In this document: positions 1 to 64,000 of the stretch, one piece after another | How positions within the stretch are numbered: position 1 is the first letter of the stretch | Layout: every line of letters starts with the position of its first letter | NCBI RefSeq assembly: GCF_963678975.1 | Contig: NC_089281.1 | Location: forward strand, 4,675,277 to 4,739,276 | Length of the DNA stretch: 64,000 bases | From: Dysidea avara | Taxonomy: Eukaryota; Porifera; Demospongiae; Dictyoceratida; Dysideidae | Reading direction: 5' to 3' | Made by a program: the position numbers and the translations under genes | Notes under the pieces: model-generated | Seen by the model: only the letters and a program-made list of their open reading frames with translations | What the model was told of the DNA's origin: nothing | Databases searched by the model: none

Positions 1-477
1 ATATGGTCACTACCAGATTCTTTAAAGGAAGCAGCTGCCATTGAAGGAAACTAACACTGCAGATATTGTACACTGACAGCCTGTAGAACTAAGAGGTTCG
101 ACAAGAAACTGTACCTCTGAAGAGATAATATACAAAATCGTAAGAGCAGACCATACATACTCTTACCGTTGATGGCTGATGAACTGTGTCCACTCGTCAT
201 CCGCCATAAGCTGAGATATAACAGGATATAAAATATGTAATACGTACACAGCAACACTAAAGTTGAATCATTTGCAGGCCATTGTCATACAATACACAAT
301 AAACAATTTAATACGGCTAAACCTATCGTACAAGCTATCATTTTAGTCTAATACTTACTCATCTAGAGCTGTTTTTGATTGCTGCCATCGAAGGAATTGT
401 CCACTTGGCGGCGCCACTTCACCACTACAGCCAGCAGGGATGTACAGTTGTGGTCCATAACTATCATCGTGGCTCAT
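1..477 (-). CDS. 5' part of an unrecognised gene (three exons, runs off the left edge)
   Basis: Three exons can be chained on the minus strand. Exon 1 is 359-477: an ATG at 477-475, 39 codons and two extra bases, ending at a GTAAGT donor. Exon 2 is 167-210, preceded by a pyrimidine-rich TATCTCAG acceptor and ending at GTAAGA. Exon 3 is 1-19, after CTTCCTTTAAAG, and continues outside the window. Phases agree (2 then 1). The predicted N-terminus starts MSHDDSYGPQLYIPAG and goes on with LWRMTSGHSSSAING; it is polar, with no signal peptide or membrane segment. I do not recognise the family. The codons are more GC-rich than the surroundings and contain CpGs, as expected near a promoter. The start is supported by the open frame and the CpG-rich sequence just upstream. 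A plus-strand frame at 379-582 is its shadow. Confidence 0.55.
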
Positions 478-680
478 TGGACGATGGCGCCGATCGCGTA
501 CACTCTCTCCGCGAGATACACCGTCGTATCACTCACATTTACAACCTCTGATACAACAATAGCGACAAAGATGGCGACTTAATTGCATCAGTAATACGCA
601 TGCGCTCCCCTTCAATTTTTAAAACAAGCATTACTACGAACTTTTGCAGCTGTGCTAACTGTGCAAGAAACTCTAGATTT
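478..680. promoter_or_regulatory. CpG-rich promoter region with YY1-like and NRF1-like motifs
   Basis: The 200 bases upstream of the minus-strand ATG at 477 are rich in CpG compared with the AT-rich surroundings. AAGATGGCGAC at 568-578 resembles the YY1 start-site motif, and ACGCATGCGC at about 597-606 resembles the NRF1 palindrome. Both are common at animal housekeeping promoters. No divergent gene was found on the plus strand. The motifs are seen; the promoter role is inferred. Confidence 0.4.
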
Positions 681-1144
681 GTATGGCTCTTAGATTGAAT
701 AATTAATTTTACTGGTATTATATGCTTTGCTGTATGAAAATGTGTGTGTATGAAATTATCACAGCAAACTGAAGCTATAGCTATAGTTAGCTAGCTATAG
801 TGATTAACAGAAGTGTAGCTACTTATTGTAAAATCATCATGACTTTGTTTGGTACAGTAAAAAAAACCTTAAGTCACATGAGATGGTGATAATGAGATGG
901 TGAAGCTAAAAATGAGACAATAATGAGATCTGATGGTGAAGCTAAAAAGTTATCACATTTAGTTAAGTAAACAAAGCCATACAAAGAATGTGTATTAAAC
1001 TAAAGTATAATCTGTTTCCCATAATATAAGATGGGGTTTATACTAAAGTATAAGATAGTTAGTATAATGCAAGGCTATACTGAGATTATTTGTATAGTTT
1101 AAGCCATTAGATATACCATATTATATTCCTCTTTTTTCACAGTG
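681..1144. other. AT-rich sequence without recognisable feature
   Basis: Low-complexity AT-rich sequence with short local duplications such as repeated gagatggtgaagctaaaa near 895-945. No coding or element signal seen. Confidence 0.4.
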
Positions 1145-1525
1145 ATAGTTTAGCTTTTTTCATTGTACCAGTGATAGACATGATGTCATGCACTCATCCA
1201 GTATTTTCTATAACACAAACTGAGTACGTATGCAACAAAATTTAATATTTTATCTTCAAATGTTTAGTAAAACACTTGTTCGTATTCTTCCTATTGTGTT
1301 GTGCGTATTGTCCAATCTTATATCAATTGCTTTATTTTACAGATTATTAAAACAAGATGCCACAGAACTTGCCAGCTTGAGCAATCTTAGTGTAAGTGTA
1401 TTTTGTTTGTGATCTTACAATAGACCATATGCAATCTTGGGGGCATGGCTTTGTAGTATTGATCGTGTGCAATCTGTAACCAGAATGTCTTGAAAGAATA
1501 CTATAGTAACTTCTCAGATGTTCCT
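1145..1525 (+). repeat. Left copy of an inverted duplication carrying an exon-like unit
   Basis: This segment recurs in reverse complement at 5240-5843 (left plus right coordinate sums to 6988). A 49-base exon-like unit at 1343-1391 is bounded by TTTATTTTACAG and GTAAGTG in both copies and encodes LLKQDATELASLSNLS. A longer 60-residue frame (1230-1412) runs through intron-like sequence and differs from its twin by a single residue (R versus C). The unit may be a real exon of a gene duplicated by inversion, or part of a dispersed element. No neighbouring exons were found to settle this. Confidence 0.6.
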
Positions 1526-3170
1526 TTCATCAAGAGTATGAGCATTTAAAATTTTTCCAGTATAGAATTTCTTGCTCTCAGGAATATATGAGACTCTGCT
1601 CTAGATTGCACATAGTCTATAACAACAAATACAGTGTCCTCAGTAAGGAGCTTGATTTAAGCCCCCTACCCCACCACCAACATACATTCACATTTGTACC
1701 ACCCTTTAAGCAAGGCCTAAACTGTTGATCATCACAATCCTAGAGGGGAAGGTCTGAAAGCTACCGTACAGTAGATAACTTAGGCAGTGTAAAACATAGG
1801 TGAATTTGGCAAATAGTCCAAGTTTTTTTCCTCGCCTATAGCCATTGTTAGCTATGTCACTGTGTAGAGATATGTTACAAAACACACCGGGGTGTAACTA
1901 GCTTTCTGAATTACCCGGGCACAAGATCTGGCTGTCCCCTTTAACAAGCAATGCGAGCCCATCTCTTGTGGACTCTTCATTACAGATTTGCTTTAAAAGA
2001 AGTTATGCTTAGCTAGCTACTACACTACTGTTTGTACAGCTTAACCCTTAAACCCACATAATCCAGAAAACTGGATTTACACTTAATAAATACACATGCT
2101 TTGCACAAAGCACTGTAACTTTCGAAGCTTTTGTCCCTCCTATGGCTATGCAATTTATATCATTCTACTCATGATGTAGCAAGGATCAAAATGATACCTA
2201 GGGTTTTACCCTACACTAAAATTAATGGTGAAGCCAAAACTAGTCGTGAAAATAACTTTTCAGTAAGGAAACACACAAACCCTTTACATACCTTTATAAA
2301 ATGGTTGATAACTCGATGGCAGTTGATCCTATCGCTTTGCAACAACTTTCATTCCACTCTTCGTGAAATTCACTTTCATAATTTATTGTGTTGATTTTTA
2401 GTTAAGACCAGCAACTGTTGTCACAAGTGATGAATGTTCCTCTTATAATAGGTGCTAGTGGCACACAAATGTTTATTCATTGGAGTCATGTGCATACTGC
2501 TGAGGTAAGTCTATTGTCAGCTATGTATATACTGTACCATATGGATATCAAATCATCAATTGAGCATTGTCATTTGCTTAGTTCATTCAGTGCTATTGTA
2601 AGAATGATGTAGATTGTCACTTTTGTGCCTTACAATGTCACTGGAAAATTAGCGTGGTTTCAGAGTGACCTAAAATGCTTCTGGGAAGTTCTGCAATAGT
2701 GTTGATTTGGCTAATGAGATTTTGGCTTCATTTGCTGATTTGATTGTCCAATTTCTGTAATGTGTTTAGTGGTCTTTTATTTCTATGATTATTAGCAATT
2801 GTCATCTTGATATATAGGTGTTCTGGAGATTATGGGAAAACACCACACATGATGCAATTGGTTTATAATAGTGTGTATTCTAACTTATTCTGTAACTAAG
2901 TTTTGTTTGTCATATCAATTGAGTTGTGTATATTTTTATCACTTGTTCAGACCTGTTGCATATTACAAGTTTAATCAAAGGTTAACTTGAAGGTGGCCAT
3001 AATAACATTAATAGATGGGAACTAGCGTTGAACACTATGCACTATTCAGTAAATATCTAAACAGTAGGGTTAGCTTGATCACTATGCATTGTGGTATTCA
3101 TTAGAAGGTATCAACAGGTTTGGGGTAGTACCATATGTAGCAGCCTGCCTGTTCTAGATCATTCTATGCT
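1526..3170. other. Non-coding or unresolved stretch
   Basis: No supported gene. Possible short exons with good splice signals occur at 2402-2451 or 2402-2504, ending at GTAAGTC, but no partner exon was found. The rest is AT-rich with no repeat structure that I can define. Confidence 0.35.
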
Positions 3171-3501
3171 CAGGGCCACCCAGAGAAATTAAGGGGCCCA
3201 GGGCAAAGAGTCAAAGTGGGGCCCTTGACCCAAGTTGTAAGGTGAAGACCAAAAAAAAAAAAAAAAAAAGGTCACAACCTGCTGGCAATGACAATAACTA
3301 CCCATCACCAACCATATCTCCTTATCTATAAGCTTGCTACACTGCTCCTCTGAAGAATACTGTGACTGCTCTATTAGAGTATTTAGATCTGACTGCTCTA
3401 TTAGAGTATATCGATCTTTTAAACAGGTATTCAGGGGGCCCCTTTCAGGCTGGGGCCCGGGGCAAAATGCCCCAGTTGCCCCCCCCCTGTGGGCGGCCCT
3501 G
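3171..3501. mobile_element. Non-autonomous hAT-like MITE
   Basis: The ends are inverted: CAGGGCCACCCAGAG on the left, and on the right the complement of CAGGGCCGCCCACAG. The flanks TCTATGCT (3163-3170) and TCTATGCA (3502-3509) form an 8-bp target duplication with one mismatch, as hAT elements make. Inside are a poly-A run (3250-3269) and two copies of a GACTGCTCTATTAGAGTA motif at 3364-3416. It encodes no transposase. Confidence 0.75.
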
Positions 3502-3509
3502 TCTATGCA

Positions 3510-5239
3510 AAAGCAGGGCAGTAAAGGAGCAGCATTACTAATTGTTTGCAGTGCTGGAAACTTTTTATCCCACCAAAGGTCCATAGTACCAAACTACGGC
3601 TGGTTAGTAGGATATGGGCTGCATTGTAGCATATCAGTTAGGAGGGATCATATAGGGCATCTGGTGTTGGGTAAATTGGCATACCACCAAATGTACCAGC
3701 CAGAGCTTTATCATAATTGTTGGGGTACACATTCACCATGACCCAATCTCGGAGGGTCCATGACAGATTAAGGGTCAGGTCACAAGGCTACAGCGCTCCA
3801 GCCCATTCTCCCAATCTCGATGTCTTGTTGTATTATGGTCATTGCCACACACTGGTATACAGAATGTTTGTTTCAGCTCTATAGTCAACGTCATCTTCAT
3901 AACACTCACTGCCGTGATGCAATGGTTCTTTCAAAATGATGCACTTGCAATAATCAAGGCTTGCAACACAATAAATGAAATAGTGGTGAGACAAGCTTAT
4001 CAAATGTACTATCAGTACATGTACATCAACCAGATGTGTAAGCTTCATACTTGGAGCACAAAACTTCTGACTGTGTAAATATTATTGCAAGTCCCTAGAT
4101 GGCTCCACAAACACTTCTGTACAATACAAGTGAAGAATAATACCAACATATAAATGGACACTTCATTATGTTTTTTCACTCCTTGCATTGTATCATTACA
4201 GTACATTATACATAAACATAATACTATGTATTACACACTTAGATATATGCTACAAAGGAATTGTCAGTTTCATGTCGTAATTGGCTAATTCATAATTAAG
4301 TCACCAATTGCTGCAGATTGATTGCCGTCTTAAGCTTCTTGGTATAAGGACATCTACAGATCATCTAAGGCTCTTCATCATAATATAGGCAGGGGGCTTA
4401 TCAGTGCTGAAGCGAGTGGACTGACTAACACGCCATCATCATCTATCACATAGACTTCTCACTTCCTGGAATATAAATGCTAACAATAAATTAAACAATA
4501 ATAATTATTACTGTGATATGTAATGTGTAAATAATATGAGGTGGTATAAGCAGTGGACCTGGAAATGAAGAACTCAATTGGTACTTCACATTCATGCCTG
4601 TTACCTCTACAAGTCACAGCATCCCATCTTGCATGGCCAGATCACTTATTCTATATCATGGTGCCTCACACAATCCCTAGCATTTAATGCCTACACTGAA
4701 AGAGGGTTTGGACTGCTTAGCATAGGCCATTCTGATGGGTGCTCATTTTCACACCTCCAGGTACCATATGCACCATTAATATTAATAAATACTAGAAGTT
4801 TAACTTCTCATGCACCACATGAAGCACACAAGGCTATTATAATTTTGTCAAACTGCTTGTGTAACCAGCAGCTCTTGCCAGCAGTCACCCTTTCACTGAA
4901 AATGTTTCCTGGAAAAATTGTTACACAAAATTTCTCCAGTTAAGCAATACTAGTGTACTTGTCATACAGAAAGCCAGCTGTAACCAGTGAGCAGCCAGTC
5001 CAGACCTGACGATAGACGTCATGTGATGCATGGTGCAGAAGTGCTATGACTATGTAAGATGAGACACTGTGACTTGCAGAGGCATCTAATACAATAGAAT
5101 GCATAAACACTAGGAAAAATATAAAATTTCTGGATCCCTGCAGGTCTTTGGTCCTGGGTTTATTAATTCCTGGGGTAGGGAATTATATTAGTACTAACTT
5201 GTGTACAATAATCTGTATGTGTAGCTATAAAATACCTTA
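3510..5239. other. Non-coding or unresolved stretch
   Basis: Contains open frames at 3842-4078 and 4578-4943 without family resemblance, splice context or convincing codon pattern. Otherwise AT-rich sequence with nothing recognisable. Confidence 0.35.
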
Positions 5240-5843
5240 AGGGAACATCTGAGAAGTTTGACTAGTATTCTAGGGATGGGAGGGTATTGACATTTCTGTC
5301 GTACGATTATTGTCATGAGCCATTATCACAATTATTGTACATTTAACCACTGTACTGAAACAAAAAACCCTAAAATATTCAACTAAACGGCAAAAATATT
5401 TAAGATGATCAATTATTATGTGATAATTGCCAATTTTAATTATCACTAGTTAATGAAAACTAGACGATTGCCAACTAAATAATCATGATAATTGGATAAT
5501 TGCCCATCCCTATAATATTCTTGAATCAATACTACAAAGCCATGCCCCCAAGATTGCATATGGTCTATTGTAAGATCACAAACAAAATACACTTACACTA
5601 AGATTGCTCAAGCTGGCAAGTTCTGTGGCATCTTGTTTTAATAATCTGTAAAATAAAGCAATTGATATAAGATTGGACAATACGCACAACACAATAGGAA
5701 GAATACAAACAAGTGTTTTACTAAACATTTGAAGATAAAATATTAAATTTTGTTGCATACGTACTCAGTTTGTGTTATAGAAAATACTGGATGAGTGCAT
5801 GACATCATGTCTATCACTGGTACAATGAAAAAAGCTAAACTAT
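5240..5843 (-). repeat. Right copy of the inverted duplication, interrupted by a MITE
   Basis: Reverse complement of 1145-1525, including the exon-like unit at 5597-5645 with both splice signals kept. It is longer than the left copy because a TA-flanked MITE (5273-5510) has inserted into it. Confidence 0.65.
5273..5510. mobile_element. TA-flanked MITE with GGGATGGG ends
   Basis: The ends are GGGATGGG and CCCATCCC, bordered by TA on both sides, and the sequence is absent from the sister copy at 1145-1525. The interior is very AT-rich. TA duplication suggests a Tc1/mariner-like mobiliser; that is inference. Confidence 0.65.
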
Positions 5844-6458
5844 AATTCATGTATCTTACTGCGTCAATTATGGCCGGTCCCATAGTCTTGTTTAGTGTCC
5901 GGGGGTACACAGCATTACAAGAGAAATGATATCAAATGAACATTTCTGCAGCATTATATTAAGCATGTCATATAGAGCTCTATTAGGCTTGAATCTGCTG
6001 GGGAAAGTGTCCTAAGCACTTGAGTATGTGCGGGAAAATCCACCTTGGACAAGACTAGTAACTTGCAGGAGGTTAACACGGACAGAAACTGTCTCAAAGT
6101 TCCATAATAACCAGTTATAGTCATGGTAAGTAGTGCAAGAAACTGCAACAGCATGAACCGGCCAGCATCATGGGGCATACAAGTCACTGTCCTAACCATT
6201 TGGTTATGTTGTTTCACCGGTAAGAATTTACGGTGAAACTGCAACAGCACAAAGCAGAGATTCAGTCGTGCTCATCATAGTTCAAATCTCAACCTTGTCC
6301 TTGACCTTGCCCCATGTGTACATAACCAGTGAGCTTACAGTTTAAATATGCATGACATTGTCAGGCGCATTGGTAACCACCTGATGGCAATGCCATACAT
6401 TATGTTCAGTATAAGTTACAAGCTCGAGGCAAAATAGTGATTCACTTGCTCATCACTT

Positions 6459-6512
6459 AGTCTGGCGGCACCCGCCCTTACTCTATGCGATGGGGCGGGC
6501 GCCGCCAGACTA
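6459..6512. repeat. Short GC-rich hairpin (GTCTGGCGGC arms)
   Basis: TAGTCTGGCGGCACCCGCCC at 6459-6478 pairs with its near complement at 6493-6512. A related GGGCGCCGCCAGAC string sits at about 29048-29061, just upstream of receptor B, and a shorter form near 62065. It is probably a dispersed repeat end. The stretch 5844-6458 holds nothing else that I recognise. Confidence 0.5.
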
Positions 6513-6736
6513 CTCATCACTATGAATGTGTCCAAGGGCATCGGAACCGGGAACCAGGGGGGGCCAGGCCCCCACACTATTTTCAGAAGCATGTTTTGGC
6601 CCCCCACTTTTTGGGCCAAGTACTAGTAGCCAATCAGCCAAAGTTATATACACACACAGAAATGCATACCTCCATACGAGAAGCCATACAACCATCACGC
6701 AAAAGCACTCTGGGGTGTGGCATCACCAGTCCACCG

Positions 6737-7053
6737 CAGAGGCAAGTCCAGACTTATAGAAAGGGGGGTCAAAAATGAACTGAGGCACTACATTGTCTCT
6801 GGTTAGATAAGGTGAGACCAAAAATAATAAAAAAAGGCCACAGCCAGCTGACAATAGCTGCCCACCTCACCAACCACGCATTTATAGCTGATAAAGTACA
6901 TAAAAATCCTTAAATAGCTCACTACACACTATTCTAATACTGTGACTGCTTTATTAGAGTGACTGCTCTATTAGAGTATCTCGAACTTGGTATATTAAAA
7001 ATTTTTGGAGGGGGGTCAAGAGGCCCCTTTGACCCCCCCTGTATCTGCCCCTG
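6737..7053. mobile_element. Non-autonomous hAT-like MITE
   Basis: The left end is CAGAGGCAAGTCCAGA and the right end is the complement of CAGGGGCAGATACAGG. The flanks GTCCACCG (6729-6736) and GTCCACCC (7054-7061) give an 8-bp duplication with one mismatch. The interior repeats sequence shared with the elements at 3171 and 17327: GGTGAGACCAAAAA, CTACACACT, and two GACTGCTCTATTAGAGT motifs at 6943-6984. Confidence 0.75.
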
Positions 7054-8119
7054 GTCCACCCCATTAATTGTACTGTACGAGGCACTGTATTAAACACAAA
7101 AGCACCTGTAATTTTATTTCTGTTCTGCTTGCACATGATACCTGTTGTTGAAATATTTCCTGGATCCCGTGCAGTGAGAAGTTTGAACAGTAGAAAGTGT
7201 CATGTCCGTGATGTGGGAAAGATTGAACTCAAATTGAGGGTGGTAACAGATCTAAGTCTAAGAGGGCAGTCACACTGTAGTGTACGAGTGTATGGGAGTT
7301 GCTGACTACCAACGATTAAACCAGACATTATTAAGACTTTGTGGTGAAGTTGATTTATGAAGAGAAACAAACAAGGATGTGGAATATCAAAGTGGCCAAC
7401 CATGAATGCAGTGTAGTATTCACCTGATCTACACTCAGTTTGGGAACACCTGCTAGAACAGACATCCCAGCTTATAGTTCCTTAAAGGTAATGATGTTTC
7501 ACTTTGCCGATAACAACTATTAATGCTGTAATCCTTGTAGTGTGAAGTACGTAAAGCTCGCATAAAGAAAAGACCTTGATGTGACCATGATTTCTCATGT
7601 GATACATACATGCATTAAGCACATGCAGTAGGTGTAGAGGAGCATAGCGGCGGGTGTAGGGAGTGAAGAGATAGCTATGCAGTACAGGTGTAGGGCTGTT
7701 AGCTAGTGATAACACACCCCACAACACCTTTATATAAACGTACGTATGAACTGGGTACAGAGGAGCCGTATAAATGGGACCCTGTGTGTCTGAATGGGTT
7801 TATGGTTAACTGGTCATGGCTATCTTTGCCCCCCCCCCCCCGCCCTGAAAATCGTTCCTACGCCTTTGAATGTGTGCATACGCAAGTCACTGCACATTTA
7901 GTTTAACACAGGGGTGAGTTACCGTACCTTCCATCAAGGTGCTTTCCATATTCATAACAGTCACCAGTTTATCTCCTTTATAAAGTCACTCACTCGTCAT
8001 TGTTACGCAGAAAACGTGTTTGACCACAACAGCAATGTGCGATGATCACGTGATCAACCAGTTTCCTGTATTACGTAACTTAGTGGTTGAGCAAGTCTGT
8101 ACATAACGAGATTGCCTAT
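7054..8119. other. Upstream region of receptor A
   Basis: No gene recognised. A perfect E-box palindrome GATCACGTGATC lies at 8043-8054, about 170 bases before the likely start codon of receptor A; it may be regulatory. A poly-C run lies near 7831-7841. Confidence 0.35.
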
Positions 8120-8180
8120 CAATAGGCTACCGGATGTGCGTTATGTTGAGTAAATTTTTATCACCTTTGCTAGGTTCGCA

Positions 8181-8208
8181 CATAGATAATAGACACCCTA
8201 TTATCTAT
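8181..8208. repeat. 28-bp palindromic insertion flanked by an 8-bp direct repeat
   Basis: GGTTCGCA occurs at 8173-8180 and 8209-8216, with a 28-base palindrome between (CATAGATAATAG, ACAC, then CTATTATCTATG). Copy B has a single GGTTCGCA. The total gain is 36 bases, in frame. This looks like a tiny insertion or the footprint left by a transposon that makes 8-bp duplications. Confidence 0.75.
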
Positions 8209-8226
8209 GGTTCGCATAATGCTGAA

Positions 8227-10509
8227 ATGTTGTCATTGTGTTATTTACTTCAGAAAACATTAGTACTTCTTTCGATACTAGCCTGGTTGCTGAGCCGTGG
8301 ATCGCATGGAACAAATCTAAAGACGTTACAAATACTCGGGTTGTTTCCATATCGGGGATCAGCGAATTGGAACGGAGAGTATGTTATACCCGCTGTAAGA
8401 TTGGCAACAGACGAGATAAACAGAAACGACAATATTTTACCTGGATACATGTTAGAGTTAATAGAGGCTAACTCAGGTTGTGCACGCGACAGTGGAGTCC
8501 GTGAGTTTGTGAGAAATGCTCTACACAGCAAACACTCTCAACCAATGGCCATTCTAGGAGCTGGTTGTTCTAGCTCTACCATCCCCATTGCCTCCATTGC
8601 TGGAAGAGATGATATTCGCCTCCCGCAACTGTCCTACGGAGCAACTGCGCCCTCTCTGTCCTTCACCAGCTCATACCCCCTTTTTTATCGGACAGTTCCT
8701 ACAGACGAGTCTACTTCTAAAGCAATAGTTAGTTTAGTGAAGAAGTTTAAGTGGAAACGTTATGGCATACACAATGCTGCAATTGGTACCATCCTAAACG
8801 AGAATGCAATTATGACTCTACGTCTCGGCATGCAACATCACATTGAGGGCTCCAAAGAAGTGTACTTTGGTGGCACTAGCCAAAATTCAGGCAGTTTTAA
8901 GGATCAAAGTTCTTTTAGAGAAGATATTTATTCTACCAGCATGCGAATTGGTGTGATGTATGGGATCAGAGGATTCGTTGGTGAAATGATGTGTTACTTG
9001 TATCATCAAAAACTGACTTATCCATATGTTATCTGGATACTGAGTAACCATCAAGGAGATTGGTACAATACTACAACAAACGACTGTGCAGTAGAAGAAA
9101 TACGACAAGCTACACATGGAATAATCCATGTTAGTTATCAGATAAGGACTAGCAGTGATGATGATGTGATTGATGTTACTGGTAAAACATTTAGGGAATA
9201 TTATAATTCTTATGTTAATGAATCCAGAGAATATGCTAGTGAGAAAGGAGACTATAATAGCTCGTCACTGCTGAATAGCTGGGGTGCTGTTGCTTATGAT
9301 TCCATGTGGACGTTAGGTCTGGCACTGCACAAAGCTGAAGAAAAATTATCCAAATTCAATTCTAGTTTAGCCAACTTCTCATTAGGAAATTCCAATATTT
9401 CTAAAACCATTGCACAAGAATTATCTAAAATAAATTTTGCAGGTGCTTCAGGAAATGTCTCATTTGATGAAGGACATAAACGACCCTTTACTATAACAAT
9501 AGAACAAGTACAAAATGGAATACTAAAAAGGATTGGTCTCTATCATCCTTCCAATAACAGTTTAAAATTAGGTGAGCTAGTTCTTAATGATAGTGAATTA
9601 TTGTGGTCTATAGACAGTCCACCATCAGACATGTTCATGACACAAGTGATATTAGCTCAGAGATGGGCTGGAATACTGATGTTAGTACTTTTAGTCATTG
9701 GATTTCTATGGAATAGCTTTTCCTTGTTAGTCAACTTACGTTATCAAAATTTTTCTTCAATCAAAGCATCAAGCCCTCAACTGAATTACATGATCTTTGC
9801 TGGTAACAATTTATTACTGTTAAGTGGAGTCTTCCTTGTGGTCAAAGCAATTGCAGAACATGACATGGTGACAGTTTCAACTCTATGTCAGACAACACAA
9901 TGGACGTCTAATCTTGGACTGCTACTAGTTCTCAACACAACATTACTGAAGAGTTGGAGGATTTACCGGATATTTCAACCTTTCAGACGAAATCCAGGAA
10001 AGTTGATTACAGATAATGCTTTTATTGTCATTTCCATTGGTTGGATATTTATCAATACAAGTTATCACTTGGTGTTCACATTTTTTAGTAGGTGGGATGT
10101 TACAAGGGAAAAGTTGTTCCCTGTAGAAGATCAGTTCCGTGAAAAGGTGGTATATTGTCTTCCATCCAACCTTATTGGATTGCTTTACATTCCTCATTTT
10201 GTGATATCTTTCATTTTGTGTTTTTTGGCTTTCTTGATTCGTAAAGTCTACCGCAAGCACTTTAATGACGCTAAGCACAAGCAATTTAATGATGCTAAAA
10301 GTATTGCTGTGTTTTTCTGTACCATTATACCGATTGCTACAGTCTGTGTAACTATATCAAAGTTGCTATCTCAAAAAGTTTACAACATGGCAACAACATC
10401 CTTGATACTGGAGTGTACTGCTGTTTGCTGTACTGTGTACATGTGCCAGTTGACATTGTTTGTACCAAAAATGTTACCAGTCTTCAGACACTTGTATTGC
10501 CACAGATAA
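8227..10509 (+). CDS. GABA-B-like class C G protein-coupled receptor, copy A
   Basis: Single-exon gene of 760 residues if started at the ATG at 8227; the frame is open from 8134. I choose 8227 because a clean signal peptide follows (MLSLCYLLQKTLVLLSILAW) and the start is shared with copy B. Residues about 35-460 form a periplasmic-binding-type ligand domain. GAGCSSSTIP and LSYGATAPSLS match the family's ligand-site loop, whose conserved serine binds GABA in GABBR1. No cysteine-rich domain follows, as is typical of GABA-B rather than mGlu receptors. The seven membrane segments lie at about 478-750, with hallmarks IKASSPQLNYM, KSWRIYRIF and FVPKM. The C-terminus is short and lacks the coiled coil that pairs vertebrate subunits. 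Many N-glycosylation sites are present. The ligand is unknown; several binding residues cannot be assigned by eye. Expected at the plasma membrane. Confidence 0.92.
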   Translation: MLSLCYLLQKTLVLLSILAWLLSRGSHGTNLKTLQILGLFPYRGSANWNGEYVIPAVRLATDEINRNDNILPGYMLELIEANSGCARDSGVREFVRNALHSKHSQPMAILGAGCSSSTIPIASIAGRDDIRLPQLSYGATAPSLSFTSSYPLFYRTVPTDESTSKAIVSLVKKFKWKRYGIHNAAIGTILNENAIMTLRLGMQHHIEGSKEVYFGGTSQNSGSFKDQSSFREDIYSTSMRIGVMYGIRGFVGEMMCYLYHQKLTYPYVIWILSNHQGDWYNTTTNDCAVEEIRQATHGIIHVSYQIRTSSDDDVIDVTGKTFREYYNSYVNESREYASEKGDYNSSSLLNSWGAVAYDSMWTLGLALHKAEEKLSKFNSSLANFSLGNSNISKTIAQELSKINFAGASGNVSFDEGHKRPFTITIEQVQNGILKRIGLYHPSNNSLKLGELVLNDSELLWSIDSPPSDMFMTQVILAQRWAGILMLVLLVIGFLWNSFSLLVNLRYQNFSSIKASSPQLNYMIFAGNNLLLLSGVFLVVKAIAEHDMVTVSTLCQTTQWTSNLGLLLVLNTTLLKSWRIYRIFQPFRRNPGKLITDNAFIVISIGWIFINTSYHLVFTFFSRWDVTREKLFPVEDQFREKVVYCLPSNLIGLLYIPHFVISFILCFLAFLIRKVYRKHFNDAKHKQFNDAKSIAVFFCTIIPIATVCVTISKLLSQKVYNMATTSLILECTAVCCTVYMCQLTLFVPKMLPVFRHLYCHR

Positions 10510-10856
10510 TATAATAGTATGTCTTCATGTATTTTTTAAATTTTATGTTGTTGCACCCATGTCTGCCTGTATTTTTTTCTGTTAAAGGGGTGAACAATGA
10601 TTTTTAATAGCTGACTCTAACAAATATACAGTATGGATTGGTAAAATTTTCTTTAATATAAAAGTGGTGCTTGTTTACTTACAGTACTGCTGTACATGTG
10701 CGTAGAATTAGCTGCCTGTTTTCACACCCCTGTCTTTCTGTGTGTTTGTGCATGCTAGCATAATGCTTTAATTGTTATTTTTCTGTACTTAGAGATAATG
10801 AGTCACTCTCTAGAACTCCTGTGGATATAATTACATGAAAATAACAAGGAGAAAAC

Positions 10857-11090
10857 ATCCTGACTGCCTGGTAGACTCCTGTAAGCGTTCGAGCGTAAAT
10901 CGGATGGCTGCAGGTTCGAGGCTACCTAGGTCCAGTCATGGATTTTTCTCCTTCCTGCAACTTTTCAAACACACCTTATGTAGCTAATGTCTTTGTATCT
11001 AATGTATTTGAGCAGGCTGTAGGACCAGGTGTCCTACAGACCTTCAGCACTTGTGCTGTAAAGCTTTAATAAAATAAAAATAAAATATAG
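10857..11090 (+). repeat. tRNA-derived SINE, family A
   Basis: The head contains an RNA polymerase III B-box-like GGTTCGAGGCTACC, then a body GTCCAGTCATGGATTTTTCT, a hairpin GTAGGACCAGGTGTCCTAC, and CTTCAGCACTTGTGCTGTAAAG followed by an (AATAAA)n tail. Further copies lie at 12158-12322 and 20571-20705. It is absent from duplicated copy B, so it inserted after the receptor duplication. Confidence 0.75.
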
Positions 11091-12157
11091 TCATTTTTGA
11101 GTATTTATCCCCAAATACTACGGTCATTGCTCAAACCATGCGATCTATTATTAACTCTTACTTGAACTGCATAAGTTCTTAAGTTCCATCACATTTTCTA
11201 GTTGTAGAACAAGCAGCTAGTTTAAATAGCAATACACAATGTTAAGCACATAATTAACTGTGGAGTTACTTAGCACATAATTAACCGTGCATGGAGTTGT
11301 TTTCATCAGAAAAGTCATGGAGCATCCTTTTCATAACTATCTATCTTCCATACAATACATACAATATAGTACATACTTAGCTACCACAAGTAATTTTTGG
11401 TCAGTATAACTTCAGCTACTGGAGGCAGAGAAGATGATCACTTTGTCACACTATTAACATCGCTGCCATGCAGTTTTTGTAATTTTTCAGATAGCTATAA
11501 GTAATCTTAGAAAACATTACAATACCATGATGATGTCATGATCAGTTGACCTGCATGCCAAACATTGTTAACTCATTACTTCAGATTCTGGGAGTATGAA
11601 TAACATTATAGTATGCAGACATGATGGGGAGCAACTTTATGAGTGATTGACTTTACTAAGAAAGGAAACTACTTAATTTCCATTCACAAGAATTTGGTAA
11701 CATCGATGGTTGTTCTAAAATGATATTATCTTTGAATAGTTGTCCATTGCCCATCCTTATCATGTATATAGCTATAGTCTATGTACTGGTTGACAAGCCT
11801 GGTAAGAGTTATTACTATGTCAGTAGCCAGTGGTTCTGTGTAATATAACTTGAGTGGTGATTTACTTCATTCAGCATGTGCATGGCTGCTATCTAGCGAG
11901 GTATCTCACCAATTATCAACCACAATTTATTTATTTATTTGATAATTACAATGTCCTTAAAAGGTAAAATGCTATTTACAAGGTTTCATCCTCTGTATAA
12001 TATTTGTATAAATCATTGCATTGTATAATAACAAAATATTCGACACTTCTAAGCTCTTAAATCTCCTATCTCCCAAATCACATGACCTGTGCAAAATTTC
12101 AGTCCCACAATCTAAAGCACATGAAAATGACAGTGATTATTGTCACAGGTATGCATC

Positions 12158-12322
12158 CATCTGAGGCTGCCTAGGTCCAGTCATGGATTTTTTCTCCTTT
12201 CTCCACCTTTTCAAACACACTTTCTGTAACAACTTTGAACAGGCTGTAGTAGGACCAGGTGTCCTACAGACCTTCAGCACTTGTGCTGTAAAGCCTTAAT
12301 AAATAAAGAAAAATAAATATCA
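12158..12322 (+). repeat. SINE family A, 5'-truncated
   Basis: Starts within the head (GGCTGCCTAGGTCCAGTCA) and keeps the body, the GTAGGACCAGGTGTCCTAC hairpin and the AATAAATAAAG tail. Also absent from copy B. Confidence 0.75.
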
Positions 12323-12754
12323 ACCATGGTCCATCAATTATCGACCATGCATGGTCCATCAATTATTGACGGTTGTGACTTACATGTTACCTATTATTGA
12401 CCAATTCCAAGAAACCATGAATATCTTGCTATGAATTTATAAAAGCAATACAACTATGCAAACTTTTAAACCACTAACACTAGACAGGTGCTAATAGCAT
12501 TGTGGGCTATGGAGCCGGAGGAGTCTATGTTAAATTGTCAAATGGCAGTGTTTTGATGTAGGCAGATATGGCTGTCAGCACCATGTATAATATGAAGAAT
12601 ATGTCAGCACATTATGTGTTTAAATTGTTATTTACAAGATCATTCATGTTACTTTACTACTAGACAGGTCAGGCTTGCATATTAGCTACAGATTGTGATT
12701 ATCATTAAGCTATCAAACAACAAAATGATTAGGAGATCTGGCATAGCATTGATT

Positions 12755-12890
12755 GATTGTTTGATTGATTATTTAAACTCTCAGTACTCGGCAAAGCCAT
12801 TCTTCCGTACTGGAGTACACATAATACACAACACATACACAGCAAACAAAACTACACTCAACAAATATACATAAATAACTATTACAATCG
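12755..12890 (-). repeat. Dispersed repeat fragment, possible LINE/SINE 3' end
   Basis: GATTGATTATTTAAACTCTC, a GCAAAGCCATTCTTCC-like string and a stretch of short AC-rich words recur in similar form at 54915-55030. In reverse complement they read as a 3' tail ending in AATAAT-type repeats. The family is not identified. The rest of 12461-13292 shows nothing recognisable. Confidence 0.4.
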
Positions 12891-13292
12891 TATTAAACTA
12901 CAAAAGAACAAACAATTAAGACAGGTCATGTAGGTACTTGAGCAGACCGTCATGAAAATTAGCAATGTCATCAAATAAATTAGGTGGCAGTGAAGCAGAG
13001 CTTAAGGCACAGCAGTGTATGTCATCATTCAGTCATTAATGAAACTGCTGCATGACATTGTTGTAGACATTATAATTATATCATTGTTTTAATAACACAA
13101 CCATAAAATGTATGCATGGCAACTAAGAATGGTTCATGGTGCGTGTCTCAAGAGGGCAGCTCTCAAAAAAATTCACATACCGGGTGTCAGTTACGGCTGG
13201 GTGGTCCTTTTGGCTTTCCTCAATCACTGTTTCTACGCAAGAATTAAATCGAGGCCTGGATGGAGGCATCGAAAAGGACACACAAATAAGGA

Positions 13293-13932
13293 ATTCAGCT
13301 GGGCAATTGGAAACAGTGGAAATGGAAACCGGAAACGGAAAGTGTAAAATGGAAATGGTCAAATCGTCATATAAACATACCCTAGAGTAAAACCCTTATT
13401 TAGTGGCCACTTTCTTATAGACCACCTCTGTACAAAGACCACATTATAATTAGATCTCTTTACAAAGACCACCTCTTCGCAATAATAGGTTCCAAACATC
13501 AGACCGCTTTATCAAAACAACTAAAAAGACTAGGCTCTTCGTTGATACAGTAGGTTGTGGTGTACAAGCTACATTTTACTTGCGTGGAATATTTTTGTGT
13601 GACACATTCTGGTACCATAGTATTATCTATGCTGGTACAAACTAAGCGATGATGGTATATGACTTGAGTGAAGTGTGGACAAAGAGATGACATTGATACG
13701 AGTCTTGAAATACATGTTTGAAGCTTACCAAATATTACCATGTAAAGGGGTGGTCTTTATCAAAGGTGACCACAAAGTGGTCCTTAGCCATCTTTGAGAT
13801 CTAATTACAATGTGGTCTTGGTGGTCATTAAGAGGTGGCCACTAAACAAGGGTTTTACTCTAGGGTACATTATATAACGATTTGACCATTTCCGTTTTCC
13901 ATTTCCACTGTTTCCAATTGCCCAATTCAGCT
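13293..13932. mobile_element. Fold-back element
   Basis: Long inverted arms, about 13293-13480 and 13775-13932, end in ATTCAGCTGGGCAATTGG and its complement, with purine-rich GGAAACAGTGGAAATGG just inside. The arms share AGAGTAAAACCCTTATTTAG and AAAGACCACATTATAATTAG (as variants). The centre (13481-13774) has no recognisable gene. No clear target duplication was identified. Confidence 0.65.
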
Positions 13933-15011
13933 GGATATAGTTACCATGGCACTGTCAGCAACTGTACAGACAGTGTCAACTGGAATACAAGCAAATTAGG
14001 AAGGTTTAGTAAACATTTGTAACATGCAACTGCCACCCAATAGTGGAAACTTTAACCCACAATCGAAAGTTCTATGGTATAATTATATAGTGCTCATGTA
14101 AATCCAGTGATACAAAAACTGGTGGCCAGGACTACTGGACTCATGCTTTTTTTTCTTTCAGTAACTATTGATACGCTGAATGTATAGAATTATGTAGGTG
14201 CATGGACCTGCGGCTTGGCTGCAGGCGTGTATGGATGGAATGGCAAGATGGTAATATTGGTAAAATTGTATATTCTTGAAATTATCTGAACAGCAAGACT
14301 GTTCAGTTAGATAGATGATTAGAGTATTTCATATGTTGTGTACTGTCTATTAGAGTCAATGCATGTTCTATTAAAGCAATTGAATGCTGATCAATGGGTT
14401 TAAATTATTCACTTATCTGAACACTTTTGTCTAACTCTGTGAGCAAAAGTTAGGATAACTGAAAGTCTACAGGTACTAGTGTGTACTTAAATTGCTGACT
14501 TGTATGGATACTTATAGCTTCTCTTAGTATGCATGGCCCACTATACAGATTTAAAATTTAAGCTATTCCCTGCCAAGAAATATTTAATATCCTTTTCCCT
14601 ATCAGTGTAGCTAAGTACATCAATTCTTAAGAGTATATTGTTGGTAAAGCCATAAGCAATTAGAGTATAGGATGTAAAGTTGAACTCCAAAAATCCTACG
14701 ATTTTCATTTATCATCTAATATTGTACGACTGCTTTATTAGATCATTTCAATAATTTATATTCTTCGATCAGTAAGTTTCGAAACCTGAAGTGTCAATGT
14801 TTCAAGCAATGTGTAAAACCCAAGGGGAACCTCTTGGGCATACCAGATTGTAGACTACTTCAGATGTATACTGTTTTAACAATGGAATAGATGTCAATGC
14901 TAGAGTTATGTATATGGTCTTGTGGTGTACCAGTACATATACGCACCAGTCCCATACCAGATAAAATCATACGTTGAATAACTACAATATTACAGTGTAA
15001 GAGGTATATTT
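13933..15011. other. 3' flank of the sulfotransferase gene
   Basis: No gene seen. A degenerate GACTGCTTTATTAGATCA copy of the recurring motif lies at about 14729-14746. Confidence 0.35.
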
Positions 15012-16064
15012 CTATGAGTCTAAGTTATATCTTCTTAAGTTACCAAATTTCTGAATATTCTCTTGAATAATTGAGAGGTGTTCGTCCTCCCATTTAATTT
15101 TGTAACGAGATTTAGACTCTTTAGTGTACACTTGTTCCTCACATACTGCAAGGAAGTGATCTGAACAATCAACATTTAAAAACTCAAACAGCTCCATGAT
15201 TATTTTCTTTGGCTGTGTAATAAGGTCAATTCCATGCATCTCCAACACATCAAGATTGTATTTCTTCTTTGCATCCTCTATTGCTTGGTAGATAGTGAAG
15301 TACTCAGTAATCTTGTGATTGATAATTGTCAAGCTGATCTCATAGTCATTATTATTACCAGATTTGAGATTAGTGATTGTAACATTTTGGCTCTGCTCTC
15401 TATTTGAAAGTGTATACAATATTACAGAAGCAATGTTATCGTACGGGTTTCGAATGACATGAATAGCTTTAACTGGCACACCAACTACCGACTTTAACTT
15501 CTTGTAAACTGACTCCCATTGTTTGGGTATGTCCTTCAGTAATTTGGCACTCCCACCACCACTCTTGTCCCCTATAACATCAATGTAGGACTTGTATACT
15601 CCTTGGTACAAACCCTTAATAGCAAGTGAGTATCCTTTACTGTCAGCCTCTTCTGTCCTTAGTCCTCTACCATGACAAGACTCGTAAGAATTTTTCCACA
15701 AGTTATTGAACATACACGACTTATTACAATGCATAGGATACTTTCTATTAAACACGTGCTCTTCGTGTGCCATTACAATGTGTGGATGACTGTCTAACAC
15801 GCTACCAACGATGCTGTGGCCGCTATGAGGGTGTCCAAGGAAAAATACAAAACTCTTTACCCCATCAATGACTGCTTGAGGTAGTGGAGAGTAGTTTTCT
15901 TCGAGTTTTTCTTTCTTTACAGTCCGCGAAGTCTTCAGGTTTCCGACAACGAGGTTTGAACTGCCAAAAGACCACGAATGATAGTTTGTAAGATGATGTA
16001 TCACTAACAGAACGCATCCCGAGATCGCTAATAGTCCAATCACCTGTCTCCGAGACTTAATCAT
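15012..16064 (-). CDS. Type II membrane (Golgi-type) sulfotransferase
   Basis: Single-exon protein of 350 residues. A basic N-terminus (MIKSRRQ) and one hydrophobic segment (about 8-24) make a signal anchor, so the catalytic part should face the Golgi lumen. FVFFLGHPHSGHSIVGSVLD (72-91) is the PAPS 5'-phosphosulfate loop, although the usual basic residue of the loop is replaced by His/Ser. VIRNPYDNIAS (203-213) is the 3'-phosphate-binding motif with its Arg and Ser. The enzyme class moves sulfate from PAPS onto a glycan or protein hydroxyl; the acceptor cannot be told. Asn-X-Ser/Thr sites support a luminal location. The start is the first ATG, directly before the anchor. CACGTG lies about 30 bases upstream of it. 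The absence of introns could mean an old retrocopy. Confidence 0.82.
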   Translation of the reverse strand: MIKSRRQVIGLLAISGCVLLVIHHLTNYHSWSFGSSNLVVGNLKTSRTVKKEKLEENYSPLPQAVIDGVKSFVFFLGHPHSGHSIVGSVLDSHPHIVMAHEEHVFNRKYPMHCNKSCMFNNLWKNSYESCHGRGLRTEEADSKGYSLAIKGLYQGVYKSYIDVIGDKSGGGSAKLLKDIPKQWESVYKKLKSVVGVPVKAIHVIRNPYDNIASVILYTLSNREQSQNVTITNLKSGNNNDYEISLTIINHKITEYFTIYQAIEDAKKKYNLDVLEMHGIDLITQPKKIIMELFEFLNVDCSDHFLAVCEEQVYTKESKSRYKIKWEDEHLSIIQENIQKFGNLRRYNLDS

Positions 16065-17326
16065 AATTGGAAGCCGTCACGATCTTGTCACGTGTTAATT
16101 AGCTGACTCAAACCACGCCAGTACAAAACACTCTAATTGAACAATCAGGCCTATCCAAGAGTTAAATTGGTCTAAAATGCCACAAATATTTCGCGTATAT
16201 ATTTTCCAAAGTCTACACCACAGAAACCCATTACATTTGAGTGACTCTTGCGTTTAAATGTATGCTCAGCGGCTCACAGAATTTTGGTAGAACTCAGTTT
16301 AACCGTGTTATGATTGGGATACAGTTTTGAATCAGTTTGTGATACTTGGGTGTCATGACCCCGTGTTATCTTGGTCACTAAATATTTCTAGTTTCCTGAG
16401 TTATACTGAGAATTTCATCCATACCCAATATAATATGGGACTGAGTTCATGATATACTGAGTTTGCTATTATTCTACTTTGCATTTTGTGTTACTACTGT
16501 TTGACTACTGTGATGTTGTGTGGTGTCCCACTACTGCAAAACTTACGGCTATGTTTAGCTACTCTAAATTTGTGCTTCTTATACTCTATATGGTTTCATA
16601 AAGTACAGTCTATGCATCAAACATGACCTTCATAATTTATACAACTATATTTTCTTACTCAAACGGTATTAGCTATAGGGCATGTCACAAACCAGCCGAT
16701 TATTTTTCCAAAAATTAATAAAAAAAATTTGCATGAAAAGCAGAGTGTCTTTTTAGGTTATGGAATTCTTTGTCAACTGAAGCAGCCAGCCTGCTGTCAT
16801 TTAAAATGCAGTGATTTAACTACTGAATGTCTTTTTATATGTTTTTGTCACTTTTGTTGTGTGTTTTTGTAGATATGTAGCTATGTTGATTGTATACAGA
16901 ACTGAGTAGATCCCTATAGCTGTTAAAAAATATTATAATTAAAATATTACCAGAATGTGTCGACATCATTGCAAATGCAAACCCACTTTGTTTCCTACTT
17001 GTATGCCGGCAATATTACATGACAGTATCTTAAGAGGCAAGGCTGCCGACTTATCATAACCAATTATGTGTACACTTTATAGCTTGTTGAATGAAAGAAT
17101 TCATGTGCAAGAAGAATATTCAATAGTGGAATTTACTACACCTCTGGATTCAGTGTCGTACAGTTATATGATGCTTTAAGTTGCCTAATCTCAAGTAGCT
17201 ATTTACAAACACGTGCAACTAAGATGCTGCAATCAAGCTACTATATCATTAATACTACAGAAATAGTCACAAAATTGATTGCCTCACCATGTAAGCCAAA
17301 AGAAGCATCTTAATTGTTATAGGCCA
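16065..17326. other. Non-coding stretch
   Basis: AT-rich sequence upstream of the sulfotransferase, with no gene or defined repeat recognised. Confidence 0.4.
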
Positions 17327-17674
17327 GCAGCGGCGGAGGAAGTAGTTGATATGAGGGGGGGCTCCGTTGAGCTGACCCAGACTTATTTCTATAGTTTGGT
17401 AAGGTGAGACCAAAAAAAAAAAAAAAAAAAAAAAAGGTCACAACCAACTCACAAGAGCTTTCCACCTCACCAGCTACCATTTCTAGCTGATAAACTACAT
17501 AAAAATCCTTAAATAGCTCGCTACACACTGACTACTTTATTACAGTGACTGCTCTATTAGAGTATCTCGATCTTTATCACGGTTTTCAGCCCCACTCCAA
17601 GAAAGATAATTTCGGTGTGATATCATTCTGAGGGGGGGCTAATCAGCAGACCTAGGGGGGGCTTTAGCCCCCTA

Positions 17675-17705
<31 letters not shown>

Positions 17706-17716
17706 TTCCGCCGCCT
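17327..17716. mobile_element. MITE with GCGGCGGA ends, poly-A and poly-C tracts
   Basis: The left end is AGCGGCGGAGGAAG and the right end the complement of GGCGGCGGAAAGG. The interior matches the elements at 3171 and 6737 (GGTGAGACC then poly-A at 17413-17435; TCGCTACACACTGACTACTTTATTACAG; GACTGCTCTATTAGAGTATC at 17547-17566). A poly-C run lies at about 17678-17704, so length there may be unreliable in an assembly. Confidence 0.65.
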
Positions 17717-19423
17717 ATGTAGGCCATCCCAAGCCTGAGCTTATTTTTGTTTGCTTTATTCTTTTGTTTTAAAGATACTGTAGAAGAGCTATTAGCGAAA
17801 CTCTGAAAGAGGTCACAGTATCATGCTAGCTGCAATCACTTACATAATAATCCAGTCAGGATGGGTGGTATATATAGCTACCATCAAGTTTGTTATGGTG
17901 TGATCATCACTTGGTTTATGATATAACAGGTTGATAAAGATAAATACATCAATTGTAGAGTATATGCATATAAAGATTGAATGTCTCTTCTTCTCTTTAG
18001 GTAGTCCCACTATAAATATATTAATATGGCATTTACACTACTGAACCTGCTAAAGTCTGACATGACATACCAAGCTGTTTATCTTTGAACTGATTCAATA
18101 TTGTTGTTGGTAGAAGGAGACCATACAAACACCGAAGAGGTCTAACATATGTATCAATCTTTAATGCTTCACTATGCATCGATCTTTAATGCTTCAATGG
18201 CTGACAGAAATGTGTGTTTTCCTTCTAATATAAACTATACCAAGTTACTCTCAACCACTCTAACAAAACAGTCACTTTTACATTTCACAATAAATAGCTA
18301 TTAATTTATTTGAAGTAAAATAGTTAAAAAATAGGCTCTCAGAGCTTCAATTCTTCCTGGGGGTAAGCCCATAGACCCCAATGAATAACCCATGAATAAC
18401 ATGCATATATATCTGTTGTATATGCTTCAAAATAATATTAATTTCACTGTGTAAATTTCACCTTCAAAATTAAAGCTTTCCCCCCCTACTGTCTGACCTA
18501 TGATTATGCTGCATGCAAAAGGTATTGTTTAATTAACTGCTAGCTAGTTACATAGTCTGCATATGTACTTAATATGCATAGCCTATAGGTGTACAATATT
18601 ATTATGTAATATTAGTACTGCTAAACTACACGGTGTAACTGTATATAGTTGACTTTTCAATTTCAAGTCAGTCTCTTAAAGAAGAGAAGTCAGCCCACTA
18701 CTATTCATCTCAGATGAAGTCAGACACTCAAAGATATTGGTGAAATGAATGACATGTTGCTGGCTGACATTGACAAAGATCTAGAATCATTATAATTTTA
18801 CAATTTCTGTCTTATGAGAGTATAATATGGCTGCTATATTAGAGTATCTCGATTATTAGAAACTATTATATACTAGGTTGATCATTGTGAAAATGTGGTT
18901 ATGTTCATGATAACCAAACAATTTGGTGTAACCTTATAATGTAGGCACAATGACCTGATTCATCTTTCATGCAAGTAGGCAAATTTACATGTCAAATGAG
19001 TTTTCCGCAATTCCCTGAAGCTGCTTGCATATTATATTAAAATTACTGCTTTCTTTGCTGTAGAGCATGGTACCCTATACCTTTCAAAGCTTCATACTTG
19101 ATCTTTTGTCCTTCTGTTGGATAACATGCAGTGCTGTGCCAAGAGCTGCACTGACTTAGTTTGAAGTGCTTAGCATACACTCAGGTTGCCTGCTATAGAC
19201 ATCACCAAGAATTCATGTATATATCAGAGGGTGTCCAACTGGAACATTCAGCAAAAACTCTACTCAACACAAAGGCTTAACTCTACTCAACACAAAGGCT
19301 TAACAATCGCCAGTTGTACATATGTCAAAAGTGAACCTGTAAAAGTGAATTTGTACAGGCTGAACTGGGAGTTAGACACTCTCTTCCTTAAAACTTTACC
19401 ACATGTAGCTAGAGAGTATGTTT
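17717..19423. other. Non-coding stretch
   Basis: No gene recognised. One degenerate copy of the recurring motif lies at about 18829-18851. A tandem duplication, ACTCAACACAAAGGCTTAAC twice, lies at 19260-19303. Confidence 0.35.
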
Positions 19424-19760
19424 TAATATGTGTATGCATGTGTGAGTACAGTATGGTGTGGTGTGTGTGCTCTTGTGTGGTGTGTGCATGTGTGTGTGCG
19501 TGAGGCAGCATAGCCAAGTGACTAGCTTTGGCCTGGTAATCAAAAGGTTCCAGGTTTGATTATGCCAATTTGGTGCTATTGTTTTGCAAGAAACTTTATA
19601 CTCACATTGCTCTAGTCTACCCGGTCATGAGACCTGGATGGTATTTCTGCAGGTTACTAACCCTGCCCTAGGAAGATTTACCTGCACAAGCCTCAATCTT
19701 AAAGTGCGAAAGTAGTGCACAGGCATCCTGGTACTGGTTTAATGGGCGGAAATAATATTA
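19424..19760 (+). repeat. tRNA-derived SINE, family B, with a GT-rich leader
   Basis: GT-rich sequence (19424-19500) runs into GAGGCAGCATAGCCAAGTGA (A-box-like head), GGTTCCAGGTTTGAT (B-box-like), and a body shared with 37252-38160 and with the minus-strand copy at 57552-57958. The head is tRNA-like, but the copy is degenerate and is not a tRNA gene. Confidence 0.7.
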
Positions 19761-19939
19761 TTGTGTTTCATATGGCTGCCATACACTGTAAATTCAAAAG
19801 TATGAATATCATACTGAAGGGATGACTCTTGTGGCAGCTTAGTATGACCCTCATAATTAGGCTGAACCTTATACTCAAGATGCCACAGGAGTCATCGCAT
19901 TGGTGTGAATTTCACAGTATAGGCTTTGCTTGCTAGGCT

Positions 19940-20050
<111 letters not shown>

Positions 20051-20570
20051 CATGCAACTATGTTAGCGTGCAATGTGTGTGCATATGTACATGTGTTTGT
20101 AGGCTGGTAAGTATAATCGGGTATATCCGTATATGTAGCTACATACAGATGTGTGCATGTGCATTTAAGTAATAGATAGTTAGAACATGTACTGCAAACA
20201 TTGCAAAGCTATACTCCACGGATCCAGGGAAGAAAATGTGACCACTGTAACCCTACCAAGAGTCCAAATAGAACTATTACTAGTTTCGTGGACCTGTTAC
20301 TGCAAAGAAAATAACGAAATCCCTTTTGCAAAATCCTAGTGAGTTTGGTATAGCTTCCTGGGTGCTCTGTTTATGAGGCTCCTGGAGTAACCTCTTTTCA
20401 GTAGATTTCTCTTATGCTTTCATAGTATTCTGTTAAACTCAGCCATCAGCTATAGCAAGTGATGTTTCTGTACATTGTGCAAATCATCTGCCACAACAGC
20501 CTTCAGGTGTACTGGACACCTCATATAGCTAGCAATTATATAAATCAGCAATATAATAATAACATAGGGA

Positions 20571-20705
20571 GTCATGGATTTTGTTTCTCCTTCTGAAACT
20601 TTTCAAACATACATCATTAAACAGGCTGTGTAGGACCAGGTGGCCTACAGACCTTCACAACTAGTGCTGTAAAGACTTAATAAAATTAATAACCAAATAA
20701 ATAAA
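20571..20705 (+). repeat. SINE family A, 5'-truncated
   Basis: GAGTCATGGATTTTGTTTCT, then GTAGGACCAGGTGGCCTACAG, ACTAGTGCTGTAAAG and an AATAAA-rich tail. More diverged than the copies at 10857 and 12158. Confidence 0.7.
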
Positions 20706-21891
20706 TAATACACCATATAGAATAATATCAATACAACTGTAATGTGAGCACATGAAATGTTATACAGATGTCTCCATCATCTTTGCTAAGTATAATAAAG
20801 AGGTAAAGTTAAAATAGCATGTCAATAATACATTGAATTTGGTTGCATAAATATTTATCATGCACAATCACTATCACACAAAACAACCAAACTATAAAAA
20901 GGCGCAGTCATCACAACTTTTCCAGGATGAGACTATAGCTGGCTTTGGGTCCATAAGTACAAAAAGTAGTGAAATCTACTCAAAAAACAGCCAAGCCGTA
21001 AAGAAAGGTATAGTCATCAAAAACACTCTGGTTTTGAGGTTCACATGTTATTGTAGAACTGAAGTTACAATTATACTGTATTACACATTTTATTTGACTA
21101 TTGTAACTAACAATGCAAATTTTTGAGCAGTTCCAATACAATGCTCATAAGAATTTTCATCATTAGATCTATGAATATATTCAACCCTCTGAACCCTAGG
21201 CTTTCATTTATAAGGTAGAAATAAAGTGAGCTAAAGAGGCATGGTAGTAGTGGCTCAGGGCATGGGCATCATTTATGGAGGCCCCATGATGATTTTCCTG
21301 CACTTTTTATCCCATGGTGATTTTTCTATTAGAGTATATTGGCCCCAGAATTATTTTCTTATTAGGATTGCTTTGCAACTCTGTAGCTGTTCCAATTTCT
21401 TTCAAACTACAAAAGATTTACATTCCAATGGTGAATCTATGTACAAATTCAACTTATTCACATAAGCAGTTTACCTTGTAGCCATGACAGAAAAATTGCT
21501 TTTTTACAAAAACAGTTGTCCATAACACTATCAATATTTACCAGATTAGCATCAAACTTGATGCCTAAATTCACATTCATGCACTATCCATGTACACTAA
21601 ACTTAAAGAAAACTGAGTAAAGGGTTTGCATTGATAGCAATCTTTGTAAACATGTAAAAAGGAGAATTTGATCTTGAGTCCCAGTGAACTTCTTACAAAA
21701 GAAAAATCAAAGAAAACAAATAGAAAGTTTGGCCGCCTATATCTTGGGAGTGGTTGGAATGATTTCAATCAAACCTGCCCTACCTATTGTGAAAATCACA
21801 CTTTCTTTCTTCTTGTCAATATATCCATGCACGGTGTGACTTGCTGGCTTTCTTGGCTACACAACACACTACTATGTGTCTTGATGTGTAG
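20706..21891. other. Non-coding stretch
   Basis: No supported gene. Contains a TTCTATTAGAGTATATTGG copy of the recurring motif at about 21324-21342. Confidence 0.35.
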
Positions 21892-22045
21892 ATTGTGTGT
21901 GTGTGTGTGCGTGCGTGCGTGTTGTGTAGTGTCCATGCATTTGTGTGTGTACTTACTATATCCACATATGTGTGTATGTATGTGTGGGTGTGTGTGTGCA
22001 TGGGTGCATGCATGCGTGTATATATGTGTTTGTGTATTAGGTCCA
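21892..22045. repeat. GT/ATGTGT-rich low-complexity tract
   Basis: Imperfect TGTG, TGCG and TATG repeats. The long frames across it on both strands are artefacts of the repeat. Confidence 0.85.
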
Positions 22046-22934
22046 GTTCTTCAGATTCAGGACCATCAGTTGACAGGTTGATAAGGTGAGTGTGCATGTA
22101 GTGTTGGGCAAGCTATTTGGCAGTGAATGTAACATATTAGAATTGCTCTAAACTTCTGCAGCAATGTAATAAGTTAGTTACTTCAATTGAAAAAAATGTG
22201 ACACCTACATCATTAAATAAGTCATACTTATGAATAGCTAAACTGCCTAGCTATGATTATATGATCATAGTTATTAGCTGTGACTTACAGAGGATTTTTT
22301 ATTTAATAAAGTTTTTGTCGGGTAAAGTAATAATATTTACGTAATGTGTAATATTACATTTCTCTAGTAACAGATTATGGCTTCTTCAAATAACTCACCA
22401 TGCTATGAATAGTAATGTGTTATATTACTTTAGAAACCCAATTCACATTCCATGTGTGTACATCCAGTGTATAGACTATCAGATGATACTGATAGTGCCA
22501 GTCATTACTTACAGAGGTGACTTTATTTAATGAGATTGTAATGCAATTGAATTGTATATGCGTTGACTACAAGTCAGTTTCATTGTCATTTGTACATCAT
22601 TTGATTTAACTGTAGTGTTGAAATATTGAGAACCTTAATGCAGCATACAGTGCTGTACTACTGTACATTAGGGAACACGGAGATTTGAATCTTTCTGGCC
22701 AAAAAAATCACCAAAAAACCAGCTTCACAATACCATCCTGGTGCCTTGGCAGTAATGGTTACCAAAAGTTCCTTCACTATGACCCTAAATGCTTTCAATA
22801 GATTGTTACAAGTCTTTTCTTAAAAGGAAGTGTTTACTAACCCGAAAGATTTTTTTTCATGGATAACAGATAACACAAATTAACTGGCAGTCATCCATAT
22901 ACTCTAGTATCAAGCACACTAGTTGTATGTTAGG
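22046..22934. other. Non-coding stretch
   Basis: AT-rich, nothing recognised. Confidence 0.4.
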
Positions 22935-23045
22935 GTTGGTATTCCCTGAGTATTCGACTTTACGGCATGCATCTGGTAGTTGCCCGAAGTATTTGACTTC
23001 AGGGCACATGTCTAGTAGTTGCCCTGAGTATTCAACTTTCAGTCA
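22935..23045. repeat. Short tandem-like units (GTATTCGACTTTAGGGCA type)
   Basis: Three diverged units of about 44 bases, each with a (CC)CTGAGTATTCGACTTT-like core and a GGCACATG(T)CTAGTAGTTGCC-like core. Two more occur at 27525-27600, directly in front of a SINE. Confidence 0.6.
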
Positions 23046-23229
23046 TGTGATTGTGAATAATGGCTAGGATTTTTGTTCCATTGGTTTTCCTCCTGTTCAC
23101 TGGGGTCTTGCATTTCAAGGTAGCCATTTGTTTTGTTGAACCAAATGTTCATCCTTAGCTATGTTGTGACAAGATTCTGACAAAAAAATTTGGTTGGAGA
23201 CCTTGAGTTGCCATCATTTCGCATGTTCT

Positions 23230-25330
23230 AATGGTTATTATTTATATTGCTTGTTGCTCTTGAGTGGAGATGTCGCTCTCAACCCTGGCCTGGTGAAGTT
23301 TACATTACGTGTGTGGTGTGTCATTTTCCTGTAAAGTCAAATCAACACGCCCTTTTATGTGACTGTGGCCTATGGTGCCACTGCAGGTAGCAGAATTCGG
23401 TATTAATCCTTTCAGTTGCAATCTGATTTTAACTGGACTTGTCCATCTTATTGCTTCAGCAAAACTTTACTTTTTCATGATTGCACAGTTTTAAGCTCTC
23501 CTGATGTGGAATGTTATCAGGGTCATGATGTGGTTTCTATGTCAAGGTATTACCAAAGTGACACCTACATTTGGATCTTATTCTTACAAATAGTCCATCG
23601 TATTTTCAGGCCACTGTTGCTATTCCTTGTGGCAACAGTGATCACCACTTTATTCTGACTCATTTTTGTACATGTGATATTTCTCAAAGCTCTGATCATA
23701 ATATTGTTTTTCTCCGACAATATCATAAAACAATATTTATCTAACTTGGTGTCGAATCTTAAGATTACTCTTCCAAGTTTTGAAAGCATTTTAGCCTTTT
23801 GTCTTCTCATCAGAGAAGTCAACACCAGACCAATTGCAAATTGGATTTAACTTGTGAAGATATCAGTCAACATGTTCTTTCTGTTGCCCAGAAAAACTCT
23901 ATTTCCCACACATCCCCTACCTCATATATTATCAGAAACACTGATGTATCACCTATGAAATTACTGAAGTGGATGTTCAGGAGGTAGTTGAGTGTATTTC
24001 TCATCTGGATAGTCATAAGGCGGTGGGGGTTGATGGCATTCTGATAAAGGCCTCACCTCTCAGTATGGCTGTGCTTTTGACCAAGTTAATTAATAAGAGT
24101 ATTTCATCAGCTGTCTTACCTATTGTAGCACCAATTCCAAAATCATACAATGGTTCTTCATTGTCCAAACTTTCATCCCATTTCAGTTCTACCAGTTCTC
24201 TCCAAGATATTGGAAAGAATTGTCTTTGATCAGATTATTGCTCATTTCAACAAGCATGACCTGTTCTCAAAAAGACAGCCTGGCTTTTGCTATGGACATT
24301 CAACTCAAGACATTCTTCTGCATGCTTCAAACTCTTTTTCTAATGCTATCAATCATGGGGAATATGTAGGCGCTGGACCTGGCTCACCGTAAGGCTTTTG
24401 AGTGTGTGGACCATTCTATTCTATTGCAGAAGTTGGCTTGTTACGGCTTTAGTGATAGCGCTCACTCATAGTTTAGGAGTTATCTGAATAGAACACAAGT
24501 TACATTTCAAGGTTTTTTGTCACCTAGTAGGCCTATTAAAGTGGGAGTTCCTCAGGGTTCAATCCTAGGGCCCTTTCTTTTTTCTGTTTGTGTCAATGAC
24601 TTGCCATGGCCTAACCCGATTTATAGCAAAAAGTTTCCTTCTAATTCTACCAAGAACATATTCTACATGAGCTTGCCAAGTGAGATGTCGATCTAAATAT
24701 ACACCCAAATACTTAGTAGCCTGCTTTTAAGTTAACACCATCCAAGAGATTCAATCCTCCAGTTCTCCGGTGGGAACCAATGAACATACACAATGATTTA
24801 ATCACATTCAATTTAACTCTATTGAACCAGCCAAGTGGAAACATTCTCTACATCAGCTTGAAGGGGTTTTCCAACTACAGAAAGGTCATCATGGCTGAAG
24901 CGAAGCTCCGTATCATCTGCATAAATATTAATGTCAGATAAAGAAATAACCTTTCAAATTCTACTGTTTAGAAGAAAGACTCCATTCTAAGTTTACATCA
25001 TCATTTCCTTCTTCTGATAACTTTAACTTGTGATCATCTATAACTGAAAGGCATACTTTTCATACAGCTTTGCAGGTTTTCAAGATTCTCAACAAGATTT
25101 CTCCTCCTTATTTATATGGAATTTTTTCATATGCTGTGGATGTTACTGGTTACACTGGGAGGACAGATTATTTGTTCCCAGCGTTAGAATTATGGAAAAC
25201 AGTCTTTGGCGTACAGGGGCATGGCCATATGGAACAGATTACCTAAAGTACTGTACAGTGCTAAAACTGTGAAAGATTTTAAAATTTATTTTGTATGTTG
25301 TAATTTTGTTTTGTTGTGTAAGTAGGGTAT
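23230..25330 (+). pseudogene. Degraded CR1/L2-like non-LTR retrotransposon
   Basis: Frames broken by stops and frameshifts still show the order of a LINE. CLLLLSGDVALNPGL (about 23248-23292) is the leader found before many CR1-type ORFs and resembles a 2A peptide. A C..C/H zinc-finger fragment follows (HFPVKSNQHALLCDCGLWCH, 23321-23380). Reverse transcriptase blocks come next: SHKAVGVDGI (about 24013-24042), ISVLPVLSKILERIVFDQII (24180-24239), DLAHRKAFECVDHSIL (24376-24425) and VGVPQGSILGPFLFSV (24541-24588). The C-terminal KILNKISPPYLYG region follows at 25080-25120. The YADDT box is missing in place; it is found inverted (next entry). Not functional. Confidence 0.8.
24625..24955 (-). pseudogene. 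Inverted reverse-transcriptase segment (YADDT box to thumb)
   Basis: Read on the minus strand, this stretch gives INIYADDTELRFSHDD, then KLNVIKSLCMFIG and YLGVYLDRHLTWQAHVEYVL, which are the RT active-site box and the thumb region. These are the pieces that should follow VGVPQGSILGPF on the plus strand. The segment lies between the palm part and the C-terminal part of the LINE, in reverse. Confidence 0.75.
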
Positions 25331-25424
25331 TGCTTTATTGTGCTCTCAGGGCATAGCTAAAAAACAGCATTTTTGGCTGATGTTATTTTCCCTGATTTAA
25401 TAACATTTTTAAAAAGGGCACGTG

Positions 25425-25640
25425 ACAAGTAGTATTAGCATTAGGGTTATGGTCGGGTTCAGCTTTGGTTTCTTCTTCATCCTTAGGTTACGTTCTTCTT
25501 ACTATATACAGCTTACTTTGTTTATAAGACAGAAAAGTAAGGGAACTAGCAGCAATAGAACAGCTGGTAGTATACAGAGCCATCACGCCGACGGTTGAGG
25601 GTTTGAACCCTGGATGCTGCACTTCTTTTTTCTTCATTTT
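25425..25640 (+). repeat. tRNA-derived SINE, family C
   Basis: It shares GACAAGTAGTATTAGC, TTAGGGTTA, and GGTTCAGCTTTGGTTTCTTC with 27585-27800. The tRNA-like part at about 25549-25620 has an A-box-like AACAGCTGGTAGTATACAG and a B-box GGTTTGAACCC. It ends in a T-rich stretch. Confidence 0.6.
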
Positions 25641-25898
25641 AGAAACTTTTTTAAATCTAAGTTTTCAGTTCAATAGACGGTACATTATTGAAGGTAATTC
25701 GGTTCAGTAACCATTTCCTTAAAAAATTTTATTCAATGGAATCACTAATTGCCTGCCTGATGCCTTCAGACAAGTGGAACTGGCTCAAAAATGGCTAAAG
25801 GCTATGGGCTTGATTTTTTCACTGTTCGACATCGCTTAGTCCCGAGACGTGCCTTTTGGCATACTGCAGTACGTACAATGCACGCATCATGGACTTAC

Positions 25899-26808
25899 CT
25901 TTGTCCTCCTTTGTGTCCATTTCTTTCTGCTGACTGTCCAAGGTGTCAATTCTCAGTAGTGTGATGCATGGCTTCAAATGGGAATTGTCCATATTTTCCG
26001 TGGCAACTGGATTGATTGCAGAGGCGCTTCTGATACTGTTCTTCATTTGTAATGCTGTGTATAATGGGTTGAACATAGCTGAAAGAGAAGCATAATGATC
26101 ACTTCACTTTCAAGTCAGTAAATGATAACTGGGGAGCGCATTCAGGTGAAAACATTAACTCTGGTGCTATTTTGCTTTGATGTGGTATGTGTGGGCCCAC
26201 CAGTAATAATAATGTTACAGAAAAAGTAAGCAAACAAAATTAATACCAGGGATTAAATGTTCACTGGTATATTTGCTGGTATAGGCAACCTCCCTTGTTT
26301 CCCTACTTTTGTTCTATGAACCCTAATCGAACACAAACTTACAGAAATAGTTCTAGCAGATAGAAACTTTAACATTCTAATAAAACAGTCACAAAATCCT
26401 GCAAACAAGATCAGCCTGCATAAGTACACATGTGGTGAAATGTTTTGCATGGAAGGAAATAAAACAATGAAATTACAAAACTTTTTCCATTTTACATAAT
26501 GATTATACACTTACGCTTTAATTGAGTAGTTAGCATTCTTGCTAATTCCTGATGTCCTATATGTTCAGTTTCTTCCTGCAAGCACATTATAAACTTCTTA
26601 AAGGCCTCTGGTCCTTTACTAGGAAGAATCTGGTAGACTAAAGCATTGGCCCTCTCCATTGGGGACACCAAGTAGTTCAACAACACATAGTTATCATCCA
26701 GAGTGAGTAGGTGGTGTTTGTTGAGCACCGGTATTAGTGCTGTAAGGTTCAACATCTCCATTCTAATGTTCCTCATAACCAACTCCTTTTCTGGTTCATT
26801 AAAGTCAT
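25899..26808 (-). CDS. CARD-domain protein, two internal exons
   Basis: The CARD exon is 26515-26808, after a CTTCTCTTAG acceptor and before a GTAAGT donor; the next exon is 25899-26078, after TTCTCTTTCAG and before GTAAGT. Both are phase 1 to phase 1, so they join cleanly. The first encodes a complete CARD of about 90 residues: ELVMRNIRMEMLNL (helix 1), LNKHHLLTLDDNYVLLNYLV, then the diagnostic YQILPSKGPEAFKKFIMCLQ and HQELARMLTTQL. CARDs pair with other CARDs in apoptosis and immune signalling. The second exon is polar linker. The flanking exons were not found, so the full domain set is unknown. A Death-domain gene lies upstream on the same strand (38.4 kb), but it has its own stop and is separate. 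Confidence 0.72.
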
Positions 26809-27584
26809 CTAAGAGAAGACATATCGTTTAAGACCATCTATTTCATCATTTCTAATGAAGACATTGTAAAAACATAAATGTATGTTTGAAATGATTAAGT
26901 TTAAAAACAGCTTATTGGCTTCCTTGAGCAGATTGGCTGGAAAATAGACACTGTTTACATACACTATTTAAAGCAAAAGCTTCTAGGCAAATTAATTGCC
27001 ATACACCTATCCTTAATGGCAGTAAACTGGTAATTGTGCATGCTGCAGTAAAATGGCACCAGAATTGACAAGCTGCATCCAGTATATAAATTATAATCTA
27101 GCAACATTTCACTATGCAGGTGTGAACATGTTCAGACATTGAAATGACCTGCTATAAAAAGTGACTGCAAAGGAATTGCTGTTGTTTGACAATATATACT
27201 TTGCAAGTGAAAATCGCAGTGCTAAAAAGAGAACATTTTCTATTAACAAGATGGCTGAATTGTATAGCTTACATGACAACTTAGTAGCTTTTTCTATTCT
27301 AGCTAGCTACTATCACAGGCACAGTTTTGTAAGGGATGCATCACTAGAAAATTTCACAAGGTAAGACAATAGAGTTGAAGATAAGTGACTGCTCTATTAG
27401 AGTATCTTGGTCTTTTGCAGTACTAAATTCACTTCATTCAAATTTCACCTCAAACATAGTGGATGTTGTGCCGGTACCAGTTAACAAGTACAAATGGCTA
27501 TTGTGCCGGCATAGTAGTATGCCCCAAGTATTCGACTTTAGGGCACACGACCAGTAGTTTCCCTTGGATCTTGTACTTTAGGGC

Positions 27585-27800
27585 ACACGACAAGTAGTAT
27601 TAGCGTTAGGGTTAGGGTCAGGTTCAGCTTTAGTTTCTTCTTCACTTCAGTTGGACATTTATAAGGTAGAAATTAATGCAGATTGATAGCTGCAGCAGTG
27701 GTTACAAGTATGGACCATGAATACAGATGCCTGGGTTCGAGCCCCAGCTGAGGCAGTTTATTTTCTTGCTTTCTTAGGTTTTTTGTCCAAGTTTTTTTTT
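27585..27800 (+). repeat. tRNA-derived SINE, family C
   Basis: Matches 25425-25640 in its first half, including GTTAGGGTTAGGGTCAGG. The tRNA-like part has GCAGTGGTTACAAGTATGG (A box) and GGGTTCGAGCCCC (B box), followed by a T-rich tail. The GTTAGGGTTAGGG run is part of the SINE and is not a telomere. Confidence 0.65.
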
Positions 27801-29106
27801 TTTTTAATGCACGTAACTTCCCAGTTGCCTCCATTGCTGGCAAAATATCCGGCGAAACAGTGCAACCGGTACCGGCTCTGTATAACTTGTCAATTTCAAA
27901 TACTGTAACAGTTCCTGACTTTTTACCTAACCTCAATGGTAGCCACGCCACTGTTTGTGATTGCTGCACCCAATCACCAACTTGTGCTGAATTTTAATTA
28001 TGTGGTAAGAAACACAAGGTGACAGTGGTGGGGATGAAAACTATACTTTGATAGGTGTCTTTTGCGAACCTCCACGCAGTCATTGTAAGTGATCTTGGTA
28101 CAGGTGCTCAATAGAAGAAAATTTCTATTTGTCTAGAACTTTAAGTATAGGGGTGAATGTAAAAGGGAATTATCCTAGGCTGTGTAGTTCCTAAGCAGAT
28201 CACAACTTACTACTAAGTGGTCAGATTATACTGCATGATGTGCCTGAAATTTGTGGCTTATTTATATCATGTCTCATGAATTTTCTGATTTTATTAGCAG
28301 ATTGTTTTTAGCTATGCCCAGGGATTTTACAAAATAAAGGCTAAGACCTGTATAGCAGGGCTGACATTGAAACTCTGTTGAATAAAATGAATTCTGTAGT
28401 TGTCTTTTTACATTCCTAGACCCTGTACACCTGACTGTTTTGTTAGAGTAGCACAAACATGATCACTCTATTATGGTATCTCGATCCTAAGTCACTCACT
28501 GAAGTGGTGAGGGGAACAAAACAGACTATAGGGTACAACAACTCGAGGGGTAGCCAACCGCCCATGCAAACTTCTAAGTTGTGTACGAGAGTCTCAATAT
28601 TTAAAATGTATTTCTGTATTATTTCAATAAATATTTTTTCATGGATTTCGACGGATTTATAATTGATAGTGTACGAGAGTCCCAAGACATTGGTTACCCC
28701 TCGCAACAACTAATAAACTACTAACTTATACAGTACTTCTAATAACTGGCTACAAGTAGGGGAACACACCTAAGGGAAAAGGGGATTGTCATCAATATGG
28801 CACATGTTGCCATCTGACCCTCAACACCACCACACTAATTTTGTACATACCTATTTTAATTCTGTAATCTTGCATCTGGTGTCGTAGCAATAAAAATAAA
28901 ATTCAATGCCCAATACCTCAAGTCAAGATCATTCTGGCATAGCTGAAGTAGATTCTTCCTTGCAACTTTAGGAGGAACACCAGCTACTATAGGCCAATCG
29001 CTTTATTGAGAATAGCGCGCGGCGCTCACCAAATTTTAGCAAAGGTCGGGCGCCGCCAGACCATTTTGTGTGCATGTGCATGGAGTGGGCGAAGGTTACG
29101 CCATAC
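27801..29106. other. Upstream region of receptor B
   Basis: No gene recognised. Contains diverged copies of the recurring motif at about 28432-28487 and a GGCGCCGCCAGAC string at 29049-29061. Confidence 0.35.
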
Positions 29107-32100
29107 CTATATATAGGCTACCGGATGTGCATTATGTTGAGTAAATTTTTATCACCTTTGCTAGGTTCGCATAATGCTGAAATGTTGTCATTGTGTTATT
29201 TACTTCAGAAAACATTAGTACTTCTTTCGATACTAGCCTGGTTGCTGAGCCGTGGATCGCATGGAACAAATCTAAAGACATTACAAATACTTGGGTTGTT
29301 TCCATATCGGGGATCAGCGAATTGGAACGGAGAGTATGTTATACCCGCTGTAAGATTGGCAACAGACGAGATAAACAGAAACGACAGTATTTTACCTGGA
29401 TACATGTTAGAGTTAATAGAGGCTAACTCAGGTTGTGCACGCGACAGTGGAGTCCGTGAGTTTGTGAGAAATGCTCTACACAGCAAACACCCTCAACCAG
29501 TGGCCATTCTAGGAGCTGGTTGTTCTAGCTCTACCATCCCCATTGCCTCCATTGCTGGAAGAGATGATATTCGCCTCCCGCAACTGTCCTACGGAGCAAC
29601 TGCGCCCTCTCTGTCCTTCACCAGCTCATACCCCCTTTTTTATCGGACAGTTCCTACAGACGAGTCTACTTCTAAAGCAATAGTTAGTTTAGTGAAGAAG
29701 TTTAAGTGGAAACGTTATGGCATACACAATGCTGCAATTGGTACTATCCTAAACGAGAATGCAATTGTGACTCTACGTCTCGGCATGCAACATCACATTG
29801 AGGACTCCAAAGAAGTGTACTTTGGTGGCACTAGCCAAGATGCAGGCAGTTATGAGGATCAAATTTCTTTTAGAGAAGATATTCATTCTGCCAGCATGCG
29901 AATTGGTGTGATGTATGGGATTAGAGGGTTTGTTGGTGAAATGATGTGTTACTTGTATCATCACAAACTGACTTATCCATATGTTATCTGGATACTGAGT
30001 AACCATCGAGGAGATTGGTACAATACTGCAACAGATGACTGTACCATAGAAGAAATACAACAAGCTACACATGGAATAATCCATGTTAATTATCCGATAA
30101 GGACTAGCAGTGATGATGATGTGATTGATGTTACTGGTAAAACATTTAGGGAATATTATAATTCTTATGTTAATGAATCCAGAGAATATGCTAGTGAGAA
30201 AGGAGACAATTATAGCTCGTCACTGCTGAATAGCTGGGGTGCTGTTGCTTATGATTCCATGTGGACGTTAGGTCTGGCACTGCACAAAGCTGAAGAAAAA
30301 TTATCCGAATTCGATTCTAGTTTAGCCAACTTCTCATTAGGAAATTCCAATATTTCTAAAACCATTGTACAAGAGTTATCTAAAATTAATTTTGCAGGTG
30401 CTTCAGGAAAAGTCTCATTTGATGAAGGACATAAACGACCCTTCACTATAACAATTGACCAAGTACAAACTGGAACACTTAAAAGAATTGGTCTCTATCA
30501 TCCTTCCAATGACAGTTCAGTATTAGGTGAGCTAGTTCTTAATGATAGTGAATTATTGTGGTCTATAGACAATCCACCATCAGACATGTTCATGACACAA
30601 GTGTTATTAGCTCAGAGATGGGCTGGAATACTGATGTTAGTACTTTTAGTCATTGGATTTCTATGGAATAGCTTTTCCTTGTTAGTCAACTTACGTTATC
30701 AAAATTTTTCGTCAATCAAAGCATCAAGCCCTCAACTGAATTACATGATCTTTGCCGGTAACAATTTATTAGTGTTAAGTGGAGTCTTCCTTGTGGTCAA
30801 AGCAAATGCAGAACATGACATGGTAATAGTTTCAACTCTATGTCAGGCAACACAATGGACGTCTAATCTTGGACTGCTACTAGTTCTCAACACAACATTA
30901 CTGAAGAGTTGGAGGCTTTACCGGATATTTCAGTCTTTCAGACGAAATCCAGGAAAGTTGATTACAGACAATGCTTTTATTGCCATTTCCATTGGTTGGA
31001 TATTTATCAATACAAGTTATCTCTTGGTGTTCACGTTTTTTAGTAGGTGGGATGCTACAAGGGAAAAGTTGTTCCCTGTAGAAGATCAGCTCCGTGAAAA
31101 GGTGGTATATTGTGTTCCATCCAACCTTATTGGATTGCTTTACATTCCTCACTTTGTGATATCTTTCATTTTGTGTTTTTTGGCTTTCTTGATTCGTAAA
31201 GTCTACCGCAAGCACTTTAATGATGCTAAGCACAAACAGTTTAATGATGGTAAATATATTGCTGTGTTTTTCTATACCATTGTACCGATTGCTACAATCT
31301 GTGTAACTATATCAAAGTTGCTATCTCAAGTATACAACATGGTAACAATATCTTTGATACTGGAGTGTACTGCTATTTGCTGTATTGTGTACATGTGCCA
31401 GTTGACATTGTTTGTACCAAAAATGTTACCAGTCTTCAGACACTTGTACTGTCACAGATGAATTGAAGATATGATAGTGTATTAATGGTTTTAATTTTTA
31501 TAATTGCTTGTAAGAAATTTTTTAATTAAACCAAGAACATTGCACATGAATTTTAAAATTTAATTTAATTGCATCTACAATGAGTTATGGAGTGGTAAGG
31601 TTTTCTTCAATTTAAAAATGCTTCATTCTCCGCAACTACTAAGGTCATTGTTCAAACCAAGAGGCTGCTATCTATTATTAACTCTTGCTCAAACTGCATA
31701 AGTTTTCTGCCATCAGATTATCACTAATTTAGAATAAACAGCTCGGATTAGTAATTCACAATGTTAAGCACGTGATTAACCATGGAGTTGTTTAGCACAT
31801 AATTAATCATGAAGTTGTTTTCATAACATTAATTATTTTCTATATCTACCATACATCATGCACATAAACTAAATATGGTATATAACTTGTGCTTACTAGC
31901 TATAATTAATTAATGGTCAGAAACTTCAGCTACCTATACCTGTGGTATGTAGCTATAACTACCAGTAATTAATGGTCAGTAAGTTCAGCTACTGGAGGTA
32001 GAGATGATTACTTGTCACACACTATTAACATAACTTCCATACAGATTTTGTGATTTTTTCAGATACATGTACAGTCAAGTTTAGAAAACACTACACATGT

Positions 32101-32560
32101 TGATGTCATGATCAGTTGACCTGCCAAACGTTATTAAAAGAAAGGAAACTACTCAATCGAAACTGGTAGCATTGATAATGTTATATAAGAATCTGATATA
32201 TAGTTACACTGTACGCATGAGACCATTGCCCATCCTTATCATGTATGTAGCTAAGTAGTACGTACTAGTCTGGCAAGAACTATTATTATTATGTAGCCAG
32301 TAGTTGAAGCAATGTGGTGATTTACTTTACATTCAGCATGATGGCTGCTAGTGTAACTCACCAATTACAGACTGCTTAAGGTTATTAATTAATTAATTTA
32401 TTTAAGGGTAAAGTGCTAATGTAACTGCCACAGGGTACACCCATCAATTATCAACCATTGTCTGTAATTTACATGTAACTATCAATTACCTATTATTGAC
32501 CAATTCCAAGAAACTGTGACTATATCTTGCTATGAATTCATAATAGCAATACAACTATCA
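29107..32560 (+). repeat. Segmental duplication, copy B (partner 8120-12460)
   Basis: Contains receptor B and about 1.1 kb of 3' flank that aligns piecewise with copy A, ending near CTATGAATTCATAATAGCAA. It lacks the two SINEs and the 36-base N-terminal insertion present in copy A. Confidence 0.8.
29182..31461 (+). CDS. GABA-B-like class C G protein-coupled receptor, copy B
   Basis: Single-exon paralogue of 759 residues from the ATG at 29182; the frame is open from 29068. It has the same signal peptide, Venus-flytrap ligand domain (about 35-460) and seven membrane segments as copy A. By eye there are about 55 amino-acid changes over roughly 760 aligned residues, plus one missing lysine before VYNM in extracellular loop 3. 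Changes cluster in the ligand-domain surface (for example SQDAGSYEDQI against SQNSGSFKDQS), while the membrane core is better kept. The ligand-loop serine (GAGCSSSTIP) and the FVPKM motif are present, and no stop or frameshift is seen. Both copies therefore look functional. The ligand is not known. Confidence 0.92.
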   Translation: MLSLCYLLQKTLVLLSILAWLLSRGSHGTNLKTLQILGLFPYRGSANWNGEYVIPAVRLATDEINRNDSILPGYMLELIEANSGCARDSGVREFVRNALHSKHPQPVAILGAGCSSSTIPIASIAGRDDIRLPQLSYGATAPSLSFTSSYPLFYRTVPTDESTSKAIVSLVKKFKWKRYGIHNAAIGTILNENAIVTLRLGMQHHIEDSKEVYFGGTSQDAGSYEDQISFREDIHSASMRIGVMYGIRGFVGEMMCYLYHHKLTYPYVIWILSNHRGDWYNTATDDCTIEEIQQATHGIIHVNYPIRTSSDDDVIDVTGKTFREYYNSYVNESREYASEKGDNYSSSLLNSWGAVAYDSMWTLGLALHKAEEKLSEFDSSLANFSLGNSNISKTIVQELSKINFAGASGKVSFDEGHKRPFTITIDQVQTGTLKRIGLYHPSNDSSVLGELVLNDSELLWSIDNPPSDMFMTQVLLAQRWAGILMLVLLVIGFLWNSFSLLVNLRYQNFSSIKASSPQLNYMIFAGNNLLVLSGVFLVVKANAEHDMVIVSTLCQATQWTSNLGLLLVLNTTLLKSWRLYRIFQSFRRNPGKLITDNAFIAISIGWIFINTSYLLVFTFFSRWDATREKLFPVEDQLREKVVYCVPSNLIGLLYIPHFVISFILCFLAFLIRKVYRKHFNDAKHKQFNDGKYIAVFFYTIVPIATICVTISKLLSQVYNMVTISLILECTAICCIVYMCQLTLFVPKMLPVFRHLYCHR

Positions 32561-32899
32561 CAAACTTCTTTTTTTTTCCTTTTCAAGTACCAACTTGTAA
32601 GCACTCTTGCTGTTAATTTTGTCTTGTTGCCATTTTTAATGGCACCCTTTAATCATCCAACATTTCTGAAAGCTCTGTCACAAACCTACTGTAGTATTTT
32701 CCTAAAAAAGATTATAATATACTGATGGCTGTGCAATTTCGTTGGCTGTGATGACACTATCACTCACAGTAGCTATGGTGATGTTATTTTATTGTCCTTG
32801 GAGTCTGGAATGACAGTGTTGTAATTAGGATATCTAGCTTGTTCTTCATCTGCTACAGAAGTACTCACCAGTGACAAATCAGAAGTACTACTAGCCAGT

Positions 32900-33700
32900 G
32901 ATAAACATTCTGGAAAGTGATCAAGGTGTTGTTGTTGTAGCTATGTTACATACATTTGATCATCATATGTCATCATACCTTCTTTGGAACAACGTGAAGC
33001 AACTGATGACCTGAAACTACTTTTACTTGACTACTCATTCATCAAGCCACATGAGTTATGGGGTGCGTAAGCAAAAAAAGAATAATTTCATATTCTCCTG
33101 CAAACTTGAATAGCTTCCAAGCCATAATGTGATCTAAAAGTAAAAGCACTGATTTAAACGGTGGAATGTACTTTCAATGAACAGTTTTGTTGCTACTCAT
33201 AAAATAGCTTGTGTCTGGCCACTCTTGGATGACTTACAATATTCCATACCTGGAATCTCTCCCCTAATCCATTCATAGTTCAAGCACTCATCCTTGAAGA
33301 TAACCATTGGAGGTAGCATGGTGCCAACAGCATTAGAGGATAGTGATATGTGCCTTGTTCCCTGTGAGGATGGCCTGTGACCACACCCTTTAAGTGCAAC
33401 TGTTTGTGGCCAAGTTGCATACCTGACACGTCCATATTGTAAATGCAGTTGGTTTTATCCGTCAAGCCATTAACATTCTTCAACAACCCAAAGTAGTAGT
33501 CAAGTTCTGGCTGTTGGATCTACAATTTGACAAAAGATTTGATGTTTGCAAAGATACCTCTGAGTGTCTTTTGACTCACTATTGAAGGTAACCCCTTCCG
33601 AGCTCTTTTCTTCTCAACCAACTTTTTCACAGACTGTGTGATTTCTCTCCTTGTCTTGCCATTCCCCATCTTGCAGCACTCAATCATCTTATTCTTTTGT
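32900..33700 (-). pseudogene. Degraded pogo/Tigger-like transposase
   Basis: Minus-strand fragments match the DDE domain of pogo/Tigger/Jerky transposases: KGLPSIVSQKTLRGIFANIK (about 33545-33605), NCIYNMDVSGMQLGHK (about 33400-33455, the first catalytic-Asp block) and PPMVIFKDECLNYEWIRGEI (about 33260-33315). Stops and missing blocks show that it is dead. The N-terminal DNA-binding domain was not seen. Confidence 0.7.
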
Positions 33701-35635
33701 TAGGTAGCCCCGTGGTCAAGGTTTAGTTCTGGTTTCCCTTGTCCAGATAGTCAGTTTTTAACATTGTCAGTAAAACACCATGTTGTGCTGCACCCCTCTT
33801 TCATTTGAGATGACTGCCTTCATTGCTTTGCATGACCATGGATTGATTCTCCCACAGTTTACGTCAGTTTATTTCACCAGTATGCTTCCTACTATTCGAT
33901 CGCCATCTCTTTCATCGTCTTTTGGCAGCATCAGAGAACTTCCGTTTGATCATTTGGATACCAACTGATTGATAATATAGGTCAATAATAGGTGGTAGTT
34001 GATATTAAGTTATACTATTTGGGATTAAAGAAATGGGGCTGAGGACAAGGAAGCAATAACAGTTAGTCATGTGACCTAAGTAGTAGATGTGTGCATGTAA
34101 CTGTACAAGTGTGGATGGGTGTGTGTGTGTGTGTGTCCTTTTTAACATGTGTTCAACCTTGGCAGGTCTCGAAAGTGTTAGACAAAACACTAACCACCCA
34201 AAGACACAGAGTATGGTGTAGTATATGGTAGGCAAGCACTGTAATAATTTTTCAAAAGAACTCCTTGACATCATGATCACTGCATATGTAGTTGGTGAAT
34301 CCCTATAAACATATATACTAGAGTTTGTGCCTTCAAGCAGAAGAAACTCCATTAACGGTCAAGGGAGTGGCATTCAATAAAAGCCACTCTACCACAAACA
34401 TTTGTGTGACATCATTATTTTGATCTCAAGTTTAGCCTTCAGTTTCTCGTAGTAACACTGACATCACACTTGTACATGTTATGCCATAGCCTGTGGGTGT
34501 AGATCAAAGGAGTACACTATGTATGTTGGTGTGTAGGTGATAAGGTATACTATATTCATCAGTCATTGTGTGGGTGATTATAGCCATATAACCACACATG
34601 TGGGTAATGGCTACATTCTTGAAACTCAGTAACTTTTGCACATTCGGGAAAGATTTTAAATAACCCAATAGAAAGTGATTAACTGTGCGTAACTGGATTG
34701 GTATAGTTTGGTTATAACCAGTTAGGCCTGTGTTTACTTTCCAGTGCATTTGAAATGAGTCATGCATGATTAATATTTAGCACAGATGAAACCATTTTTA
34801 ACCATTGATTAATATTTAGCACAGATGAAACCATTTTTAACCACTGCAACTAGCCATTAAACCACACAAGTTGATAAAAAATTATATCAGCATCCCTACT
34901 ACAGATCAAAATAGAACCCATATATATGACAATGTTTACTACTAAACATATTCATAACATATACACAAAATAGAAATACACTGTATGTTATGTTCCTTAG
35001 GATTCTGTTAAGTCTTATATCTTCTTACTAACATTTCATAAATCACAGTAGAGATCACCTATGTTTTGCCAAAATCCTAATAGAACACACACCACCTTAG
35101 AAAGCTGCCCCACCACAAAAGAAACCATAGATGTTAATTTGGAAGATATATAGTAAGGCTCAAACGAATAGTAGTTTTCTGTATTCGTATATTTACTCGA
35201 CTATTGTCCGAATACTCGAATATTCAGTGTAAGGTTTCATTGCTATGAATGCAATCCAGTAATTAAGGTGGCCACTACCAAGAAGCCTATAAAGAACCAC
35301 AAACAAGTTTGTGGCTTCGTATGAATAACTTACTGAGAAGAAAAGGGTAGCATAGTGCCCTTTCTGAAAGGATTACTGCAGCGATATTGTGATGGAAAGT
35401 GTTTATAACAAATTAGACCCTTTCATGTTTACTTAGACCCTTTTCATGTTTATTACGCGCACCCGGACTGGTAGCGTTGGCAACGCATCGCCACCTGAAA
35501 ATTAATTTTAAACCCGTAACTGTTGTTACGGGTGGAGTAATGGTTTGTTTCTACTAATGAACGCTACATTTCTCTGTTACAAGCAGCTGTCAACAATGTT
35601 AAGGTACAACAACTACATAAAGGGTCTAAATAACT
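33701..35635. other. Non-coding stretch
   Basis: No supported gene. A short direct repeat, GATTAATATTTAGCACAGAT, occurs twice at about 34768-34808. Confidence 0.35.
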
Positions 35636-35770
35636 TAGACTTCAGACCACAGGGGTCTAAGTAATTTAGTAACCCTCAGGCCCTGTAGTAGCGCCTTCGC
35701 TTCGCTCAGGCGCCACGACACAGGGCCATCGGGTTACTAAATTACTTAGACCCCTGTGGTCTGAAGTCTA
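35636..35770. repeat. Perfect-looking hairpin with a GC-rich loop
   Basis: Arms 35636-35688 and 35720-35770 include TTAGACTTCAGACCACAGGG and its complement. The loop is CpG-rich (CGCCTTCGCTTCGCTCAGGCG). It resembles the hairpins at 36727-36880 and 61538-61655 in design but not in arm sequence. Confidence 0.8.
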
Positions 35771-36110
35771 ACTATTACTTAAAAAATTGAAATATGCCAT
35801 TCTGTTGATATTATAATTTTTTTCAATGATTTATATACAGGAAAATCTGTTCACTATTTGGGGATAAAATTTCCTTCCTATGTCTTTCTTCATGTCCATG
35901 ACCTATTTTTAAATGTACATAACAGTGATAATTCTCAAGCAAATTTTCTTTTTGTAGATTCGCTTTGCCATTGATCTCTACAAGAGAAACCAATGTGTTG
36001 ATATGTATCCAATCTATTCAAACTCACATGTTCATAGAGAAAACCCTATATCATTACTAATCCAACAACTGAATGTGTTACTGTATAATACTCTCAATAG
36101 CAGCTTGACA

Positions 36111-36366
36111 TATGTGACCGGATTTACGAAAAGGTACCTTTTTCACACACAAAATTTGACCCATTTTTTGAACTTTAAAGTTTTATAAGTTTTTGATTGT
36201 GGCATATAATTGCCTGAAATTTTCCATGAGTGCAGCTACAGTATTTGGTTGCAGTTTTATACTAAGAGTAAGTTAATCAGTATAAGGAGTCAAGTGTTAC
36301 ACCGTTTTGTTTGCTGGTATGTAAAATGTGTGGAAAAGGTACCTTTTCGCAAATCCAGTCACATAT
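36111..36366. mobile_element. Short TIR element (MITE)
   Basis: The inverted ends are about 40 bases each and start TATGTGACCGGATTTACGAA on the left, against TATGTGACTGGATTTGCGAA in complement on the right. Both include AAAGGTACCTTTT. The length is about 255 bases. A solo end-like string lies at 39958-39976. Confidence 0.7.
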
Positions 36367-36572
36367 TATATTGAAATACGTCAAGCGATTAGCCAATAGA
36401 ATTAGTATTACACTTGTTTGTCTAGGTCCCTTGACAAAAATCTATAATACTAATTTGATTGGCTAAAATAGTGTGGTGTGTTTATATTAGAAGTAAATGT
36501 CCGATTTGACAACTATTGTTACCATAGTGATAGATGCCCCAAAGGTATGACACAATATGGTTACTTAGCAAC

Positions 36573-36698
36573 GGTTGCTAGGTAACCGTTGCTAAGGTAA
36601 AAGTCTTTTGAGACCATAGCAACGGTTGCCAGGCAACGGTTGCTAAGTGTGATTGATTTTTGCAGTGGTTATTTTTTGAATTTCTGTTGCCTAGTAAC
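36573..36698. promoter_or_regulatory. Three RFX X-box-like palindromes
   Basis: GGTTGCTAGGTAACC (36573-36587), GGTTGCCAGGCAAC (36624-36636) and GTTGCCTAGTAAC (36686-36698) each fit the GTTRCY/RGYAAC X-box pattern bound by RFX factors. They lie in repeat-rich DNA with no gene start nearby, so they may be a property of an element rather than a promoter. Confidence 0.4.
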
Positions 36699-36726
36699 AG
36701 TTGCTATGGTTGTCGGATTGATTTGC

Positions 36727-36880
36727 AATAGGACGGATGGCTGTGGTATTCGGGATTAATAGTGCGAGCATTGTAAACAGGAAGGAGTAAAATAGTGCGA
36801 GGCGAAGCCGAGCACTATTTCCTTCCTGTTTACAATGCGAGAACTATTAATCCCGAATACCACAGCCATCCGTCCTATTA
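36727..36880. repeat. Hairpin, arms about 70 bases
   Basis: AATAGGACGGATGGCTGTGG (36727 onward) pairs with its complement ending at 36880. Both arms contain ATTCGGGATTAATAGT and ACAGGAAGGA. The loop is GAGGCGAAGCCGAGC. Confidence 0.8.
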
Positions 36881-37157
36881 CATATACTTATATTTTAACC
36901 ACTAAGTTCATACCAGAGCAACAATGTTGTTTACTACCACTGTGTACTTGACTTATTGTGATCACAGAGTTGCACATGTCACAAATAATTTCAAGTGTCA
37001 TACGTTGTTATACAGTGCATCATGTGTCACTATGGCAACAACACCCACCATTAGAGCTTCATTACATATACTGTATTTGTAAAACTAAGGCTATAGTTTG
37101 TAAGATATAATGGTATTGGTTTTCATTTCAGTTGGAATCTGGAATGTATACCCTGCA

Positions 37158-37166
37158 TGTGTGTGT

Positions 37167-37251
<85 letters not shown>
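37158..37251. repeat. (GT)n microsatellite
   Basis: Nearly uninterrupted GT repeat that runs straight into the head of a SINE family B copy (GTGAGGCAGCATAGCC). Confidence 0.95.
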
Positions 37252-37253
<2 letters not shown>

Positions 37254-38172
37254 AGGCAGCATAGCCAAGTGGCTAGAGCATCGGCCAGGTAATCGAGAGG
37301 TTCCAGGTTCGATTCTCGGTTATGCCAATTTGGTGTTGTTTCCTTGGGCAAGAAACTTTACTCACATTGCTCCGGTCTACCCAGCTATTTAAATGGGAAC
37401 CTGGTGGCCTGGTGTCATCTGGGGAAGCAGCCCACCCAGCTGTAACGTCAATGGGTACCTGGTGTTTATTGGGGAAGCAAATTCCCAACTGTCCTTGTCT
37501 CGCTTGGCAGTGTTGGGGTCGTTGTTAGGGATGCGGCGATTATGCCGGCATGATTTCGAGCATAATAGGTATGTGTGGGAATCAGGAATTATGCTAGCAT
37601 TTTGAGGTGATTATAAAGCTTTAACAGTAGGAAAATCTGCAGACTGCACAATTTCGTTCAGAAAGATCGAAATACTCTAATAGAGCAGTCAGAAACTCTA
37701 ATATAACAGACACTGAATATTATTTACTCTAATGAAGCAGTTACATTGAAACGAAATACTCTAATACAGCAACCAGCTAAAGAATTCAAGACTATTGGAA
37801 ACATAAACATCAATGACAATGGTCTGATACAGCAATAAACTGGTATTACTAGTGGCATAATTGGAATAATGGGCAATTCTCAAAAGCATAATAGGTGATT
37901 TTTTGAGCACTGCTCAAAAGCATAATGCTCAATTTTTGGAGCATAATAGCCTCATGCCTAGTCGTTGTGGAACTTCAGGTTCTATGACCTCTCTCTGTGA
38001 GACCTGGACAGTCCTCCTGCGGGTTACTAGCCCTGCCTCAGGAGAATTTTCCTGCACAAGGCTCAAGCATCTGGCTGGTGCACAGACATCCTAGTGCTGG
38101 TTCACTGGGTAGCAATAGCAGTACCTCGCACAGCTACTTTAGGCTTTGCTTTCCTTGCTTTTGCTTTGTGAG

Positions 38173-38204
<32 letters not shown>

Positions 38205-38242
38205 TGTGTGTGAGTGCGTGCGTGCGTGCGTGCGTGTGTGTG
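37252..38242 (+). repeat. SINE family B, split by a hAT MITE, with a (TGCG)n tail
   Basis: The head has GCATAGCCAAGTGGCTAGAG (A box) and GGTTCCAGGTTCGATTC (B box). The body is interrupted at 37526-37960 and resumes with ACCTGGACAGTCCTCCTGCG. The 3' end AGGCTTTGCTTTCC is followed by (TGCG)n and GT repeats at about 38168-38242. Its order matches the uninterrupted minus copy at 57552-57958. The head looks like a tRNA but is part of a retroelement. Confidence 0.8.
37526..37960. mobile_element. hAT-type MITE inside a SINE
   Basis: The ends are TAGGGATGCGGCGATTATGC and the complement TAGGCATGAGGCTATTATGC. The flanks are an exact 8-bp duplication, GTCGTTGT, at 37518-37525 and 37961-37968. The interior has GCATAATAGGTATG-like repeats and three copies of the CTCTAATAGAGCAG motif near 37671-37766. 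Confidence 0.85.
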
Positions 38243-38429
38243 TGATATTTATACCATGGGCATATCATATAGCTAGGAATATTCAAGCAACTAAGCTTTC
38301 ATGAAACTGTAAAATATGATTTTTGCATTTTAAAATAATTCACGAGATAATAGCCATATGTGTAAACCTAAAAACATTTCACGATTATACTTTCACGAAG
38401 CTTGTCCCTCAAAATTTTTGGCTACATGG

Positions 38430-38911
38430 TTAAGTACTATGCCTCATGTATATGTATGAATGCATGAGCCCGAGGGCCATAGTAATTTTAGTCAGGAGAA
38501 GGCCAGCGTAACGACCACTTGGATTATAACCAAATGCCACGACTGGTGGATATGTAGATAGGGAGGTATTCTTGGTAGAAATATTAATAGTATCAAGAGT
38601 CGCTCATACAAATATTGTGAATTCTTGATAGTATGTACTTACCAATTGTGTTCTTGCTAAACTTGTAGCTAATTTGTACTCGTTGATCTTCTGTAATGCA
38701 CTAAGCAGTTTCTCCCATGTAGGCTGTAATCCATTCTTATCAGCCAACCAGTAGCGATATACCCTAACAAGAGCTTTCATTGGATTATCGTGATATTTAT
38801 CACCAAGTCTCTCCAACTTGTCAATGGGAACACACAAAGCACATCCAAGAACAAACCACTTGGGATTAACTGACATTGTTAACATTATCAAATTCCTGAA
38901 CTGTAACTTTC
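38430..38911 (-). CDS. Death-domain exon and terminal exon of the 7TM-ZU5-Death gene
   Basis: Exon 38643-38911 (TTTTACAG acceptor, GTAAGT donor) encodes residues about 831-920 with a Death-domain pattern: LQFRNLIMLTM, WFVLGCALCVPIDKLERLG, then MKALVRVYRYWLADKNG, PTWEKLLSALQKINEYKLA. The Trp in YRYWL and the WEKLLSAL helix are family marks. The last exon, 38430-38570, follows a TTTCTACCAAG acceptor in phase 0, begins NTSLSTYPPVVAFGYNPSGR, and ends in TAA. It is the reason I close the gene here instead of joining it to the CARD exon 12 kb further on. Confidence 0.72.
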
Positions 38912-41900
38912 CTGTAAAATGTGCATAAAATATAAAATGAATACAACAGGACAAGTAAGTACCATACATAAAACCTTTATATAATATCAAATCTGGTGTA
39001 GTTGTGACCTAGTTTGGGAAAACTGGTCTTATCACCAATTTAAAAGTAGCAAGATGTGCCAGTTTTAAGTATTCAGTGTGTTGTAACTCACCAATGGTTG
39101 AAGCTACATTTACCAAATTTTCACACATGTTATACACCAATTCCTTACCTTCCAGTACAAGTAGCCAACAGCTACATTTTACATAGTTTTTAACTTGATG
39201 TTGACTGTATCAAGTGAGCTCCAATAAGGGTGGTGGGAGGAGGTAAAGTGAGGGCAAGAAAATGACAGATGAACCTGTAGCAGTGGCAGATCCAGAGCCC
39301 CCCTCTCCCCAAAAATAATTCTGTACACAAGATCAAGGTACTCCAATAAAGCAGTCAGTCAAATACTCTAATAGAACAGTCACAATGTGTATGAAAATTG
39401 CATCTGGAGCACCAGCCCACGCATGAGCGCACTTAGCTACATAACCTGCAGAATAATTAACTTGGTCCTTTGAATATTGTTCTTATATGAGAATGTACTT
39501 TAGGCACAATGACTGTCACTAATCCCTACATGTAGCTCTTGATTAATGTATACCACTTAGAAAGTATGATCTATTACTATGATTTGTGTGAAAATTTTAG
39601 TTCTAAAACATGTGAAATACGTGAAAGACTAAAGCGTTTAGGGGCACAAGGACCCCTGCTTTGTAGAGCTACCTACTACTCTGGTCATGGTGTACCAACC
39701 TGGACTTGCTCCTGCATAGGAAAGAATTAGGATAAATTATGGGCCATTGAGATCTCACAACTGGCTACAGCACAGGTCTTTATTCAAAACCACAGAGCTG
39801 TATAGTCACAAACAACCATCCCCAGGCTGGCCAGAGCTCCATTAAAGCTGTACATGCAGCTTGCTACTGTGTTTGGGAAAAGCAGCAGACCACTTAACTA
39901 AAGTCTAACTGATTTTGACTGTGAAATTTGATGGCAATAAGACCGCATGATTTTCCAAGATCCAGTCACATATTACAATAACGAGTGCAGGTTATTTGAA
40001 CTTCAAAAATTATCCTATGTTAAAATGACTGTTCAATTAGAGAGTGTGTACTTATCACAACACTTCCCCAGGAAGAGGTCATAGCCATGGGAAGCCTTAA
40101 ATGAACAGAATTATAAGGTTTCAAAGTGACTAATGCGATAATTATTTTAGAGACGCTTATTCACTTTAAGGTGCTAGAGAAGCTATTTTGCATGATTTCA
40201 TGACAAAAGCAAAGCTATTTAATGAGGTATGACTGCTTTAAAAATTGTACAATAAGTAATGTATTTAGTCATTAAACAAAGAATTTAGCTGCAGATCCCA
40301 TTGACTGTTCTATTAGAGTATATTGATATCATTTAATGGTTTCTGACCCCACCCCCTAAAAAAACAAAAAAACATGTCTGCTATTGTTTAAGGAACAGAG
40401 GGGAGAGGCAGTAGGAGCCCAAGAGATAGGGCATTATTACTACTACTGGATTCACTACTACCGTTGTTTCCTTGAGCAAGAAGCTTCACTCCCATTACTT
40501 CAGCCACTCAGTTTATGAATTTATGCAAAATTTAAATGTTTGGGAATATTTATTCTCTGCAATATAGTATAGTTGTCATATTCAGTAATTACAGTTCCTA
40601 CACAAGGGTATTATTTCTTCTTGCATATTACACATAATATTATTTTGTGAATTTCTTATTAATATGGAATGTGTGCATGTAGTTACCTGAATTAAATTCA
40701 TCTTCATCAGGGAGATGTTCAATACTGTCTGTACTTCTATATCCTGAATGTGTATATATTTAGTGGATCACTAGTCATATATAACTTATTATAACTGACC
40801 ACTTGTGCAACTTCCAATATTTTTCCGTTTAAGAGAAGAATCTGACTCACTTGAACTAGCCCCAAACATGTCTACAAGACCATATCAACAATACAGTGTG
40901 TTTATATTGTGATAGTCTTACCAATACTGGGAACTGTTAGCTTGCCAGCAATAATTTCTGTACCACAAGTAAGTTGGTAGTTCACATATTTGAATGATTC
41001 AAAGAAGAATTTGTCTTGAGCTTGTACCACCACATTGACACATGGTGGGTAGAGCTTCTTATCCATTCTTAACTGTAGCTCCTGCAAACGTCCATTTTCA
41101 TAATATTGATGAAAGTCTACATCTTTCTGGCAAATCTACAAAGGTAGGAACACACTGCTTATTATAGTTTTGTTTACTTCCATCAGTACATAACGTATTT
41201 ACCCAACTACCTTCTTCATATTGTTTGTACCTTGTTGTGTGATAGTATCACAACTTCAGCCTTGTCCTGAAAGTGATGTCCTTCACACTCAATGGATACT
41301 TGGTCACATCCTTGTGTGAATGAAAACTCTGACAATGTTGTATACCCCAATTCACTTCCATACTGGTCTTGTAATTTCTAAATATTATACATTATAAATG
41401 CAAACAGTCAGCTATTTGTCCTCACCTCCATACATGTTTGTATTAACGGTACAATACAGATGTGAGCAGTCCATTTAGTTTTAAGAGGGGTCATTCCATG
41501 TCAAATCAACAAGGAATTTAGGATCACCTCCCAGATTTTGACGAAACTTGGTGTGTTTGTAGTACCTGTGGTGCTTATCACTCATGCAAATTTTTAGCTC
41601 AATACATCCCATAGTTTCTGATTTATGACTACAAATATTTTGATTATTTCATGAAAATTTGGTCCATCTCTAGTTACAAAATCAACTGCAACTTTGTACT
41701 GTGTCAATATTTTAAAACACAATTTTCACTGATGGAAGACTGTTGATTGACCTTTCCAGTGATCCCTAAATTATGGGATATCTACTTAATTATGGTTCAA
41801 AAGTACTTCATTGAAAACTTTAATCCTTTATATTTTGAAAAATGCTGCTTGAAATTTTTCAAATTCTTTTGTGAATAATGATTGGGTCATAGTCTATGTT

Positions 41901-44900
41901 TGATAAAAATTTTGTGGTGGGACCACAATGGGCTCAAGAGATATAATGAATTATGTTGTGGTATGTAGTGGAATTTGCAGTCTATTATTGCTGTATTGGA
42001 ATGTACACCTCCAATAATCACTTGCAACAAGGCCATGCCAAGTTTGTCTTACAGAGTGAAGGTGTCTAGGTACATTGCAACCTATATTAGTGACCACCTG
42101 TATTGAAAGACCATCCATAAGCTGCAGCTAATTTATACTTTAATCGGATCTTAATGTATAGCACCAAAGCATCAATCTTTTCTAGCAAATCCAAAAATGG
42201 TCCTTATTAGACAGGTTGACTATAAATGAGATCATCATGCATCCATAAACACATTAATGTTGTACCATCTCTTCAGTTATACCTTATTTATTAAGTAAAA
42301 TCTTGCCATAGTGCACTTACATACATATCCCCACTCTACACTATTCAAGTTACGTACACGGCTGCATAGGTACAACAGACCTCCTCAAAAAGGATATCTG
42401 GGTACCTTGATAGCCTCATAATCTTACTTTATAATTTTACGTATGTACATTTTGGACCCAAGACAAGTCTGTGGTTTCTCAAAATGAATACTTCATCGGG
42501 AATAGAAGAGTTACACTGTATACAGTAGATGCATTACTTGTACCAAGAGTTTTTATATTATTAACACTTGCTTGCACCTTAATGCGTGATTTATAGTACT
42601 AAAATTAATGGTTTTTCAAAGTATGTTTGTGTTCACGTTTTGAAGATCAGTACAGGTAAATCTAAAATATGTGGTCAACATGTTTACTTTCTACGTGAGT
42701 ATGTGTATGAATTTATGACTTGATCTTCAAAGTGGTCGTGAATGTAAAGTAATGTAGTAATTAATGAGGTACAATTAATGCATGTATATGGTAAAACCCC
42801 TCCATTGCTAGGACCATAATAAAGTGCTCATATTACAGAAGCCACAGAAGTATCTTGGTCTAACTGTATGTACACCGCTAGAGTGGGAGTACAGTGTATA
42901 AACAGGTGTCCTGGTTATCAAGGTATCCGGTGTCCTGGTTATCAAGGTATCCGGGTATCCCTTCTGAGGAGTTCTGTTGTATGTATCTATGTAGCCATAT
43001 ACGCAACTTAAATATGGCTAAGTCCACTACAGTGGGATTCAACTTAATAAAGAAGGTACTTGTGAAGAGATGGTACAATATTTACATGATGTTTATGGAC
43101 ACATGGTGGTCAGATCTATAATTTATAGTCAACCTGTTTAATAAGGATCATTTTTGGATTTGCTAGGAAGGGTTGATGCATCGATGCTATGCATTAAAGA
43201 AGTATAACTTAACTGCAGCACATAGATGGCCTTTCAATACAGGTGGTTACTAATACAGGTTGCAATGTACCTAGACACCTTCACTCTGTAAGACAAACTT
43301 GGCATAGTCTTGTTGTGAGTGGTTATTGGAGGTGTACACTCCAATACAGCAATAATAGATTGCAAATTCCACTACATACCACAACATAATTCATTATATC
43401 TCTTGAACCCATTGTGGTCCCACCACAAAAATTTTATCAAACATAGACTATGACCCAATCATTATTCACAAAAGAATTTGAAAAATTTCAAGCAGCATTT
43501 TTCAAAATATAAAAGATTAAAGTTTTCAATGAAATACTTTTGAACCATAATTAAGTAGATATCCCATAATTTAGGGATTACTAGAAAGGTCAATCAACAG
43601 TCTTCCATCAGTGAAAATTGTGTTTAAAAATATTTACACAGTACAAAGTTGCAGTTGATTTTGTAACTACAGATATACCAATTTTTCATGAAATATTCAA
43701 AATATTAGTGGTCCTAAATCAGAAACTATGGGGTGTATGGAGCTAAAAATTTGCATGAGTGATAAGCACCACAGGTACTACAAACACACTAAGTTTCGTC
43801 AAAATCCGGGAGGTGACCCTAAATTCCTTGTTGATTTGACATGGAATGACCCAGAGGCTGTTTCTGTGTCATAGCAATCACAGCATATTTGTTGTTAGGA
43901 ATATCAGTAAGTGCCAGCTTGTCTACTGCAATGCAGTAGTAACAAAAATGGTCTATTTTTATAGAACCATAAGGTCTGCCAATAGGAAACCTTCCACCAT
44001 CAATGGTAAACATGGATCCTTCAATTATATCACTTGGAGAATGTATACTCTTAACAAATTGTAGATTGTGTGCATTCATTGGGGTTGCAATATCAGCAAA
44101 ATGTGGTAAACGTAATTCAATAGATTTCTGTAATTCCACATCCATGCACAGCCAGTATATGGCAGACACAGGTGATTTGTTAGTGAACTTGACGTTACCA
44201 ACTAAAGTGGCTGCAAATTTCAGTTCTGCTAGTACTCCACTGGGGATGGCTCCAGTTGGAACTACAACAGTTACTCCATGTTTGTATGAGTGAAATACTC
44301 CTCCTCTTTCATCAAATAAACCAACTTCAATGTCACCAATCAAATTTTTAGTGTCAACTGGTGAATGTGCAGGAACCACCTCAACTGGAACAACAAAAGT
44401 TAGCCACACATATGACAAGTAAACTAGTACTGTACAACAGGGAACTTTGATGAAGAACTCTCTGTGTGAGGCTTTAATTTGTCAAACTACTCATAACAAA
44501 CTCTCTGAATTAAGGGACAAAGATTTTAATCTCATATATACGTTTTTACCTCTGAAAGAGGAAAACCTCTATATTACAACAAGTATATAAACTACAGAGC
44601 TTTTCCCAACAAAATAAAGTGAAGAGATAAAACTGTCGATTTGCTACCAACATCAAAGTCAATTTAATTACCATATAATATTCTTTTTACCACATCAAAA
44701 AGAATTTCGAGTAAAGTAGAGTCACCACTTTACCACTATAAGCTCCTAATATAGGCTTAAATCTCTCGGTCCATTTTAGAGAAGTTCAACTGTAGGTGCC
44801 TTTGAGTCCAGCCAGCACTAAGTATCAGAGGATGCATCTACCATTGGTCAACATCTCATTTTATGAAAAGATTCGTGAAAGCTTTCTGTCAAAATTTCTT

Positions 44901-47900
44901 GTTGTACAGTATATACCATGCAGGCACAGGAATTTTAATTTTCGGTGAAAACAAAAATCTTTCTTATATCAATGTGCAACCAAAAATTTAATGTAACATA
45001 AACTGCCATGCAAACTATTCCCTGTGTGCTATATATAGTAGATCTGCTGCATACCTGTATGTACATGTAGACTCCTTGACTATAAGAAGTATGACAACAG
45101 TGAATTGGTGCATACAAAACAAACGTACCATGTGGTATGTGGGATAATGGCCGTGTACTAACTGAGATTGGTTCACAATTAAATTCAACAAATAGTGTTG
45201 AGAAGTCATCAGACTTGTGGTATGACTTGTTAGTTGTATCACATAGATTTGATGCGTACTGTAAACACGTTTCTCTCTTATCACTATAGTCCACATCACA
45301 TGTATGAGACAAGTACTCATACTCCAAAGCACTACTACATTCAACTGGGGGCACACATTCCACCTGTTTGGGTATGGGTAGTGTGACACACCTGTAAATC
45401 TCACTGGGTTTTTGTATTTCTACCTTCCTTACATCTTGCATTTCTGTTTTGTTGGTTTCTGAAAAACTGTTACAAATATAGTCAAAGGTAAGCTTGTTTG
45501 TGACTTCTGTAACAACTTCTGATTTTGATTGCAAGCTAAATATTGGACGTTCATGCTTTGTTTGATGACTTTTAAGGGTTATGCTTTGAGGTGGTCGTAT
45601 CTTTTTGCTCTGCTTCACTGTTCTCTTCTTGAATAACCTCTTAATTCTTTGCGGTATATGAGAAACAAGACATTGTAATACCAACACCAGCTCGAATACC
45701 TTAAGTATCGATTGTAGAACAAGCCATGCTGATCGCTTTCCTTGCGCGTCTTCAACACACTTATTAGTAAAAGTAACTTTAATCGATGAGGCTGTTAAAT
45801 GGTAACACAGCAACACCAAATACACATAGCCTAGCAGCACTCTTAGTAAACCTCTTGCTAAAACCTCCCTGGCTGATGTTACATATATCTGACCTTTGAT
45901 TTTTTTAATAGTAAACCACAGCTTGGTATAATTGATGATAAACAAAGTGGTTCCGACCGTACCAATCAGCACCAGTACAAATGTTAGTATCACTACTGCT
46001 GTGAGTAGTGAGCCATTTGCTGACAGGAGTATAACAATGATTGTAAAAGTTAATAGCAAAACAGGAACATTGATACTGTAGAAGATGTATTTGGATTTAT
46101 GTATTGAATGTTCATACAATAAATAAAACTGGTAGGCTGCTGTCACTAGCAAATTGTTCATTAAACTAGCCACAGATAGTATTTCAAATATTTCAGTAGT
46201 TACTGCAAGTTGTCGGCTGGCCAGGCTATTCACCCCGATAGTTAATAACACATAATAAGTGGCACTGGTAAACGACCACACACAATAAGTTGACACTATG
46301 CACACAAATGAAGCATGTTTTCTCACTGATTGTCTCTTCTCCCACAGGATTAGTCCACACCAACAAGTAATGATTAATAATAAAGTGAAGAAATAATGAA
46401 GTGGATATAATAAAGAGCTAACCAGGAAGTGCTCATGGTACCCCAGTAATCCTTGTTACCAATACAGGGGCTGATCCAGGAATAAATGAAAGGGGGTGGC
46501 TGGCTTAGTTCACAAGCTTTACATGTGCAGTAAGGGTGTAGCTATACACTGGTGAGAGAGGTGACTGCAGACAGCGTGCGGAGCACGAGCTGTCTAGGGG
46601 GGTCTGGGGGCATGCCCCCCCAGGAAAATTTTTAAAATTAGGTGTTCAAAACATGCTATTTAGATCAAATTTTACTTAGTTTCAAAACTTTTGTTCTTAT
46701 ACAGTAACTGTTGGCTGCTACTGCTACTGCCCTAACTACACTATAGTGTACAGATACAATATCCTAAAAGGGTCCCTTTAGGATAAATTGTATCTGTACA
46801 CTGTAGTGTAGTTAGAGCAGTAGCAGCTAAGAAAAGCAGTAGCAGCTAACAGTTACTGTATAAGAACAAAAGTTTTACCGTAGCCCCCTTCCCTCCACCC
46901 TGAATCCACCAAAGAATTAGATTGAATCTGGAAGTGATTTTGACTGAAAAGAACAATTGTATGTAGCTACTAGCTAGAATTTCAGACAGTGTACTAGCTG
47001 TTTAGAAGAAACACTGTAAAGCTAGCTACAGCATATAGTTTAAAAACTTGTTGGCAGCTGTGCTATTATGTCCATTTAACAACTGCAGCTGTAAATGAAC
47101 AAAACCATAATAATAAATGTCCACCTGAAGGTTTTGCTTCAAATAAAGTGCACTGTTAGTGTAGATGCCATGTGCTAGTTTGTACAGATGTCCAGGTCTA
47201 TTTTAGATTATTTTAGATCAAAAGTTATAGCCCAACAAGGACAGAATCCTCTAAGTGAAACCCTTACTACTGATGGAAGTAACAGTGACAGTGAAGTTGG
47301 GGAAGAAGGTTTGATTGACAATGAGACTGAGTCTGGAAGTGAAACTCCAGTCACAATCACTAATGAAAGTGGTATCAACAATGACAGTGATGGGAATGAA
47401 TGTCAATCTCAGGGCATAAATGAAGAGACAGAGGCTACCCCTTCCACTACTGAAAGTATTAGAGTTAATGCGGATTTCATTGAAGCAGCTAACTGGCCAG
47501 ATAATTTGACAGTGAGCCTTCAACAATCAACTGGTGAGCTTTGCCGTGAGGTTGCACCAGAAACTTTCCATGATAGTGATCCTGTTGAATTTAATAGCAA
47601 TGGTGAGCCATCTTATCCTAACGTGAACTTTGTATCTAACTCAGAATCTAGTGATATTCTGCAAGTGGCCATTAGTAGATCAAGAATAATAAAAGATCAT
47701 GAAAAATATGAATTGATTACTTCATCACAAAGCAATCTAAGGAGCACTGATTTTGACACAGTCTACTTCACTGTTTCTGGAGGAAGGAAAAGAAAACAGA
47801 TAACTTTTCAATCTCGATGGCTTCAAGATTACAAATGGTTACGTTATGGTTTGGAGAATAGTCAAGGAGGATGGTGTTTGCCCTGCATTTTGTTTTTAAC

Positions 47901-50180
47901 TGACAGTGAAAAGACACATCTCGGTGCATTTGTGTGTACGCCCTTCAAGAATTACAACAAATCCAAGGAGTTGATGGAGAGGCATGCCAAACATGCATAT
48001 CATTTGAGAACAGTAGATCATGCCTTTGAATTTACAAGAAGGTGGGCTAATCCTGAATCAAGAATCGATAGTCAGTTAATTGATAAAAGCTCTAAGAATT
48101 TTAAATTTAATACTGAAGTATTGCCAACAATTGCTGAGACAGTATTATTGTGTGCAAAGCAACGAATTTCTCTCCAAGGTCACAATCAGGATAAGGTGAA
48201 CTTTACACAGGAGCCATTAAGAAATGAAGGAAATTTCATTGCCATACTTAGATTGCTGGCAAAGAACAATAAAGCACTGAGCGAACACTTAATACTTGGT
48301 CCAAAGAATGCAAAATATACCAGTAAGACCGTTCAAAACGAGATACTGGAAATAGCTGCTGACCAAATTCGTGCATTTTATCGAACCTGCATACAGAAGT
48401 GTCCACATTTTTCATTAATTGCTGATGAAGCTACATCTCATGGTAAGGAGATTTTGTTGGTTTGCTTAAGGTTCTTGGAAATTGATAATGAAAATTTTCG
48501 TGTGAAGCCAATAAAGCACGAAGTGTTACTTGACTTCCATTTTCTTCAGAGGATAACTGGGAAAAGCATTGCAGATGGCATCTTGCAAGTTTTACAAAAA
48601 CATGAAATTGATGTTAAAAATTGCCGAGGGCAGGCATACGATACAACAGCTTCCATGAGCTCTTCAAATTCTGGTGTACAAGCACATATAAAGAATAATG
48701 CACCAGATGCAGAATTTCAAGGTTGCTGCCTGCATAGTTTGAATCTAGTAATATGCCATTCTTCAAAGGTTCAAGCTGTAAAAAATATGATTGATAACTG
48801 TCATCAGGCGTTCTTATACTTCCACAACTCTCCAAAGAGACAACGGTTTCTTGAACACATAATTCAGCGCTTGTGTCCATCTGCCAGGAAATCTAAGATA
48901 AATGGGCTGTGTAAAACAAGATGGGTTGAACGGCATAATACTTTCACCACAATTTTAGAATTGTATCCTTACCTTATTAAGACTTGGGAACATATTTGTT
49001 CACCTGCTGATGATGACAATGAAATTTATCCTGATGGAAATACTTGGAACTGGGATTCTGAATCTCGTAGCACTGCTAATGGTTTGAAGCACATTTTTAC
49101 TAGCTTTGAGCACGTGGTTGCATTTTTGCTATCAAAAGAATTATTGGAGCCGATTAAACCAATTGCAGAATGTTTACAAGGTAGACTACAAGAGGTATAC
49201 TTTGGTTTTAAAAAAGTTGATGAAGTCAAGGAGCATTACAAGCAACTTCGTGAAAATGTAAATGCTGAACATAATAGAATTTATCATAAAGCTCTAAATC
49301 TATGCAGGGATATTAGCAGCAGCGAAAGTATGCCCCGTGTTATAAGAGGCCGTCAAACTAGACCAAACCCTACAGTAAGCTCACCAACTGATTACTGGAG
49401 AGTGACAATTACCATTCCTTTGTTAGACTCAATTATAAGTGAATTGGAAGCCAGATTTTCTGTAGATACACGAGCACATTATGAACTGTGTGCATTGGTG
49501 CCCACTGTAATTACCACAAAAGACGAACATCAACTGTGTACCATCTTAAAATCTAAATGGAGTCATTTTCTACCAGCAGAAGATGACCTTGACAGTGAAC
49601 TTGCTAGATGGAAAGCTCACTGCAATAAATTCCATGCCACTTTAAAGGAGAAGTCTATAACTCACTTGCTGAGTGAAGATGCAGATCCAATATTCTTCCC
49701 CAATATAAGAGAACTCCTGTGCATATTGGTAATACTTCCGATTGGAAGCACTGAAGCAGAAAGGACCTTTTCTTGTCTCAGGCAAATTCATTTGTGGTTG
49801 CGCACCACTATGACGGATGAAAGACTGGGCAACCTTGGGGTGTTAGCAATGCAAGGATTTAGCTTTCAACTGAATGTTGAACAAATATGTAAAGAGTTTG
49901 CAACTAAACATAGCAGAAAAATGTGTACAAGTAGTGTTTTATATGATTAGTATGAGCTGTTAATGCTTAATTTGCATGCCGTGATATATAGTTTAATCCA
50001 GGGTGGGTGGCTAGCCACCCCATCCACCCCCCCTGGATCAGCCCCTGCAATATTTAACCTGGTGAATACATCTATCAGATCCAAGCTAGCTAAGGTGGTG
50101 CAGTTATTTTGGGAGCCAGTCGATGCATTGAATGCGATCGAGCTTCCGTTCCACGTGTTCACTGTGATCGTCTCCATCAT
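38430..50180 (-). CDS. Seven-transmembrane receptor with ZU5-UPA-Death tail (nine-exon model)
   Basis: Exons on the minus strand: 50059-50180, 45129-46417, 43853-44384 continued at 41426-41487, 41231-41377, 40922-41135, 40800-40871, 40687-40743, 38643-38911 and 38430-38570. Each lies between AG and GT, and every junction agrees in phase. Counting one copy of the AGAG duplication at the transposon, the total is 2901 bases, i.e. 966 residues. Layout: glycosylated N-terminus (1-40), seven membrane segments (about 42-293), cytoplasmic tail (294-470), ZU5 (about 485-590), UPA (about 595-740), Ser-rich linker, Death (about 835-915), short tail. ZU5-UPA-Death is the autoinhibitory module of UNC5 and PIDD; Death domains recruit partners. 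The joining of the 7TM part to ZU5 rests on phase, strand and order, not on a transcript. The copy shown is interrupted in the UPA exon. Confidence 0.68.
40687..41377 (-). CDS. Middle exons (UPA end and Ser-rich linker) of the 7TM-ZU5-Death gene
   Basis: Four exons: 41231-41377 (starts KLQDQYGSELGYTTLSEF, phase 0 to 0), 40922-41135 (ICQKDVDFHQYYENGRLQ, phase 0 to 1), 40800-40871 (MFGASSSESDSSLKRKNIG, phase 1 to 1) and 40687-40743 (YRSTDSIEHLPDEDEFNS, phase 1 to 1). The first two complete the UPA-like beta domain. The two small exons form a Ser/Asp/Glu-rich linker that could be phosphorylated. Both small exons have lengths divisible by three, so they could be skipped without a frame change. 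Confidence 0.68.
41426..44384 (-). CDS. ZU5/UPA exon split by a transposon
   Basis: The exon starts at 44384 after TTTTGTTGTTCCAG, in phase 1. The ZU5 part reads VEVVPAHSPVDTKN, DIEVGLFDERGGVF, then VTVVVPTGAIPSGVLAEL, matching the ZU5 core (vPpGAi). Up to VIAMTQKQPL it is coding; there it runs into the element 41488-43852 and ends after about ten foreign codons. On the other side it resumes at 41487 with KTKWTAHICIVPLIQ and ends at 41426 before GTGAGG. With the element and one AGAG removed, the exon is 590 bases and fits its neighbours (phase 1 in, phase 0 out). No AG acceptor or GT donor at the borders would allow splicing of the insert as a neat intron. Confidence 0.78.
41488..43852. mobile_element. 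Fold-back transposon (2365 bp) inserted in a coding exon
   Basis: The ends are GGGTCATTCCATGTCAAATC and its complement, and the flanks are AGAG at 41484-41487 and 43853-43856. The inverted arms run about 41488-42425 and 42910-43852, roughly 940 bases each and clearly alike throughout (for example AATCCAAAAATGRTCCTTAT). The spacer of about 480 bases (42426-42909) carries no recognisable transposase. Near the inner end of the right arm, GGTGTCCTGGTTATCAAGGT is tandemly doubled (42904-42951). The superfamily is not assigned; the 4-bp duplication is the observed fact. Confidence 0.85.
45129..46417 (-). CDS. Seven-transmembrane exon of the 7TM-ZU5-Death gene
   Basis: This large exon starts at 46417 after CTTCCTGGTTAG (phase 2, matching exon 1) and ends at 45129 before GTACGT (phase 1, matching the ZU5 exon). 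Seven hydrophobic segments are visible: LLYPLHYFFTLLLIITCWCG (about 43-66), then about 76-102, 117-143, 151-172, 178-204, 228-247 and 271-293. The order and spacing fit a seven-pass receptor with the N-terminus outside. A basic stretch, RIKRLFKKR, follows the last segment, then a Ser/Thr/Cys-rich tail of about 175 residues. I do not recognise the receptor family: no DRY, NPxxY or GPS motif is visible. The frame stays open past the donor to 44935, which is probably intron read-through. Confidence 0.75.
46686..46876. repeat. Long hairpin inside the hAT element
   Basis: About 95-base arms: AAAACTTTTGTTCTTATACA on the left, and its complement closing the right arm, with AACTACACTATAGTGTACAG and TATCCTAAAAGGG nearer the centre. 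The right arm has an extra AGCAGTAGCAGCTAA unit. It sits between the left terminus and the transposase gene. It may be a nested MITE or a subterminal structure. Confidence 0.75.
47188..49950 (+). CDS. hAT-superfamily transposase (ZMYM1-like, TTF zinc finger)
   Basis: One 920-residue frame without introns. An acidic, Ser/Glu-rich N-terminus (1-190) is followed by a TTF-type zinc finger: FQSRWLQDYKWLRYG, GGWCLPCILF (Cys pair) and ERHAKHAYHLRTV (His pair). The RNase H-like catalytic part starts near 300; SLIADEATSHGKEILLVCLR carries the expected first catalytic Asp, and VKNCRGQAYDTTASMS and FQGCCLHSLNLV are conserved blocks of this DUF4371 group. The hAT dimerisation region is near the end: LPIGSTEAERTFSCLRQIH and TMTDERLGNLGVLAM. 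The third catalytic acid is probably the Glu in STEAERTFS. It is intact and flanked by matching termini, so it may be active. It cuts and pastes elements carrying its terminal repeats. Confidence 0.9.
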   Translation: MSRSILDYFRSKVIAQQGQNPLSETLTTDGSNSDSEVGEEGLIDNETESGSETPVTITNESGINNDSDGNECQSQGINEETEATPSTTESIRVNADFIEAANWPDNLTVSLQQSTGELCREVAPETFHDSDPVEFNSNGEPSYPNVNFVSNSESSDILQVAISRSRIIKDHEKYELITSSQSNLRSTDFDTVYFTVSGGRKRKQITFQSRWLQDYKWLRYGLENSQGGWCLPCILFLTDSEKTHLGAFVCTPFKNYNKSKELMERHAKHAYHLRTVDHAFEFTRRWANPESRIDSQLIDKSSKNFKFNTEVLPTIAETVLLCAKQRISLQGHNQDKVNFTQEPLRNEGNFIAILRLLAKNNKALSEHLILGPKNAKYTSKTVQNEILEIAADQIRAFYRTCIQKCPHFSLIADEATSHGKEILLVCLRFLEIDNENFRVKPIKHEVLLDFHFLQRITGKSIADGILQVLQKHEIDVKNCRGQAYDTTASMSSSNSGVQAHIKNNAPDAEFQGCCLHSLNLVICHSSKVQAVKNMIDNCHQAFLYFHNSPKRQRFLEHIIQRLCPSARKSKINGLCKTRWVERHNTFTTILELYPYLIKTWEHICSPADDDNEIYPDGNTWNWDSESRSTANGLKHIFTSFEHVVAFLLSKELLEPIKPIAECLQGRLQEVYFGFKKVDEVKEHYKQLRENVNAEHNRIYHKALNLCRDISSSESMPRVIRGRQTRPNPTVSSPTDYWRVTITIPLLDSIISELEARFSVDTRAHYELCALVPTVITTKDEHQLCTILKSKWSHFLPAEDDLDSELARWKAHCNKFHATLKEKSITHLLSEDADPIFFPNIRELLCILVILPIGSTEAERTFSCLRQIHLWLRTTMTDERLGNLGVLAMQGFSFQLNVEQICKEFATKHSRKMCTSSVLYD
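50059..50180 (-). CDS. First coding exon of the 7TM-ZU5-Death gene
   Basis: ATG at 50180 (or 50177), 40 codons plus two bases, ending at an ACCAG/GTTAAA donor. The peptide starts METITVNTWNGSSIAFNAST and includes NGS, NAS and NCT glycosylation sites, as in a short receptor ectodomain. There is no separate signal peptide, as is usual when the first membrane segment serves as the signal. The codons are CpG-rich compared with the surroundings, in keeping with a 5' end. A minus-strand frame continues into the hAT element (to 49947) and is an artefact. The link to the next exon relies on matching phase 2. Confidence 0.6.
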
Positions 50181-50471
50181 CAGATTTCGGCAGGAAAGTC
50201 ACGCAGCTATATAAGTAGTTACTACTAGTGGTACCCGCACAAAATGCGCGTGATACTAAGACAATTGTTATGTCCTATTGTGTGAATACACTTAAATTTG
50301 AACATTACTTCACATCATTACATATCAACAAAGACATGATTACGCATAGCTACTGATGTGCACACATAATTTCCTCAATTGTGTGTAATGTTGGTGGCCG
50401 TGTGCACTGGAATTTCTGCACATCTGTACAGTACTCATGCAGAACACAGTTCACATGAAGGTGGCGTATCA

Positions 50472-51151
50472 GGGTAGTGCTAAAAGCCGGAATGGAACGG
50501 AACGGAACCGATTGGGGCGCGCGCCAAGTAGAAGAATCATTTGAGACAGATTTTGCATGGTTTCCAACTGCCACACAGTGACTAGAATTGCGTTAGAGTT
50601 CATTTCCTTCTACTTATATGCAAGCTAGAAATCGCACTCTCGAAGTTTCTATTTAATACCCGCCACGTAGCATGTTGTGCTCTTACCAATCCATCAAATT
50701 CTGTTTAATCCTGATGTAGAATTGCTTCCTTAACATTCTAAAAGGTAAACTACTGTAGTATTTTCATGTTATAGTCGTGTCCAACTCTTCAGTAGCAGCG
50801 AGGATGGTTTTCTGAAGTCTGCAAGCATGGGCAATAATTTACGAGAGTTAACCACAGTGCATGTTAGTGGCTGTGAATCATATACTTACAGTGCTTACAA
50901 AATAATAGTTTAGCAGGTTAAATGATAGTTTTTCAGCGTAGGTAATTGCAAAACGCTTTCGTGCAGTGGGCATTAAATAGAAACTCCGAGCGAGCGATTT
51001 CTAGCATGCCTACAAGTAGAAGAAAACTAACTTCAGCACAATTCTAGTCACTATGTAATGGTAAGAAACGGCGTACAATGTGCAAAAACGATTAATTAAC
51101 TTGGCGCGCGCCCCGTTCCGTTCCATTCCGTTCCGGCTTTTAGCACTACCC
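50472..51151. mobile_element. Mutator-like fold-back MITE (680 bp)
   Basis: Flanked by an exact 9-bp duplication, GGCGTATCA (50463-50471 and 51152-51160). The ends are GGGTAGTGCTAAAAGCCGGA and its complement; just inside is GGGGCGCGCGCC. The arms of about 210 bases share AAGTAGAAG and TCTATTTAA-type sequence. There is no transposase. A 9-bp duplication and GGG ends are typical of MULEs. Confidence 0.88.
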
Positions 51152-51831
51152 GGCGTATCAAGATGTGTCACATTACAATCATGCACATACATGAAAAAGA
51201 TTAGTTTTGAATGGCAGGGATGTACTCAACTTCATTTTGATGATGTTGCATGAACTAACATAAAGTCATTGAGTGTGATATGAGGATCAATTTACCAATA
51301 GTTGGTGCATCACCACAATGAGCTATGTTCTAAATCAACTTGCATTTGTTACATTCATTTTGTATATTTACTGATGTAGTCAATTTGAGTAAATGAATTG
51401 TAGTTCTATTTCTACATCCTAGTCATGGTATTGTAATGTTTACTTATCGCATGACCAAGCATGTATGCAGTACAGTATTGAGTATTCAAGTTTATCAGTT
51501 GTACTGAGCAAGGTCAACACAACCATGTGGATTTGGATAGAGAAGAGTTCTTTTGTTGCTTTCTGAATCAAGGTGCATTACCAAGATGAATCCTTCATAT
51601 GAAGAGTGGTTACTCTAGAGAGGTTGAGAGAGAGATTGACTGTTGGTAGAGAGGTTGTGTGTGTTCTATTAGGGTAGTTAAAAGGAGCTTCTAGAAGTTT
51701 CAGCTGTCCCTGTGGAGTTACCAAGGAGTGAAAACGTATCTTATGTCTACCTACACATTGAAGACTGCAACAGTCACTTCATGATGTTGTCCACGATTCG
51801 TATCCTGGTAAGATAGATGTATGTTTTATTA

Positions 51832-52203
51832 GGCCACTCCAATTGGTAATTATGTTTCTGGTCCTTTGAAAATCAGTTTTAGGTGGGGGCGGGCGAAATT
51901 CAGCAACAAAGCAACAATGAAGTGACTGCTCAATAGTGTTTGTTTGTGATTTACTGACTGTTCTATTAGAGTATATCGATCCGTACTATACACTCTGCCC
52001 ATTTCTTGCAGGTTTTCACTGATAAAAGACACTCAGATAGTTAGAATTAGCATACTTGTTGTAGCCCAATATTTGTTTCTGAAATCTTGCAAGTTTTTCA
52101 AAAAGCTGATGCGGGCATTTTACTCATGTATTTCTGAAATTTCACATTCTCCAAGAAGGACGCGGGCGGTGGACCAGAAACATAATTACCAATTGGAGTG
52201 GCC
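51832..52203. mobile_element. PIF/Harbinger-like MITE (372 bp)
   Basis: The ends are GGCCACTCCAATTGGTAATT and its complement, continuing through ATGTTTCTGGTCC, about 33 bases in all. The flanks are TTA at 51829-51831 and 52204-52206. Inside is GACTGTTCTATTAGAGTATA at 51956-51975. TWA duplication with GGCC ends suits PIF/Harbinger. Confidence 0.82.
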
Positions 52204-52689
52204 TTAGAGTAGTTGAACGTAATCTTCCGTTCTTCATCTCTCATAATGGCGAATCTTCCTTGTTTAGTCTGTTAGGTAGCCTGATTGGAGTGATCATAGC
52301 TAGTTAAATTGCCACACCTACTACGACTGTTTCCTTCTCCCTTACAGTGGTGCTGCTGGTAATCCTCCGTTTTAGGTCTGTCTGTAGTCCCTGACCTGCT
52401 TATATTCATGTCGCAGTAGCTGACACTTCTCTATCCTTGTAGTGGACAGCACAGCAGGGTGCAGAGTGTGTATTCCTGGCGAGTCTTCCCTATGTAGACT
52501 GTCAAGTAGCCCGATCATAGCTCGTAGACTTGCCACACCCACTACGAAACTCTCCTTTTATACTGGTGGGTGTGATAAAAAAATTTTTTTTAGTTGCCGG
52601 ATGATAGCGTACACACCAGATCACATGATCAAATTAGCTGATGTGATTGGTTAAATCATGAAAAAGTGATTGATCCTATTTCATTGTAA

Positions 52690-53500
52690 GCTTTTAGACC
52701 AATACGTCATCTGATTTTCTATTGGCAACGCGTGTATACCGGAACGCCGTACACGCGTATCGTAAACTTATAATGGCCATTGACAGTGATGAGTATCTCG
52801 CAACCAAGGTTAGCACGTAATGACAGACACGAAAACCACCTTATGACACATTGTTTTGGACGGGTAGTTGGTCTAGCGAGTTTGAAGCTAATCGGGGGAA
52901 AAACCAGGGAGGAGTTTTTGTTTAAAAATTTTATGGCCTCGATTTTCCGTTTCTCGTTCTGTCGTCCACAGGGGGAGAGAAACGTCTGGTGTAAGCTGGG
53001 ATGGGGAAGACTGGTAACACGATAAAGGTATCCAGAAATTTATGGACACATTCGTGTCTTCCTCGGGTAGCTACGGTGGTTTAAAGGATATTTTCCGAAG
53101 TTCAACGAATCGCCACCAATCCCGGATCAAAAGATTCGCCTTAAATTTTAGATTTGAATGGTACCGATCCGATTGGAATCCGACCAAGAACGACGGGGCA
53201 GTGCCGGAAAAGAGTTACAGAATTATTATATAGATTACAGTCGTGCGTGGACTGAACAGCCTCAAAAAACAACAGTAGCTATTTATTAAAATTAGCAAGT
53301 TCCGTGTGGTTGACGGGAAGTCCCTTCCTCTAACTTGCCTGTAAACAGATCTAGATTAGCCTTAGATAATATACCCGGCACGCAGGGGTATATTATTTAT
53401 GGATTAGCTAAGAGATCACGTCATAAGGCGCGGTCCCTTCTTGCTATGGGGTTTCACCGGTTTCCGGCTTTTTCAAAATGACAGCAACATTCGATCAGGT
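52690..53500 (+). promoter_or_regulatory. CpG-rich region with two candidate first coding exons
   Basis: GC and CpG content rise here. Two short plus-strand ATG exons end at GT: 52773-52808 (MAIDSDEYLATK, then GTTAGC) and 53478-53498 (MTATFDQ, then GTTTGA). A plus frame at 53042-53233 is polar and basic, but I cannot place it. No downstream exon was identified before 55.9 kb, so this may be the promoter of a gene with long introns or a decayed gene start. CACGTCAT at about 53415 resembles a CRE half site. Confidence 0.3.
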
Positions 53501-53987
53501 TTGAGTCTTTTTGTAAAACCGTAGTTAGCAAGTAACCTTTAGTAATCAAATTACGTAGCTGTCTACCCGATCTAGCTATACCGTAACCACAAACGTAACC
53601 TTTAAAGCTTGTTAAGCGCCTCTATAAAATAATTATCGTTTTAGCTATCATAGCTTAGGCCACAGTGCGATCATCTATGGTGGGATAAGGCATCACATCT
53701 CGGGGCTGGGGGAAGCATCAAATTAGTAGTCAGACAAAGCTATCAAAATAACTTGGTGATGGTAAATTTTCATGGATAACTTGTTTACAGTAAAATATTG
53801 GCCAGGCTCTTGCCTGGGCACTTCCCCCAGCCCTGCATCTTTCTGTGTAGGCCCACTAAGATTCAACCATTTATTAGGGTGATTTTATCCATAGTTAGCT
53901 GATTAGACTTCAATATAATAGCTACAATGTGGCTAGAGTTGGAAATTTTCTAGAACCACCCCTGCATATCATCGGAGGATTCACCTG
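53501..53987. other. Non-coding stretch
   Basis: Nothing recognised. Confidence 0.35.
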
Positions 53988-54252
53988 CAGGGGCGGATCC
54001 AGAGGAGCTTCTGAAACTGGTCAAGTATATAATGTTTTTTCAGGTAATCAAAATTAACGTTCACATCAAAATACTCTAATAGAGCAGTCACAGTTAGTAG
54101 CAATTCCTAACGCCAGCTCTTAAAGATTCTTTTGGTGAAAATTGTTACTAGATTCAATCTCTTACCTTCAAACTAGGGGAAGCCCCTAGATTTAGTGTGC
54201 ATGCAACAGAAAATTTGCAAACCTGTCACCAAAATTCCTGGAGCTGCCCTTG
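53988..54252. mobile_element. hAT-like MITE with CAGGGGCGGATCCAGAG end
   Basis: The left end CAGGGGCGGATCCAGAGG closely resembles the end of the intact element at 46465. The right end is a poorer match (complement CAAGGGCAGCTCCAGG). It contains ACTCTAATAGAGCAGTCACA at 54071-54090. No convincing target duplication was seen. Confidence 0.55.
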
Positions 54253-55893
54253 TAAGAAAAGGGTTTACTACAAGACAAGGTGAATCTCCATACCAAGCTT
54301 GGTTTGAATACTTCAAAAAAATCACACGAAATGTGTAATTCCTCAATTCTATAGACTGATATGCCAACTTGACATTTACAGCAAAATTAAAGTACAACAA
54401 AGCAGTTAGAATTTCATGCTCAATTAACACACTTGTTAACATGTGGTTCGTTTTTTTAAAAAGAAACAATCACACAATATTATTAAATAATAAAATATAC
54501 ACCACTCCTAATTATGTAGTATAGCTAAATAGAACTATTGTACACAATGATAAAATCTATATACACTTCCAATACAAAGAAATTATAAAACTCTTTTAAC
54601 GCAATTAAATACGCGTAGACATCAGGTGAGAATCGTCAGAAAACGAGTATGGAACATGATCCTGAAACAAACAGAAAACAGACACAACAGTATAATAAAG
54701 CAAAAAAAAAATAAAAAAATCCACACACGATACATAAGATAAATGATCCATATACGCAATAACTTTCTACAACACAACACACAAGATAACACAATGTGGC
54801 ATACTTGAGGAATATTTTACTACAAAACTGTAAATTGGTCATTGTAATATCACCAAAAATGTGTGTACAAAGCGACCTGCTTAGGTTAGGAAATTTGGGT
54901 CCAAAGGTTTGATTTGATTTATTATTTATCCTCTAGGTAATCGGCATAAGCCGTTCTTCCTTACCAAAGCAACTGAATACATATACAACAACACAAAGAA
55001 CAAAGTACAAACAAATACAAAACAAGGTGACTTGCAATGACATGCAAAGTACAGTGAAACATCATATAAGTATAACTCAGTGACCTAAAGAGTGGCTGCT
55101 ACATCTTTTATAAACTAGTAGCTGCTATAATGAGGTTTCGCTGCATTACGATTGCGTGATATTTCTTGAATGGAGGCTCAGGACATATTACCTTGGGTCA
55201 GTGTATGTTCTATCACGGGACGATGATTGTTTTTGTGGTAGAATTTGTTATTAAAACATACACATACTGTCTGGCACCTGACACACACAACACACGACAC
55301 ACACACGACACAACACACACTACATAGACAGACAGACAGACAGACACACAGGTGTGGACAAACAACAACAGTACAAACACAAGAACATAAAAGGTAGGTA
55401 AAAAAAGCACCTAAATGGCTGGCATGTATATATTGACCCTGCAGCCAATATCTAGTAGTCATTGGCAAATTATTCCCTTTTAGCATTAAGTACATCCACT
55501 TGTACACAAATGTGGCCATCTCAGTAAAAACCCACCTAGTTCACAAAAGCATGCATTATGAGAAAAAACTTTATTTTTTAAATGGTGAAATTATGCATGC
55601 CACAAAGTAAAAAATAATGCAAAATTTAATCAAGCCATTACTCAAAGAAGCAAGACTCAGATCGATTGAACCTATACACTGTCTTATTCGCCTACTCATG
55701 GAGAATTATATGTCCTTTTAGCAGATGAAAACAAGATCATTGTTATAAAACGTGTATGCACAAGTGAAACTATGCCTTGATAGATTTGCCAAAACATTTT
55801 CACCAATGCAGGTTATGGCTACAAATTTAGTGCCTGTATATTGATTTCTTTGCTCCTTCTACTGTCCAGTGCTACAATTCCAAAACTTACTAC
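54253..55893. other. 3' flank of the WDR20-like gene with low-complexity DNA
   Basis: Holds a dispersed repeat fragment (54915-55030, related to 12755-12890) and a CA/GACA microsatellite (about 55280-55350, with five GACA units at 55326-55345). No gene recognised. Confidence 0.4.
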
Positions 55894-57470
55894 CTACCAC
55901 AATAGACTAAGGCTTCCATTCCTTGGACACTGTAGATAATGCTGAGGGAAAAAAAAATGAAATTCGGAAGTTGTGCAGGTTTTTGCTGAGATGGTCAAAC
56001 ATGATACGTACTAACTCAGCACAATGCTAATGTTAGTAGACAGGTAACATTGCCATGACTAGATTACTTATAAACACAAGTATATACCTTTTTATGTGAT
56101 TGTGATGAAGGAACATCGCTGGAGGCTGAAGTAACTTCATCAGGACTATCCGAACGTTCCGACCCATCTGGACGCGTCCAACACTGAATGAACCCATCCT
56201 GGGTTGCTACAAACACACAGTCTTCTCTAAAACATAAACCAGTTAATCGTTCAGACCAAATCTTCTTGTTCACTAGAGGTTCCATAAGATTCACCTCGCT
56301 CATCTTCGGAGCAGTATCATCACTGACTGTGAACTCTCCAAAACCACTGCTAGCAGAATTGACACGATGGTGGCTTGGGCTAACAAACATGTTACGTAAT
56401 TTCTTAGGAAATTTTTTATCCTTGTGTGAGCGGCCCTTCTTTTTCCCGGTTGGAGAAAGGCTTCTTTCTTTTAAATTTTTAGCATTGTTCACCTGCAAAT
56501 GAGCGTCGTTTACTGTAACTACAGGTAGACTAGACTCCATTTTCACTTGTGAGTCTGGTAAATGAGTTTCAGTTTCTTGAGTTACACTTCCTCCCTGGGA
56601 TACAGATTCCTCTGGCCTGGGAGACATGGACTGACTTGATGGACTCAGTGAGGAAAGTGCATCACCTCTATCATCTGGTAAATGGCTGGTACTTTGATCA
56701 GCCAGAAACTTTGAGTCTCTACGGTAAGATCTAAGTCGTGTAAACGGTCGTCGTATCTTTAGTGCATCTCCAGAAAGCTCCCATAGTAAAATGTGAGTGT
56801 CCTGGCCCACAGAGCCAAACCGGTAAGAAATGACACCCAACTTTCTTTCTTCAACAACCTGTTTCGGAATACTAGAAGATCTTGGCCTCATGTCATTTTC
56901 ATTGTCTACTATTTCAACACCTGTCGATTCACCAGCACTACTAGTGTATGGGTCAAACGCAACAGCATTGATCCATGATTTGTGGCCTTCTCCTCTTGCA
57001 ATAATTTTACGGTGTTGGAATGACCAAACGTTCACCATATCATCTTCACCTCCTGTCACAATGTAATTGCCATCAGGACTCCAACAAACACAAAGCAGTG
57101 CTCCAAAATAGCTTCTCATTTTTCCATATAACTCATGCATTTTAAAGTTGTATACTCGCAGATACCCATCCTGGCTTACCACAGCCAAGTGAGTGCAGTC
57201 TGGGGAAAAAGCTATTTCATTCACAGATCCATGGCCCACAGACCACTTCTCTAAAATTTGACACTTTTGCTTTGACTTGCATGTGTAAATTTTTGTACTT
57301 TCTGACTCCAGTTCTTTGGTCAAACCAAACTGTACTTTAGTTCCGCTGACCTTCTGCTTACATTCAGTGTCCCAGAGGTATATGTGGCCACTTCTATGGC
57401 CAGTGACGAACATTGTCTCACAGCCAGGGAACCATTTGATGCATGTCACTTGAGTATTGTCAACAGAACC
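55894..57470 (-). CDS. WDR20: WDR20 homologue (WD-repeat activator of USP12/USP46 deubiquitinases), C-terminal part
   Basis: The main exon is 56088-57470 (acceptor TGTTCTCCGTAG, donor GTATAT, phase 0), and the last is 55894-55941 (acceptor TTTTTCCCTCAG), which ends SLSLLW then TAG. The protein matches WDR20: VTCIKWFPGCETMF, IYTCKSK, WSVGHGSVNEIAFSPD, LAVVSQDGYLRVYNF, YFGALLCVCWSPDGNYIVTG, EDDMVNVWSF, GHKSWINAVAFDPYT, then YRFGSVGQDTHILLWEL. A long disordered Ser-rich insertion precedes the last blades (LMEPLVNKKIWSERLTGLCF), as in vertebrates. In animals WDR20 binds and activates USP12 and USP46. The roughly 150 N-terminal residues are not visible up to 64000 and must lie in unseen or missed exons. 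The C-terminal 16 residues are not family-like. Confidence 0.88.
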
Positions 57471-57551
57471 CTACGGAGAACACCAAGATTAACATATGAA
57501 TAGGGTACACATGTAATGTAACACTGTCCACATTCACTGAAATGATAGTTC

Positions 57552-57958
57552 CCACACACACACACACACGCACAAGCAAAGCCTTTGGCTGCAGCTGGAC
57601 ACATGGTTCCACCTATCCAGTGTACCAGCACTGGGACACTTGTGCACTACTCGCGTGCTAAGAGTCAGCACAGGCAAATCCTCCTGGGGCAGGGCTAGTA
57701 ACCCACAGGAGGCTACCATGTCTCATAGGTGAAGGTGTGGGCACCCGAAATCCACCTCGACCTTCACTAACTATGCGAGACATGGACAGTTGCATTTGCT
57801 TTCCCAGTTAACACCAGGTCACCATTTAACAGGCAAACTGGAACAATGTGAGAGAAGCTTCTTGCTCAAGGAAACAACAACAACACCAATTTCGCATAAC
57901 CAGGCATCAAACCTGGGACCATTCAATTACCAGGCCGATGCTCTAGCCACTTGACTAT
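57552..57958 (-). repeat. SINE family B, near full length
   Basis: Read on the minus strand: GCATAGTCAAGTGGCTAGAG (A box), CCCAGGTTTGATGCC (B box), a body with CTCACATTGTTCCAGTTTGC and GTTACTAGCCCTGCCCCAGG, and 3' end AAAGGCTTTGCTTGTGCGTG followed by (GT)n. It gives the full-length layout of about 400 bases and shows that GT/TGCG repeats are the tail of this family. It lies in an intron of the WDR20-like gene if further 5' exons exist. Confidence 0.8.
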
Positions 57959-57998
57959 GCACACACACGCATGCACTAGAAAGAAGGGTTTGTAATTC

Positions 57999-58879
57999 GG
58001 GCGTCACTATTCAGTGGACTGGACTACTGGACTGGAACACTGGACTGGACTACTGGACTGACATATTTTTGGTTTTTGCACATTCTATGGTTGGATTTAC
58101 GGAGTCTTGCTAGTAAGAACCCTTTGGGCACCTGCAGCCCACTTCTAAACACTGAAGACAAACAGTGGAATATGCGAAAACTGTCTCTTAATAATTTCGC
58201 TACTGTTCATTATGCTACTATACAACACTTATTCCTTACCTGGTGTGAAGTAATGCTGCAGGCAGTGCAGGGAATTCCGCCAGTGAATGTGACAGCAATA
58301 GTTAACCAGCAATCAACTAGCCAGTAGACAATATCCTTCAAGATATATCCTTAGAGCAAGCTTGAGGAGCAAGCTAGTCTCATTAGTCTTGCTCTCACTA
58401 GTCTCGCTGTTTCAGTGTAGGGGCTTATCAAATAAAGATTATAAGCGCCCATGCTGAAATATCTCTAATTGGTAAGCCCCTGCACTGACTAGAGAGGTCT
58501 GGCCATGCTGGCGAGACTAGCTTGCTCCTCAAGGATATCTTGAAAGATTGTCTACTGGCTAATTGATCGCTGGTTAACTATAATATATTGCTGTCATATT
58601 CAGTTCCCTGCACTGCCTGCAGCATTACTACACACCAGGTAAGGAATAAGTGTTGTATAGTGGCATAATGAACAATAGCGAAATTATTAAGAGACAGTTT
58701 TCGCATATTCCACTGTTTGTCTTCAGTGTTTAGAAGTGGACTGCAGGTGCCCTAAGGTTGCTTACTAGCAAGATCCCATGAATCCAACCATAGAATGTGT
58801 AAAAACCAAAAATATGTCAGTCCAGTAGTCCAGTCCAGTGTTCCAGTCCAGTAGTCCAGTCCACTGAATAGTAACCCCA
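57999..58879. mobile_element. Mutator-like fold-back element (881 bp)
   Basis: An exact 9-bp direct repeat, TTGTAATTC, flanks it (57990-57998 and 58880-58888). Inverted arms of about 400 bases start GGGCGTCACTATTCAGTGGA on the left and TGGGGTTACTATTCAGTGGA in complement on the right. The arms include repeated GGACTACTGGACTGG and GTCTCTTAATAATTTCGC. The short centre contains an AGGGGCTTATCA / TAAGCCCCT stem. No transposase was found. Confidence 0.85.
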
Positions 58880-60411
58880 TTGTAATTCACTACAACTAAA
58901 GAACTATTAAATATCATGTCATGGATTTCAATTTCCGGAATTCGAAAAAGATTACACAATACTACATACTGAAACAACAAAGTTGAACAGTTGCTATGGC
59001 AATGTCTTTTATTACATTCATGGTCACTGTAGGCCATCAGGTACTAAATGTTTCCTTAACAACCAATTAACAACAACAATTAAGGATCCTCTGATCTGCC
59101 AATAGGAGACCTTTTCAGGACTTCTTTACAGTTTACATACTAAAAGCTTCCAAACTTTACAGGATTTGTGAAGAGTATTCAATATTATGGTGTTGGATAG
59201 TGGAAGCACATCATGATAAGTCCTAGCATGTTTTAAGTCTGTTTTGTTGCATTGCACATTTTGAAGTGATTTAACAATTCAAAACTATATCAATACAGTG
59301 CTCAAAACCCAGTAACTGCAGGCCAGAACAAAATTTGTGCTGCAGTTACTGACTTTTGGTCTGCAGCACTAACATTACATGCTAATATAACAAGGGTCTG
59401 GGGAGATCCTCTGAAATTGAATTTGACAGTGATCTACTATTAATATTTGCTTGACTTTTATTAGTGTGACTGGTAATTTAGTCGGGTTATTTTTACATGT
59501 TCAGCAGTAGAAAGTATTGGTCAGTTGTACAAGGAATTTGAACAGAAACTGCCTACTGTTATTTTGAGCTCTGTCAATACCACACATACTTCCTGTGCAA
59601 GACCTTCCTACACCCCCCAAATTGCATTCTAAAATAGCAGTTGAAATAACTGTGAGATTCAAGTACATTGACGTCTTTGATATCAGTATGACCAGCACTG
59701 TCATCCACACAAATTCTCCTACAACTATCAAACTGAAAGGTACACAGTTTACTCCAGTAAAGGACCAAACTATATCACCATTGTCCAGCTTACAATAAGA
59801 CAGTTCAACAGGCATACACTGTGCTTTCAATTATTTTTAAAAGCTACATGCCAGATGTGTATCTTGTGACCCCATTAGCCGCAATAGATGTCATGCCCCT
59901 TTGTAACTGCCAAATACAGGCAAATGCTCATGCACACAATACTTCATAGAATATATCATATATCATGACATGTTGCTGTAAGTGTACCGTATAGCAGACT
60001 TTTCTCTCACACAAGTTGATGTGCGAAAATAAATCATGCAACATTACAATCCTCGCAAGAATTTATTACTCCTGCTAACAAGCATTTGCATAGATGTAAA
60101 GCAATACATTCAAAATTAGTATGTTTCATTGTATCTGTGATGGATTTACGTAGGCAACTACAGTTTGCTGGAGAAAAAGGGTAACCGTTTTGTGCTACTC
60201 AGCAATGTTCAGTGAAGAAAAACAGGTTGTGTATGAAAACAAGCAACTCGAGCTGTTTGGCTAAATTTTACAGGTGCTAAAACCTCTTATCACCATTTTC
60301 AAAGACAGACTGGAACACCATTATGTGCTACTTAATTAGGAACAATCATTTGATTTTATAATATGTACGTGATACCAAGAGTTCATAATAAATATATGTA
60401 TATATACGTAT
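58880..60411. other. Unresolved stretch
   Basis: An open region at about 59574-59830 has frames on both strands, including a minus frame with a CTTTCAG acceptor (FDSCRRICVDDSAGHTDIKD), but I could not decide strand or family. No repeat ends recognised. Confidence 0.3.
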
Positions 60412-60515
60412 ATACTGAGGAGAGTATCCTACTCTCATATACCCCTGTAGAAGGGCGTATCATGAAATTATGATGTAGCACTTCTGAGTTAGCCTGTTTT
60501 TCTTTGTATAATTAA

Positions 60516-61196
60516 TAGTGATGCACCGATACCGATACTAGTATTGGTATCGGCCCTATTTTGGCGGTATCGGACTTGTATTGGTAAAGCTATAAATGCC
60601 CGATACTTTAAATGACGTCATTTAATTACTTATCAAGATGGCGGCGTACATAGCGCATTGAACGGAGTTGAGCAAAAGCTGATATACCGTACAGCGTAAT
60701 AATTTGACGGGGGGAAATTTTGATGAATTCACTCATTGTCAAATATTTACGAGGAAAATTTGGACGAATGTGCTGACTTCAGTATTCTAATTAACCAGTC
60801 ACGTGAGCTTTGACGAGGAAAAATTTGACGAATTGCAACAATTCGTCAAATTCGTCAAAATTCCCCCCATCGAATTATTACGCTGTATGGTAAGCCATGA
60901 ATTCCTTAAAAGAAGCCAGCTACTAGCGTTATTAGCACAGTGGAAACTGAAGTAAGCCACGAAATTAGATTTATTGAAGCCATAAACTTATCTTCGCACG
61001 TAATTGATAGCCACAAATCCAGCAAATTGCAGTTGATGGGATTAGCAAATGAGTTTAGTAAGCTAAATCACTAGCTGTTTCTTGAGAGAAATTCCTGTGC
61101 GGCAAAGTATCGGTATCGGATCGATATCAGCCATTTCTGGCCTCAAATGTATCAGTATCGGATCGGTAGTGAAAAAGTGGTATTGGTGCATCACTA
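60516..61196. mobile_element. hAT-like MITE nested in the outer element
   Basis: The ends are TAGTGATGCACCGATACC and the complement of TAGTGATGCACCAATACC. The flanks ATAATTAA (60508-60515) and ATAATCAA (61197-61204) match at 7 of 8 positions. The interior has paired GGTATCGG-type repeats and AAGATGGCGGCG (60637-60648, YY1-like). Confidence 0.82.
60685..60892. mobile_element. Innermost TIR element
   Basis: The arms start TACCGTACAGCGTAATAATT and, in complement, TACCATACAGCGTAATAATT. The next bases are GACGGGGGGAAATTTTGA on the left. About 208 bases, bordered by TA. Fully contained in the hAT-like MITE. Confidence 0.78.
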
Positions 61197-61537
61197 ATAA
61201 TCAATGATGCATTAGTTGAGAATGATATTGATTGAACGCGGGCCTAACAACGTCGCTAGCAACCAAATTAACTCCAGCTCTAAGCATTTCTCACCGAACT
61301 ATAATCATTCATTCATTCATGGGTTAAGACCACTTCGTAGGCATTTCTTGCTAGGCCATTCACGAATACGACTATCCTGAGCATTGCGATTATGAAATGG
61401 TGCTAATGATTCTTGTACTTCTATGGCTGCTCATACACCACAAACCGCAAGATCTTGTTGTTACATCGTAACTTCACAGTACACCCTTCTACAGGGAGTA
61501 GGATACTCTCCTCAGTATCTATATATATATATTATAT

Positions 61538-61655
61538 AGTTATATAACGGCCACGAGTGCTCTGCCTGATATAAACGCACGAGCCTGAGGGCCGTCAGGC
61601 CCGAAGGCAAGTGCGTTTATACAGGCAGAGCACGAGTGCACATTGTATAACTGTT
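61538..61655. repeat. Hairpin with a GC-rich loop
   Basis: The arms are about 61539-61580 and 61611-61652, with ACGAGTGCTCTGCCTG and its complement and GTGCGTTTAT. The loop is GAGCCTGAGGGCCGTCAGGC. The design is as in 35636-35770 and 36727-36880. Confidence 0.78.
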
Positions 61656-62220
61656 ATGTACCATTCACCTAATAGGTGGGGAGAGTCTCATAAGACATAA
61701 CGTCACCAATATGTATAATGTTTACCAAGCAGCCAATGGCGATTGAAAAAGCCAACGCGGTGGCCACAACTCTAGTCTACAATATATAAACGTACTTATA
61801 CACCTTACTAGTCTGGTGCCATCTGAGCTCAGATTAAACTGTAGTCCACTTCGACAATGACTCAATAAAATTATTATATTCTAAATAATACTCACCTTTA
61901 TGTTCAATTGTGGTAACTGGTTTTTGTCATGCCATCAGATTCGAGTTTAGCCAGTGTGAATAGTAAGAATTAGACTAGTATCATTTAGTAGTTTGGTTTT
62001 GTTTACTTAAACTGTCTATTAGCTGCTTTTTTTTTCGCTAGAGAAAATCACTATGGCGATTAGTCTGGCGCTTAGTCTATATGGCGACTGAGTGATCACG
62101 CTGGCATGGTGAGCACTACATGATGAGAGTCGAACAGCGAATGCAGGTTAGTTATATAATTATCCTATAGCGTACTAGCTTTCAATATCTCAGGTGGCTG
62201 CAGTACTGTAGAGGGAACGT
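61656..62220. other. Non-coding stretch
   Basis: Nothing recognised apart from a GATTAGTCTGGCGCTTAG string near 62060 related to the hairpin at 6459. Confidence 0.35.
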
Positions 62221-62425
62221 CAGGGATTTTTCTAGGGGGGGCAAAGGGGGCATTTTTCCCCTCCTGAAAATGATTTTGCCCCCCCCTGAACTCTGCCTCA
62301 ACCAGCCTGAGTAAATAGGTGATTTAGCCTAATTTAAGCTCTGCCCCCCCCCCCCCCCCCCTCCCCCCTCAATTTCTGAAAAACTCGGATCGCTCCCCTC
62401 AATTTATTTTCTAGAAAAATCCCTG
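62221..62425. mobile_element. Short hAT-like MITE with a 5-bp target duplication
   Basis: The ends are CAGGGATTTTTCTAG and its complement. The flanks are AACGT at 62216-62220 and 62426-62430. G- and C-runs lie inside, with poly-C at about 62343-62360. The CAGGG start and the 5-bp duplication resemble those of the intact element at 46465. Confidence 0.8.
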
Positions 62426-62583
62426 AACGTCATTGCAACGTTCGGCTTGGTTACCCACAATCAATGTTAGAAACCTGGCCTTTATAAGTGTTACAGCTGG
62501 ACCTTTACATGTCAGGCTATAAAAGAATTCGAGTGATCTGTGAGGTACCTTTCCACCTATTAGGTGAGGTGTAGTAGTGGTCT

Positions 62584-62770
62584 CAGCTGCTGGCACTTGT
62601 GCATTGCTGCACAAAACTGCAGCCAGTGCAATATCTGTATATTGCACTGCAGCCGGTGCATTATAACTTATAATGCACTCGTTGTGGTCTACAAAACTGC
62701 AACCAGTGCGTTATAAGTTATAATGCACTCACTGTGGTCTGCAGCAGTGCAATATACAAATTATGGCACT
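62584..62770. repeat. Local array of palindromic units (GCATTATAACTTATAATGC)
   Basis: GCATTATAACTTATAATGCA (about 62659-62678) and GCGTTATAAGTTATAATGCA (about 62708-62727) each are near-palindromes. They alternate with ACAAAACTGCARCCAGTGC, GTGCAATAT and TTGTGGTCT words that recur two to three times. Confidence 0.65.
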
Positions 62771-64000
62771 GGCGGTGCCTTTGAACTGCCCACGCAGAGT
62801 GGTACATATATGTTATGAACTCTTGGTCTCTTATTGAATTTGTACATTATTAATTAATAAAATAATAATAAACACAAAACTCTATACCATATTTATTTGG
62901 TTAAATGCCACAGTATTTATTATCATAGTTAGTAAAATCAATGCAACAACTATTCAAATTCGACCACAACCCAATGATCAAAAATGACACTGAAGCCCTT
63001 ATTTTTAAAATTGATCGTGGCACCATTAAAGTGTGTGGCTACTATTAAGGTGCGATGATTAACCAAGTAAAGATGGCACATGCAAACTGCCCTAAAAGGG
63101 ATATTAAAGCTCTCACAATAAAAACGGACGTGTAAAATTTACACCAAAGGACTGTGAACTTTACAAACACTACATTTTAGCCTTTGCATATAGTATAATT
63201 ATTGTATAGTAACTACAATCTAACAATGGTAAAATGAGACACACTAATTTTATTAACATACTCATTAGGTGTCAGATTAGAGGGGTTTAAGGACTTACTG
63301 TATCCAAATGCTACGTAGTCATCATCTGATACTACATTGCAACACAGCAAATTACATCAAGACACAATAAGTATGAGCAACTGATAAGGATGCATCGTCT
63401 TAGCACTAGTTAGCAGTAGCTTCTAATTCATTACATTGTTACAGACAATGCTTAAACAGTTTATGAAATTAATTGAAACACTCCTTCCATTGTTAATGTG
63501 CATGACAGAACCACTACATGAAAAGTAGAATACAGTACAGTATAGTAAGGTTTGGGCTCCCTGCCAAAAATATCTAAAGGAGGACAAAAGTAATTCCATG
63601 ATGCATCCATTGTAGATGCTGCGATAGGTGAAGGGAATTTCTTGGGCCTAAGTAACAGCTAACAGTCAAACCTATAGCGTTACTTGTGGTCAAGTTATGC
63701 TTGCATGAGTTAATCATGGAAAATTTAAAATCTTGTAGGGAAGAGTTTGGGGTCACTCTGAAATTTTTACTTGGATATGATTGTTAGACAATGTTGCCAA
63801 GCCGTCAAGTGTAGCTGGATTGTGGGTCGAGGGTAGCACATAATGGCCTCCTGTGCTGAATATCATGCTAATAGTGGAAACCAACTGTAATTTCCATAGT
63901 GATAGGATTGATTGCAGGGGTGTTTTCTGTATTATATCTTCATTTGTTGTGCTGTGCAACAGGTGCTGAAAATGAAGTTGAATGGAAAAGTCAGGGCGTA
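62771..64000. other. Non-coding stretch to the right edge
   Basis: No gene, RNA or defined repeat recognised. The N-terminal exons of the WDR20-like gene were searched for by eye here and not found. Confidence 0.35.

Follow-up and report, generated by a model that had tools for sequence, protein, structure and literature searches.

A putative family of seven-pass receptors with a ZU5-Death tail in the sponge Dysidea avara, including a copy broken by two transposons

The arrangement of a ZU5 domain ahead of a Death-fold domain is found in the UNC5 netrin receptors, which carry Ig/TSP domains and one transmembrane segment in front of ZU5 and then Death, and in the soluble, autoproteolytic ZU5-UPA proteins PIDD, CARD8 and NLRP1. 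As far as the consulted part of PMC3210808 goes, self-cleavage occurs at HF/S in PIDD and at SF/S in CARD8, Cys is possible as the nucleophile in such self-cleavage reactions, and ZU5 packs on the effector domain in UNC5B as well as in a model of CARD8. Seven-transmembrane (7TM) bodies joined to a cytoplasmic signalling module are, in turn, represented by GPCR-PIPK, GPCR-TK and GPCR-TKL/K, which carry a C-terminal kinase or enzyme; GPCR-PIPK and GPCR-TK were reported in sponges (PMC12716839, seen in part), and ZU5, Death and UNC5 are mentioned nowhere in the main text of that paper. Moreover, a literature search over titles and abstract openings, which covered few subscription papers and no bioRxiv preprints, retrieved no 7TM-ZU5-Death fusion.

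We herein analyse a window of 64,000 nucleotides from D. avara (C10:4675277-4739276, where C10 is contig NC_089281.1), in which the original prediction had placed a nine-exon gene for a seven-pass receptor with a ZU5-UPA-Death tail. This proposal is upheld in part: the window gene itself is broken and UPA was not recovered by sequence, whereas two intact sister genes, conserved splice sites and selection on the 7TM exon support the combination of a seven-pass head with a ZU5-Death tail. The window copy (ZR1, minus strand) and its sisters (ZR2 and ZR3, plus strand of the same contig) resemble UNC5 in the order of ZU5 and a putative Death domain but show seven proposed membrane segments instead of Ig/TSP domains and a single one, with UPA not detected. 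With PIDD, CARD8 and NLRP1 they share a ZU5 ahead of a putative Death-fold domain, and their HFC motif, compared by sequence alone, resembles the HF/S and SF/S cleavage sites given in the same part of PMC3210808; unlike these soluble proteins, the ZR products would be membrane receptors with Cys in place of Ser. Finally, as in the GPCR fusions, a 7TM body appears to be joined to a cytoplasmic signalling module, which here is ZU5-Death and not a kinase or enzyme.

Three related genes and the lesions of the window copy

When the 7TM exon was used as a query against the assembly (550.8 Mb, 108 contigs), four matches were obtained with 9 of 9 candidates scored: ZR1 itself, two on C10 and a weak one on contig C13 (E 0.002). 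Each of the three C10 matches lies directly upstream of a ZU5 exon, and the C13 match is without one. ZR2 and ZR3 are located ~36 and 57 kb from the window copy (Table 1); in both, the N-terminus and the 7TM region form a single continuous exon, which is followed by the same exons as in ZR1 in identical order. Our models of the two sisters, with exon ends placed by hand from homology, consist of 7 exons each, all GT-AG, with phases 1,0,0,1,1,1,0 in both. We consider it likely that the three loci form a gene family in which ZR2 and ZR3 are intact 7TM-ZU5-Death receptor genes and ZR1 is a broken copy, and the 7TM-ZU5-Death architecture as such is probably real.

Table 1. Parts of the window copy ZR1 (window positions) and location of the sister genes (positions on C10)
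Feature	Position	Strand	Remarks
Exon A, first part	50048..50180	-	Start codon and N-terminus up to transposon 1; last 5 bases, TATTG, are the target-site copy
Transposon 1, hAT type, in exon A	46465..50047	+	TIRs, DUF4371, multicopy edge
Exon A, second part	45129..46464	-	Seven membrane segments and cytoplasmic linker; donor CACATG, then GTACGT
Intron, 7TM exon to ZU5 exon	44385..45128	-	Phase 1; 744 bp
Exon B, first part	43853..44384	-	ZU5 domain with HFC motif; PF00791 1.1e-7
Transposon 2, in exon B	41488..43852	.	653-bp inverted arms
Exon B, second part	41426..41487	-	First 4 bases, CTCT, are the target-site copy; matches the continuous ZR2/ZR3 exon
Exon C, UPA-region position	41231..41377	-	67-71% identity to ZR2/ZR3; phase 0
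Exon D, UPA-region position	40922..41135	-	64-65% identity to ZR2/ZR3
Exon E, Ser-rich linker	40800..40871	-	Length and phase equal in ZR2/ZR3
Exon F, linker	40687..40743	-	Length equal in ZR2/ZR3; ends read from sequence
Exon G, Death domain	38643..38911	-	92-94% identity to ZR2/ZR3
ZR2	C10:4756145-4762477	+	Unbroken; 950 codons, 0 stops up to Death exon end
ZR3	C10:4777314-4781407	+	Unbroken; 954 codons, 0 stops up to Death exon end

Comparison with the sisters corrects the annotation of the window, since two of the introns proposed originally are transposons within coding exons: intron 1 corresponds to a 3.58-kb hAT-type element inside the 7TM exon and intron 3 to a 2.37-kb long-TIR element inside the ZU5 exon. 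Transposon 1 is bounded by perfect 16-bp TIRs (46465-46480 / 50032-50047), has TATTG on both sides and contains, on the strand opposite to ZR1, a transposase frame (47179-49950, +) with a DUF4371 match (9.4e-8) and a hAT dimerisation match below the cut-off (0.0014). A genome comparison of positions 46400-46620 (40 of 68 candidates scored) gave 35 of 42 matches beginning at query bases 63-66, which is the element edge, and for query bases 1-55 the only match outside the window was ZR3. The first part of exon A aligns with the continuous ZR3/ZR2 exon across the empty site; this site, reconstituted from the joined flanks, aligns over 269 ZR3 bases with a single gap, which corresponds to one base lacking from ZR1 between 46393 and 46392. 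The arms of transposon 2 are 94% complementary, 32 out of 40 genome matches to the end of the element terminate at one and the same position, 43853, beside the arm end (40 of 1081 candidates scored), and exon B resumes beyond the element as in ZR2/ZR3. As judged from its sequence, ZR1 is broken, and probably has been so only recently; we rejected the window gene as an intact one, and because two transposons interrupt its coding exons and one base is missing, the production of a 7TM-ZU5-Death protein from ZR1 is not supported. A further occurrence of the end of transposon 1, at C4:7373820-7374018, is 100% identical over each of its two matching segments (124 and 39 bases), which suggests that this element moved recently.

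It might be argued that the transposons are spliced out together with the introns and that the original model is right for ZR1, giving a working protein short of ~18 residues in the N-terminus/TM1 and ~29 at the ZU5 exon end, a possibility compatible with our main reading of ZR2 and ZR3. By coincidence, splicing from a GT at 50058 to an AG at 46418 would bypass the frame change as well. However, the splice sites implied by the original phases at introns 1 and 3 fall in sequence that is coding in the sisters, the skipped bases code in both of them, a portion of TM1 would be out of frame, and the donors (GTTAAA, GTGATT) were judged weak, which makes such a rescue of ZR1 highly improbable. The 3' end of the original model did not stand either, as nothing equivalent to its ninth exon (38603-38430) was found in the 264 kb of C10 examined. 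Its total of 966 codons becomes 949 when the gene is rebuilt from its own phases; one exon in this rebuild is shifted by a base, which creates artificial stops at that point and leaves the total unaffected. In the region between exons F and G, a 63-codon stretch (39009-39209, -) is repeated at three other places on C10 with 56-72% identity and is possibly a mobile-element fragment. Elsewhere in the window, we noted two similar long class C receptor frames (8107-10506 and 28993-31458, both +; ANF_receptor 9.7e-42 and 4e-39, 7tm_3 5.8e-25 and 3.5e-25), a WD40 protein (56067-57470, -; WD40 5.1e-22) and a sulfotransferase (15015-16076, -; 6.4e-7).

The junction between the 7TM and ZU5 exons

The 45129/44384 junction of the original prediction, which joins head and tail, is retained: it is a phase-1 junction, and ZR2 and ZR3 have theirs at the homologous position. 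The donor is found there in all three copies (TACATG/GTAAGT in ZR3, TACATG/GTAGGT in ZR2, CACATG/GTACGT in ZR1), and the acceptor of the ZU5 exon is CAG followed by TTGAGG in each of them. The intron measures 744 bp in ZR1, 613 in ZR2 and 269 in ZR3. A separate start of the ZU5 exon had been named beforehand as an observation that would speak against the fusion. No ATG is present in the open frame upstream of this exon in any of the three copies, and its first in-frame ATG is codon 80, inside ZU5 (ZR2, ZR3).

Nevertheless, the same region could be divided into two genes, namely an intron-poor 7TM gene with its own stop and a ZU5-Death gene with an unrecognised first exon. The 7TM frames do pass the donor and reach a stop, after ~11 codons in ZR3 and ~44 in ZR2 (in ZR1, the open frame holding the 7TM exon has 506 codons, 44935-46455, minus strand), and the relatives on C13 are stand-alone 7TM open frames on a contig with no ZU5 match. 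Additionally, the intron contains chance ATG-to-GT mini-exons, 7 in ZR3 and 24 in ZR2 (two copies scanned), owing to which a separate ZU5-Death transcript, beginning in a short extra 5' exon, is possible. Neither does conservation mark the exon end: when the last 90 exon bases were compared with the first 90 intron bases, the exon was no better conserved in all three pairs (exon versus intron identity, 57/85 vs 53/85 for ZR3-ZR2, 50/84 vs 53/78 for ZR3-ZR1 and 50/85 vs 54/83 for ZR2-ZR1). Given this, coding sequence is assigned as far as the donor on the basis of the donor itself and of a linker motif upstream of it, which is common to the three fused-type 7TM exons (E 3e-6 to 2e-4) and did not appear in the single C13 7TM aligned with the ZR exons. 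This distribution of the motif argues against two genes, as do the equal position and phase of the donor in 3 of 3 copies, the lack of an in-frame ATG before the ZU5 exon together with a ZR3 intron of merely 269 bp, and the fact that each of the three C10 7TM exons adjoins a ZU5 exon. Hence, we regard the division into two genes as unlikely, though deserving of attention, and favour a continuous 7TM-ZU5-Death frame in ZR2 and ZR3.

Domains, selection and possible exchange between the copies

The tail was recognised by profile to a different extent in its three parts. ZU5 (PF00791) exceeded the cut-off in ZR1 (1.1e-7), ZR3 (4.4e-8) and ZR2 (3.2e-7), and in the genome, where all 75 candidates were scored, 45 match ZU5 at E up to 0.001; the UNC5B structure 3g5b matched the ZU5 profile only at E 1.7. 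The HFC motif is shared by all 7 ZU5 exons that were aligned (out of 45 in the genome) and was not seen in the ZU5 exons inspected on contig C12. At C12:4.10-4.40 Mb we observed an array of Kelch-like frames directly followed by ZU5 exons (e.g., L002-L005, L009, L010, L012-L015, L017, L019); its blocks look nearly identical between copies, and the Kelch match in L003 (4.9e-13) is just below the model cut-off. Death (PF00531), which yielded at least 150 matches genome-wide (150 of 653 candidates scored), matched in 6 of 6 cluster relatives at E up to 1, with the best at 5.6e-5, and a profile search found FADD among PDB chains at 0.013. ZR3 (0.011) and ZR1 (0.062), taken singly, are both below the cut-off. 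Thus, the Death identity appears supported at the level of the family, with single copies being weak. UPA (PF17217) gave no match in six family members and no PDB chain match, and a genome search returned two matches, both elsewhere and below the cut-off; therefore, exons C-D are named by UPA position only. Of the three tail domains predicted originally, then, ZU5 was recovered in ZR1, Death fell short of the cut-off in this copy and UPA was not detected.

The head likewise agrees with the earlier statement that it belongs to no recognised family, as scans at E up to 1 of ZR1, ZR2 and ZR3, and of the gene in L024 on C13, matched no Pfam 7tm family. A Pfam family for the 7TM region was rejected on this ground, as was a PDB chain for the C13 7TM relative by sequence, and spliced ZR2 and ZR3 proteins gave no match to Ig or TSP. 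Seven hydrophobic segments, set by hand, lie in one exon; with these segments, the ZR3 loops contain 2, 3 and 8 K+R on the proposed inner side versus 1, 0 and 1 on the outer side. NxS/T sites occur in the N-terminus, three in ZR3 and two in ZR2. On the basis of the hand-set segments and the loop charges, the head may be described as GPCR-like.

Substitution rates, calculated with our own NG86 script, reveal purifying selection on the diverged 7TM exons: dN/dS is 0.37 for ZR3-ZR2 (dS 1.72, 469 codons) and 0.33 for ZR3-ZR1 (dS 1.32, 400 codons), the ZR2-ZR1 pair being saturated. TM3-7 has lower values (0.29 for ZR3-ZR2, 0.22 for ZR3-ZR1), and the linker evolves faster (0.79 for ZR3-ZR2, 0.51 for ZR2-ZR1, third pair saturated). 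The ZU5 and Death exons are 87-94% identical among the copies, with dS of 0.10-0.28 and 0.08-0.12, respectively, and exons C-F show a dS of 0.69 (ZR3-ZR2 only). A mosaic boundary is found even within one exon: between ZR3 (C10:4777452-4778747) and ZR1 (45129-46464), dS amounts to 0.13 in TM1-2 and to 1.66 in TM3-7. This patchwork of dS suggests gene conversion or recombination between the copies. The many transposon-like frames at the locus and the homogenised look of the exons would also fit a scenario in which recombination brought together exons from unrelated genes and none of the three remnants is functional. Two copies, however, are fully open at a 7TM dS of 1.7 and a dN/dS of 0.37, and we find this scenario very unlikely; ZR2 and ZR3 are better read as intact genes.

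Relatives, possible origin and possible function

The head is related to two neighbouring, mutually related (E 1e-31) 7TM genes on C13, L045 and L046, whose N-terminus and TM1 are akin to those of the ZR 7TM region (profile comparison by hhalign, 95.9%, E 5.1e-9, 57 columns). Unlike the ZR genes, they have no ZU5 on their contig, none of the 45 ZU5 matches of the genome search being on C13. The tail, in turn, is found in three further ZU5-Death genes on C10, with ZU5 exons near 4799983, 4843007 and 4903968. Upstream of the last of these lie a frame matching Ig_3 (1.4e-10) and, below the cut-off, the Unc5 N-terminal model (2.3e-4), as well as a second frame containing a single strong hydrophobic segment (4898864), so that this sibling is like UNC5 in having Ig and single-TM frames ahead of ZU5. 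Several frames upstream of 4799983 are Ig-like by eye, one of which gave no match in Pfam, and are accompanied by a strong single-TM frame (4799480). For 4843007, a possible Ig frame lies ~14 kb off, with no match over the cut-off, and nearer frames are retroelement-like by eye. One of four candidate Ig frames exceeded the Pfam cut-off. Taken as separate frames, the Ig, single-TM and ZU5 exons suggest that in the neighbouring C10 genes this tail is combined with Ig/single-pass heads. The simplest history would be that a 7TM exon replaced the Ig and single-TM head of a neighbouring ZU5-Death receptor; the heads may then have diverged, and gene conversion or recent copying may have maintained the similarity of the ZU5 and Death exons.

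An intact gene of this family would give rise to a seven-pass membrane protein of ~950 residues. Its short N-terminus, which could be glycosylated, would face outwards and be followed by seven helices and a cytoplasmic linker of ~180 residues, after which would come ZU5, the stretch at the UPA position and Death. This layout is based on a gene structure deduced from homology, uninterrupted reading frames, the conservation of splice sites, selection acting on the 7TM exon, the identification of ZU5 and family-level Death matches, and from it we infer the functional steps that may follow. The 7TM head could sense a ligand or the state of the membrane and, in response, alter the conformation, clustering or exposure of the ZU5-Death tail. 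The tail, similarly to those of the UNC5 and PIDD type, might then recruit Death-domain adaptors and thereby feed into apoptosis or immune signalling. Given the HFC motif, we also considered a broader speculation, to which we assign a low probability, that these genes represent a class of seven-pass death or immune receptors with swapped heads on a shared ZU5-Death tail, in which ZU5 would cut itself at HF/C and the ligand would free a Death fragment. The GAIN domain of adhesion GPCRs, ZU5 and Nup98 reportedly share one autoproteolytic fold, to go by the title of a cited paper. If the speculation held true, the self-cutting tail would be an intracellular mirror of the GAIN domain with a PIDD-like output.

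The locus hints at how such receptors may originate, as one conserved tail is found with two head folds side by side and the heads diverge under selection. Should ZR2 and ZR3 be expressed in fused form, Death-domain assembly would be driven by a seven-pass receptor directly, within a single chain.
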